Shown here piece after piece: positions 1 through 64,000 of a stretch of DNA of 64,000 nt. The notes below the pieces were generated by a model, which had not been told where the DNA came from, made no database searches, and saw only the letters and a list, made by a program, of their open reading frames with translations. The DNA is taken from assembly GCA_030765065.1 (NCBI GenBank), contig CM060977.1:160837052-160901051 (forward strand), written 5' to 3'. How positions within the stretch are numbered: the stretch's first letter is position 1; every line of letters starts with the position of its first letter. The stretch comes from Deroplatys truncata. Lineage: Eukaryota; Arthropoda; Insecta; Mantodea; Mantidae. The position numbers were made by a program, and so were the translations under genes.

Positions 1-2119
<2,119 letters not shown>

Positions 2120-2258
2120 TTTTTTTCCTGGTAAACCACAAGGAGATCTCAAATTGTATTGAGATGACATACCCCAATGGCGACTTACAATGTTGTAAGT
2201 ACTTTAATTCCTAGGCTTCATAGTTTCAACCACTATTAGGTCAATTAAATGGAATTAA

Positions 2259-2584
2259 TTGTTCTTCCACACAAGCAGTGTGTTGGAAAGGTAGAATCAG
2301 ACGACTGAAAAATTCAATGCCATAGCTGGGATTTGAGCCACAGATCTCCCGGTCTCCATCTGGTTGCTCTAACCACTAAGCTACCATGGCAACTTGCTGG
2401 TACAACATTCAATTCCCCAACTGATTCGTATTTTTTGTACTGGCAAGTTGCCACATGGTAGCTCAGTGGTTAGAGCAACCGGACGGAGACCGGGAGATCC
2501 ATGGTTCATGCATTCATGCTATGGCATTGAATTTTTCAGTTGTCTGATTCTACCTTTCCACACACGGCTTGTGTGGAAGAGCAA
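2259..2584. mobile_element. Foldback element with tRNA-like arms, flanked by TTAA
   Basis: The left half is an imperfect inverted copy of the right half. The ends read TTGTTCTTCCACACAAG on the left and the reverse complement of a near-identical sequence on the right. Both ends abut TTAA (2255-2258 and 2585-2588). Each arm holds a tRNA-like stretch: GGTAGCTCAGTGGTTAGAGC on the plus strand near 2458, with an inverted partner near 2350-2385. In the left arm the reverse strand has A-box-like TAGCTTAGTGG and B-box-like GGCTCAAATCC. This suggests two tRNA-derived sequences joined head to head. A shorter relative lies at 14027-14143. TTAA duplication is typical of piggyBac-mobilised elements, but the ends do not look like canonical piggyBac ends. 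Confidence 0.7.
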
Positions 2585-2588
2585 TTAA

Positions 2589-3186
2589 ATCCATTAAATG
2601 TTGAATGTTGAACAATAAACAAGAAGCATGATAATGAGCTTCAGAGTTATTTATTTTGTACGTGAGAATGTAAGGGCAATGTGTAACTGTGGTTAGGTAA
2701 TTGAAAGAAAGTAAGTTTGTGATTTGGATTTTGTATTTAAAAAAAAGAAAAATCAATACTGCAGAAGGATGCACAAAAAGCATCTGTACAGCAATCCCTG
2801 TCTGGGATGGTTTCCAAATTGCAAATTGCTTGTGAACTTTCCAAAATTTATAAATTTTTAACTTTATTCATGAAAAACAATTTTCAGTTTATGAATTAAA
2901 AACAAAAATTAATGATAAAGCATCTAGAATTTCATAATGTTGGTTTTACTGAAGTGAAGCTGTATACAGACAGAGTTTGACAAAACTATCAGTAAATATG
3001 TAAAAGTGCAACAGACAAGAACTTTAGTGATCATGTGTCTCCCTTCAGTTCTTGCTGGAGTACACCAGTCTTTCATTGGTTTCACAGGTTACGCTTAAAA
3101 AGAATGACAGTTTTGCTATTTTACCTCATTTTCAATATATTTTGCATGAACACTCAGAAAAGGAGTTAAAGTATCATTAGTAACAA
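2589..3186. other. Intergenic or intronic AT-rich DNA, no feature seen
   Basis: AT-rich sequence with only short open frames that lack coding character. If the LAPTM4-like gene starts upstream of the window, this is intron. Confidence 0.5.
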
Positions 3187-3196
3187 AGATAATGAC

Positions 3197-3326
3197 GTTG
3201 ATATTGTAATGAAAAGAAGCTAGAAACAGTGATGTGTATTGAATTTATTTAAAGGTGAGTCGGAATTGTTACACTAACATCACTTAAGTTTAAACTTAAG
3301 TGATGTTAGTGTAACAATTCCGACTC
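3197..3326 (+). mobile_element. Snapback mini-element, copy 1 (130 bp)
   Basis: A 60-bp lead sequence (GATATTGTAATGAAAAGAAG...) is followed by a perfect 70-bp palindrome with no loop at 3257-3326, with arms starting GAGTCGGAATTGTTACAC. The 10-bp direct repeat AGATAATGAC flanks the unit at 3187-3196 and 3327-3336. The same lead and palindrome arms recur at 6621-6714 and 23919-24044, each with its own flanking direct repeat, so this is a mobile unit. Target repeats of about 9-12 bp and of variable length fit retroposition better than a cut-and-paste transposon. Confidence 0.8.
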
Positions 3327-3336
3327 AGATAATGAC

Positions 3337-3987
3337 TTCCATAAACATTGTCACTTTGAACATTTGAGGAAGGCTGAGGCGGATTTTTGGCGACTACAAT
3401 GGAATCTTGTTAGCATGTTCTTCATTAACATGTTTTCCCGTGTATTACATTGAATTATAAAAGTCCCGATACCAAATCGCCAAATGTAATAAATAACGTT
3501 TACTTAGTGCGTTTTCCCGGTCCCACTTACTACGTTTGAAGTTTGACGTGCTCATTCGCTGTTTTGGCCAATCCTTGGTCAGTCCAGTGGGAGTAGGTGC
3601 TTAACACGTTCAAAGTTTGACGTCCTTATTTGCTACTTTAGTCACTTTAGGTGGATACCGGCAGCCAATCACATGCATGTATGTAAATATTTGTGTGACA
3701 CGATTTGTGTGGGCGGGATAGAGAATCCTTTACCTTGGCGTGGTAAACGATAGTTTCTACTGTTGAGTGTTGACCAAATATACGTAGATTGTATTTTAAC
3801 TTTTCATTTGCAATGAAAAAAAGAAAGTGTAGTAAATAACCAACACTGAAAAACCTTGAAGTAGACCACAATCCAAATATGAAAAATGTGGATTGAAGAA
3901 GTTGGTTGATTTTCAACTTTTGTTACGTAATGAATTTGGTAAACTTAAATAAGGTTATGTTGTTCAACTGTTGTTTTATGTAGTTTG
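3337..3987. other. Non-coding interval with no clear feature
   Basis: Contains a weak internal duplication: the phrases around 3535-3560 and 3605-3630 both read roughly CGTTTGAAGTTTGACGT. The open frame on the minus strand at 3647-3916 shows no recognisable domain and I do not call it. Confidence 0.4.
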
Positions 3988-4684
3988 TAACACTCTTTGG
4001 GCATCGGTGTGAATTTAATGCTTACGTAATATTACTGTTTAAGTTGCCTCGGCTGCGTCAGTCTTACTTTAGAGTCAAGTTTCTTGGGTATGACAATAAT
4101 TGTAGACATCACAGAATTAAACTTTTAAATTTCACTTCTTTTATTCAAATTCTTGCACATATTTATAAACCACTACACTTTTTAAAGAACTGTGAGAAAC
4201 TTTTATACATTCACTTAACATGTATATCTGTTTTACTAAACGCCCGTAGAGAACACATTTTTGCATCTACACACTACCACGTCTTGCCAGGATCTGAATA
4301 ACCTCAATGGTCAAAACCTATAGCTTCGGTATTGCAAGTCTCTGATTGGCTAATTTTAAAACTGTCACTGAAACTACGTCATCGTCGATCTAATCATGAC
4401 CAGTACATTTCAAATTCTATACACATTATTGCTACAATTACCTCATTATTACTCATTGTTAGCAACTTAAAACTTATTATTCTCACAGTTCTTGCATTAT
4501 TAGAGTATGTAATGTATTCACATAACATTATTAAAATATGTTTACAATAAAAATAAGCATTTGCAATGACTGTTACATACAAATTAAATAATTATTAAAT
4601 TACATTATTTCAAGGCGGACTGTTATTGAATTTACCTATTTTAAATTACAATTGAAATTATTCAGGTATTAAAATACTGCCTCA
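3988..4684 (+). repeat. Interspersed repeat family K, copy 1
   Basis: Direct-orientation match to 8419-9321. Shared landmarks are GCCTCGGCTGCGTCAGTCTTA, GACAATAATTGTAGACATCACAGAA, a TTAAAACTTATTATTCTCACAG block, and the end AAAATACTGCCTCA. I found no terminal inverted repeat or ORF. Open frames here are broken in the second copy, which argues against coding. Confidence 0.75.
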
Positions 4685-5254
4685 GGATGTAGTGCGGAAG
4701 TTAAACATTCTTCCATCAACCTTAAACACGATTGTTAGCAAACCTACATTGATTAAAACTGCTTTTAAAGAAGGGAAAAATACCAAAACAAAACTTTCCT
4801 CTTGGAAAAGAGGATCGGAACGAAATTTGTTGCATGGAAATGCCTACCGTATTCAAATCGTATTGAATACGCCAAAGATACTATCGTCTATTGTACTCTT
4901 AACACGATGCACGATCATAATTTTGTTTTCTTTTTTTAGCAGAAATTATCACATGTGTAATAAAACACACAGCAAAGCCACTATTGTCACTTTCATAATT
5001 CGCATTTCATTTTCCCAAAAACATTCATAACCTCAATAATCCAAGTTGACCAACATAAAAGCTTGGATTATTTATTCTCAGGTTTTGTGTATCCAAATCC
5101 ATTTGAACACGTATTGAATTTAACATGGAAACACGGATCGTATTCAGTATGAAATTGTACTCGAAATATATTTCAATTGCCCATGGAGATGTCGTAATTA
5201 TTAAATTTTATTGCTATTTTGCTTTTTGGTGGTCTTCATTGAAAACGCTGAAAA

Positions 5255-5770
5255 AAGCAAGAAGGAATGGAGTAAATTACCTTAAGAGTGAGTTTATAAA
5301 TAGATGTGAACTTGTCAATACCTGGTGCTCACCTGCCCGTCCATTTTAGATGTTTTACTTTTATAGGAAAATTGCAATATGAACACAACAAACGTAGCCA
5401 TCTTCCCGCTAAAACAGTCACTGAATGGGAAGTACCAACCTAAATAAGAAGTGAAATCCACAAAATAAGGAATTTCTGCAAACGTGAATCATTCGAGTTT
5501 CAGACGCGCAGAGTCCCTCAGCTACGCCCTGTCGTCGCTTCGCAGTTGCAGCAACTGCTACACTCCTCTCCTTCTAAAAAAACATCCCTCGGCTACGCTT
5601 TGAGGCTGAGGGCCCTCAATCCCTGGGCTATGCCTTGAGGCTGAGTATCTTACCAGCTTTGGCGGCATTAGTTATTCATATGTTGCCAGCTTTGCGTTAG
5701 AGCTAGAGAATGACATGGAGTGACATCTGTAGGACATATAAGACATCACTTCCATCGCTGTTGAAGACCA
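5255..5770 (+). repeat. Interspersed repeat family L, copy 1
   Basis: Matches 22155-23690 at both ends: the start (AAATTACCTTA-GAGTGAGTTTA, GGTGCTCACCTGCC, TGTTTTACTTTTATAGG) matches 22175-22384, and the end (CTCGGCTACGCTTTGAGG, GCATTAGTTATTCATA, GAGTGACATCTGT) matches 23480-23690. In the second copy the middle is occupied by a minisatellite. The family is unidentified. Confidence 0.75.
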
Positions 5771-6611
5771 CCTAAAAGCAACTTACCCAATTTGATTACA
5801 TAACTATGTTCTTAAATTGCAGATTTTGTATTTTTGTTAACACGTTTTCGCGCCTATGGCATCCAAATACTTAGATCCCTGCAAAAACGTACTAACAAGA
5901 TTCTACTGTATTATAAAAATGTTCCTCTGGTAGTGGTCTATCAACGGGCTTTACTCTAATTATTTCCAAAGTTTGATATTTTGGGGTCTTTATTGACTGG
6001 GCTAATATAGTTTGTAAAATATTGTTTACTGTAATTTGTACATGTATAATTCCAATTTTGCTTTATAATGTACCATATTTTACTTATTCTTATAGTTTAG
6101 CGAACCTTCTGCTAATTTTTAAGACTTAATTCTTTCAAATTTAATTTAAGTACAGCTTTTACACTTAAAAAATTCATTAAATCAATTCAAAACATAACTG
6201 TAATTAATTTCTAGCAATGTAATGCCCAATTTAAGGAAAAGATTTCTGATCCCTTTAAAACTACTGTAAAATACAAAAATGACATTTGTTTTTTGTTAAT
6301 AGTTTATGGCGGTGTTAATAAAATCAAAAGAATTGCAGCTTTTACTTAAGCTTTCTACTTTACTCAAGAATTTTGCAGGTTTATGTACGAAATTTCATCA
6401 TAGCTATTCAAACATTTCAGGGCCGTTTACAGTGGTTGCGGCAGTAGTACCCCAGCCTTCAGAATCCTTAATTGAAGTATTATAAAAATGCCCTGTTAAC
6501 GCAACGGTGGTCTAAACGGTTTTATGCAATTCTTGTTTGCTGTTACAAATAATAGTTATTGCATGGTTAGGCTTTTTGGCCAATAAGGTCAATAAAGGCA
6601 TTTCATCTAAG
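5771..6611. other. AT-rich non-coding DNA, no feature seen
   Basis: No coding frame, RNA gene or repeat structure that I can support. Confidence 0.4.
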
Positions 6612-6620
6612 TACTTAATA

Positions 6621-6714
6621 GATATTGTAATGAAAAGAAGCTAGAAACAGTGATGTGTATTGAATTTATTTAAAGTGATGTTAGTATTACAATTCCGACT
6701 CACCTTTAAATAAA
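6621..6714 (+). mobile_element. Snapback mini-element, copy 2 (internally shortened)
   Basis: Carries the same lead sequence as copies 1 and 3, from GATATTGTAATGAAAAGAAG to GAATTTATTTAAA. One palindrome arm is largely missing, but the outer parts TTATTTAAA and TTTAAATAA still pair. The direct repeat TACTTAATA (up to 12 bp, TACTTAATAGAT, if shared bases are counted) lies at 6612-6620 and 6715-6723. The loss of one arm is what is expected when a hairpin-forming palindrome is deleted during replication. Confidence 0.78.
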
Positions 6715-7033
6715 TACTTAATAGATGTTTGCCACTGTTGTATTAAAATCTTAAATGTAGGTAGCACTATTTCTTTTGTAGACTTACAGGTTCTTTCCTT
6801 TACAACATAGTTTTATTCTCCTAACTTTAAAATTCTTCACAAGTTCCCGGTTCTTCCCTCTGTAAAGCAGTGATATGTGAGTAGGAGAGAATAACAAAAT
6901 ATTTCATGATGGGTGACATATGCACTGTGCCTAGACCCTTTGTACTATTGCATTTTTTTCAACAAAAACAAGAGAGAAAAAAAGGACAAAAGGGCTTCCA
7001 TGTATTAAAAGATATGTTTTTTTCCCCCCTCAG

Positions 7034-7190
7034 TCTGTCAGCTGTAACATATCTGTGCTACCTCCCAGATATGCATCGAATGGTAGCTGGTTATTCATAC
7101 CTGCCATACCAAGAGGAACTGATGCGAATGAATCCTCAGTGCCTGTCGCTCCTCATTCTCCTAACATTCATGGTGGCCATGATGGTTAAG
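7034..7190 (+). CDS. LAPTM4: LAPTM4-like protein, internal exon
   Basis: Internal coding exon of a lysosomal-associated transmembrane protein 4 homologue. It is preceded by a pyrimidine tract and CAG (7031-7033) and followed by the strong donor GTAAGT (7191-7196). The first base completes a codon begun in an upstream exon that is not identified here; the exon ends on a codon boundary. The translation contains AGYSYLPYQEEL and then a hydrophobic stretch (CLSLLILLTFMVAMMV) that begins the last membrane helix and runs on into the next exon. LAPTM4 proteins are four-helix late endosome/lysosome membrane proteins that bind Nedd4-type ubiquitin ligases. Upstream exons for the first helices were not found and probably lie left of the window. 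The symbol rests on the fit of both exons to the family, not on a search. Confidence 0.78.
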
Positions 7191-7689
7191 GTAAGTTTCC
7201 CTCTTGATTGATTCTCAAGTAATATGTGCGTACAAGTTTTGGAAACTAAATTGAATAATTGATGGTTACATTTCATTAAATTTTAACATTGCAAAAGGGT
7301 ATTATAATAATTGAATGAAATTTTCTTTCTTCAGAGATTTTTCTTCATTCAACCCCCTAATTGGATGGTGTTATGCATCACAACCAAGCACCATTAATCT
7401 ATATGGAGATAATTGCTCATGCAGAAAACCCTGCATATTAACTCATCCTTTTAAACAATTGTATAGTGTCATATATCAAATTGAAGATAAAAATAGGAAT
7501 TTTCTTGTTGAGGTATCAAAATTAGTTTTAATCTTAAAATGATCCATTCTAATCCATTAACATGTCGTTTGATCATTTGGTGCTTTATTACTGTTATTTT
7601 AGCTTTGTTTTTGCATCACTTGACTGACTAAAAATGCTGTTGGACAATATATGCAGTTCAGAAACATTCGGTGACTGTCTCTGCAATCA

Positions 7690-7800
7690 AATGTCAGATT
7701 CTAGCTTTCCATCCAGTCCTGGGGTCGATTCCTGGCTGTGGTGTGGTGAGGTTTTCTTAGTTTAAAACCTTTAAAATTTATGTAATTTCTACAGAGTCTG
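7690..7800 (+). repeat. Possible degraded tRNA-derived SINE fragment
   Basis: The stretch GGGGTCGATTCCTGGC near 7721-7736 resembles a pol III B box and is followed by sequence of SINE-body character. No matching A box is visible, so this is weak. Confidence 0.25.
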
Positions 7801-8418
7801 GAAGTACAAAAGAGTGAATAGAATTTGTTTAAAACCTAAGGGTACACAAACCTAATATAAAAAACAGAGTAAAGCTCTCGTTTTATTCAGAGTAGTTAGT
7901 TATAGGCAGTTATATAAACCAAATTAATTTAAAAATAAGTGCATACAATGTGGGGTAAAAATCATTAAATTATTATTGTTGCTGTAAGTATAGGATTTAT
8001 TCATTAATGTAATATACTTGGCCAAATAACTTCTTTTTATCTCTTTTATTGGGGGGTTGTGTGTTTGTTTGCTTTTCCCTTTTACAGGTCTGTATTTTTA
8101 TAAGTAAAATAGAGGATGTTTATCTTTATGATTATAATAGCATAAAATATAAAAATAATGCTACAATACATGCTTACCTAAAAAGAGATATGTCATGAAA
8201 CATAGTTTGAAATAACTTTACTCAAATATCAGGACAGTCCTACGAAGCACAAAAATTATGACATGAAAATTAATTTGACCCACAGTGTGAAGTAGTAGTA
8301 TGTTTACGTAAATTATTAGAACTTGAAGATGTGGTGTTACGTAATTTTAAACTTGAAGATCGTATGCATACATAATTGTATTTTAATAAGATTTATTTAG
8401 TTGCATATAAGGAGTTCC

Positions 8419-9321
8419 TAAAACACGCTTTGGGCGTCGGTTTGAATTTGTTGATTACGTAATAGTTACTGTCATTACGCAATATGCTGCTACATACGAG
8501 AAGCTGATTTCAAGATGTGTTTTTGTTATTACACTCCAAGTTTTACACTATAATATTTAACTTTGTTATTAACACTGCTTCTATGTATTATTTATGTTTG
8601 AATTTGCCTCGGCTGCGTCAGTCTTATTTGTAGAGTCACATATTTCTTAATTAGGGTGCGGTGTGACAATAATTGTAGACATCACAGAATTTAACTTTTT
8701 AAAATTCTCTTCTTTTATTAATTCTTGCACATTTTTATAAAGCACTACACTTTTTAAGAACTGTGAGAATCTTCAATACTTTCAATTAGCATGTATACAT
8801 ATTTTACGATTCACTCGTAGAGAACACATCTTACATCTGTGCACTACCAAGGCTTGCCAGCAACTGAGTAAGATTTCAACGGTTAAACCTGTAAGCTTCG
8901 GTATTTCAAGTCTCTGATTGGCTAATTCTAGTCCAATAGAATATCTGCATTTTACTTCAACGTTTTCCTTGCTATTGATTGACTAATTTTAAACTGATAC
9001 TGAATTTACCTTATCTTTGATATAATCATGACTGGTAACTTTTCAAACTCTTAAACTCATTACTGCTAAAAGGTTACCTCATTATTACCTCATTGTTAGC
9101 TACTTAAAACTTATTATTCTCACAGCTCTTGCATTATTAAAGCATATAATGTATTCACATAACATTAATAAAACATGTTTACAATAAAAATAAGCATATG
9201 CAATGACTGTTACATACATTTTAAATAATTATTACATACATATTGTTTCAAGGCGGGCTGTTATTGAATTAACTTATTGTAAAATACAATTGAAATTATT
9301 TATGTATTAAAATACTGCCTC
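8419..9321 (+). repeat. Interspersed repeat family K, copy 2
   Basis: Same orientation and landmarks as 3988-4684 but about 200 bp longer, mainly from extra sequence near 8475-8600 and 8920-8990. It lies within the LAPTM4-like intron. Confidence 0.75.
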
Positions 9322-9535
9322 AAGTGTTTAGGTAACTTAGCGTAACGACTAATGAATATTGCTGAGAATCTTCAAGATCAAAATCTATATGCTTATAATC
9401 GAATCCATCAATATCATTGTGTATTCCAGGATCAGTGAACAAACTCCTATAGAAACCTTTAGCTTCATTGAAAGTGCAAGACACTGAGCTTTGCTTCTGA
9501 AACAGGTATCCCGTTGCACCATAATGGAGTAATTA

Positions 9536-10719
9536 TACCCCCGCCGCTGTAACATTGCACTTGACAGCTAGCGTTTAAGTTGGTACACTCACAAAAAAAC
9601 AGATGAAAAGCTTCAACCGTTTGACTTCCTAAGCCAATCACAAGGCAGCATTCCGGATGGTCGATGACAAAGCGGAACCGGAACTAGTATCGGCTCTGTT
9701 GCCGGATGTAACTATTCCCAACCACGTGCTTCAGTTTGTGAATCTCTAGCACGAGCATCGAGTTGTTCTTTGCAAGCTACATATTGTTCATTGTTATTTA
9801 TATTTGTGGTTATTGTTTGATGGTTTTGTTATGGTTCGTTTATACATATATATATATTTATTTATATTTATCTATTTTATATATATTTCATTCATATTAT
9901 ACATTTAAACAAAACTTAAGCACAACAATATCTGAAAAACGATGCCAATCGCCGAGTGATGATTCACGAAGTGAAAATCCTTTGCGCTGAGGTGTGCCAC
10001 TTAATAGTCAGGCATTGGAACTATTAAGGAGCACCATCCTTTGAACAGGAAAAGGGAGTACGTGAAGCTTCATGGCAATCCCTCTATTCCTGCTGATAAA
10101 GCCTGCAACGAACTGCAGCAGCTCTTGGACTGTTATTCACAAGGCTACGGTGGACACGGCTTCATGTAAGAAGAAAGTAGATCATGGGAATAAGCTAATA
10201 CGAAAAGCACAAGAAATAGACGGAATTATTAGTGACTGTGAACCATTGATGATATGCCTTGGTGAAGATGATGATAATGATGCTTCCGAGGATGATGATG
10301 ATGATGATGACAATGACGACAATGGGGATTTGGATGGAATTGAGCCATTGCAGTTTTAAGTGGGTGGGTGAAAATAACTTTGTTATGGCATGCTTATAAT
10401 TTGTTTTATTTCTCCTCATTGTAGCAGGAAGTTTGTATTATTTTGTTTCTATATTGTCAAAAGTGCATAATTTATTCTACATACACTGCAATGTTTATGC
10501 AGAGTTATTTTCAATTAACAATAATAATACAAAATAGTTATTATTCATTGACGTTCGCTACTTACGTACACTTTTTGTATGCGGCTTAGACATGATAGAA
10601 AGGAGAACAATCAGCTGTTGTTGTTTACTAACCACTCTGGCAACATCGCAACCACAATGTAGCCAACCTTATGCGAAGCCACACAAACTGTCAAGTGCAA
10701 AGATACAGCGGCGGGGGTA
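9536..10719. mobile_element. TA-flanked TIR DNA element, 1.18 kb
   Basis: The ends are 32-bp terminal inverted repeats that match at about 30 positions, starting TACCCCCGCCGCTGTA at 9536 and ending with its reverse complement at 10719. Both ends abut a TA dinucleotide (9534-9535, 10720-10721). The inside carries broken coding-like sequence: one frame at about 10020-10165 reads NRKREYVKLHGNPSIPADK, and a second (10072-10359) ends in an acidic Asp-rich tail made by a GAT-rich repeat. I cannot assign the transposase family. It looks like a decayed or non-autonomous DNA transposon inside the LAPTM4-like intron. Confidence 0.7.
10255..10335 (+). repeat. GAT-rich simple repeat inside the TIR element
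   Basis: Imperfect GATGAT/GATGAC triplets. In the frame of 10072-10359 they give a run of aspartates; that frame ends GIEPLQF at a TAA. Confidence 0.7.
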
Positions 10720-10721
10720 TA

Positions 10722-11505
10722 GATCATGTAGAATACTGAAGCATTTGCATTTTGAACTTGGCTACCAGCTGCAGACTTTTTAATGTTTACTTCAACAGAA
10801 TGCGCAGAACTAAATTTAGTTTTGAAGAAAATTTAAGGTTTGTCTTTCTTCAGTTGTATTTCGCACTTGTAGCCAGTTAACCTTCTCACTGTTTATGTGC
10901 TTTCTGTTTACATTGTGCTTCTCCAGTGCAACTGTACTGTGATTATCTTGTCTGGTCATTATGTGTATAACAAGTGGATTCTTGGAAAGGCATTTGCAAG
11001 GCCAACCCATATGAACCTGTTTTGTCGCAATCAAAGATAGTAGAGCTTCTGGTGAAGGCAATGTTTTGGGGTGCATGCACACGTTTGACTGCTTTTCTGT
11101 AGGTTCGTTCAAAGAGCATATGTCAGTTTGTTCTGATATATCAACTTTGTCGGATAAAGGTATTTACAACCTCTTAATACTTAAAGAAAACCCAGGAAAT
11201 ACAACTAGAGGATATGCATTTAACATTTACAGGCTCATTTGACATAATGTATTGTGATTAATGAAATGTAATAATTAATACAAGTTAACAGTGCATATAA
11301 TATATTTGCATAATACGACCATTTGCTCGCTTTTCGTTGGACTCAGTGTTATGAGGTCTTTTTGATGCCTGAGTTGAAATGGGAGTAGCAACTGCATGTG
11401 TGAACGACCCCTCTATTAAGTCTTCACTTTCCTAAGACAGGGAAGCATTACTTTAAAAAGAATTTTTTAAATGTGACAGCGAGAAACACTTAAGTATTGG
11501 TTTTT
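10722..11505. other. Intronic DNA, no supported feature
   Basis: Within the LAPTM4-like intron. A minus-strand open frame at 10816-11112 has scattered Cys and His residues but no clean zinc-finger spacing. Confidence 0.4.
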
Positions 11506-12352
11506 ACTTTCTCTACTACGTATAGTTAGTAGGGGAAGTATTGCATTCCACCCAAAAATTTGATACCGAGATTTCAGCGGAAATACGTGTGTTGAGGACT
11601 CCTGAATCCAAAAAAAAGTATTTTTGGAAACATGTCCGTGTGTGTGTCTGTCAGTCTGTGAACACCATAACTCGGAAACGAACAGTCGGATAAACACCAA
11701 ACTTGGTATTTAGCTTCAGTATCTTCCAGAGATGCGACACGAAGGTTTTCAAGAAAATTCCCTCACCTCAGATTACCCTTTACATGGAACATTTTTCGAA
11801 ACTTTTAATTTTCTGAAAAATGGCTCTTAATGATTTTGATTTGATTAAGATACTTTCATGACAGATAAAATGTATATCTTGAATTTTCTGGGAATGTCTC
11901 CAAAAGTGTTCTTCATTGTGAACGATGTTTGCATAATTGGTAAACTATAAGAGATAGACAAAATTTTACTACACAAAAAATGTAGATCGCTTTAAAATAC
12001 ACAATTTATGTCATATACATTTTTTTATTGAGTGAACCATTTTCAAGATATTGCTTGTTATTCCCTTAAATTTTCCAATACTTATACTTTTTCTCAAATG
12101 GGAATTCGTTATTCCTTTTTTTCTTTGTCCTGGTAATGCAAAGAGAATGGAATACTCCACATAGCAACCAGCTCTTAAAACATTTGACTATCGCTTAAAG
12201 CCCACCAATTCCACTTGCATCTACAAGAAAATTAGTAATAAGAAGATTGACATCTTGATATCTTGATTAACATGAAGCATATGGAGAATAAGCATTTGTA
12301 AAAATAGTTTGTACAAAAGCAGAGAAAGTCATGTGAATGTAACACATCAGAT
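11506..12352 (+). repeat. Interspersed repeat family R, copy 2 (complete)
   Basis: A full-length copy starting ACTTTCTCTACTACGTATAG and ending AACACATCAGAT. T runs lie at both borders (TTTTT before 11506, TTTTTT around 12352). The TG-rich seed near 11636-11660 corresponds to the expanded GT array at the start of the window. Confidence 0.9.
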
Positions 12353-13008
12353 TTTTTAATTAAAGGAGCTTTGAGGTTTACTCACCATTAGCTAGCAGAA
12401 GGATTTATTCACACCGAGGTATACGTATGTATTGGCCTTATTGCTATCTGCTAGACTTAAAACTTAACTCAGCTACTATGAAATATTTTGGTACACAGAA
12501 CAGTCGTAAGTTAAATACAAACTGCAACATCATGTTCCAGAGATAATTGAGTTCTAAGGTTGCATAATAAAGCGGGAATGCACTGAGTGGAAATTGACAA
12601 TCATCAAAATCAAGAAAGCGACTGCACATTGTCGCATGTTCATGTGATGATTAATTCATACTACAGGAAAGATGGCTGGTCATCGATGCAAAATTCAATT
12701 TTAATATCATAATTATAGCCGTTAAGTCAAAATGCGTTTTCCAAGGAGAAATATGGAGAAAACATGCAGGAATAATTTTTTGTAAAGAGTTTAAACCTTT
12801 AGCTACCAGATGGAGCAATAGTATAAACAGGTTGATTTTGGTGCTGGTCAGTTGATGCCTAACACCCTCCAATTATTGATCTGACTTTTAAACTGTTATT
12901 TTTGTTTCAGCCTACAAAAATTATATTACTGTTGTATTAATTGAACCCATTTCCAGAAAATACTTCAATAACAGGAAATTAATAGAAAAATAAACTTTTA
13001 TATCAATA

Positions 13009-14014
13009 ACACTAGTCTGCACAATATCGGATGACTGAAAACTAATAAGTGATTCTGACTCACTTTTTTATGTTGATTTCAGAACTGCTTTTAGTTTTTT
13101 CTATCACGTACAGTTTTTTTCACAATTTCACTTAACAAATATAGAGATATAAAGATATTGCTTCCGCCACTACACATAAAATTGAGCTTGATGAAGCAAT
13201 TTGTAAGGGCTCTACCACAGGATGGACCTGCTTCAAGTACCTTTCCAAGAAATTTCCCTTCATTACACAAGACAAATTAAAGGCTGGAATTTTTGTTGGT
13301 CCTCAGATAAAGAAACTAATGAAGGATGAAGATTTCGAGAAGACAATGAATGAGAGAGAAATAGAAGCATGGACCGCCTTCCGATCGGTTACTGAAAACT
13401 TCTTAGGCAAAAACAAAGATACTAATTACAAGGCCATTGTCGAAACAATGTTGGAAAATTTCAAGAAGGTGGGTTGTAACATGAGTTTAAAGGTGCATTT
13501 TGTGCTTTCACATATCGACTCTTTCTAGAAAATCTGGGACATTATAGTGAAGAGCAGGGTGAATGTTTTCACCAAGATATTAAGGAAATGGAGAAGAGGT
13601 ACCAGGTTAATTCAATGAAACTATGATGGCCCACTAGTGTTGAATGTTGAGGAGGGACAGTCCTCTTCAAGGATCTGCAAGGAAGTCAAAGAAGAGAAAG
13701 TTTGAAAAAAATTATATGAAACACTTTCGCTTCTTGTTTTGTTAAAATGTAGTCATGAAATAAATTAGGGGAGTTCTTGAGAGTATTCTTAAAATGTTTC
13801 TTGAATGAAAACTTACCTTGTGTGAAATGGTATTTGAATACTTTTCTGTGCTCATTAGTAAAATTGTCAAAACATTACTTCTTATTTTGTGTAAAAACCT
13901 GACGTGATAGAAAAAAAATGGAAGTTATTTCTGGAATCAGCATAAAAACTTGATTCAAGAACACCTACTTTTATGAAATCATCTCACAAAAAGTTTGAAA
14001 ATGCAGACTACTGT
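13009..14014 (+). mobile_element. 1-kb TIR element, copy 1, with conserved ORF remnant
   Basis: Ends are ACACTAGTCTGCA (from 13009) and TGCAGACTACTGT (to 14014). Copies 2 (19032-20034) and 3 (62136-63084) share the same ends and interior in the opposite orientation. All three carry the same protein segment, so the unit moved as a block. It is too short to encode a complete known transposase. Confidence 0.8.
13144..13718 (+). pseudogene. Broken ORF of the 1-kb TIR element (ERFHQDIK-type protein)
   Basis: The protein segment begins near an LPPLHIKLGLM-like block, which needs a frame change near 13195, and continues through DKLKAGIFVGPQI, MNEREIEAWTAFRSV, KAIVETMLENFKK and a RFHQDIKEMEKRYQ-like block. 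It is interrupted by a stop after HIDSF at about 13526 and by further frame changes. The intact relative is at 19326-19994 on the minus strand. From memory, proteins with this C-terminal block recur in arthropod genomes as uncharacterised, transposon-linked proteins; no function can be given. Confidence 0.7.
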
Positions 14015-14026
14015 AATTCATAGAAT

Positions 14027-14143
14027 GGAAAGATAGAATCAGATGACTGAATAATTCAGTGCCATCACCAGGCTTTTTCAGTCATCTGATTCTACCTTTC
14101 CAACCTTTTCCAACACATGGTTTGTGTGGAAAAACAATTCCAA
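14027..14143. repeat. Short relative of the foldback element
   Basis: Contains GGAAAGATAGAATCAGATGA and, inverted, TCATCTGATTCTACCTTTCC, then a TTTGTGTGGAAAAACAATT end. These match the subterminal and terminal parts of the element at 2259-2584. The tRNA-like core is absent. Confidence 0.6.
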
Positions 14144-14233
14144 TTCATAGAATAATTGATGAAAAGTGGCAATGGCTAGAGACAATATTGTTTATGCATA
14201 CTCATCTAATCTTTCCCCATTTACACATTGCAG

Positions 14234-14575
14234 GCTTACTTTATTGGCGTGGTGTGGAGCTGTTACAAGTACCTGAGTCTCCGCCTGGTGGCAGCACAGA
14301 GAACCATTCATTACATTGATCCTGACAGCCAGTCCCTTCTGCATGACCTGCCAGATTATGAGACAGCAATTGGAGACCCTCGTTTTGCCATGAAGAAGTT
14401 CCCCACACCACCACCTTCATATGCCAGTGCCACTGCACTTCACACTATAGAAACTGCCCAGGATCCAGCTGGAACATCTCTACCACAAGTTCATGCAGTT
14501 CAGGTACCAGAACGGGCTCCAGCCCAAGCTACTAATGTTGCCATGCCTGCACCTGAGCAGCGTCCAGCTGCTTAA
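14234..14575 (+). CDS. LAPTM4: LAPTM4-like protein, final coding exon
   Basis: Acceptor TTGCAG ends at 14233, the frame continues in phase 0 from 7190, and a TAA stop is at 14573-14575. The exon gives 113 residues. It begins AYFIGVVWSCYKYL, completing the fourth membrane helix; this block is characteristic of LAPTM4 (helix end, Trp-x-Cys-Tyr-Lys-Tyr). The cytosolic tail then carries a YETAI sequence (exon residues 42-46, a YxxPhi-type endolysosomal sorting signal) and a PPSY motif (residues 60-63, a WW-domain/Nedd4 ligand) within FPTPPPSYAS, followed by a Pro/Ala-rich end. The tail after the PY motif is longer than I expect from vertebrate LAPTM4. An alternative assignment to another LAPTM family member is possible. 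Confidence 0.85.
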   Translation, partial: AYFIGVVWSCYKYLSLRLVAAQRTIHYIDPDSQSLLHDLPDYETAIGDPRFAMKKFPTPPPSYASATALHTIETAQDPAGTSLPQVHAVQVPERAPAQATNVAMPAPEQRPAA

Positions 14576-14790
14576 AGCTGGTATATAATCTGCTTGAGCA
14601 CAATTGGTAGAAACTGCTGTCTGTGGTGGTGAGTATTTAATGTATACATGACATAGTAAAATCAAAATACATAACATTCACTCATTGATATTCTCTGTGA
14701 CTTTTTGTGAACTAGCTTTAATTGTGGATTCCTTAAGAACAAAAGTGTTGCTATACTTTTAAGACAGTTTTGACTTCCTACATTCCAGAA

Positions 14791-14796
14791 AATAAA
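14791..14796 (+). promoter_or_regulatory. Candidate poly(A) signal of the LAPTM4-like gene
   Basis: AATAAA lies 216 bp after the stop codon. A second AATAAA is at 15084-15089. Either could end the transcript. Confidence 0.5.
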
Positions 14797-15089
14797 GGTA
14801 CAAAGTTATTCTTAACATGGTTAAGCAAAATTGGAAAGAAGCAATTATCTTCAGATAAATCATTTATGTGATGTAAAGTTCATAAGATTTATTTTGGTTT
14901 ATATACAGTTTCTGTAAAATTAGTTATGTGTTTAAAGCTAGTGAACTGGTTGGATTGTTTACAAATTTTTAAGATAGAAAATGTAAATTCTGTGGTTAAA
15001 CTGTTCTCTGACATTGTACAAAACACCAGAAAATATATTGCTCAGAGAATCTCTGCAAAAGTTGAGTAATTTAATGTTGAGTAAATAAA

Positions 15090-18060
15090 GACTATGCTTG
15101 TCACAGAGCAACATTATTTCTAAAATGGAAGCAAATAAGGTAGCCGACATGATATAATTAATTGATGCTACCAGTTCTTTGGAGCATTAAAACATTGTTT
15201 AACCCTCCTTTCTGACTGATAAAGTATTTTTTTAAATATTTTGATCTCGCATTTGTTCCCAAAGGGACTACTAATTAATCTTCCATAATGCAATCTAAGT
15301 ATTAATATAACCTATAAATTATAATGCATAATTATTGTATTCACTATGTAAAAATAATAATTATATGTTAATATAGTAAATGTTATAATTGTTCTTGGTG
15401 GTAATTTTAATGTTGAGAACCAGCCCTAACTCATGCATTCTGTTTATTTGCTATCCTCTAACTCAAACTTTTTTTATAAGAGAAATGTCTTTTCATCATT
15501 TTTTTCTGTTTTGGTTTCTGATGTACCGGAGTGAGAACATTAACTCCTAGTTTGCTAATTTGGCTGAAATTATGGATCAGGGCCTGAAAATAGTGAAACT
15601 GAGAGAATACTAGTTATCAGATGGTATCTGAAGTTCACAATGGGGCATATTTTCTTTATATGAAGGAAAATGCAAATTTTTAGTACAGTAACAATAGAGG
15701 ATATATGCAGCTATCATCTAATTTTACAAAGAAGATTTAATATGTTTTTTTTTTTTTTATCATAACATTGGACCAACAGTCCAACTCCTGCTTTAGGAAA
15801 ATTTATTTTTAAATTACCTTCGAAGCTGGCCGCATCCTCGATGCATAACAATTAAGTTTCTTCTTTCTCCGGCTAGCGTTGAGCAGTGTCGACTCTGTAA
15901 AGTTTACAGGGGGTGATAACATTATATATAGATTGGATAATAAAAACATTTGCTCTGGCAAATATTGGCTTTATTATACTGTCATGTTACACATTCAGAA
16001 ACGCGAGCCACCACTTTGTCAATTATCCGCGACTGACATAGAGATGATTTGTTAGTTGGCAGTATAAAGAAGTATTGTAATATTTTCCCTACGTTCATAG
16101 CCGCGGCCTGACTTGTACGGTGCAGAGTTCAGCTAAGAGTCAAGTTACTTGTATTTTGTGAATTTCGCCATGTCTGATTTCATCCCTACTCCACATATGT
16201 CACGTGATTATTTTGTTCGGTTTTCAATCATGTGACGATCTCCTGTTTTCGTATTCGTCAGTTTGTATTCTTGATTTTCCATTTATTGGCTAAAATTTCA
16301 GTTCTGTTCAGCTTTCTGTTCCCACGGTACTATTTAGAATTAGTTTAATTTATACTGTAACACGTACACATCTTTATGGCTTTAATCCTTTTCTCAGCAC
16401 AAACATCATGTTTCTTCTGCTTTGAAAAGAAATAGCACTTTCCGAGGCTTATTTTCCACCGACCCTTCTTTAATGACTCAATGCATTTGTATACGTACCG
16501 ACAGACCTTTCCTGTCCCAAGAAAAGGGATAGACCAGTGATCCGAACCTTACTTCCTCAACAAATTGCAATCTTGTGTATGAAGGTTTTTTCTCTTGAGT
16601 TACAATATTAAATACAATGTTTTACATCTTTGTTTAATCTATATACAATCAATTCAAATATGGGGCCTAGTTGAACCGTATTACCTTTTAGTCAAGAGCT
16701 GTATTCAAGAGAGAGAAAGATGTAAACAGAAAGCCTTTTAAGATTCCTCTGAACTTGTGTTCAGCAAGATTATGCTTGCTACTTGTTTACAAAGCCAGAG
16801 AAGAGGCTCGTTGCATTCCCAAAGTCGTATCAGAGCAATGAAGCTTACGAGGTTCATGTTCCCTAGTAGCCTCAGCTTGATTGGATGAAACTAGGACGTT
16901 CTAGTAGGAAGGATGAAAGACGGCTTGGCTCTAATAAATCCTAACTAGACTGAGATTGTATCACTATAGCATATAAAAAGCAAAGCTGTTAGATCAAGCC
17001 AGGCTTTTTGAACACATTTGTACATAATATGGTTACACATTAACGTGCTTGAATAAAAAGATGTCAGTTACACTTACATATAGTGTTTCTTTATAAACTT
17101 TCGAACTGATTGTGTTGAAAACAACAAGTTTTCAAGAAAGCAATTTATGGTGAATGTTTTTTCATTTCAGAGCAAAAATAATGATACTTATCACATTTTA
17201 TTTAGTGCACACTTTCAAGGTCATTTCATAATCGGCTGTTTTGTTTTTTTAAATGTGAACCTCAATATTGTAACAGTTTTATATACAAGCAAACATAAAC
17301 AAACCTGATGTCGCTATTTAAACTCCATTTCAGTATATTAATATTAATAATTTTTTCAAACTGCTTAAATATTTTATAAAATAATGGTTAGTATAATAAA
17401 AAAAAGTTTCAGTAAAAATGTTTGCTTTTATGTGTAAAACCAAAATCTTAAAAAAATAGGACTTCGCATTTAAAAAAAAAAATTAGCTGTGAAATGACCT
17501 TGAAAATGTATACTAAATGAAAATATAACTTATTTTCCCCATTCCAATGAATAAACACTAACCATAATTGTTTTCATGAAAACATGTTGGTTTTAAGATA
17601 ATCAGCTGGAAAGCTTTTAAAAAAAAAACAGTGTATGTAATATTCAGGGAAGCAATTGCAGTGAAAATCATTTATCAGTAATGTGTGATTTAAAAAGATA
17701 ATTTTAGAGTACCCTCGTGTAAATTAATAAGTATGTTCCAGGAAACCTTGTGGAATATTAGATTTAGAAATTTATTTTATTACATATATATGTCCTTTTT
17801 GTCAAAGAAAAAAAGTTTCAACACATAGGAATGGTGGATGCATACATTGATGTGTTCCTACCTGCTCTTCAGATAACACTTAGCAACACATTCCTGGATG
17901 GAACATTGGAACCATAAAAAATTCCTGCATTTGACTATTGTTGGCAAGCCCCTTGATTTGTTTTTGCAAGAATTGTAGTCATAGGTCTGTTTCTCACCTA
18001 CCCTAACAAAATTCCAATCAAGTGTTGTCCAGATTGTACCAATTTAAGGTTGGCAAATTG
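15090..18060. other. Intergenic AT-rich DNA, no gene seen
   Basis: Many short A and T runs and no convincing coding frame. The somewhat less AT-rich stretch at 15820-16250 has no ORF or repeat partner in this window. Confidence 0.45.
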
Positions 18061-18062
18061 TA

Positions 18063-18791
18063 CGAGGGTTAGGGCAAAGTCATGGCAACAATATTTTTTA
18101 TTACCATTACATTGGAAAATGTCAAATATACACATTACAGGACAAGATATGAACCACATGTATGGACATTGAACAATACAGCAACATGTGCTTCACATAT
18201 TAATTAAGGTAGTTGACATGACATTACTGGTTTCACACTCATTACAGCACAGCATACATACCTGTTCTAAAGGCCCCCAAAGTAATCCCCTGCAACTTTC
18301 ACATCACAGTGTTAATGATGAAGGAGGTGCTGAATAACTGCCTACCATGTAACAGTTCCTTTACCTTGTGTATGAAGTCAAAGAAGTCACATGGATACAG
18401 GTCAGGAGAGTATGGTGGGTGCTCCAATTCTTCCTATTCCCAGCCCTGTAATAGCTGTCTGACACACACACTGCTGTATATGGCCTTGTGATGTCGTGGA
18501 GAATGATTGCACTTATTCCCAACAGCTTCCACCTGTGACATTCTCTGGCAGTTCTCCGTCAGAGAAAGGTTATTTTGATGTACAAGCACATGTCAAATCC
18601 ATCTGGCACGGTGGTTGACGAACAACTGATTTCACATTGCTCTCTGCACTCGTACAGGCCATCCCAGCACCATCTGACATTGTCAACACCACTAGAACTG
18701 TCTGGCTTTCCTGTGACACATACCATTTTGTGCTCCAATAACAGTTCGTTTCAAAATATATAGCTGCCATGACTTATGCCCCCAATCCTTG
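18063..18791 (-). mobile_element. Mariner-like element, internally deleted, minus strand
   Basis: The left end CGAGGGTTAGGGCAAAGTCA and the right end, read on the minus strand as CAAGGATTGGGGGCATAAGT, are diverged terminal inverted repeats. Both abut TA (18061-18062, 18792-18793). The minus strand around 18300-18540 encodes transposase C-terminal remnants: an ILHDITRPYTA block, corresponding to the HDNARPHTA-type motif, and HPPYSPDLYPCDFF, the PPYSPDLAPxDF-type motif of mariner transposases. The frame is broken and the N-terminal DNA-binding half is missing. Confidence 0.75.
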
Positions 18792-19031
18792 TATGTTGCA
18801 GCAGTCCCAACTTCTCTGCTGAAATCACAGTTAAATTAGTGGTTAAATTTTTAAACATATTTACTTTGTAGTCTGAAACTAGAATATTCTTATCATGCCA
18901 TGCAAGCATCTGTTAAAGACTTGCAGATGATTTGTTATGGTTTTTATAGCTCCCATGTTTGCTTCATATCTCTGAAGTAATAATGCTGTTCAGACCATCA
19001 GCATTTCAGACACAATTGTGTTATACATATA

Positions 19032-20034
19032 ACACTAGTCTGCATTTTCAAACTTTTTGTCAGATGATTTCTTAAAAGTAGGTGTTCTTGAATAAAGTTT
19101 ATATGCTGATTCCAGAAATAACTTCCATTTTTTTCTATCACATCAGGTTTTTACACAAAATAAGTAATGTTTTGACAGTTTTACTAATGAGCGTAGAAAA
19201 GTATTCAAATACCATTTCACACAAGGTAAGTTGTTATTCAAGAAACATTTTAAGAATACTCTCAAGAACTTCCCTAATTTATTTCATGACTACATTTTAA
19301 CAAAACAAGAAGCCAAATGTTTCATTTAATTTTTTTCAAACTTTGTCTTCTTTGACTTCCTTGCTGATCCTTGAAGATGACTGTCCCTCCTCAACATCCA
19401 GCAGTAGTCGGCCATCATAGTTTCATTCCATCTCCCCTGGTACCTCCTCTCCATTTCCTTAATATCTTGGTGAAAACGTTCACCCTTCTCTTCACTATAA
19501 TGTCCCAGGTTTTCTGGAAAGTAGTCGATATGTGAATGCAGAAAATGCACCTTTACACTCATGTTACAACCCATCTTCTTGAAATTTTCTAACATTGTTT
19601 CGACAATGGCCTTGTAATTAGGATCTTTGTTTTTGCCTAAGAAGTTTTCAGTAATTGATTGGAAAGCAGTACATGCTTCTATTTCTCTCTCATTCATTGT
19701 CTTCTCAAAATCTTCATCCTTCATCAAATTCTTTATTTGAGGAACAACAAAAATTCCAGCCTTTAATTTGTCTTGTGTAATGGAGGGAAATTTCTTGGAA
19801 AGGTACTTGAAGCAGGGTCCATCCTGTGGTAGAGCCCTTATAAATTGCTTCATCAAGTCTAACTTTATGTGTAGTGGCAGAAACAATATCTTTATATCTC
19901 TATATTTTGAAGTGAAATTGTGAAACAACTGTACATGATAGAAAAAAACTAAAAGCAGTTCTGAAATCAACATAAAAAAGTGAGTCAGAATCACTTATTA
20001 GTTTTCAGTCATCCGATATCATGCAGACTAGTGT
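19032..20034 (-). mobile_element. 1-kb TIR element, copy 2
   Basis: ACACTAGTCTGCAT at 19032 and ATGCAGACTAGTGT ending at 20034 form a perfect 14-bp terminal inverted repeat. The interior matches copies 1 and 3. It contains the longest uninterrupted version of the ORF, on the minus strand. Confidence 0.85.
19326..19994 (-). CDS. ERFHQDIK-type transposon-associated protein, fragment
   Basis: This 222-codon frame is the least damaged copy of the ORF in the 1-kb TIR family. From about residue 40 it matches the two other copies: LHIKLDLMKQF, KLKAGIFVVPQI, MNEREIEA, KAIVETMLENFKKMGCNMS, GERFHQDIKEMERRYQGRW, MMADYCW, then a basic end KSKKTKFEKN. The first 35 residues (MILTHFFMLISELLL...) are probably read-through of non-coding element sequence, so the true start is uncertain. 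From family memory, longer arthropod proteins end in this same block, so this is likely a C-terminal fragment carried by a non-autonomous element. Function is unknown. Confidence 0.6.
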   Translation of the reverse strand: MILTHFFMLISELLLVFFYHVQLFHNFTSKYRDIKILFLPLHIKLDLMKQFIRALPQDGPCFKYLSKKFPSITQDKLKAGIFVVPQIKNLMKDEDFEKTMNEREIEACTAFQSITENFLGKNKDPNYKAIVETMLENFKKMGCNMSVKVHFLHSHIDYFPENLGHYSEEKGERFHQDIKEMERRYQGRWNETMMADYCWMLRRDSHLQGSARKSKKTKFEKN

Positions 20035-22154
20035 AATCCATGTGGTAGTATGGTACTGACAATAGTTAAAATTCCTTAGGAGACAAGATAGCTAATATAA
20101 TAATATGCCTCATTTCACCTTGGAGTTTGGATACCTCTTTAATCCTGCCCACTCTTAAACTAAAAGGTGGTTGATTGTGCTTGCTTATGTCACCCCCAAG
20201 GGCCCAAAAATTAAATTAAACAGATCTGTTTCTACCAGTACTGTTATAAAATATCAAAACAAAATGAAAAAAGTTTTTTTTTTTTTTTCGAAATCAATTT
20301 AGTGGATAATTGAGTAATTCATGCTAAAGGTTTTCCATTGAGGGTTAAAAATATATTGGATAATATTAATAGGTATGGACTTGGTTATATTTTTGATAGC
20401 ATCTATTAGAAAGAAAGAAAATTGTGAATAATTAGTACATATTAAAAAGGGTTACAACTCAAAACATGCATTTTTAAGATATTACTGTCATTGTATGGAT
20501 TATTTCAAACTCAACAACCTTTGAAAATGCTGAACACAAAATGTAAGACATTAAAAAGCGCCTCTAACAGTTTTAAAATTGACAATTTTGCTAGGATTGT
20601 TGTATTTTGTGTTAACTGAAGTAGTCTAAAAGTGCTAAAATTCTAATCTCTTCTCCTGAAAAGCCTATGTGTTTGAGCTGTAGCCCTTTTATTCTGTTAT
20701 TGATGTGATCTCTGGGTAACTTTTGTATCACTTTATGAATTACACGAAATATAGTAAAACAGAAGCAAATAAATGGAAGTACACTAGAAGGTGTACAGTA
20801 ACAACATAAAAAATAAATTAAATTGATTATAAAGTCAGGATTTTCTAATCTATTACATTTATATCCTTTCTCCCAAATGTGCTTTTTGTTTGAAGTTTTC
20901 TCTGGTACTATAATCAGTGCAGAAGCATAGAAAAGTACATTTTCTTACAGCTGTGATAAAAACTTTCATATAATACTCAAAACTCTGCCCATTATAGTGA
21001 GATTTTATAAAACTTCATGTAATGCAACGTTAAGAGATGTAAATTGTTAATTCTTTCAGAAGAACAAAATTAATCGTAATATGATGATATAAAACTCTTC
21101 TTTTAGTACATGTGTTTAGAAATCTTTGCATGATTGTCATTTTTTTAACATAAAGACTTGTTCTTTGTTTGGGTTTCAGAGCTGTGCAGAGGAAATTGAG
21201 AGAAGTATGCTCCATTGTGAATGAAAAGGAACTGATAACACAGTTCTCTTGTTGTTAATAGATAAATATTTGAAACCGGATGTTATACATTTAGAAGACA
21301 TTGGTCCTATTTTAATCTTTCGGAAACATATTTTCAACTTGCTTTATCCAGAATCTGGGTATTTTGGACTTAAGTCTTGGAGGAAAATATTTATTGGCTG
21401 CGCAGTATCATATACGTTTTTTTATTTATTTATTCATTTGCATGTATAATTATTTAAATGATATGATCTATCTAGTAAGCACACAAATGCATCCTACTGC
21501 TTTGAAATCTTATTTTAATGCAGTGACCAGATGTAAGATCATCCATACAGAATAATAGCTTTTGCTTTTAGCGGTTGTACTGTGCAGTGGCTGCAAACAA
21601 TTGCTATAAGTTTTATATTTTTGTTGATAAATTGTTGATATTATTTCCATATTTCCAAGCAAGCATTTTCAATGCTTAAGTGTGGTCCGTCCAGATTACT
21701 GCAACAAGAATGTTGATATTAAATAGTTTAGCTTCCTGTGGTAATGCTGTTAGGAAGCAAGTCTGCAAGACGCCTGCAAGCCTTAAGTTTTTAAAACATG
21801 TCTGAATAACTAACTTTAGATTTAAAACCCAATATCCATTAGATTTGGAAACTGTAGCAGGGATGCTCACTTAGTATCAAAGCTGCTGCGCTAGATTCAG
21901 CATTATTTGGGAGATGGAATTCTTCCCATACCAACAATGAAGTTCATGCTGTGAGTGTTGATACAGATTTCCGTCATTTCTCTGGATGCACTTCAGCCTT
22001 GGGCTTAAACCAAGCAAAGTAATAACATCAAATGTAAACTTTTGCAAATAAGGTAAGAAAAGATACGGGTTAACATTGTTTGGCATAAAACAGTTATATA
22101 AAGCTTTCGTTAAACATGTGACAAATCTGCTCTTAATGTATCCTTGTTGAAAAT
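20035..22154. other. AT-rich intergenic DNA, no gene seen
   Basis: Short A-rich and T-rich runs only. A candidate splice acceptor before 21180 (GGGTTTCAG) is followed by only a short open stretch, which I do not call. Confidence 0.4.
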
Positions 22155-22758
22155 GCTTATAAAAGCAAAAGGAAAGCGAATAAATTACCTTAGGAGTGAG
22201 TTTAGAAGTGGATGTGATCTCTTCAATATCTGGTGCCCACCTGCCTTCCTTTTTTAGGTGTTTTACTTTTATAGGGAAATCGTGTTATGAACGCAACAAA
22301 CGTAGTCATGTTGTTGCTAAAGCACATGCAAAATGGGAACTGCCAACCTAAATAAAAAGTGAAATCCGCTAAATATGTGATGTGTTGTTGTTGTTACTAG
22401 AATTTCTTCTTCTTTGTTTAGTGTTGCCGCTGACAAAAACGCAACGCATTCATAGTAAGAAAGACTACCCAAAATTGTAATTTTTGTATTCTTTTTGTGA
22501 AAGTTTGTTATATTAATATGTTATTTCCATTAAATAAAGAAGTTCCTTTAGTGTAACAGTGGTAGATAGTTAACGCAAGCCTACATAAAAAAAAACCTAA
22601 CCTAGGGCTAACCTTCCGTGAATTCAGAAACGTAAGCTTATATAAAAAAAAACTAAACCTAACCTAATGTCCGGTGAATCAGAAACCTAAGCTTAGGAAC
22701 GCACTCTCGCTTCGCTTGCGTGCTTTGATGTAACCACTGGTAACTAATTAAAACAAGG

Positions 22759-22820
<62 letters not shown>

Positions 22821-23690
22821 AAAACTAAATCTAATCTCCTATGAATCAGAAACCTGAGCTTAGGAATGCATGCTTGCTTGCTTCACTTGCATGCTTTGAT
22901 GTAACCACTGGAAACAAATTAAAACAAGGCTACATATATGTAAATCAGAAACCTAAGCTTATATATTAAAATAAAAGAAACTAAACTTAACCTAACCTCC
23001 TGTGAATCAGAAACCTAAGCTTAGGAACGCACGCTCACTTTGCTCGTGTGCTTTGATGTAACCACTGGTAACTAATTAAAACAATGTTATAAAAAAGAAA
23101 CTAAACCTAACCTAACCGTCTGTGAATCAGAAACCTAAGCTTAGGAACACATGCTTGCTTCGCTTGCGTGCTTTGATGTAACCACTGGTAACAAATTAAA
23201 ACAAGGTTATATATATATAAGTAAATCAGAAACCTAAGCTTATATATAAAAATAAAAAAAACTAAACCTAACCTAACCGTCTGTGAATCAGAAACCTAAG
23301 CTTAGGAACACACGCTTGCTTCGCTTGCGTGCTTCGATGTAACCACTGGTAACAAATTAAACAAGGTTATATATATATATATATATATATAATCAGAAAC
23401 CTAAGCTTATATATAAAAATAAAAGAAACTAAACCTAACCTAAACTCTCGTGAATCAGAAGCCTAAGCTTAGGAACACAACTCTACACTCCTCCCCTTCT
23501 AAAAAACATCTCTCGGCTAAGTTTTGAGGTTGAGGGGTCTCAATCTCTTGGCTACGCCTTGATGCTGGGTCTCTTACCGGGTTTGGCAGCATTAGTTATT
23601 CATACGTTGCCAGCATTGCTTTAGAGGTAGTGTATGACATAGAGTGACATCTGTTGGACATATGACATCATTTTCATCGCTGTGGGAGAT
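22155..23690 (+). repeat. Interspersed repeat family L, copy 2, expanded by a minisatellite
   Basis: The ends (22155-22384 and 23480-23690) match the single block at 5255-5770. The middle is the tandem array at 22610-23480. Confidence 0.7.
22610..23480 (+). repeat. Minisatellite with roughly 110-170-bp units
   Basis: About six irregular units share AATCAGAAACCTAAGCTTAG, GCTTTGATGTAACCACTGGTA, AATTAAAACAAGG, a variable AT run, and AAACTAAACCTAACCTAACC. Unit length varies with the AT run (a pure AT stretch at 22761-22813) and with an extra AATCAGAAACCTAAGCTTATA half-unit in some repeats. Confidence 0.85.
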
Positions 23691-23918
23691 ACACTAAGAG
23701 CAGAATGTCGAAACATGTTTACTTATACAGAAGACATTTTCTTAACCTCTTGGCAATCTATGATTCTTTGTCCATTGAGAAGCAATAGTGCATTGCTTTT
23801 CTAGGCATCACATAGTACTCCTCAAAACAGTAAGGTATGCTAAACATTTTGCAAATTAAGTAGATTGCTTATTGAAAAATTTAAGAATTAACAGTTGAAG
23901 TTAATTTCCTTAAAGAAA

Positions 23919-24044
23919 CGTGATATTGTAATGAAAAGAAGCTAGAAACAGTGATGTGTATTGAATTTATTTAAAGGTGAGTCGGAATTGTTACACTAAC
24001 TTAAGTGATGTTAGTGTAACAATTCCGACTCACCTTTAAATAAA
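23919..24044 (+). mobile_element. Snapback mini-element, copy 3 (126 bp)
   Basis: Same lead as copies 1 and 2, then 35-bp inverted arms (TTTATTTAAAGGTGAGTCGG... and reverse complement) separated by a 9-bp loop. The direct repeat TCCTTAAAGAAA (12 bp) lies at 23907-23918 and 24045-24056. Confidence 0.82.
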
Positions 24045-24056
24045 TCCTTAAAGAAA

Positions 24057-24932
24057 ATTTAATAATGTGTATTCAGAAGTGCTAGCCCAAAATTGTACAG
24101 CTGGCTGCCGACTTTCTTGTATGTTGATCAAGCATTTAAATACACTCTCGTGTGCACTCTGGGTTACTGACATCCCAGCAGTTATGAGGTCAGCAGTGAA
24201 ACCTGCTGTTTCCTAGGGAATACACGTTGCTCCTCCATACCTTTTCTGTTATACTCTATCAACAGAGTTCTAGATAGAGTTGCAGGTTTTAGAGATCTTT
24301 GCTAGGATAAATCTATGTGATGTTTATTTAGTTATGCATTATTCCTGTTAATATTACGTGAGACAACACATCTGAGAAGCCTTCACATGCTTCGCTTTTA
24401 CAATTGGTTCCTTGTTAACCCTTTTATTTCTAGCCATTAAAATGCTTGTGCCGCTGCTGCATATCATTCAGTATCTATTTAAATCAAATTCAGTGGTATT
24501 AATTTATGAATATTCTTAAAATCATAGCCTTGTTTTAATACATATTGTGTCACCAGGATCTCCCCTTTGACTTGCATACAAATTTGTTGCATGTTTGTTA
24601 TTCCTATAACATTATACTTAAAAACAAAATGGCAATAATAGCCATAATCATCTTGGAGTAATTTACATCATTGCATTTCAATAAAAATTAAAATTTATGC
24701 GAGGTTCAAAATCACTTCGACAACAAACTGGCAATGCAGACAAGTGGCAATGAAACATGTTCCCATGAGTTTATGAGTAAGCGAAGCTTTATTAGTGTTA
24801 TAAGTCATCTCAACCTTCATTATTTGATGACCATAATATTGACTCAAATGGTGCACCACAAAAATATGTTACTCAAACACAGACAGGCATATTTATGCAA
24901 ACACACAAAGAAACACAAAGAAAGAGAAAAAA
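24057..24932. other. Intergenic DNA, no supported feature
   Basis: No recognised coding frame or repeat. The plus-strand frame at 24734-25060 runs into repeat R and is not credible. Confidence 0.4.
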
Positions 24933-25796
24933 ATCTGATGTGTTACACTCACATGACTTTCTCTACTCTGTACAATCTATTTTTACAAACGCCTATTCTC
25001 CATATGCTTCATGTTAATCGAGATATCAAGATGTCAATCTTATTGATAATTTTCTTGTAGATGCAAGGGGAATATGGTAGCTTTTAAGCGATAGTCAAAT
25101 ATTTTAACGCTGGTTGCTATGTGGCGCATTCCATTCTCTTTGCATGTCCAGGACAGAAAAAAATGAATAACAAATTTTAGAAAAAGTATAAGTATTGGAA
25201 AATTTAAGGAAATAACAAGCAATATCTCGAAAACGGTTCACTCAACAAAAGAAATGTATATGACATAAGTTGTGTATTTTAATGCGATCTACATTTTTTG
25301 TGTAGTAAAATTTTGTCTATCTCTTATAGTTTACCAGTTATGCAAAAGTCGTTCACAATGAAGAATACTTTCGGAGACATTCCCAGAAAATTCGAGATAT
25401 ACATTTCATTTCTCATGACATTATCTTAAACATATGATATTTTCATCAAAATCGTTAGAGCCATTTTTGAGAAAATTAAAATTTTCGAAAAATGTTACAT
25501 GTAAAGGGTAGTCTGGGGGTGGGGGGATTTTCTTGAAAGCCTTCGTGTCGCATCTCTGGAAGATAATGAACCTAAATACCAAGTTTGGTGTTTATCCGAC
25601 TGTTCGTTTTTGAGTTATGCTGTTCACAGACACACACACACACACACACACACCGACACACACACGGACATGTTTCCAAAAATGCTTTTTTTGGATTCAG
25701 GAGGTCTCAAAACATGTATTTCCGGTGAAATCTTGGTATCGAATTTTTGGGTGGAATGCAATACTTCCCCTACTTACTATACGTAGTAGAGAAAGT
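24933..25796 (-). repeat. Interspersed repeat family R, copy 3
   Basis: Complete copy on the minus strand, from ATCTGATGTG at 24933 to GTAGAGAAAGT at 25796, with A runs at both borders. The TG-rich seed is a modest (CA)n at about 25626-25652, a small version of the array at the start of the window. Confidence 0.9.
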
Positions 25797-28170
25797 AAAA
25801 AAGGGAAGGAGAAAAACACAAAAAATAACATAAAAACAAACAATTGTACAAAGATGACAAAAAACATGGAAGTTGCACCAGGCATCAAGACACTCATAGC
25901 GAAAGAAAATAAGTAAATCATAAGGCAGTCAGAATAATGGCCAAATGTCTTATTACATGAATGAAAGAAAAGAAAAAAATCAAAATAAGGTGAAACTACC
26001 ACAACTCAAGACAAGCTACCCATCTGCAATAGCCTAGCTACCCCCCCCCCCCCCCAGGGCCTTAGAACTCAAAAAATCCAATATCCACCCAGCTAGTGAC
26101 GTCAATGCCTTACCAGAGTTCCGAAACAAAAGCATTTTTTTTTTCTTTTAAAGAAATTTTAAAAAAATTCATTGGATTAATTAAGTATTTTAATGAATAG
26201 ATTAGTTAAGTTGTGTTGGTATAAGTAATTTTTTTTAGTCAGGAGGAAGGAAAGCTAACGTAAACCAGGCATTTAGAGGAAAGCTATAGAATTGTGCGGA
26301 GAGAAAAATGATCGAGAATGTGAGTGAAGAACTGCATTTTAACAGAAAAGATAAATTTTAAGGAAACATATACTGCATAAGTATAAAGTACTATTTATCT
26401 TGAGTAGCGTAATTTTTTACTTTTTCATAAAATTTTGATAATCCTATTTTATATATGGAGCACTTTTACACAAATACCTGTTTTTTCACCTTGACCAAAT
26501 CCATTAGCTCTTGTTGCCATAGAATGGAAGAGATTACATTTACATTTCTCTTATTCAGAAGCAGAGGAAGAAAGTTTGCTTTATTGCCAATCAGTATAAA
26601 TGGATCATCATAGGCAGCTGCAACAAATGCTAGAAAGTTTGAAACAACATTATGACCATGTTCAACTGGAGTAGGAATAACAATATCAGTGCCGCCTCTA
26701 TTTATCACTTATATATCATCTATACACAGGATTTTGTATCCTTGTATAGTCATCTTTGAAATTTGACTTACTATATAGGCACATGCAGAGGGGTTGATGT
26801 ATAGCTAAAGCATAAATTTACATACATAATTAGGCGGAGCATATTTTATGAAGTGTGTTTTGTAAATACAATAATTTGGAAGCAATCTCATCACAAATAA
26901 TGCAGCTTTCAGCTATGCACAGCACCATTTGTGGATGGTAGTATAAATTTACAGAACAGTTCCATTTGTAGCAGTGAAGAGGTTAAATGCAGCGATGTGA
27001 ACCAATTATTCCTCCTGAAGTACATCCTGGAGGTCCAATCCTATGTTTTTAAGGCTACACACTATCTATCCTTAATATAGATTACATACAAAAAAAGCTA
27101 ACAGTTAGGTGAAACGGTAACTATCTACTGTAGTGGTACAGTAATTCATTTGAGAGAGTTTTGACACTTTTTGCTGTGCCTTAAATACTCTCCATGTGTT
27201 CAACTACTTAAATGTAAGTAAGATGGTTTGCAGAAATAATAGCATTCAATTTTCAGGACACTAAGTGACCCAAAGAAACTAACAATCACAGGATAAAGTA
27301 TTTTTTTTTAACTCTCTTTATATTTAATTGAAAGTATTGAATGTTTTTAGGGTGTGAAATACCATGTTGTTGGCATGTTAAAAAAATACTTGGAATTTAT
27401 TGCATAAGTATTTAGTAATATAAATCCTCCAGTCTCTTCTGTTATTTCTAGAGTAATTTGGTTTTGATAAATGTTTGCTTGCCAAATATTTCTTACTCTG
27501 GTCACTGTTATGGTAACTGATGCTGACCTATAATTATCTGATACAGTGTTACATTAGGAGTTATCTAAATGTGTAATAAATATCATTCAGTTATACTGAC
27601 TTAAAAAAAAATATGTACATATATATACACATAAAGTACATGCATAGTGCTTAAAGTTATGTGTTGCTTCTTAATGCACATTTCAAAATGTAGAAGAGAA
27701 TTGTTCTCTAAATAGTTTGCAGAGTGTTTACAAACATGGGGTAATATCTTGATGTAGTGTCTTTCACATACACTTGTGTATTGTTGCTTGAGTTCCTCTA
27801 GATATTCAAAATAATGTGTGGAGCTATCCAGTATTACTAGGGGCAACTGCAGTCACAAACTTTGTTTTCCAATAGAGTACTGATTCTTTTAAGGGTCTGT
27901 AAGTCAGGTTGTTGCAGTATCCACCGACTCTTGGTTCATCAAGAAATGACAGAATGTTCCTTGTAATGAGACTGCTGATTTGAAGACCTGTGTACAAGTT
28001 TCTTGTAAAAGTCCAGCCCATTGTTTTATAATCTACTTGGGAAGTATCTGTAATAAAAATGTTTTACATATGTTTCTTGTTTTCATTTTAATCCTGATCC
28101 CAATTTTAGTTTCCATGGAACTTCGTGTTGTAAACATAAACTTGGAACCTACACACAGTGAAGCATTCAA
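25797..28170. other. Intergenic DNA with weak coding remnants
   Basis: Holds a poly-C run at 26041-26055 and A-rich stretches. Two minus-strand stretches have some coding character (26466-26708 and 27601-28021) but no recognisable domain; see the findings. Confidence 0.4.
26466..26708 (-). other. Candidate coding exon, unidentified
   Basis: An open frame of 80 codons with mixed, non-repetitive composition (NVVSNFLAFVAAAYDDPFIL, NKRNVNVISSILWQQEL). It ends VKVKKQ just before GTATTTG, a possible weak donor. I recognise no family. It may be an exon or a fragment of an old element. Confidence 0.25.
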
Positions 28171-28173
28171 ATA

Positions 28174-29532
28174 CAGGGTTATTCTAAATTAGTTACCTGA
28201 TAATAAAGCTAAATTATACATAGTTATCTTACATAGTTTATTTCCATTTCCATTATATACATTGACATTAACATTAAGTTTAATTTGCAATGTTTACAAA
28301 TGTTCACTGTGACTCCGTTTTGTCACTCCGCAGATATCCCACCTGTACAACAGTTCATCCCAGATACGCGTGATCATGTGATGCGTGATCATCTACCCGA
28401 GCTACCGCTACGTTAATTCATTGACGAAGCTCATCGAGATTGGTCGGCAGTGGAAGGTTGTACACGTTATCTTTAATGTAACCCCACAGACTAAAATCCA
28501 GCGGTGTTAAATCGGGAGATTGTGGAGGCCAAGCTATGTTCCCGCCACTTCCAATCCAAGCGGGAGTGGTGTGGGATAGGTATGTAGTGACCTCATGGTG
28601 GTAATGAGGTGCTCCATCTTGTTGAAAAATGAAATTCTCTCTCATATCTTCTTGCAGCTGTGGCATCAGGTAGTTTTCTAACATATCTAGATATGTGATG
28701 CCAGTCACAGTCTCCTCATAAAAAAAGAATGGTCCATACACTTTCACGGAGCTTAGCGCACAAAACAGATTAAGTTTTGGTGAGTCATGTATGTTCCAGG
28801 CATTACGTCGGTTTCTGTGTACCCCATATCCTTACATTGTGGCGATAAACTGTACCACTAAGGTGAAAAGTTCCCTCGTCACTGAACACAATCTTATTAA
28901 GAAAACTATCGTCTTCTTCCATCCTGTTCAGTGTGTCCGCACAGAACTCATAACGTTTAAGCTTGTCATTAGCACTCAACACCTGAACCAGTTGCAGCAG
29001 CCGTCATCGTAAAATTTTCCATACCGTAGGTTGTGGAATGGTCAGCTCCAAACTTGCTCTAGTTGTAGACTTCTTTGGACTTCGTGCATAAGTTCTTCTC
29101 ACGGCTCCCACAACGTAGCCTGCTACAGGAGGGCATCCCTGTCCTTTCTCTCGGTGTTCCACACAACCTGTTTCTACGAATCAGTCATACCATGTTTTGA
29201 TTGTTTTCACCTGCGGGGGAGTTTTTTGATACTTTGTATGAAAACGTCTTTGTGTGGTAATTTGTGATTTAGTTTCATGAAACCACGGACAACACCGCGC
29301 GCTCCGCACAGCTGTAAGACTCCAGGGCGACTGCTTACTAGGCTCCAGGTGTTGCGAGTGCTTCACATTTTTCCCGCCAGACGAGTGAGCGAGTGTATGT
29401 AGCGAAGTCTGCCGACCATGTTTAAAACTTGATGATACGACATAAGGTTTGATGAACATCGGAATAAATTTCAGTCAACAGTTTCAAAATAATTCATTCA
29501 TATTTTAAGGTGACTAATTTAGAATAACCCTG
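28174..29532 (-). mobile_element. Tc1/mariner-superfamily element, minus strand
   Basis: Terminal inverted repeats CAGGGTTATTCTAAATTAGT at 28174 and its reverse complement ending at 29532; TA flanks both ends (28172-28173, 29533-29534). Length is 1359 bp, typical for the superfamily. The encoded transposase is broken. Confidence 0.88.
28418..29459 (-). pseudogene. Tc1/mariner-type transposase, degraded
   Basis: The longest surviving frame (28418-28747) has the catalytic-core block FQQDGAPHYHHEV, containing the second catalytic Asp (QQDGAPxH), and then WPPQSPDLTPLDFSLWGYI, the conserved SPDLTPLDF stretch ahead of the third acidic residue. Just upstream is a VYGPFFFYEETVTG-type block. The N-terminal half (29181-29459) is in another frame and shows only weak helix-turn-helix character. 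Frame changes between the halves rule out an active product. Confidence 0.75.
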
Positions 29533-29587
29533 TACATTGAAGAAAGAGTGAGTCAACTTAAGATACTCTTTGCTCCACTTACTACAT

Positions 29588-29999
29588 ATTACACGCAGGA
29601 CATGTTTCATGAGGCATTCCCCACATCTTCCGCTGCTATGCGTCGACTGACTTCGGAGTAGGATTCTGGTTCTCTGGTGCCATCTGTTGACCGATTGATG
29701 AACTTAGCGATGAGATGTCTTCCCGGTGGTATTTAAAAGTTCATCAGTTGCTCCTGGAACTTTTTGATGTATATTACTAAAGTACGTCAAGAAACCGCTA
29801 GAATTAAGCTTGTGGGAGAAAATATACATCAAAAAGTTCCAAGAGCAACTGATGAACTTTGAAATACCGCCAGGAAGAGATCTCATCACTAAGTTCATCA
29901 GTCGGTCAACAGATGGCACCAGAATCCTACTCCGAAGTCATTCAACCATAGCAGTGGAAGATGTGGGGAATGCCTCACGAAACATGTCCTGCATGTAAT
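29588..29999. repeat. 0.4-kb imperfect palindrome
   Basis: Arms at 29588-29775 and 29821-29999 are inverted copies of each other with scattered mismatches, around a 45-bp spacer. Shared landmarks are GGACATGTTTC, GAGGCATTCCCCACATCTTC, GGTGCCATCTGTTGACCG and AACTTTTTGATGTATATT. It begins 56 bp from the end of the preceding Tc1/mariner element but does not share its ends. Confidence 0.8.
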
Positions 30000-30435
30000 C
30001 ACAGTGAATGTCAACAGTGGCATCCCAGATTTGCTTGTGCTGCTTAAAATAAGCGATCACTAATTTCAAATCTCACATTTCATTAGCTCAACTCTACTTA
30101 TGCATTTATCTATCCCATTTACAGTTTTTCTGTAGATCTTGCTCGCATCTTTGAAATTTAGGCATGAGCATTTTCCAAGATACATGAAAATGATATAGTT
30201 TAAGGGATACATAATAATGAGACAGCCGTAACTTGATAAAAAGCCAAACATAGTTTTAGCTATTTCTGCCATTGATAACGTGCATTTTTTACATTTTAAA
30301 TAGCATGAAAAAGGGAGTTTTTGCTTAGTTGTAATGTATTATGGCATAATTGGATTGAAAATAATACTACGGGAAAAAATCTGAGGGGCTGATGATGCTG
30401 ATTTTATCTTTTAACACACTCTGTCGGTGTTAATA

Positions 30436-32568
30436 CAGTCGAACTTGGCTAATTCGAAGTTGAAGGGACCAAGAAAAAAATCGAATTATTCAAGGTTTCG
30501 AATTACAAAAGCTTGATTTTTTTTAAATTAAAACAGGTTTAAATTAAATGAAATTATAGGAAGGATAACATTACAGTATGTGTTTACAGTTTTGTGATGT
30601 TAAAACTCAGGTTCAGTTCAGATTCAAAGTTTTTTAAAGAAACTTGATATCTTTGTTTTTTAGCATTTAACCTTTGATTCACACAAAACACTTCTAGTTT
30701 ATTGAGTGATTTTGGTGACCCTCAACATAACACCTTAATTTTTGTAAGTGATCCATGGCCTCAGCAATTGTAGGAATTGTTATCACGGGTTCTGATTTTT
30801 CTTCATCTAAAGACAGGGCTGCAGTTTGTGTGTTCATGACGTCCAAAATGTCTGCATTGGTTAGCTCCCCACAAACGGCCAATTCATCGTCCATGTGCAC
30901 AAAATCCTCATAGAGAACACCAGTTTCAGAATTTACAGTATTCAAGTGTAGGCACAATCGTTTCATTTTCTTCAAGACCTTCAAGTCCAATATGACAAGC
31001 CGGCCTTTCGGAAACAGTTGGCTATGGTGCTTGGTTTCACTTGGTCCCATGCACTACTACACATACGAGCTGCTTCAAGCACATTACAATTTTGAATTTG
31101 TTACTTTTGTCCAAATTAGTTTCTAACAGAAGATTCTGGACCACCAGACACCTGTAGAAATGCTTGAAATTTTTTATTACTCCCTGATCCATCATTGGTT
31201 GCACTTCTGACGTCATATTGGGGGGGGGGACAAAACTTTGATATTCCCTAACAATGGAATACTGTTATGGGCTGTACAATTGTCAATAAACAGTAACACT
31301 GTGCGATTTTGTTTGCAAAACTTTTTGTCTAAGTTCAAGAGCCATCTTCCAAAAATTTCACTCATCATCCAAGCTTTTTATTAGCTTCATATTCCACAGG
31401 CTTAGATTTAACATTTTTAAAGCACCGGGGGTTGGCTGACTTTTCAGTCAGTAATGGCAGCTTTTCAGTGCCATCCATATTGGCAACAATCAGGAGTGTG
31501 ATGCGTTCTTTGCTAAGTTTTCACCCAGTACATCATTCTCCTTTAAATGCAAGTGTTTTATGTGATGTACATTTATAAAACAGCTCTGTCTCGTCGACAT
31601 TGAAAATATCTTTTGCATTTTGGTGTTGAATCCACTCTACCAAGCTCGTTTTCCAATCACTGGCTGCTTGCTGGTCAACACCTCCACTTTCTCCACAAAC
31701 AGTTTTAAAGTAAATACCATTTCGCTTTTTGAAACCATCCAGCCATCCACTGTTTGCCTTAAAATTAGTTATTCCGCGGCTTTCACTGTGATAAGAGGTC
31801 CACTTACTGGAATTGTTTTGTCCCGTGCCTGCTTGAACCACTTTTTAACGCATTCATTGACGTCAGGAGTTTCAGGCCCTTTTGCTCTTTTTTTACTTTC
31901 GTCACTGTTTGTAACTACACAGTTCCAAATTTTGTCCTTAATTTGAGGTACGTAGACAACGTATTCTGGAGGATTCCAAAATCTCATGCAATGTCACACT
32001 GTTTTTTAAAGCCTTTTTCCACTTCGCAAATGGCTGCTGCCTTTTCAGCTAAAGTAAGAGTTTTGTAATTTATACATTTAGGTTTGGAGAGAGCCATTGT
32101 TGGCTCAGTTCACTACTTAAACACACACTGATGATTTTGATGTAACTGTGTACGCTGTTTAAAAATGCTTACTTTACTGCATGGGAAGTTATTTGTTGCA
32201 AACGTAGCAGGTAGGCAATGAACTGGGTGCAGTGTTCACAATAAGTGCCTTGTAAGAGGCTAGGGGCTGGCAACAAGTTCCTAGAATTGCACAAAGAAGC
32301 TTGAGTAACCACCATTCCTTACCAGCAGGAGAGGGAATTACAATGTGATGCATTTCCTGGAATTTATCCAGCAAGTTTGACTAACATAATTTTTTCACTC
32401 GTTCTCGTTGAATATTATATTGAATTATCCAAAAGAAATATCGATTTACAGAAGGCTTTTTAACATTGCTTTATATAGGAATGTCAAGGGGCCATGCTAA
32501 AAGCTCGAATTATCCACAATTTTGAATTAAAAACGTTCAAATTAATCGACTTCGACTGTATAAGCATT
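30436..32568 (-). mobile_element. Pogo/Tigger-like DNA transposon
   Basis: Ends CAGTCGAACTTGGCTAATTC at 30436 and the inverted CAGTCGAAGTCGATTAATTT at 32568, with TA on both sides (30434-30435, 32569-32570). The terminal repeat is of the CAGTCGAA type typical of Tigger elements. Length is 2.13 kb. It encodes a damaged transposase on the minus strand. Confidence 0.88.
30694..32096 (-). pseudogene. Tigger-type transposase (CENP-B/jerky family), broken
   Basis: It starts at the ATG at 32096 (MALSKPKCINYKTLTLAEKA), which fits the CENP-B-type N-terminal helix-turn-helix. A stop follows near 31990, then PEYVVYVPQIKDKIW. The core frame (31533-31841) has FNVDETELFYKC and SHKTLAFKGE, the DDE-1 superfamily block with the first catalytic Asp (VDET). 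The C-terminal part (30694-31050) contains VDFVHMDDEL-like acidic sequence. At least two stops or frame changes make it non-functional. Confidence 0.75.
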
Positions 32569-32570
32569 TT

Positions 32571-33291
32571 TGTAGTATCTACCCCCCATTTCACTTGCAC
32601 TTATGCCTAGAGGCCCAACTTTTTGCCAGAGGTTTGTGTGCAAAATTGTCCGAAAATCAACTATAAAAACATTTAATAAACTTTCCTTAAATTACCCAAA
32701 TCCATTAATTTTTGTTTGAAAAATAATGCAAAATTAATTCTCTATTACAAATTAAGACTATAATGAAAATTTATAATGTGAAGTAACACCACAATTTAAT
32801 ACTTTTGTTTCCCCACACTGCTTCAGCCAATGTTGGTCGCTGCGTTGGCTAACCTCTTCCACGTCCTTACCTCCTCTCTCCATCCATCAAGCAGTGATTG
32901 ATGTGCTTGTTGAAGACCATGGCTCCGTCAGTACTCTGCACACTGACTTGGCAGAAGAGCATCCATCATTGGACAAAATTTCATTCAAATCAATTGATTT
33001 TTGCAACTGATTTCAATGGGAACTTCTGCAATAAAATTTTTGTGAGCCATTTATTATTCATTTAGGCTTGAATTGTACCAATTCTAGCAGTAAAATTACA
33101 CACCATAGAAATCACTGCTCCAAAAGTATTGTCAAATTGTCTGTGAATTACAATCATACAAAACACTTTCTTTGAGGCTTGTTTCAGGATTACCAGCCAC
33201 ATGTTAAATTATTGTGATCTACAATAGTTATAATAATATGACATATAATAATGCTGCTAGAAGAACTACTCAATTTATAACTTTAATAAAA
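32571..33291. other. Intergenic DNA, no supported feature
   Basis: No coding frame or repeat partner seen. Confidence 0.4.
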
Positions 33292-34232
33292 ATCTGATGT
33301 GTAACACTCACATGACTTTCTCTACTCTTGTACAAACTATTTTTACAAACTCTTATTCTCCATCTATTTCATATTAATCGAGATAAACATTTTCTGAAAC
33401 GATCTTTTGACATGCAAAGAGAATTACATTTTACACATAGCGACCAGTTCTAAAAATATTTGACTATCGCTTAAGGCGTACTATGTTCCCCTTGTTTTGT
33501 ATTTGCAAGGGCAATATAGAAGTACAGTAGCCTTTAAGCATAGACATATCTCTTAATAGCTGATTGCTAGGTGCAGCACCATTCTCTTTGCCACAGATTA
33601 ATACTCTTTGCATATACAAGAAAGAAAAAGAATAACGAATTCCCATTTGAGAAAATAAGTATTGAAAAATTTAAGGGAATAACAAGCAATATCTCGAAAA
33701 TGGTTCACTCACCAAAAAAAATGTATATGACATAAATTGTGTATTTTAAGGCGATCTACATTTTTTGTGTAGTAAAATTTTGTCTATCTCTTATGGTTTA
33801 CCAGTTATGCAAAAGACGTTCACAATGAAGAATACTTTTGGAGACATTCCCAGAAAATTCAAGATATACATTTCATTTGTCATAAAAATATCTTAAACAT
33901 GTTATTTTAATCAAAATCGTTAGCGCCATTTTTGAGAAAATTAAAATTTTCGAAAAATGTTCCATGTAAAGGGTAATCTGGGATGGGGGGGATTTTCTTG
34001 AAAACCTTCGTGTTGCATCTCTGGAAGATACTGAACCTAAATACCAAGTTTGGTGTTTATCCAACTGTTCATTTCTGAGTTATGCTGTTCACAGACACAC
34101 ACATGGACATGTTTCCAAAAATGCTTTTTTTGGATTCAGGGGGTCTCAAAACATATATTTCCGGTGAAATCTCGGTATCGAATTTTTGGGTGGAATGCAA
34201 TACTTCCCCTACTTACTATACGTAGTAAAAGT
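33292..34232 (-). repeat. Interspersed repeat family R, copy 4
   Basis: Complete minus-strand copy. It belongs to a variant also seen at 35670-36540 and 60567-61457, marked by GCAAGGGCAATATAGAA and by TTAATAGCTG-TTGCTAGGTG where the other copies have a shorter sequence. It looks composite, carrying both variant segments. Confidence 0.88.
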
Positions 34233-35319
34233 AAAAATATCTTTACAGTCATACTTTCCTCCTCATCTCTCTTGGGCTCAGCTTTTCTTAGCTGCAGACT
34301 CCTGATGGTATTGATAGGAATCTCCTTGGTTACAGTCTCAAGAAAATTCCCCTAGTTTTAAATAAAGGGTCATAAATGGACAATTGCATGTGCTAGTTTG
34401 CTGTTGGGTCAATGTGCATAACACCTGGTGTTAAAATGCATGTGAATAAAAAGTAATTGTTGGTATTTAATAGCTGTTAGTTATGGCTTAAGGTGATTTC
34501 CATTTATATGCATGAAAGTAAATTTAAAGATTAAGGTTGCCATGTTTCCAATGTAACAGATGCTAATGTGCAGATACTGCAATGTTAAAATTAATTACAT
34601 TCAGAGACTCGCATGTATGAAGCATTACACATAAGGGAATAAAAACACTTGCAAAGAAACAGCTGTCTGTTACAGATACAGTTCAGAAAAGTAAAAAAGC
34701 CAACCGATAGACATGAATGTTTCTAAACATCCTCTTGGAGAAAGTTGATCATCCTATCATTCATATTTGGATGAACAAATAATGGAAGGTAAATTAATCA
34801 TGCATTTGTTGCATACTACTGTTTTAAAGTTAATAGATTATGGTTTAGGAAAACTAATACTAGAAATAGTAAGCAAAGGCTTTTGCACTTTGAATGAGAT
34901 GTCTTCCAGGCTGAGAAGTCTGGAAGGCAAATATGCTGTAATATCATGGAATTTCCTTCATAATGTTCAATTTTATTGTAAGCATTTAATTTATATCATG
35001 CTTTCATTTCTCAGGAGCTGGAGTTTTGCCAAGGGCATTATATTATGTTCCAAGACTAGGAGAAATATGAGCAGCATTAGAGAAAATTTGTTTAAAGTAT
35101 ATCAACATTTTTCTGTGTTGAAATGATGGACAGTAAAGGCCAGTGCACTTTTGGAGTACTGTTTAAAATTGGAGAAAACAAGATCGACCCTGACTTTGTT
35201 GCCTGCAAAGTTCAACAGCTATGGAAATGTAATAAATAGAGTTATTGTAGAACTCCTGAATTTGTTCAGTATTTTGAGAACATAACTACAGATTCAGCAA
35301 GATATGTTGTTGCTGTTGA
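34233..35319. other. Intergenic DNA, no supported feature
   Basis: The 119-codon plus-strand frame at 34767-35126 has no recognisable domain and lies in AT-rich sequence; not called. Confidence 0.4.
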
Positions 35320-35669
35320 TCTAATGTGCAGGATTTTGATCCATCAATTTTTCCCTTGCCAATATAAATTGTGTATCTTCCCATCTGGTACAGGTTTCCT
35401 CAATTCTGGGTGTTCTAGTAGGTGTTCTCCATTTAAAATGTTTTCAGCATTGCAAATCTTACATGCTTTATCATTCATAAAACCAAACCTATGTAGATGT
35501 TCTGCCGGACAGTCATGTCTACTGGCTAATCTGAAATGAGCAAGAGCTTCTTTCCTTGGAACATTTTTTATTTTTTGTATTAATTCTTTTATGTTGGAGT
35601 AATTTTTATTAGTAATTTCCTTTTGAATATTATGTTGCTATTTTTGTTCTATTAATTTTGACATTTTTA

Positions 35670-36540
35670 ATTTCTCTACTACGTATACTAAGTAGGGGAA
35701 GTATTGTATTCCACTCAAAAGTTCGATACCGAGATTTCACCGGAAATACATGTTTTGAGATCATCTGAATCAAAAAAAACAATTTTTGGAAACATGTCCG
35801 TCTGTGTGTCTGTGAACAGCATAACTCATAAACGAACAGTTGGATAAACACCAAACTTGGTATTTAGGTTCAGTATCTTCCAGGGATGTGACACGAAGGT
35901 TTTCAAGAAAACCCCCCCACCCCAGGATACCCTTTACATGGAAGATTTTTCGAAAATTTTAATTTTCTCAAAATGGCTCTAACGATTTTGATTAAAATAT
36001 CATATGTTTAAGATATTTTCATGACAAATAAATGTATATCTTGAATTTTCTGGGAATGTCTCCAAAAGTGTTCTTCATTGTGAACGACTTTTGCATAACC
36101 GGTAAACCATAAGAGATAGAGAAAATTTTACTACACAAAAAATGTACATCGGGTTAAAATACACAATTCATGTCATATACATTTTTTTTTGTTGAGTGAA
36201 CCATTTTCAAGATATTGCTTGTTATTCTCTTAAATTTTTCAATACTTATTTTCTTAAATGGAAATTCATTATTCATTTTTTTGTCTTTGATATGCAAAGA
36301 GTATTAATCTGTGGGAAAGGGAATGGTGCTGCACCTAGCAACCAGCTATTAAGAGATATGTATATGCTTAAAGGCTACTGTATTTCTATATTGCCCTTGT
36401 AAATATATATTCCCCTTACATGTACAAGAAAATTAGCAATAAGATAGACTGTGCAAATGTTTATCTCGATTAACATGAAGTAGATGGAGAAATAGTTTGT
36501 ACAAGAGTAGAGAAAGTCATGTGAGTGTAACACATCAGAT
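35670..36540 (+). repeat. Interspersed repeat family R, copy 5, inserted in the non-LTR fragment
   Basis: Complete plus-strand copy with T-rich borders: TTTTTA before 35670 and TTTTAG after CAGATC at 36540. It separates RNase H sequence from the C-terminal module of the retrotransposon, which shows that R is itself mobile and gives its borders. Confidence 0.88.
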
Positions 36541-36738
36541 CTTTTAGTTTCATATCTAGTCCACTTAATAGGTTTTGAGTATAACACTGCATCCTTTTTG
36601 GCCAGAAAGTCTACAGTCTCGTTACTATTCACTTCCACATGTGCTGGTATCCACAGTAATATTATCTGTTGAAATTTTGTTTGAAGTAATCTATAAGAAG
36701 ATCTCACATCCTTAATATTATAAGATTCATCTGGACTA

Positions 36739-37675
36739 TGATGCAGTAATTTGTATCACAAATTATTTAAATGTAAAGAATGATTATATTATGAATATGC
36801 ATTTTTATGTGACATTGATTTGAGATGTTTGTTGATTGTAATTATTGTTGAGAAGTAAGTTTATACGGCCTTACTGAAACTGACAATAATAGCGTGCAAT
36901 AATGCAGCGAGGGGGTGAGCTGTTTATCATTATTAGAGACAAGGAAGTTACGTAATGTTGGCGCGTTTTTCTGTAGAAATTGCTGGAACATTATACCTAG
37001 AGCATATGTATTCATAATTTTCATTGGATATAAAAATAGACGCTAATGTTGGCGCGTTTTATTAGCCAATTGCAGCTCAGTTATAATCTTTAGGCATATC
37101 GGGGTGTAGGAGTATAAAAAGGGCTAGGTTAGAGATAGACCCCTATCAGTTCGTCGAAAATATTTGTCGCCTTCAGTCCGTCAGTTCAGCAGAGTACACG
37201 TCGGCTATCGATTCGCAAGTTACGCGTATCAGAGTTATGAAAAATCTCAAGTATTGTAAAGTTAATGATACAAAAAGTTGAAGTACGTGAATTAAGAATG
37301 ATCAGTAAATAAGTTGTTATAACAGTTTCAGTTTGGCGAGTGTCAATGTGTAAATTGTGATAGTGAATGTGTTTGACAATAAAAAAGTGTAAAACAAATT
37401 CTTTCATCAGTGTTATCTTTGGATAAAAGACTCCTTTCCGTTTACACAACCTGTATAAAGAGAAGTGCTCGACCAAAAGGATCATAGCTAGCTGGAGGAT
37501 AGAGAACCAAAAATTAAATAAAATAACAGTAGCATTCTTTCAAGCAAACACTAATACTGCCGCAAATTGCTAACACCAGATGGAGCTACAAACCTAACAA
37601 AGAATCACATCACAAAATGGCTTCACCACGTGAAGTAAACACACATATACAAACATTAACAAGTAAACCACTTCA
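36739..37675 (+). mobile_element. Solo LTR (937 bp), inserted in the RNase H domain
   Basis: Begins TGATGCAG and ends CACTTCA, i.e. TG...CA termini, with the 4-bp duplication ACTA at 36735-36738 and 37676-37679. Removing it rejoins the RNase H reading frame of the older element. It has a core promoter (TATAAAAA at 37113-37120, TCAGT initiator at 37146-37150) and AATAAA at 37378-37383, in the order U3, R, U5. A 4-bp duplication is common for Ty3/Gypsy elements. No internal region or second LTR is present in the window. Confidence 0.78.
37113..37150 (+). promoter_or_regulatory. LTR core promoter (TATA box and initiator)
   Basis: TATAAAAA at 37113-37120 and an arthropod-type initiator TCAGTT at 37146-37151, about 33 bp apart. 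A 17-bp direct repeat TAATGTTGGCGCGTTTT lies upstream at 36953-36969 and 37044-37060 within U3. Confidence 0.65.
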
Positions 37676-38415
37676 ACTATCATATCGTTCTATTGCTTGA
37701 GTGGCAGAAACTGAGTCTGTGAGAACAACTACTTTATTTTCTTTTATATCAGTCCTGTAGTATATCTGTTCTAATGCTCGTTGTATTGTAGCAACTTCAC
37801 CATCAAAATTTGTGGATTGTCTAGGCAATGTAAAATAATGTGAAAAGTATTTACAGTATATACCACCTCCCACATTATTTCACACTTTATTTGCAGAACC
37901 ATCTGTATAAATTCTAAGCCACTCTGTTTCCGGTAATTGATTATTAGATGTTCAAGTGTAGCAATTCAGCATACTTCTGCAGAGTCTTCTTGTTTATTTA
38001 GTTGTTTTGTCAGCTCTTTGTTTGTTACTATCTTTAAAATCCATTGGATTAGTTCTAGGAGGATGAGGAGTGCATTTTTCTGATAAATTTAGGTAATTAT
38101 AATTTTTCTCTATAAAAGATTTGTCTGTAATCTGTGCTTTTAGCTTGCATTCTCTAGGTAGTTGTTGAAAGCATTGATGTTTACTTGGGTTTGTTTTCAA
38201 TTTTACACATAATTGTGCAGCTTCAGCAAGATATATAACTTAATATGTTGGATATCTAAAGTCCTAATTGGTGATGTCCTAATCCTGTGAAGTGTAGGGC
38301 ACAAATTTAATTTATTGGGAAACCTGTGATGACTGAGCACTCCATTAAATGAGTGCATGATAAATGTCAAGATGCTACTTTGAAACTCGAGAAAACGGAA
38401 ATATGCAATATCTAT

Positions 38416-38470
38416 ATATAGACACACGCACGCACTCACACACACTGTCTCTCTCGCTCTCTGTCTCTCC
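38416..38470. repeat. CA/TC-rich simple sequence
   Basis: Short imperfect CACACGCACG and TCTCTCGCTCTC runs next to the upstream limit of the non-LTR fragment. Confidence 0.7.
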
Positions 38471-38639
38471 CATTCTGACAAGGTAGAACTACACAACAAA
38501 CTGAAGACATAGCAAACAGTTTTATAATAGTAACAGAGAGAGGCTGCAAACTGTCAACCCTCAATGAGTCATTGGTAACAAATGCATTCAAGCAGTTATA
38601 AAGTGAATTCCTTGATGGCTGCTTATTGTGGCAGAATTA

Positions 38640-39566
38640 TGAGGTGTGATCAAAAAGTTTCCGGAATGGCTTCACAACAATGCTGATGCTGAGATTTCTT
38701 TAATTCTTACCCAGACTGTACATGCAGCGTTCCTCCCCATAAAAGTGAGAGGTCACGTGACTTCCTGTGACCATGCAGTGATGAGGTAGGTGCTCTGAAG
38801 TTAACACGTGTTCTGCATGTGCTGTGATTTTTCTGTGTAGCAAAAATGTCAGATTACGAAGAACAAAGAACAAACATCAAATTTTGCTTTAAACTCGGTA
38901 AAACTGCAACAGAAGCCTATGAAATGTTAAGAACAGCTTATTGGGAGGAAGTTGTGGGCAAAACTCAAGCATTTGATTGGTTTTCGAAATGTAAAAGTGG
39001 TGTGAATCAGTTAAAGATGCAGATCATTCGAGGCGACCCTGTTCCAGTAAAACTGATGAAAATATCAATCGGGTGAGGAAAATGGTCTTAAATGATAGGC
39101 GCATTACAATAAGAGAACTTTCTGACTCATTAGGACTCTCCTTTGGAAGTGTTCAAAGCATTTTGAAAGACAATTTGGACATGTTCCTGCATCATGACAA
39201 TGCGCCCGCGCACAAAGCCCTTTCTGTTCGCCAACTTTTGGATAAAAATAGGATGAATACTGTTCCCTATCCCACCTATTCTCCAGTTTTGGCACCAGCA
39301 GACTTTTTTTCTTTTTCTGCGACTTAAAATGCGGCTCCGAGGACACCATTTTGAGGACATTGATGTCATCCATCGCGAATCGCAGAAGGCTCTGAACATG
39401 TTGAAAGACGAGGACTTCCAGAGGTGCTTCCAGCAGTGGCAGAAGCGCTGGGACAAGTGTATCAACTCCCAAGGAGACTACTTCGAGGTGACAGAGCGGA
39501 TTAGACAAAACAAACTGTTGTGTACTATTTATGACATCATTTCAGAAACTTTTTGATCACACCTCG
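38640..39566 (+). mobile_element. Mariner element, internally deleted
   Basis: Terminal inverted repeats GAGGTGTGATCAAAAAGTTT at 38641 and its reverse complement near 39565, with TA at 38638-38639 and 39567-39568. At 927 bp it is shorter than a full mariner (about 1.3 kb), because the middle of the transposase gene is missing. Confidence 0.9.
38846..39556 (+). pseudogene. Mariner transposase, deleted and frameshifted
   Basis: The N-terminal helix-turn-helix part starts MSDYEEQRTNIKFCFKLGKT with the AFDWFSKCKSG block. After a stop at 39074-39076 the sequence continues in an overlapping frame: DRRITIRELSDSLGLSFGSV, the second HTH. It then jumps from ILKDNL directly to MFLHHDNAPAHKA, so the segment with the first catalytic Asp is deleted. 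The C-terminus (from 39329) has LRGHHFEDIDVI and CFQQWQKRWDKCI-type sequence. It fits the Transposase_1 (mariner) family and cannot be active. Confidence 0.85.
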
Positions 39567-39568
39567 TA

Positions 39569-40457
39569 TATACCCATATGATGTAGTTATGAATGATTTG
39601 TGACGTACACAATTTAATTTTCTTGTATGTGGTGCATATAATTTTTTATCACTTTATATTAATACTCATGTTATTAATTAGTTATTTTGTGAATTGCTTA
39701 TATGTGTTGGCATCTTAATTATAAAGTGCATGTAACTTAAATAATGCTTAATTTAAAATTATACGCATTATCAAGGCATTCTTCATATAAAAATAGTCAC
39801 TATAACAAGACATATTGATTTTGTTACTCCATACACTTCGACCACGTAAACAGGTATCTTAAGAAAGTGATAATTTTCTTCACTTCACATCAGTCACTCA
39901 TACTAAATGTATATGTTGGTAAATCTCGTCAACACTTATTCCTAATCAAGTACAACTAAATGACAACAATCATGTGCTAAGATAATGTAATGATAATTAT
40001 TCAGTATCATTAATTCCAATCTGTATTTTAATTATCAAATACAATTAATATTTGTATACTTGTGGAGTCGATTTGTATCACATCACTTACAACTACATTT
40101 ATGAAGGACTAGTTTTGGGAGCTGGTTGCTTCCATTTTCAGCCTCAGGAATCCAACTGCCTTTGCTGGTTGTAGTTGACTGCAACCTTCTCTCTGGTGGT
40201 GGAATAATGAAATTCTTCACTAAGATTTCAGCTGGCAGGATTTCAAAATTTATGTCTTTCTGCTTCCGTAGGAGTAGGTTACCAATATGAATAGTAGGTT
40301 ACAATTTTCATTCCAAAAGAGAAATGCTACTGCTGACTGTCTTCTTGTTTTAACTTCATGATCAGCCGAGGAAACAGTGTACAGGAAATGTGATGACTAG
40401 TACAAGTCCATCTGGAATCTCCTCAGCTGAATTTATGGTGAGTACTATCTCATTCTT
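39569..40457. other. Intergenic AT-rich DNA, no feature seen
   Basis: No coding frame, repeat partner or RNA gene recognised. Confidence 0.4.
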
Positions 40458-40655
40458 ACTTTCTCTACCACATACATAGCAGGTAGAGAAGGATTTGCAT
40501 TCCATCCAAAAATTTTATATAGAGATTTCACTGGAAATACATGTTTTAGGACCCCAAGAATTAAAAAAAAAAAAAAAAAGCATTTTTAGAAAGGTCCACG
40601 CAGTGAGAGAGAGAGAAGCTCAAATACCAAACTTGGTATATAAGTTCAGGGTAAT
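40458..40655 (+). repeat. Interspersed repeat family R, copy 6 (partial, diverged)
   Basis: The 5' part of R, from ACTTTCTCTACC to ACCAAACTTGGTATATAAGTT, with an A run at 40561-40579. It stops at the mariner-derived element at 40658; I find no clear R sequence beyond that element. Confidence 0.75.
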
Positions 40656-40657
40656 TA

Positions 40658-41080
40658 CGAGGGCAGTCCCAGAAGTACCCGACCTGATGTATAGATAGTG
40701 GTTTTTTCAAACAAATGACTGTGGTAGAAAGTACCACCCTTATAAAGCTTAAGTTTAACAATGCTACATTGTTTAGTAATTGTTTGGCAGCCATTAATTG
40801 TGAACTCTCTCAACGAATTTGTAAACATGGATAAAACTGGCCATCTTTATGTGATACAATACTTTCATTTGAAAAATCTTATTTCAACTAATATTAAAGT
40901 TGAGCTAGATTCTACTCTGGGGAGTCTGCTCCTTCATTTACAACAGTAAAATATTGGGTGGCAGAGTTTAAGCGAGGCCGTATGAGCTGCCAAGACTAAC
41001 ATCGCAGTGGTCCACCAAATGAGGTGACCACAACAACCACTGTCTGTACCTCAGGTCGGGTACTTCTGGGACTGCCCTCG
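40658..41080 (+). mobile_element. Short mariner-derived element (423 bp)
   Basis: Terminal inverted repeats CGAGGGCAGTCCCAGAAGTA and its exact reverse complement, with TA at both ends (40656-40657, 41081-41082). The interior keeps a transposase N-terminal remnant in shifting frames: HLKNLISTNIKVELDSTLG, then a YWVAEFKRGR-like stretch. The catalytic part is absent, so this is a non-autonomous internal deletion. Confidence 0.85.
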
Positions 41081-41329
41081 TATATGCATTAACCTTTTCT
41101 TTTATTATGATTCGTATTGCATTACTGCCAGCAATTATACACTCATCCTGTATGTTCCATATACTTTTATGTTTATCAATCTTGGACTTTTTGGTATTTC
41201 CAAAGCCCCTTAATTGTCTTTCCTTTTCTTTTTGTCAGATTAGCGTCCTTAAACCGAGTCATATCGGACGATATGAAATGGATAAAGTGATGCTCAAGGT
41301 TAAATTTACCAACATTCGTCTTTTCAGGA

Positions 41330-41440
41330 TAAGGGAAAGCCCCGGAAAAACTTTATCCAGTTAACTCATCCTAACCGAGACTGGAACTCGGAACCTCTCG
41401 AATGTGAGGAGACACGTTAACCCCTCCTAAATTGATGCTC
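41330..41440 (-). repeat. Possible tRNA-derived SINE fragment
   Basis: The minus strand has GGTTCCGAGTTCCAGTCTCG (B-box-like) preceded by GGGGTTAACGTGTCTCC, which resembles the D-arm half of a tRNA-like SINE head. No body was recognised. Confidence 0.35.
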
Positions 41441-43827
41441 CTTACACTAATACCACGATTGTTGTTCCTTTGTGTATATTAGAGCTTTTAGTCCCAGACT
41501 TCAATGAAACTTTGCACATTTTGTTAGTTTGTGTTTTAACGTCGTACATTTTTGTGTGGTATACTCAAAATGCAGTGTAAACCGGAATTTGTTATTTAGG
41601 ATAATCTAGTAATCTAATGCTGCTTACTTGTTCCAGTACCCGATAATTCATGTTGCAGATTCTGATAGTTTCGTTTTTCTTGGTGGTTCTTCTTGCTACT
41701 AGTAAATCCTCCAATTTTTGTTTGTTGAATTGGACTTTGTTGTTTTTTGCCGAGTTTTCTACTTCATATTGTGGTTCTGCTATGCTTTCTTCTTTAGTTA
41801 AAATGATGAGATATCGGCGAAATCTGTTTACTTTACTTTAGTCTGTATATTCCAGATTTAAAAGTGAATTGTAGAACATGATCCAAAAACCAAGACTGCT
41901 GCAGGGGCCCTGTGCCCATCCCTGACTCAATCCCTTGGGCTAAAGTAGTTACTTGCCGGGCTAAAAGGATTCCTGGGGCATTTTATCGCTCTTAGGATAA
42001 CATTTTCCAGGCCACCATGCTCGGTTAAATGCCCTATTAACATCCGGGCATTGTAAACTTCTTTGTTATCCTCCAGGGATTTTTTGACGGTCATGACTGC
42101 ATCTGAATTGTCTTCCTCTGGGAATAAAATCAATATATTATTATGGTATTTTAGGTTTGGATTCGTAATATCGTTCAATTGGTCTTATTTCTTTGATTGT
42201 CGATATAGCAGGGAGGGGTTTTTGGACACTAATCTGAAAATATTGATACTATTGTGATATTCAGTAAGTAAGGGGCCAAAGTGAAAGATCAGATCCTGCT
42301 ATTAATCCTATCTGAAAACTATTCGGCCTACATGTTAAACTCTTAACGGTAGTTGTAGGCTTTGTAGCGATATTTCCGCCGATTAAGAATACATAAAAAG
42401 GAACTCTATAATAATTATATTTTAGGAATTATTAATAATTAACATTCAATTTGATAAATTTCCATAATTTTAAAGCCATAGGATTAAAAATTGTATCAAT
42501 CGAAAGCCCTTCATAAGCTGTAAATATGTTTTAAGTTTTAAAAATGTTGTTAAATAAATAAAGGCGTAATTGCATAAGAAAAGCTGCAAGATTTAGACAA
42601 GAATAAGAGTAGCTTCGTCTTAGACTGTCCATTATGTTTTCCGAGCGTGGGGCCATAAAAATCGAAGCCTTCTTTTGTACTTCGTGGGTATCAGGCAAGT
42701 TTTAAAGTAAACAGACCCTATGAGGTAACGGACATTTCTTACAGTTAAGCTTTAAATTTTCAACCAGGGAACCAATAAACGTAGAGAATAAGTGCGAGAG
42801 CCAATGAAAACATAGGAAGACGCAGTGAGATGTATAAAATTTGGAAGTGAACAGCCGTTGAGATATATGAATGCGAGCGTGGTCTTGAGCAGTCTGCCAT
42901 GATTCTCCGGTAAGGAAACACGCATCACGTTGAGTCAGAAAAAAGAAAAGAATAAAAGTTCCGAAATTTACGAAGTGTCGCACCACAGTGCAATCATAAA
43001 GTAATGCGTGAGGAATAATTACATAAGAGTGTTAGATTGTCGTTGAAATTATTTTATCCAAGATAACAAATAACTTAACACGCCGCAAGTAATGAATTCA
43101 AGTTCGCGGGAATCAAAAGAACGGTGATAGAGCGCCTTAAATAATAAATAATTAGCCGGAGTAAAACGTTAGTGGACCAAAGGGTGAAAATATTCTAATA
43201 TAAGAATCGTATGGAGTAGAAAAAGAACAAGAATCTTGCAGGTTTTCTGGCAGGAATACGCGTTTTAATGAGGTAGTGAAAACGTTTTCTTCAAGAATAA
43301 TATCCTAGTGTCACCCTCCCGCAATCCTACCCTGACAATAACAGTAGGGAATTTCAGACCGACTCGCCGACAGTTGACCCTGAGATGCGACGTCGATAAG
43401 TGCTTCCTGACTGATATCGGCGATCTCGAGTCCTGAAGACTTCACCTACAACGACGCAGAGGTAAAAGTAACACAACAAAGTAGCGCACAAAACGCTACA
43501 GTTTGAGACCTTTCCCAAATTATAAAATTGTCGTCGAAAGGCAACATCCGTCGATTAGGAATTTTTAGTTCCTTATTATGAATAGCACCCACATTTTATG
43601 AAACTGCAGTTCTAAGAGGTAACACTTATCGCACTTATATTGTATGTCTCAGAAGGCTAAGGAAACCAAAGAGAAAACATTTGAAATTCAATAATTCTCC
43701 CGTGCTACGCAATTAGAAGTAATTATCATCATCATTATTATTACTATAATTATTCTTGTTATAGATACAATTTTAATATAACAGTATTGCTTGTGTATAA
43801 TTTGATATAGCTTTATCAGTTTTTTTT
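41441..43827. other. Intergenic DNA, possible old LTR-type sequence
   Basis: No gene recognised. The minus-strand frame at 41927-42178 has no known domain. TATAAAAT occurs at 42833-42840 in a stretch of mixed composition (42600-43510) that could be an old LTR or leader region, but I could not define ends or a target duplication. Confidence 0.35.
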
Positions 43828-44662
43828 AGTTTCTCTACTACGTGTAGTAAGTAGGGGAAATATTGTATTCCACCCAAAAATTCGATACCGAGATTTCATC
43901 GGAAATACATGTTTTGAGGCCCCCTGAATCCAAAAAAAATCATTTTTGGAAACATGTCCATGTGTGTCTGTCTGTGAATAGCATAATTCAGAAACGAACA
44001 GTCGGATAAACACCAAACTTAGTATTTAGGTTTAGTATCTTCCGGAGATGCGACACAAATGTTTTCAAGAAAATCCCCCCACCCCAGATTACCCTTTACA
44101 TGGAACATTTCTCGAAAATTTTTATTTTCTCAAAAATAGCTCTAAGGATTTTAATTAAAATACCATATATTTAAGATACTTTCATGACAAATAAAATGTA
44201 TATCTCGAATTTTCTGGGAATGTCTCCAAAAGCACTCTTCATTGTGAACGACTTTTGCATAACTGGTAAACAATAAGAGATAGACAAAAATTTACTACAC
44301 AAAAAATGTAGATCGCGTTAAAATACACCATTTATGTCACATTTTTTTTTTTGAGTGAAACCATTTTCGTGATATTGCTTGTTATTCCCTTAAATTTTCC
44401 AATACTTATACTTTTTCTCAAATGGAATTCGTTATTCATTTTTTTTGTCCTGTTAATGCAAAGAGAATGGAATACTCCACATAGCAACCAGCTCTTAAAA
44501 TATTTGACGATCGCTTAAAGCCTACGATATTCCCCTTGCATCTACAAGAAAATTAGCAATAAGATTAACATCTCGATTAACACGAAGAATATGGAGAATA
44601 AGCGTTTGTAAAAATAGTTTGTGCAAGAGTAGAGAAAGTCATGTGAGTGTAACACATCAGAT
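43828..44662 (+). repeat. Interspersed repeat family R, copy 7
   Basis: Complete plus-strand copy, AGTTTCTCTACTACGTG to AACACATCAGAT, bordered by T runs on both sides (43821-43827 and 44663-44666). Confidence 0.9.
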
Positions 44663-44829
44663 TTTTCATAACAGACAATGGAGCTGGAATTGAAATGGAA
44701 GAAGTTCTCAAAACATCGAATCACATGGGATATGTTGAACATAAAGAATGCTAAAGTAATTCAAATGATAAGAAGGTGCTTTACACGGGTTAGTGTCTAG
44801 AGAAACCTAAGATAGAATCAGAACAGAGA

Positions 44830-45034
44830 TACGCACCTCCATGGTGCACGATAGCATGACTGCCTTCCAAACAGCACGGGCTGAGATCGAATCTCGGTAG
44901 GGGTAGTATGACTCCATAAGGTTTCTCTGAATTTTCTCTTGTCCTTGTAAGACAAATTTCAGATAACTATCAGCTCAGGGACAACGAGCATATTTGAGCA
45001 TCCACTCATTTCATTCATCATCCCAGCAGACGTG
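44830..45034 (+). repeat. tRNA-derived SINE, 5' part, interrupted by the palindromic element
   Basis: A pol III-type internal promoter is visible: A box TAGCATGACTG at 44852-44862 and B box GATCGAATC at 44885-44893. The body continues to GACGTG at 45029-45034. The 3' part, starting with the same GACGTG, resumes at 60524 on the far side of the 15.5-kb element and ends in an A-rich tail. The exact 5' border is uncertain. Confidence 0.65.
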
Positions 45035-45074
45035 AGTAGGTTATTTAGGACAGACCTGGCGCAGTTTTTTGCGT

Positions 45075-45630
45075 TTATATGGGAAAAGATAGGGAAAACG
45101 AGGGTAGATGCTAGGCTAGGAGAGCATCCAAGGAGGAAAAATGCGTTTATATGGGGGAGATAGGGATTACGAGGAGAGTTGTCAGGCTAGACAGGGGTTG
45201 AAAGGGCAGAATGCACGTTTTATACTGAAGAGATAGGGATTACAAGGTTAGATGTCGACTACACAGGGTTTGAAAGGTCGGAATATATGCTTTATAAGGG
45301 AAAGGATAGGGAAAACGAGGAGAGATGCTAGGTTGAGAGAGTCTTCATAGAGGAAAATGAGTTTATATGGGGGAGATAGGGAAAACGAGGGTAGATGCTA
45401 GGATAGACAGAGGTTGAAGTAGGAGGAATGTGCTTTATATGAGAGTGGCAGGGAATACGAGGTGAAGTGCTAGGCTAGTCAGAGGTCGAGTAGAGTATAC
45501 AATTATATACGAAAAATAGGGAGTAGATGATAATGCTAGACAGGTACTGAAGAAGGGGGAGTACGCGTTTATATGAGGGAGATAGGGAATACGGGGAGAA
45601 ATGCTAGGGAAGACAGGGACTGAAGGTATG
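45075..45630. repeat. Subterminal 72-bp tandem repeats, left arm
   Basis: About eight imperfect units sharing GCGTTTATATGGGGGAGATA, GGGAATACGAGG, GATGCTAGGCTAGACAGG. They start about 40 bp from the element terminus. Confidence 0.85.
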
Positions 45631-46205
45631 TAGGGTGTTTTCCAGAAGGGAAGAGTAAGAATTTCAGAGGTATTTAGAGCACAAGCACAATATAATTATT
45701 TTAGAACACACTTAGAAGCTTTTTAGGTACATGCTTAGCTAACTTTGCAGGTATTCTGATGATGTTTTTAATGCGGTGGAACAGGCATTTGACATCCTCT
45801 TACTGGCTTAAAATATTTTTAGACATAGAAACAGATACGTGTTTTAGGGTATTGGGGTAAGCATTTTAGCCAGTGTACTAGGAATTGTGGAGCATTTTAG
45901 GATTCATTTAGAGACATTTTAGGCACAGGTACAGGTATTTTTTTGATATGAACAAGGCTTTCAGGACATTCTGGTATGAGGCAGGGAATTTTAGGTGTTT
46001 CAGCAGCATTTTGGGAACTGGAGCAGGTAGATTCAGGGTATTTATATAGGTTTCAGAATATTTCGAGGTGTTTTATGATGTTATTAAGGTATTTTGACAA
46101 TTTTAAAGGCGTTTTCAAAGCTCGTGCTAGGAGTGTTTGTGGCTCTTTAAAGGTATTTTAGGTTATGGATGTGGCATAGGCACAGACCATTAAGAGCTCC
46201 TGAAG

Positions 46206-46452
46206 GGCTTTTGGAAAGTGTAATGGCTGTTTTATTGGCTTTTGGAAAGTGCAGTGGCTGTTTTATCGGATTTTGGAAAGTGTAGTGACTGTTTTATCGG
46301 CTTTTGGAAAGAGTAGTGGCTGTTTTATCGGCTTTTGGATAAGTGTAGAGGCTATTTTGTCGGCTTTTGGATAAGTGTAGTGACTGTTTTATTGGCTTTT
46401 GGTAAATGTAGTGGCTGTTTTATGGACTTTTGGAAAGTGCAGTGACTATTTT
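46206..46452. repeat. 31-32-bp tandem repeats, left arm
   Basis: About eight units of the type GGCTTTTGGAAAGTGTAGTG followed by GCTGTTTTATC, with single-base changes between units. Confidence 0.88.
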
Positions 46453-46911
46453 TATGCCATTAGAGTTCCTGGTGGGCTTTTTAGAAAGTGTAATGGTTAT
46501 TTTCATGCTATTGACACATGGTTTTCAGGCATTCTCTCTTGTTTATAGAGTTTTTCTCTTGTATTACACAAGTCTTATGATCTATAACCATTTCTAACGT
46601 TTTTACAGTCATATAGGATCCTTTTATGGTCTTCTCAATATTCTAATGCTAACATGTAAGAAACTATGTAGATATGTCTTTTATAACCCAACCTTAAGCT
46701 CTGATAGTGATATTATTGTTTTTATTCAGCTTTTCTGTTTTTGTATGGTTAATTGTTGGCTAGGTGTATCGTCTTTACCAGTTAATTGATGCTTTATTAG
46801 ATAAGGATTGTAAGGGTAGGTGCCTCTCCCCTTTTATCTAGGCTTGAGACTAGCACTAGGATTTGCTCCTAATGGCAGGGTTACCGCCTCCCTTCCACAT
46901 TCTTATTTTCA

Positions 46912-46917
46912 TTTATT
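46912..46917 (-). promoter_or_regulatory. Poly(A) signal after left polymerase gene
   Basis: AATAAA on the minus strand, about 100 bp after the stop codon; the equivalent signal lies at 58641-58646 in the right arm. Confidence 0.55.
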
Positions 46918-47015
46918 CCTAGGTGTCTGCTAGATGTATACACAGTACATGGTAAACTTCCACTTTTTAAAGTTGTAGACTCACGAGAAACTTATCATCT
47001 AAGGATTACATTCTC

Positions 47016-50000
47016 TTAGGCACTGCTTGTAATGCTGTAATGGCCATATGCATATGTCGTTATTCCATCCTCAGCAACGACTCTTTTATCGTCGTATGGA
47101 GTCAATGCAATTTTATTCACTTGCACTGTGGTAACAGTATGCTTTCGTGACAGGATCAGATTCATGGGCGTCCTTATTATTTCTCTGGCTTTAAGACAGT
47201 CTGTATAACTGTCGAATGTGATGTGCTGCTTAATAACGCCACGTTTTGTACCTTTAATCTTTTTTATGATTGAGCCGTGGATATCTAGCGCATACATCTT
47301 AGGTCGCAGTCCGACAAAGCGTTGGATGATTTTACCATTAGCCTCATCTTTAAATTTTCCAAGCACTTTCTTGTTTAGAGCTGAATAGTATATATGGTTT
47401 GTAGGAGAATCAGCCGTATCCAGATGCTCAAGAAAACGTAGCTTGTCCTTGTACACATCTTCAGTTGTAACTTGATGGATGAATGAATCAGTGTCCATAT
47501 ACATCAGCTTCAGGTTTTCAACTCCATAATGCGGTAACAACACATCATAATGAAAGTGGTACATTAATGTCTTGGAGATGTCCAACACACTCATTCCAAT
47601 GTATATAGGCTTGTTGAAGACGATCTGTCGGGAGGCCATATGCACAGCAGCTAGATTGGTAGCATATATTGTTCGATCGATAAACGTAGGCTTTGCAATT
47701 AACTTTTCCAGAGTCTTCTCGTTTGCCACCAACCGTATATCCACACGATTACGAAGGTTCTCCATTGTTTTTCCAAACATAGCATTGTTGAACAGTTTGT
47801 AGAGATCCTTCTCAAAATCATTTGCAGCCTTTTGTCGTAGTCTGTTGTTAAATTCCACATACGGTTTTAACCACTGTGACTGTCGGAATTGTAGCACACG
47901 ATGGATTTTTGTTAGTCGTAGTCTATGACTAAGAGCTTGCTTCAAAGTCATGTAATGCCCTACATACTTCTTTCGTGATCCAAGGTGAGGAATTAACTTC
48001 TTTGTAGTAGACTCCTTTGGTTTCAAACACTCAGGCAGGAATGGTAAATCATTATGCAGATCATGGAGTTCAGCAGGATACTCGATGTCAACTTCTAATA
48101 TGTATCCATGAGGATCATCTTCTTCTAGTCTTTGTAAGTTTATTTCTTCAGGTGAAACCCACTGAAATCCACCAAAAGGAAGGGCGTGACACATTGCCCA
48201 GCCATATTGGTTATTAGCGTCCTCGTATGTGATGAACTGGGTTGGTCTCGACGGATCAAACTTGTCCATGTAAGTGTTATTAGCCTCTGCATACCTATGT
48301 GAAACTTGGCATAAACCTCCTCTTATGCCGGATTCTACCATGAGTAGTTGGTCATAATCTTGCAACAGTTCCAGCTCGATTCCAGTATACAGTAACATGG
48401 CGTCCCATGTAAGTCCTGGAGAGGTGAAATAATGTGCTGGATCAACTTTGTGCGTTTTGAGAGTTTGTTCTCTGAATGTCTCAAAGACATCAGCTAGAAG
48501 AAGAACATCCGAGATTAAGTAGAGGTTACTGTATTCACCCAGGTTTCTCACATTGAACAGTCTCCATACATTTCTAGCATGTTTGTAGTCAGCATCACTA
48601 ATTTCTTCTTCATTCAGTTTATTATAGAAGCAATTCTTAGGAGGCAGGCAGGTTTCGTTCAAGACGTCCCATGAAGTGACGTAATCATAGGGAAATACAC
48701 CCTTACGTGTCATCAACTTCATCTTGTCTTCTCCGAAGTACTTCAATGTTTCAGGGTACGATGTTAGATTTTTTACCAGCTTATCCAAGCTTGTACTCAG
48801 GAACCGAAAACTATCTACAAACCGAAGCTTTATATCTCCTACATACTTGGAGAATGAGATATAGCTTTCTTCAGAGCTAGGAATTACCTCCACACGTTCA
48901 CTTGTACATCCCAACTCCTTAACAATGAAGTGTGAGTCATACCCACTGAGGTTGTGCATGAAGACTGGAATATATGTAGGCGTTTTACAGGCTAAATTGC
49001 ATTCATTATGAAGACTTCCCCGATATTCACCACTGATGTGATCATGGTCGCGTACTTTATAGTTCACTTCTGTAAAGGTTTTTCCACACAAGTAGCATAC
49101 TGTAGAGGCGATGAAATCCTTTTGCTGTTGATCCGTAAGTTTCAGAGGCTTGGTAGATTTGTATATATTATCAATCTCCTTTGCAAGGGATGTTAGATAT
49201 TCCATAAACTTCTGAGCAGCATCATAACCACGATATACATAGGGTTGCTTAGGAAGACCAGTTTCGAGGTGTTCAACGCTGGTTGATGGTTTAACGTAAA
49301 CACAGAAGCTCATTGCTGTATGCTCTTGATAATGGGTTGTATAAGAAGTTTCAGGACTGGGTATGCATGTATGACATGGAGCGAGAATGCTTTCAAAGTC
49401 TGCATAGATGACGTAAGGTAGTTTCAACATCCTTTCAAAAATTTTAAACTGTACAATTGATTTCTCCTTTGTAGGCATAACTACCCTTGCAACACCATGC
49501 TGATTACAGATGGATGCATGTTCTTGCAGTTTTTTCAGTCCACTTCGTCCATATCGATCGTCAAAATGTGTAAAGCACCGCTTACAGGTATATATCACTC
49601 CATCATGCTTAGTTTTCTGACGTCGAACGAGCTTCTCAAAATTCTTGATATATACATAGTGATGTTTTCCACTACTGTCACTCAATAGTAGGAGGTCACG
49701 GTGGTCAGGCAGTTCAGTGTCAGCAACCTTTATCGGATACACTTCATGCTTCTCATCCAGACCGAAAACGTTGATAGACATCCTATTAAGCTTCTCAAAT
49801 TTAGGTATTTGAGAAAGTGGAGTAGGATAGGAAACGCAGCTGAAGTCGTACTTATCTTGAAGCTGTTTGTATTTACTCACACGCTGTGCATCCTTCTCGA
49901 TGAATTTGGCTAGTACAGAATATATGAAGCATAGCTCATCAGTTAAATTCTGGATGTTAATGCAGGCTTTCCTTGCTTCAATAGATGGCGGTAGTGCTAT

Positions 50001-50669
50001 GTAGCTGCTTCCTCGTAAGGGGTTGTACTTGTTAATACGAAGTCGAATTCCTTCTACAGCAAGCAGAGCCCAGTTGCTACCCTTAAGTTGTGACTCCTCC
50101 ATTTCAGTAACCAACTTCTTCATTTTCGTTTCCAGCATAGAGTCCAGATCCGTTTCTAAGAAAGCAGCTTGATTCCGTGTTTTAAATGTTTTGTCACAGG
50201 TTTCTCCGATACTGTTTACAAATCGGCACTCAACCAGCAGATTAATCTTCACACTCTTGTGAATACCAAGCTCTTTATGCACTGCCTGGATTATTCGTTG
50301 TTTAGCCTCATGCAGGTACATATTCAGGTCCTTAGATGAATCGCATCGTATAAAATACGATTTCAATCGTCCTTCGAACGCTGTCTCGTATTCTTTCATG
50401 TCACAGTCCTCCATTGTGGATAATATGTGATGTTTGGTAGGCTCCAATCTGCTTTTCTTCTGAGGACTGCTTATTTCACATACGTCTTCGTGCCGCTGCC
50501 CCTTATAACCATCATTAAAGGTTACATTACAATGTTTACATTTGAAGAGTCTCTTACAGGTCATCTGATGTCTTCTCTTGTCATAACTTCGGAGGAATTC
50601 CTTTCTACATTTACTACAAGCGTATCCAGTAGCGCTTGGAATAATATTCTTATACGCTGAGTTATTCAT
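47016..50669 (-). CDS. polB: Protein-primed family-B DNA polymerase, left arm copy
   Basis: An intact single-exon gene of 1217 codons. The N-terminus has two zinc-finger-like C2HC modules with identical spacing (C18-C21-H34-C38 and C44-C47-H60-C64); a third is at C362-C365-H384-C388. The exonuclease domain starts at YADFES (D424/E426), with HNLSGYDSHF (exo II, about 572-581) and YLISD (exo III, 717-721). Between exo I and exo II sits an endonuclease VII/HNH-like module: C525-C528, DHDH 541-544, H554-N555, C557. The polymerase domain has motif A with D817 (YEDANNQYG), motif B K958-LFNNAMFG, motif C YMDTDS (D1059/D1061) and KMY (K1124-Y1126). All catalytic acids are present. It belongs to the DNA_pol_B_2 family, which replicates linear DNA from a terminal protein. 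It reads towards the left end of the element. Confidence 0.93.
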   Translation of the reverse strand: MNNSAYKNIIPSATGYACSKCRKEFLRSYDKRRHQMTCKRLFKCKHCNVTFNDGYKGQRHEDVCEISSPQKKSRLEPTKHHILSTMEDCDMKEYETAFEGRLKSYFIRCDSSKDLNMYLHEAKQRIIQAVHKELGIHKSVKINLLVECRFVNSIGETCDKTFKTRNQAAFLETDLDSMLETKMKKLVTEMEESQLKGSNWALLAVEGIRLRINKYNPLRGSSYIALPPSIEARKACINIQNLTDELCFIYSVLAKFIEKDAQRVSKYKQLQDKYDFSCVSYPTPLSQIPKFEKLNRMSINVFGLDEKHEVYPIKVADTELPDHRDLLLLSDSSGKHHYVYIKNFEKLVRRQKTKHDGVIYTCKRCFTHFDDRYGRSGLKKLQEHASICNQHGVARVVMPTKEKSIVQFKIFERMLKLPYVIYADFESILAPCHTCIPSPETSYTTHYQEHTAMSFCVYVKPSTSVEHLETGLPKQPYVYRGYDAAQKFMEYLTSLAKEIDNIYKSTKPLKLTDQQQKDFIASTVCYLCGKTFTEVNYKVRDHDHISGEYRGSLHNECNLACKTPTYIPVFMHNLSGYDSHFIVKELGCTSERVEVIPSSEESYISFSKYVGDIKLRFVDSFRFLSTSLDKLVKNLTSYPETLKYFGEDKMKLMTRKGVFPYDYVTSWDVLNETCLPPKNCFYNKLNEEEISDADYKHARNVWRLFNVRNLGEYSNLYLISDVLLLADVFETFREQTLKTHKVDPAHYFTSPGLTWDAMLLYTGIELELLQDYDQLLMVESGIRGGLCQVSHRYAEANNTYMDKFDPSRPTQFITYEDANNQYGWAMCHALPFGGFQWVSPEEINLQRLEEDDPHGYILEVDIEYPAELHDLHNDLPFLPECLKPKESTTKKLIPHLGSRKKYVGHYMTLKQALSHRLRLTKIHRVLQFRQSQWLKPYVEFNNRLRQKAANDFEKDLYKLFNNAMFGKTMENLRNRVDIRLVANEKTLEKLIAKPTFIDRTIYATNLAAVHMASRQIVFNKPIYIGMSVLDISKTLMYHFHYDVLLPHYGVENLKLMYMDTDSFIHQVTTEDVYKDKLRFLEHLDTADSPTNHIYYSALNKKVLGKFKDEANGKIIQRFVGLRPKMYALDIHGSIIKKIKGTKRGVIKQHITFDSYTDCLKAREIIRTPMNLILSRKHTVTTVQVNKIALTPYDDKRVVAEDGITTYAYGHYSITSSA

Positions 50670-50828
50670 CTTTATTCTTGATGCAATAACGTATTAATCC
50701 TTCTTCAAGGGAAATGTAGGCCTCCTCACCTTGATAACACTTTAGAAAGCTGATTATTCTTGGAGAGAACACGATGTTAACACCGCAAGACTAATTAGCG
50801 CAATGAAGTCCAGTGTCCGCGGTCACCC

Positions 50829-50836
50829 TATCTATA
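50829..50836 (-). promoter_or_regulatory. TATA-box position, left polymerase gene (altered)
   Basis: At the position equivalent to the right arm's TATAAATA, the left arm reads TATAGATA on the minus strand. This is one of the few base differences between the arms that hits an apparent control site. Confidence 0.5.
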
Positions 50837-51012
50837 GAGGGAGCACGAAACTTTTAGATCAATTATATACTGAATTTTAATAATAAAACGATGATTAAGC
50901 GTCTAAACTCTTATATCTCAATACGTTACGCAGGTATTCGGGCGTTTCCGTAGGTGTTCGAACATGTTCGTGTGTTTGGAGAGGTGCTCGAATGCGTTGT
51001 GTATGTATGAGT

Positions 51013-51608
51013 ATGTGAGAGTGGGTTTTGAACTGTCTCTATGTGTGTATGTGTGTGTTTTGAACTGTCTCTATGTATGTGTATGTGTGTATGTCTATGT
51101 GTGTATGTCTGTGCGTGTCTGTGTGTATGTCTGTGTGTGTGTCTGTGTGTGTGTTTTGAACTGTCTCGAGGTGTGTACGTCTGTGTGTGTATGTCTGTGT
51201 GTGTGTCTGTGTGTATATGTCTGTGTTTATGTCTGTGTGTGTATGTCTGTGTGTGTCTGTGTGTGTTTTGAACTGTCTCGGGGTGTGTATGTCTGTGTGT
51301 GTGTGTATGTCTGTGTGTGTGTCTGTGTGTGTATGTCTTTGTGTGTATGTATGTGTGTGTGTCTGTGTGTATGTCTGTGCGTGTCTGTGTGTGTCTGTGT
51401 GTATGTCTGTGTGTGTATGTCTGTGTGTGTGAGTCTGTGTGTGTATGTCTGTATGTGTGTCTGTGTGTGTATGTCTGTGTGTGTATGTCTGTGTGTGTTT
51501 TGAACTGTCTCGGGGTGTGTATGTCTGTGTGTGTCTGTGTGTGTATGTCTTTGTGTGTGTATGTCTGTGTGTGTGCCTGAGTCTGTGTGTGTATGTCTGT
51601 GTGTGTTG
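51013..51608. repeat. Composite TG-rich array, left arm (about 596 bp)
   Basis: TGTGTGTATGTCTGTGTG-type sequence punctuated by TTTTGAACTGTCTCGGGGTG at irregular intervals, so higher-order units were duplicated. The long Cys/Val or His/Thr frames across it are artefacts. The matching array in the right arm is about 200 bp shorter. Confidence 0.9.
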
Positions 51609-52388
51609 ATCAAGAAGAAGAAAGGAATAAAGTAGAAAGGAAGAAGGAAAGAGAAAGAAGAAAAACATAAAGAAAAAAGAAGGAAGGAAATTAAGAATTT
51701 TAATTCAGACCTGAGGATACTTAAGTATACTTATAAATATATGGGTTAAATACTTTTTATTCCAGCCGTATATGTCTCCTAGTTTAATATTTATGAACCA
51801 TTAAATTTTTTATAACATTCGAACAAGGACCACAGGCTACCTAAGTACGTATGACGGTTTAACACAGATAATGAATTATATCTAATAAATACATTTTTGA
51901 TCCACCCTACAACTCCCTTAGTTTAATAGCTATTGATGATTAAATATTTTGCTACTCGAATTCAAGTATCTGATAATAGTAAAAAATTAATCCTTAAATA
52001 GCTTGATTACAATTATTTTCTAATGATACCTGAAAAGTCTTTCACTAAGCCTCTTAGTGCTATAAACGTATTGTGATTTTACCATATTTGTCTAAGTCTT
52101 TTAACTCATTAAGAATTAAACATTTAGGTTTCACCGATCCGAGGTCGGATATGAACTTCGGACTCCTAAATAGTTGTTCAGAGGATCTATCCAATGCTAT
52201 CAATTTAATGTAATTTGTTTCACGAGTCTAGCTGTCCTACTTCAGGAATAATGAAACATCAAAGTTTAAAACTCTGCTGGGATTCGATCTCCATCCCTAG
52301 AGATATCTTTCCGTAAGTAATCAATAATACAGGACTATGTGAATCAATGTTGATGCTAAAAGGGGATAAAGTCAGTAGTTGGTATTTG

Positions 52389-53368
52389 TATGCGAAGTAT
52401 CAATTCTTGGTAGCGATATTTATTTGTAAATCCTCCTAGTTATTAAGATATTTGCTTGGTAAATATCGACGTTTTTAGAACGTTTCAGAAAAAGGCAAGC
52501 AAGGCCTTTTAACAAGACAGATTTGGAGAAACCGCTAGGGTGAAACTCGGACACAATAGTCGTTAAATTGGATACAGGAGGGGGCTTGCGAGAAGGGAAT
52601 GTCCCCTCGCCGGAATAACGTGCGGGCTATAGTGTGCTCCAAAAATTGGTATATAGAATTTCTTATCCTTGTATGCCGCTAACAGAAGGTTTAGCATTCT
52701 TATCAGGGTATTTAAGTACAGAGCGACGCTTGTTAACCTTAAAAGCTAAATATTCCAATATTTTTTCATCGCTTGTGATTCTAATTTGCGAAATTTCTCA
52801 TTGTAATAAAGAGGTGTGCTTTAGTTAGCGAACACCGTATACTAGCCATTCTACGATGCCTTTCAGAACTCTCCTGTTGTATTTTAGCGGATAACACTAG
52901 CGTGTTATCGACCTATACAAATCATCAAGTCCCGGTAGGATGGTGAAAATCAAACCTTTCGATTTTTTAAACATTTACAGTTGTTAGGAGCGTTCGCCAC
53001 AAAAACTGAATCTGGTATTTTTATGTAATGTATATGAGCTGATGGCGTTTAGGTCGGGTCTTGCTCTAAAGCCCTCCACGTGGCCGGGAATGACAAACTG
53101 TCAACTCGCCAGTAACCATAAATTTGATGTTGAACTCTCATGGCATTTAGGTCGGGTCTTGCACGAAAGACCAATTAAACCCAATTTGATGCTGAAGACT
53201 CATGCACTATAGTTCCCCTTTGATTGAAAGACCAATTGAATCAATCAAATAACCATTAATTGATGCAGAAGCCCCATGTACTTTAAGTCCCCTTTGCCCG
53301 TAAGACCAATTAAACCCAATTAAAACCAATTGAACCAATTAAATAACCATTAATTGATGCAGAAACCC
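52389..53368. other. Central spacer of the palindromic element
   Basis: The 980 bp between the arms are present once. They hold no convincing gene; the 64-codon plus-strand frame at 52634-52828 is unrecognised. An 8-bp stem with a 4-base loop (GATAACAC TAGC GTGTTATC, 52890-52909) lies about 20 bp from the geometric centre. Degenerate tandem repeats fill 53035-53368. Confidence 0.7.
53035..53368 (+). repeat. Degenerate tandem repeats in the spacer
   Basis: About four units of 75-95 bp built from TTGATGCAGAAGCCCCATG, TTTAGGTCGGGTCTTGC or AAGTCCCCTTTGCCCG, and AAGACCAATTAAACCCAATT. Confidence 0.7.
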
Positions 53369-54149
53369 CAAATACCAACTACTGACTTTATGCCCTTTTA
53401 GCATCAACAATGATTCACATAGTCCTGTATTATTGATTACTTACGGAAAGATATCTCTAGGGATGGAGATCGAATCCCAGCAGAGTTTTAAACTTTGATG
53501 TTTCATTATTCCTGAAGTAGGACAGCTAGACTCGTGGAACAAATTACATTAAATTGATAGCATTGGATAGATCCTCTGAACAACTATTTAGGAGTCCGAA
53601 GTTCATATCCGACCTCGGATCGGTGAAACCTAAATGTTTAATTCTTAATGAGTTAAAAGACTTAGACAAATATGGTAAAATCACAATAAGTTTATAGCAC
53701 TAAGAGGCTTACTGAAAGACTTTTCAGGTATCATTAGAAAATAATTGTAATCAAGCTATTTAAGGATTAATTTTTACTATTATCTTAGATACTTGAATTC
53801 GAGTAGCAAAATATTTAATCATCAATAGCTATTAAACTAAGGGAGTTGTAGGGTGGATCAAAAATGTATTTATTAGATATAATTCATTATCTGTGTTAAA
53901 CCGTGATACGTACTTAGGTAGCCTGTGGTCCTTGTTCGAATGTTATAAAAAATTTAATGGTTCATAAATATTAAACTAGGAGACATATACGGCTGGAATA
54001 AAAAGTATTTAACCCATATATTTATAAGTATACTTAAGTATCCTCAGGTCTGAATTAAAATTCTTAATTTCCTTTCTTCTTTTTTCTTTCTGTTTTTCTT
54101 CTTTCTCTTTCCTTCTTCCTTTCTACTTTATTCCTTTCTTCTTCTTGAT

Positions 54150-54545
54150 CAACACACACACACAGACACACACAGACACGCACAGACATACACACACAGA
54201 CACACACACATACATACACACAAAGACATACACACACAGACACACACACAGACATACACACCCCGAGACAGTTCAAAACACACACACAGACACACACAGA
54301 CATACACACACACAGACACACAGACATACACACACAGACATATACACACAGACACACACAGACATACACACACAGACGTACACACCCCGAGACAGTTCAA
54401 AACACACACACACAGACACACACAGACATACACACAGACACGCACAGACATACACACACAGACATACACACACATACACACACATAGAGACAGTTCAAAA
54501 CACACACATACACACATAGAGACAGTTCAAAACCCACTCTCACAT
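54150..54545. repeat. Composite CA-rich array, right arm (about 390 bp)
   Basis: Reverse-complement counterpart of 51013-51608 with fewer units; the CGAGACAGTTCAAAACACAC punctuation is kept. The size difference accounts for most of the length difference between the arms. Confidence 0.9.
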
Positions 54546-54722
54546 ACTCATACATACACAACACATTCGAGCACCTCTCCAAACACACGAACATGTTCGA
54601 ACACCTACGGAAACGCCCGAATACCTGTGTAACGTATTGAGATATAAGAGTTTAGACGCTTAATCATCGTTTTATTATTAAAATTCAGTATATAATTGAT
54701 CTAAAAGTTTCGTGCTCCCTCT

Positions 54723-54756
54723 ATAAATAGGGTGACCGCGGATACTGGACTTCATT
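54723..54756 (+). promoter_or_regulatory. Polymerase promoter, right arm (TATA box and initiator)
   Basis: TATAAATA at 54723-54730 and an initiator-like TTCATTG at 54751-54757, 31 bp from the first T of the TATA box to the presumed start A. The polymerase ATG is at 54889. Confidence 0.6.
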
Positions 54757-54888
54757 GCGCTAATTAGTCTTGCGGTGTTAACATCGTGTTCTCTCCAAGA
54801 ATAATCAGTTTTCTAAAGTGTTATCAAGGTGAGGAGGCCTACATTTCCCTTGAAGAAGGATTAATACGTTATTGCATCAAGAATAAAG

Positions 54889-57800
54889 ATGAATAACTCA
54901 GCGTATAAGAATATTATTCCAAGCGCTACTGGATACGCTTGTAGTAAATGTAGAAAGGAATTCCTCCGAAGTTATGACAAGAGAAGACATCAGATGACCT
55001 GTAAGAGACTCTTCAAATGTAAACATTGTAATGTAACCTTTAATGATGGTTATAAGGGGCAGCGGCACGAAGACGTATGTGAAATAAGCAGTCCTCAGAA
55101 GAAAAGCAGATTGGAGCCTACCAAACATCTCATATTATCCACAATGGAGGACCGTGACATGAAAGAATACGAGACAGCGTTCGAAGGACGATTGAAATCG
55201 TATTTTATACGATGCGATTCATCTAAGGACCTGAATATGTACCTGCATGAGGCTAAACAACGAATAATCCAGGCAGTGCATAAAGAGCTTGGTATTCACA
55301 AGAGTGTGAAGATTAATCTGCTGGTTGAGTGCCGATTTGTAAACAGTATCGGAGAAACCTGTGACAAAACATTTAAAACACGGAATCAAGCTGCTTTCTT
55401 AGAAACGGATCTGGACTCTATACTGGAAACGAAAATGAAGAAGTTGGTTACTGAAATGGAGGAGTCACAACTTAAGGGCAGCAACTGGGCTCTGCTTGCT
55501 GTAGAAGGAATTCGACTTCGTATTAACAAGTACAACCCCTTACGAGGAAGCAGCTACATAGCACTACCGCCATCTATTGAAGCAAGGAAAGCCTGCATTA
55601 ACATCCAGAATTTAACTGATGAGCTATGCTTCATATATTCTGTACTAGCCAAATTCATCGAGAAGGATGCACAGCGTGTGAGTAAATACAAACAGCTTCA
55701 AGATAAGTACGACTTCAGCTGCGTTTCCTATCCTACTCCACTTTCTCAAATACCTAAATTTGAGAAGCTTAATAGGATGTCTATCAACGTTTTCGGTCTG
55801 GATGAGAAGCATGAAGTGTATCCGATAAAGGTTGCTGACACTGAACTGCCTGACCACCGTGACCTCCTACTATTGAGTGACAGTAGTGGAAAACATCACT
55901 ATGTATATATCAAGAATTTTGAGAAGCTCGTTCGACGTCAGAAAACTAAGCATGATGGAGTGATATATACCTGTAAGCGGTGCTTTACACATTTTGACGA
56001 TCGATATGGACGAAGTGGACTGGAAAAACTGCAAGAACATGCATCCATCTGTAATCAGCATGGTGTTGCAAGGGTAGTTATGCCTACAAAGGAGAAATCA
56101 ATTGTACAGTTTAAAATTTTTGAAAGGATGTTGAAACTACCTTACGTCATCTATGCAGACTTTGAAAGCATTCTCGCTCCATGTCATACATGCATACCCA
56201 GTCCTGAAACTTCTTATACAACCCATTATCAAGAGCATACAGCAATGAGCTTCTGTGTTTACGTTAAACCATCAACCAGCGTTGAACACCTCGAAACTGG
56301 TCTTCCTAAGCAACCCTATGTATATCGTGGTTATGATGCTGCTCAGAAGTTTATGGAATATCTAACATCCCTTGCAAAGGAGATTGATAATATATACAAA
56401 TCTACCAAGCCTCTGAAACTTACGGATCAACAGCAAAAGGATTTCATCGCCTCTACAGTATGCTACTTGTGTGGAAAAACCTTTACAGAAGTGAACTATA
56501 AAGTACGCGACCATGATCACATCAGTGGTGAATATCGGGGAAGTCTTCATAATGAATGCAATTTAGCCTGTAAAACGCCTACATATATTCCAGTCTTCAT
56601 GCACAACCTCAGTGGGTATGACTCACACTTCATTGTTAAGGAGTTGGGATGTACAAGTGAACGTGTGGAGGTAATTCCTAGCTCTGAAGAAAGCTATATC
56701 TCATTCTCCAAGTATGTAGGAGATATAAAGCTTCGGTTTGTAGATAGTTTTCGGTTCCTGAGTACAAGCTTGGATAAGCTGGTAAAAAATCTAACATCGT
56801 ACCCTGAAACATTGAAGTACTTCGGAGAAGACAAGATGAAGTTGATGACACGTAAGGGTGTATTTCCCTATGATTACGTCACTTCATGGGACGTCTTGAA
56901 CGAAACCTGCCTGCCTCCTAAGAATTGCTTCTATAATAAACTGAATGAAGAAGAAATTAGTGATGCTGACTACAAACATGCTAGAAATGTATGGAGACTG
57001 TTCAATGTGAGAAACCTGGGTGAATACAGTAACCTCTACTTAATCTCGGATGTTCTTCTTCTAGCTGATGTCTTTGAGACATTCAGAGAACAAACTCTCA
57101 AAACGCACAAAGTTGATCCAGCACATTATTTCACCTCTCCAGGACTTACATGGGACGCCATGTTACTGTATACTGGAATCGAGCTGGAACTGTTGCAAGA
57201 TTATGACCAACTACTCATGGTAGAATCCGGCATAAGAGGAGGTTTATGCCAAGTTTCACATAGGTATGCAGAGGCTAATAACACTTACATGGACAAGTTT
57301 GATCCGTCGAGACCAACCCAGTTCATCACATACGAGGACGCTAATAACCAATATGGCTGGGCAATGTGTCACGCCCTTCCTTTTGGTGGATTTCAGTGGG
57401 TTTCACCTGAAGAAATAAACTTACAAAGACTAGAAGAAGATGATCCTCATGGATACATATTAGAAGTTGACATCGAGTATCCTGCTGAACTCCATGATCT
57501 GCATAATGATTTACCATTCCTGCCTGAGTGTTTGAAACCAAAGGAGTCTACTACAAAGAAGTTAATTCCTCACCTTGGATCACGAAAGAAGTATGTAGGG
57601 CATTACATGACTTTGAAGCAAGCTCTTAGTCATAGACTACGACTAACAAAAATCCATCGTGTGCTACAATTCCGACAGTCACAGTGGTTAAAACCGTATG
57701 TGGAATTTAACAACAGACTACGACAAAAGGCTGCAAATGATTTTGAGAAGGATCTCTACAAACTGTTCAACAATGCTATGTTTGGAAAAACAATGGAGAA

Positions 57801-58542
57801 CCTTCGTAATCGTGTGGATATACGGTTGGTGGCAAACGAGAAGACTCTGGAAAAGTTAATTGCAAAGCCTACGTTTATCGATCGAACAATATATGCTACC
57901 AATCTAGCTGCTGTGCATATGGCCTCCCGACAGATCGTCTTCAACAAGCCTATATACATTGGAATGAGTGTGTTGGACATCTCCAAGACATTAATGTACC
58001 ACTTTCATTATGATGTGTTGTTACCGCATTATGGAGTTGAAAACCTGAAGCTGATGTATATGGACACTGATTCATTCATCCATCAAGTTACAACTGAAGA
58101 TGTGTACAAGGACAAGCTACGTTTTCTTGAGCATCTGGATACGGCTGATTCTCCTACAAACCATATATACTATTCAGCTCTAAACAAGAAAGTGCTTGGA
58201 AAATTTAAAGATGAGGCTAATGGTAAAATCATCCAACGCTTTGTCGGACTGCGACCTAAGATGTATGCGCTAGATATCCACGGCTCAATCATAAAAAAGA
58301 TTAAAGGTACAAAACGTGGCGTTATTAAGCAGCACATCACATTCGACAGTTATACAGACTGTCTTAAAGCCAGAGAAATAATAAGGACGCCCATGAATCT
58401 GATCCTGTCACGAAAGCATACTGTTACCACAGTGCAAGTGAATAAAATTGCATTGACTCCATACGACGATAAAAGAGTCGTTGCTGAGGATGGAATAACG
58501 ACATATGCATATGGCCATTACAGCATTACAAGCAGTGCCTAA
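54889..58542 (+). CDS. polB: Protein-primed family-B DNA polymerase, right arm copy
   Basis: Inverted twin of the gene at 47016-50669, also 1217 codons and intact. By eye I find four amino-acid differences: L81 (left H), R89 (left C), I178 (left M) and E379 (left K). All are outside the catalytic motifs; E379 lies within the third zinc-finger-like module. The zinc modules, the exonuclease acids D424/E426, the endonuclease VII-like module and the polymerase motifs (D817, K958, D1059, D1061, K1124) are the same in both. The start is the ATG after GAATAAAG, 166 bp from the TATA box. It reads towards the right end, so the two genes diverge from the centre of the element. No terminal-protein domain is evident ahead of the zinc modules. 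Confidence 0.93.
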   Translation: MNNSAYKNIIPSATGYACSKCRKEFLRSYDKRRHQMTCKRLFKCKHCNVTFNDGYKGQRHEDVCEISSPQKKSRLEPTKHLILSTMEDRDMKEYETAFEGRLKSYFIRCDSSKDLNMYLHEAKQRIIQAVHKELGIHKSVKINLLVECRFVNSIGETCDKTFKTRNQAAFLETDLDSILETKMKKLVTEMEESQLKGSNWALLAVEGIRLRINKYNPLRGSSYIALPPSIEARKACINIQNLTDELCFIYSVLAKFIEKDAQRVSKYKQLQDKYDFSCVSYPTPLSQIPKFEKLNRMSINVFGLDEKHEVYPIKVADTELPDHRDLLLLSDSSGKHHYVYIKNFEKLVRRQKTKHDGVIYTCKRCFTHFDDRYGRSGLEKLQEHASICNQHGVARVVMPTKEKSIVQFKIFERMLKLPYVIYADFESILAPCHTCIPSPETSYTTHYQEHTAMSFCVYVKPSTSVEHLETGLPKQPYVYRGYDAAQKFMEYLTSLAKEIDNIYKSTKPLKLTDQQQKDFIASTVCYLCGKTFTEVNYKVRDHDHISGEYRGSLHNECNLACKTPTYIPVFMHNLSGYDSHFIVKELGCTSERVEVIPSSEESYISFSKYVGDIKLRFVDSFRFLSTSLDKLVKNLTSYPETLKYFGEDKMKLMTRKGVFPYDYVTSWDVLNETCLPPKNCFYNKLNEEEISDADYKHARNVWRLFNVRNLGEYSNLYLISDVLLLADVFETFREQTLKTHKVDPAHYFTSPGLTWDAMLLYTGIELELLQDYDQLLMVESGIRGGLCQVSHRYAEANNTYMDKFDPSRPTQFITYEDANNQYGWAMCHALPFGGFQWVSPEEINLQRLEEDDPHGYILEVDIEYPAELHDLHNDLPFLPECLKPKESTTKKLIPHLGSRKKYVGHYMTLKQALSHRLRLTKIHRVLQFRQSQWLKPYVEFNNRLRQKAANDFEKDLYKLFNNAMFGKTMENLRNRVDIRLVANEKTLEKLIAKPTFIDRTIYATNLAAVHMASRQIVFNKPIYIGMSVLDISKTLMYHFHYDVLLPHYGVENLKLMYMDTDSFIHQVTTEDVYKDKLRFLEHLDTADSPTNHIYYSALNKKVLGKFKDEANGKIIQRFVGLRPKMYALDIHGSIIKKIKGTKRGVIKQHITFDSYTDCLKAREIIRTPMNLILSRKHTVTTVQVNKIALTPYDDKRVVAEDGITTYAYGHYSITSSA

Positions 58543-58640
58543 GAGAATGTAATCCTTAGATGATAAGTTTCTCGTGAGTCTACAACTTTAAAAAGTGGAA
58601 GTTTACCATGTACTGTGTATACATCTAGCAGACACCTAAG

Positions 58641-58646
58641 AATAAA
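58641..58646 (+). promoter_or_regulatory. Poly(A) signal after right polymerase gene
   Basis: AATAAA 99 bp after the stop codon, the mirror image of 46912-46917. Confidence 0.55.
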
Positions 58647-59104
58647 TGAAAATAAGAATGTGGAAGGGAGGCGGTAACCCTGCCATTAGGAGCAAATCCT
58701 AGTGCTAGTCTCAAGCCTAGATAAAAGGGGAGAGGCACCTACCCTTACAATCCTTATCTAATAAAGCATCAATTAACTGGTAAAGACGATACACCTAGCC
58801 AACAATTAACCATACAAAAACAGAAAAGCTGAATAAAAACAATAATATCACTATCAGAGCTTAAGGTTGGGTTATAAAAGACATATCTACATAGTTTCTT
58901 ACATGTTAGCATTAGAATATTGAGAAGACCATAAAAGGATCCTATATGACTGTAAAAACGTTAGAAATGGTTATAGATCATAAGACTTGTGTAATACAAG
59001 AGAAAAACTCTATAAACAAGAGAGAATGCCTGAAAACCATGTGTCAATAGCATGAAAATAACCATTACACTTTCTAAAAAGCCCACCAGGAACTCTAATG
59101 GCAT

Positions 59105-59352
59105 AAAAATAGTCACTGCACTTTCCAAAAGTCCATAAAACAGCCACTACATTTACCAAAAGCCAATAAAACAGTCACTACACTTATCCAAAAGCCGACA
59201 AAATAGCCTCTACACTTATCCAAAAGCCGATAAAACAGCCACTACTCTTTCCAAAAGCCGATAAAACAGTCACTACACTTTCCAAAATCCGATAAAACAG
59301 CCACTGCACTTTCCAAAAGCCAATAAAACAGCCATTACACTTTCCAAAAGCC
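59105..59352. repeat. 31-32-bp tandem repeats, right arm
   Basis: Inverted counterpart of 46206-46452, units of the type CACTTTCCAAAAGCCGATAA followed by AACAGCCACTA; the same unit-to-unit variants occur in mirrored order. Confidence 0.88.
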
Positions 59353-59924
59353 CTTCAGGAGCTCTTAATGGTCTGTGCCTATGCCACATCCATAACCTAA
59401 AATACCTTTAAAGAGCCACAAACACTCCTAGCACGAGCTTTGAAAACGTCTTTAAAATTGTCAAAATACCTTAATAACATCATAAAACACCTCGAAATAT
59501 TCTGAAACCTATATAAATACCCTGAATCTACCTGCTCCAGTTCCCAAAATGCTGCTGAAACACCTAAAATTCCCTGCCTCATACCAGAATGTCCTGAAAG
59601 CCTTGTTCATATCAAAAAAATACCTGTACCTGTGCCTAAAATGTCTCTAAATGAATCCTAAAATGCTCCACAATTCCTAGTACACTGGCTAAAATGCTTA
59701 CCCCAATACCCTAAAACACGTATCTGTTTCTATGTCTAAAAATATTTTAAGCCAGTAAGAGGATGTCAAATGCCTGTTCCACCGCATTAAAAACATCATC
59801 AGAATACCTGCAAAGTTAGCTAAGCATGTACCTAAAAAGCTTCTAAGTGTGTTCTAAAATAATTATATTGTGCTTGTGCTCTAAATACCTCTGAAATTCT
59901 TACTCTTCCCTTCTGGAAAACACC

Positions 59925-60482
59925 CTACATACCTTCAGTCCCTGTCTTCCCTAGCATTTCTCCCCGTATTCCCTATCTCCCTCATATAAACGCGTACTCC
60001 CCCTTCTTCAGTACCTGTCTAGCATTATCATCTACTCCCTATTTTTCGTATATAATTGTATACTCTACTCGACCTCTGACTAGCCTAGCACTTCACCTCG
60101 TATTCCCTGCCACTCTCATATAAAGCACATTCCTCCTACTTCAACCTCTGTCTATCCTAGCATCTACCCTCGTTTTCCCTATCTCCCCCATATAAACTCA
60201 TTTTCCTCTATGAAGACTCTCTCAACCTAGCATCTCTCCTCGTTTTCCCTATCCTTTCCCTTATAAAGCATATATTCCGACCTTTCAAACCCTGTGTAGT
60301 CGACATCTAACCTTGTAATCCCTATCTCTTCAGTATAAAACGTGCATTCTGCCCTTTCAACCCCTGTCTAGCCTGACAACTCTCCTCGTAATCCCTATCT
60401 CCCCCATATAAACGCATTTTTCCTCCTTGGATGCTCTCCTAGCCTAGCATCTACCCTCGTTTTCCCTATCTTTTCCCATATA
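59925..60482. repeat. Subterminal 72-bp tandem repeats, right arm
   Basis: Inverted counterpart of 45075-45630 with the same order of variants, ending about 40 bp from the terminus. Confidence 0.85.
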
Positions 60483-60523
60483 AACGCAAAAAGCTGCGCC
60501 AGGTCTGTCTTAAATAACCTACT

Positions 60524-60566
60524 GACGTGAGTTGTTAAAAATGATTAAGCTCTTTCAAAATAAAAA
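60524..60566 (+). repeat. tRNA-derived SINE, 3' part
   Basis: Begins with the duplicated GACGTG and ends CTTTCAAAATAAAAAA, an A-rich SINE tail. It continues the element interrupted at 45034 and directly abuts repeat R copy 8. Confidence 0.6.
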
Positions 60567-61457
60567 ATCTGATGTGTTACACTCACATGACTTTCTCTAC
60601 TCTTGTACAAACTATTTTTACAAACACTTATTCTCCATTTACCTCATGTTAATCGAGATAAACATTTGCAGACTCTATCTTATTGCTAATTTTCTTGTAG
60701 ATGTAAGGGGAATATATATTTACAAGGGCAGTATCGAAATACCTTTAAGCACATACATATCTCTTAATAGCTGGTTGCTAGGTGCAGCACTATTCCCTTT
60801 CCCACAGATTAATACTCTTTGCATATCCAAGACAAAAAAATGAATAACGAATTCCCATTTGAGAAAATAAGTATTGAAAAATTTAAGGGAATAACAAGCA
60901 ATATCTCGAAAATGGTTCACTCAACAACAAAAATGTATATGACTTAAGTTGTGTATTTTAACGCGATCTACATCTTTTGTGTAGTACAATTTTGTGTATC
61001 TCTTATGGTTTACCAGTTTACCAAAAGTCGTTCACAATGAAGAATACTTTTGGAGACATTCCCAGAAAATTCATGATATACATTTTATTGGTCATGAAAA
61101 TATCTTAAACATATGATATTTTAATCAAAATCGTTAGAGCCATGTTTGAGAAAATTAAAGTTTTCGAAAAATGTTCCATGTAAAGGGTACTCTGTGGTGG
61201 GGGTATTTTCTTGAAAACCTTCTTGTCGCATCTCTGGAAGATACTGAACCTAAATACCAAGTTTGGTGTTTATCCGACTGTTCGTTTCTGAGTTATGATG
61301 TTCACAGACAGACACACACATACACGGACATGTTTCCAAAAATGCTTTTTTTGGATTCAGGGGATCTCAAAAGCATGTATTTCCGGTGAAATCTCCGTAT
61401 CGAATGTTTGGGTGGAATACAATACTTCCCCTACTTACTATACGTAGTAGAGAAAGT
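60567..61457 (-). repeat. Interspersed repeat family R, copy 8
   Basis: Complete minus-strand copy of the variant shared with 33292-34232 and 35670-36540, bordered by A runs. It sits in the A-rich tail of the split SINE. Confidence 0.9.
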
Positions 61458-62083
61458 AAAAATGATTGTTCTTCCACACGCTTAATTCCAAAAAAGGATT
61501 AATTTTTAAAAACTAGGAAGACTTTTGTGGAACTTAATTTCTGTCTGACCTAAAATAAACAAAATATCAACACGAAAAGTTTTGGCAGGTTAGTTTGATT
61601 GCTCATTGCTTGTTCTCTCGAATTCACCGATGCCAATCATCAGCTATTTTACCAATTGCACCTCCGAGGTCGGTAATATAAACACAAGGCTCTTTAAATA
61701 GACGTGAAAATTGGCACGACCTGTATGTCACGACCTCTGGTAGTCTTGCCCTCCCTACCCAAACATACACGTCATTTGGAACTGGTTATGACTTCCGACG
61801 ATGATCTCAAACTAGAGAGCGCTGAGTACCACAGAACTACAGATGCATTATAACTTCACCTGCAGCATATACTAGCATAGTGGTAACTCTTTTGCTTTAC
61901 TGGCAACAGAGGTTTGGACTCCACTTGCTAAAAGAAGTAAATGGTTCTGTGCAGTGGCGGCTCATGAGTATACATTTTGGGTGTTCACAAAATGTTAGAT
62001 TCAGACAGCCCTGAAAATGTAAAATAGCATATACTGCATAATAGTTATGCTTATGAACGGATTGATACAACACAGCTGCTCCC

Positions 62084-62085
<2 letters not shown>
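61458..62085. other. Intergenic DNA with small repeat fragments
   Basis: GATTGTTCTTCCACACGC at about 61464 matches the end of the TTAA foldback element, so a terminal fragment lies here. CAGTGGCGGCTCATGAG near 61953 resembles a transposon terminus but no partner end was found. Confidence 0.35.
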
Positions 62086-62115
<30 letters not shown>

Positions 62116-62135
62116 TAACAATAACAACAACAACA
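62086..62135. repeat. (AAT)n/(AAC)n microsatellite
   Basis: AAT triplets grading into AAC triplets, directly abutting the left end of TIR element copy 3. The other end of that element abuts a further ATA/AAT run at about 63085-63120. Confidence 0.92.
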
Positions 62136-63084
62136 ACACTAGTCTGCATTTTCAAACTTTTCGTCAGATGATTTCATAAAAGTAGGTGTTCTTGAATCAA
62201 GTTTTTATGCTGATTCCAGAAATAACTTCCGTTTTTTTCTATCACTCAGTCTTTACACAAAATAAGTAATGTTTTCACAATTTTATTAATGAGCTTAGAA
62301 AAGTATTCAAATACCATTTCACACAAGGTAAATTTTTATTCAAGAAACATTTTAAGAATACTCTCAAGAACTCCCCTAATTTTTTTCAAACTTTCTCTTC
62401 TTTGACTTCCTTGCAGATCCTTGAAGATGACTGCCCCTCCTCAACATCCAACAGTAGTCGGCCATCATAGTTTCATTCCATCTCCCCTGGTACCTCCTCC
62501 CCATTTCCTTAATATCTTGGTGAAAACGTTCACCCTACTCTTCACTATAATGTCCTAGATTTTCTAGAAAGTAGTCGATATGGGAATGCAGAAACTGCAC
62601 CTTTACACTCATGTTATAACCCATCTTCTTGAAATTTTCCAACATCGTTTCGACAATGGCCTTGTAATTAGGATCTTTGTTATTGCCTAAGAAGTTTTCA
62701 GTAACTGATCGGAAGGCGGTCCAAGCTTCTATTTCTCTCTCATTCATTGTCCTCTCAAAATCTTCATTCTTCATCAATTTATTTATTTGAGGACCAACAA
62801 AAATTCCGGCCTTTAATTTGTCTTGCGTAATGAAGGGAAATTTCTTGGAAAGGTACTTGAAGGAGGGTCCATCCTGTCGTAGAGCCCTTACAAATTGCTT
62901 CATCAAGCCCAATTTTATGTTTAGTGGCGGAAGCAATATCTTTATATCTGTATATTTTTGAAGTGAAATTGTGAAAAAACTGTAAGTGAAAGAAAAAAAC
63001 TAAAAGCAGTTCTGAAATCAGCATAAAAAGTGAGTCAGAATCACTTATTAGCTTTCAGTCATCCGATATCATGCAGACTAGTGT
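62136..63084 (-). mobile_element. 1-kb TIR element, copy 3, within an AAT microsatellite
   Basis: ACACTAGTCTGCAT at 62136 and ATGCAGACTAGTGT ending at 63084 form perfect 14-bp terminal inverted repeats. The interior matches copies 1 and 2. Confidence 0.87.
62388..62960 (-). pseudogene. ERFHQDIK-type ORF of copy 3, interrupted
   Basis: The minus-strand frame reads LPPLNIKLGLMKQFV, DKLKAGIFVGPQI and KAIVETMLENFKKMGYNMS, but has a stop right after GHYSEE where copy 2 continues into GERFHQDIKEMERRYQ. The sequence after the stop still encodes that block. Confidence 0.75.

Positions 63085-63120
<36 letters not shown>
63085..63120. repeat. (AAT)n microsatellite
   Basis: ATTAATAATAAT... continuing the microsatellite on the right side of TIR element copy 3. 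Confidence 0.9.
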
Positions 63121-63121
<1 letters not shown>

Positions 63122-64000
63122 CATAACTTGTTTGACGAAGGAAAGGATTGCTTTGTGGAGTTTTATTGTTTTGCCATAATTAAGCACAGTTTAGGACAAC
63201 GAAGTAATGTGTAAGCTTTCAGTACTCTCCCTTTGTATTCCTTCGTCAGGCAAATATTAATGTTACTAATTTATTAGCACTCACCAAGTCTCATTTTCTG
63301 AAGCGGGAAAACGGCATAATTTCGTCTTATAGAATGTCCTGCCCTATATAGTCCACGCAAAAGTTAATCTGCAACACTGTCACGAGCAGTTTCCAAATCA
63401 TCGATAAATTCTCGAGTCACGGAGGATTTGAAAACACGAGTGGCAGTTGCTAACAAAGACTATTTTAGGATTAAAATGAAGTGGTTTACCCAAAAATCAT
63501 GATAATAATAAAATCATAAAGTACTTATATTTATTTGCAATATAAATTGCGTGTTTTCGAAAACCAGTTAGAATCGTATGGTCACGGTTTGTTTGTTTGA
63601 TAAGTACAACTTGATCATATAGGTATTATTTTCTGTCATCAGGCGTGCGGAATTTGCAGTAGGAATTCGCTCTTCTTTTATCTATGATTGTAACTTGACG
63701 CTACAAACCTACGCCGTCCTATGGCTTCGGGTTTCCGAAGAAATCCGAATGGTTACGATGCACAGATCCTCGGGTCCGTAGCGTTAGTATTAATTTCAAA
63801 GAACCATTGTTCTCAAACTTATAAAGGCTGAAATTGAATGTGTATCTGAATATACATCCATAATTTGAAGCTCATAGGAACATATGCCTACGACTATTTA
63901 CTTTGTGTCAATAATTGGTTGCAAGAGAGAGAGAGAGAGAGAGGTGGCAATAAGTGGTAATGCAAACTTTAATTTTGCAAATAGTCTAATTTAAGCGAAC
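63121..64000. other. Intergenic DNA, no gene seen
   Basis: Only a short (GA)n run at about 63924-63942 stands out. Confidence 0.4.

Follow-up and report, generated by a model that had tools for sequence, protein, structure and literature searches.

The stretch of DNA analysed here (64,000 nt, hereafter the window) carries one insertion of 15.5 kb at 45035-60523, bordered on both sides by the 6-bp direct repeat GACGTG (45029-45034 and 60524-60529). The core of this repeat, ACGT, is palindromic, and its two copies match at six of six bases when read directly as compared to four of six when read as inverted. The element begins with AGTAGGTTATTT and ends with AAATAACCTACT, each of which occurs once in the window, and the termini AGTAGG//CCTACT match (AGT)2//(ACT)2 at five of six positions. 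Its two halves share an inverted block of 6,237 nt with 99% identity (45030-51266/54292-60528), and an inverted repeat of 7 kb at this level of identity is far beyond chance. When the inner blocks are included, the arms cover 45035-52388 and 53369-60523 and are separated by 980 bp of unique DNA (52389-53368). The original prediction of a 15,489-bp unit with AGTAGG...CCTACT ends and a GACGTG duplication was confirmed at 45035-60523 with the duplication on both sides, and the two inverted arms that it described could be refined to unequal arms of 7,354 and 7,155 bp plus the spacer. Joining the flanks (400 bp each) revealed no junction-spanning copy in the window that would represent an empty site. 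The features of the locus are as follows.

45029..45034, + strand: target-site duplication GACGTG, left copy
45035..52388, + strand: left arm, 7,354 bp, starting with AGTAGGTTATTT
45035..45640, + strand: left terminal iteron region with six GATAGGGA cores
46206..46452, no strand: 31-bp tandem array, 7.9 copies, left arm
47016..50669, - strand: protein-primed DNA polymerase gene (pPolB), left arm, 1,217 aa, reading from the centre outward
51021..51690, no strand: left-arm purine tract and degenerate GT-rich array, with 198 bp lacking a counterpart on the right
52389..53368, no strand: unique spacer, 980 bp
53369..60523, - strand: right arm, 7,155 bp, inverted copy of the left arm, ending with AAATAACCTACT
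54072..54565, no strand: right-arm counterpart of 51021..51690, a pyrimidine tract and CA-rich array
54722..54729, + strand: TATA-like box TATAAATA, upstream of the right pPolB
54889..58542, + strand: pPolB, right arm, 1,217 aa, reading from the centre outward
59106..59352, no strand: 31-bp tandem array, 7.9 copies, right arm
59918..60523, - strand: right terminal iteron region with six GATAGGGA cores at offsets identical to those on the left
60524..60529, + strand: target-site duplication GACGTG, right copy

From the terminus inward, each arm carries the iterons, the 31-bp array, AATAAA signals, pPolB, the TATA-like box and the GT/CA-rich array, beyond which another 0.7 kb or so of the arm is unique. 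The GATAGGGA cores lie 54, 125, 198, 271, 341 and 547 bp from the end, the first five with a period of about 72 bp, and a single further match was found in the remainder of the window. The AATAAA signals are located beyond the pPolB 3' end, on the terminus side. At the place matching the right TATA-like box, the left arm reads TATAGATA, an altered TATA. The spacer has no second copy elsewhere in the window and no Met-started ORF longer than 56 aa.

As predicted, each arm carries one intact pPolB gene, and both ORFs are open over 1,217 codons. The two copies differ at four residues (81, 89, 178 and 379), none of which affects a catalytic motif. The sole Pfam match above the cut-off was an EndoVII stretch (residues 522-560, E 2.8e-5) and the NCBIfam search returned no match for pPolB; nuclease insertions are on record in Polinton pPolBs according to PMC11071308. 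Alignment with relatives revealed the pPolB motifs together with a candidate linking residue, Ser198, and a vOTU pair, Cys247/His337, all of which support the proposed protein-primed polymerase. The structure model of the N-terminal part gave a little-finger match, albeit in a weak model (mean pLDDT 42.5), and that of the polymerase half had a mean pLDDT of 36.5, TPR1 and TPR2 not being seen in so poor a model. From its sequence, the polymerase is predicted to be a protein-primed family B enzyme of the Polinton/adintovirus type with terminal-protein and vOTU domains. Two C2HC-type finger-like motifs were also observed near the N-terminus (right pPolB residues 18-64, 54940-55080), neither of which was seen in the aligned L005 and L006 proteins, and a third finger-like motif (C362, C365, H384, C388) is shared by all 7 rows of alignment A6, from which L012, lacking that part, and L014 were omitted.

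Direct comparison identified pPolB relatives on eight contigs, two in IMG/VR and six in bacterial MAG records, with tblastn identities of 33-38%; those in the bacterial MAG records are probably foreign DNA. Contigs L001, L002 and L004 were dropped for want of a pPolB match. Among phage records, only EndoVII stretches matched, in four Vibrio phage records, and no pPolB relative was found among plasmid records. Further virus-type genes are present on five of the eight contigs: an rve integrase, a Pox_A32 ATPase and an S74 fibre on L006, PLA2 and a fibre on L005, rve and PLA2 in one ORF and an Adeno_PX protein on L010, an IVa2-like ATPase on L011 and a double-jelly-roll protein (E 1e-54) on L013. 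For L009, L012 and L014 (contigs of 3-5 kb), the matches of 18 queries included no further virus gene. In the adintovirus-like contig L010, from a bacterial MAG, the ORF at 897-2114 is predicted to combine a PLA2-like domain with the rve integrase core. The window pPolB grouped with L010 in an exonuclease-polymerase tree (94/97, slightly below the program's mark for a firm fork) whose deeper forks are weak; this tree comprises only the pPolBs found here, with L011 and L012 being 98% alike and from one MAG, and, built without named Polintons, bidnaviruses and linear plasmids, it gives no placement among known Polinton clades. Six contigs include the pPolB 3' end: L005, L009 and L010 end 114-310 bp beyond it and L006, L011 and L012 continue past it, with further genes on L006 and L011. 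These contig ends weakly suggest that pPolB may have been the end gene of the parent genome.

When 28 proteins of L005, L006, L010, L011 and L013 were compared to the window, only the L006 polymerase gave a convincing match, the best among the other 27 having an E-value of 0.17, in agreement with the claim that the arms hold no other recognisable gene. For an rve-type integrase, tblastn over the window gave a best E of 0.46 with the L006 query and nothing at E 1 with that of L010. The L005, L006 and L011 ATPase-type proteins, the L013 double-jelly-roll protein and other queries for a packaging ATPase and capsid found nothing in the window, and no protease match was obtained there, the sole protease-like query being uncertain (L010, Peptidase_C5, E 0.067, below the cut-off). 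The five remaining ORFs of at least 120 aa in 44000-62000 are low-complexity GT/CA frames; among Met-started ORFs of at least 45 aa in the left terminal 2 kb and the centre, the longest has 61 aa. The relatives' queries and the ORF lists support the predicted absence of integrase and capsid genes. Hidden integrase or virion genes were rejected as candidates, only the polymerase being recovered by the 28-protein search; the element may carry a very divergent or spliced integrase gene.

The element was then set against known systems. It resembles Polintons/Mavericks (including adintoviruses) in its size, 6-bp target-site duplication and AGT-type ends, as well as in a pPolB with terminal-protein and vOTU domains and a nuclease insertion. 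It differs from them in that no integrase, ATPase, capsid or protease gene was detected and in carrying two pPolB genes in mirror image. Furthermore, its inverted repeats measure about 7.2 kb, as compared to the 46-1,447 bp given for intact vertebrate Mavericks in PMC8097293. Nine Polintons on record lack capsid, protease and ATPase genes (PMC4028283) and share this triple loss with the element, whereas the account given of them there mentions no palindromic structure. Long terminal inverted repeats are also a feature of the linear genomes of PgVV and many Polinton-like virus contigs, as described in PMC4642659; Polinton-like viruses are, in contrast, defined by a capsid and packaging-ATPase module that is not present in the element. 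Bidnaviridae combine a Polinton-derived pPolB with a linear genome that forms a panhandle through its terminal repeats, according to PMC4061559 and PMC4938981. Bidnaviruses also possess parvovirus-type helicase and capsid genes; the ORF lists show no further ORF beside pPolB in the element. The linear plasmids with pPolB are extrachromosomal, whereas the element is an integrated copy with a target-site duplication. A deletion derivative of such plasmids (e.g. kalilo) reportedly forms hairpins. Cytoplasmic and mitochondrial pPolB linear plasmids are replicators without a virion, and insertion with a 6-bp duplication is not part of the description given of them in PMC11071308. The element is Polinton-like in polymerase, target-site duplication, ends and size and departs from Polintons in its repeat length and in the integrase and virion genes; rather than a Polinton, the most fitting name for it is a Polinton derivative, which would function in the manner of a linear plasmid. 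Among the matches listed in the literature search, there was no palindromic or polymerase-only Polinton and no palindromic plan with pPolB in both arms, and a further search found no adenovirus fold-back precedent.

The arms differ from one another by 37 substitutions and 7 indels, with 17 of the substitutions and 5 of the indels (the largest of 198 bp) falling in the GT/CA array at 51021-51690. Five differences lie in the ORFs (four nonsynonymous, one synonymous), and nothing in them suggests selection on the polymerases after the arms parted. Outside the GT array, differences become more frequent towards the centre, with 9 in 5,635 outer sites versus 11 in 1,049 inner sites (Fisher p 6e-5, for a split chosen after the data were seen). 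A test that requires no split gave a mean distance from the end of 5,013 against 3,413 expected, a value as large being reached in 32 of 100,000 resamplings. Selection on the gene accounts poorly for this gradient, given that only one of the five ORF changes is silent. The gradient would follow either from exchange between the ends as the element replicates or from chromosomal gene conversion; the outer 2 kb hold four differences, two of which lie at most 31 bp from the end, and these two count against both processes.

Taken by itself, an arm looks like one end of a Polinton, its pPolB 3' end directed at the terminus, and a mirror copy occupies the place of the rest of the genome. We consider it somewhat more probable than its negation that the element derives by deletion from one end of a genome of the Polinton/adintovirus type, arose by fold-back and works as proposed here. 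Protein-primed strand-displacement synthesis would have run inward from one end past the polymerase gene, whereupon the growing strand would have turned back upon itself, leaving a loop of some 980 nt, and served as its own template out to the terminus. The product would be end-pol-spacer-pol-end, with the loop becoming the spacer and whatever stood 5' of pPolB being discarded. Snap-back synthesis with a 980-nt loop fits exactly the observed plan. Once formed, the element would transcribe pPolB from the centre outward; the terminal-protein domain would prime on the AGTAGG ends via Ser198 and the vOTU protease (Cys247/His337) would free the primer domain. The strand displaced by the polymerase could pair with itself as a 7-kb hairpin, the end of its stem offering an origin once more, and exchange between arms in such cycles would keep the ends alike. 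A clean 6-bp duplication needs an integrase and the element seems to be without one, so that the integrase would have to act in trans, supplied by some other source of rve, such as a full Polinton.

The claim that two copies of one Polinton end were joined stands in part: the anatomy fits the duplication of one end, and no mark diagnostic of fold-back was found. Similarity at the inner edges of the spacer was not above chance (reached by 142 of 1,000 shuffles), and the spacer hairpin had a z of -1.6 over 20 shuffles. A palindrome extending, diverged, into the whole spacer was likewise rejected (279 of 300 shuffles). Several other observations count against the favoured reading, namely the single copy of the element in the window, the altered left-arm TATA, the lack of a selection signal in the polymerases, the end-gene status of pPolB being backed by only three of six contigs and the weakness of both structure models. 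The position of two of the four outer differences next to the end speaks in particular against homogenised ends.

A rather unlikely alternative is that an ordinary Polinton was inserted and that a later break was repaired by inverted copying of one end up to the opposite terminal repeat, at the expense of the other half, the palindrome never having replicated as such. Short terminal repeats would let repair stop at the old right end with the duplication kept, chromosomal gene conversion could also yield the divergence gradient, and the single known copy and the missing sign of purifying selection between the arms agree with this scenario. Nothing decisive stands against it, but it requires a second, unlinked event at the site, whereas fold-back would take a single step that strand-displacement replication can be expected to produce. 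It is less probable still that the palindrome was a dead by-product of the defective-interfering type, made in replication and inserted once by a helper's integrase without propagation; it would have the identical anatomy and the integrase was not found, yet both pPolB frames are still intact, although a young dead copy would show likewise. An assembly fold-back or mis-joined repeat, an error to which long inverted repeats are prone, is very improbable given the 37 substitutions and 7 indels between the arms, including 198 bp in the GT array, the unique spacer, the differing flanks and the matching outer 6-bp duplication, a combination not expected from a fold-back read. The case that the element is real and not an assembly fold is strong but indirect.

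The element might tentatively represent a family of palindromic replicons without capsid or integrase, which we regard as doubtful. Having two protein-primed origins and two self-priming polymerase copies, these would be multiplied inside the cell as linear or hairpin DNA and be re-inserted by the integrases of resident Polintons, as parasites autonomous in replication and dependent in integration. To our knowledge, Polinton replication has so far been inferred from sequence. An element pared down in nature to a polymerase and two ends would permit a direct test of the replication minimum, a self-primed polymerase and a terminus, and would demonstrate that one element can replicate while leaving its integration to another. 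The fold-back errors expected in strand-displacement replication may have left a natural record in its mirror symmetry, and the element suggests a route from a virus-like transposon to a plasmid-like replicator.

Other repeats were observed in the window. An apparent 3.3-kb repeat with inverted ends of approximately 0.9 kb lies at 33285-36550, and solo ends of its family (1389-2125, 11501-12371, 24928-25801, 43823-44669 and 60557-61464) are about 80-96% alike in pairwise pieces; two of these, inverted, bracket the Polinton-like element. A repeat of about 1 kb is present in three copies (12998-14017, 19029-20037 and 62135-63095) that are 92-94% alike, two of which contain an ORF (19326-19994 and 62535-62999, - strand) for which Pfam gave nothing at E 0.1. 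Finally, the window starts with a perfect (GT) array of 714 units (1-1429).
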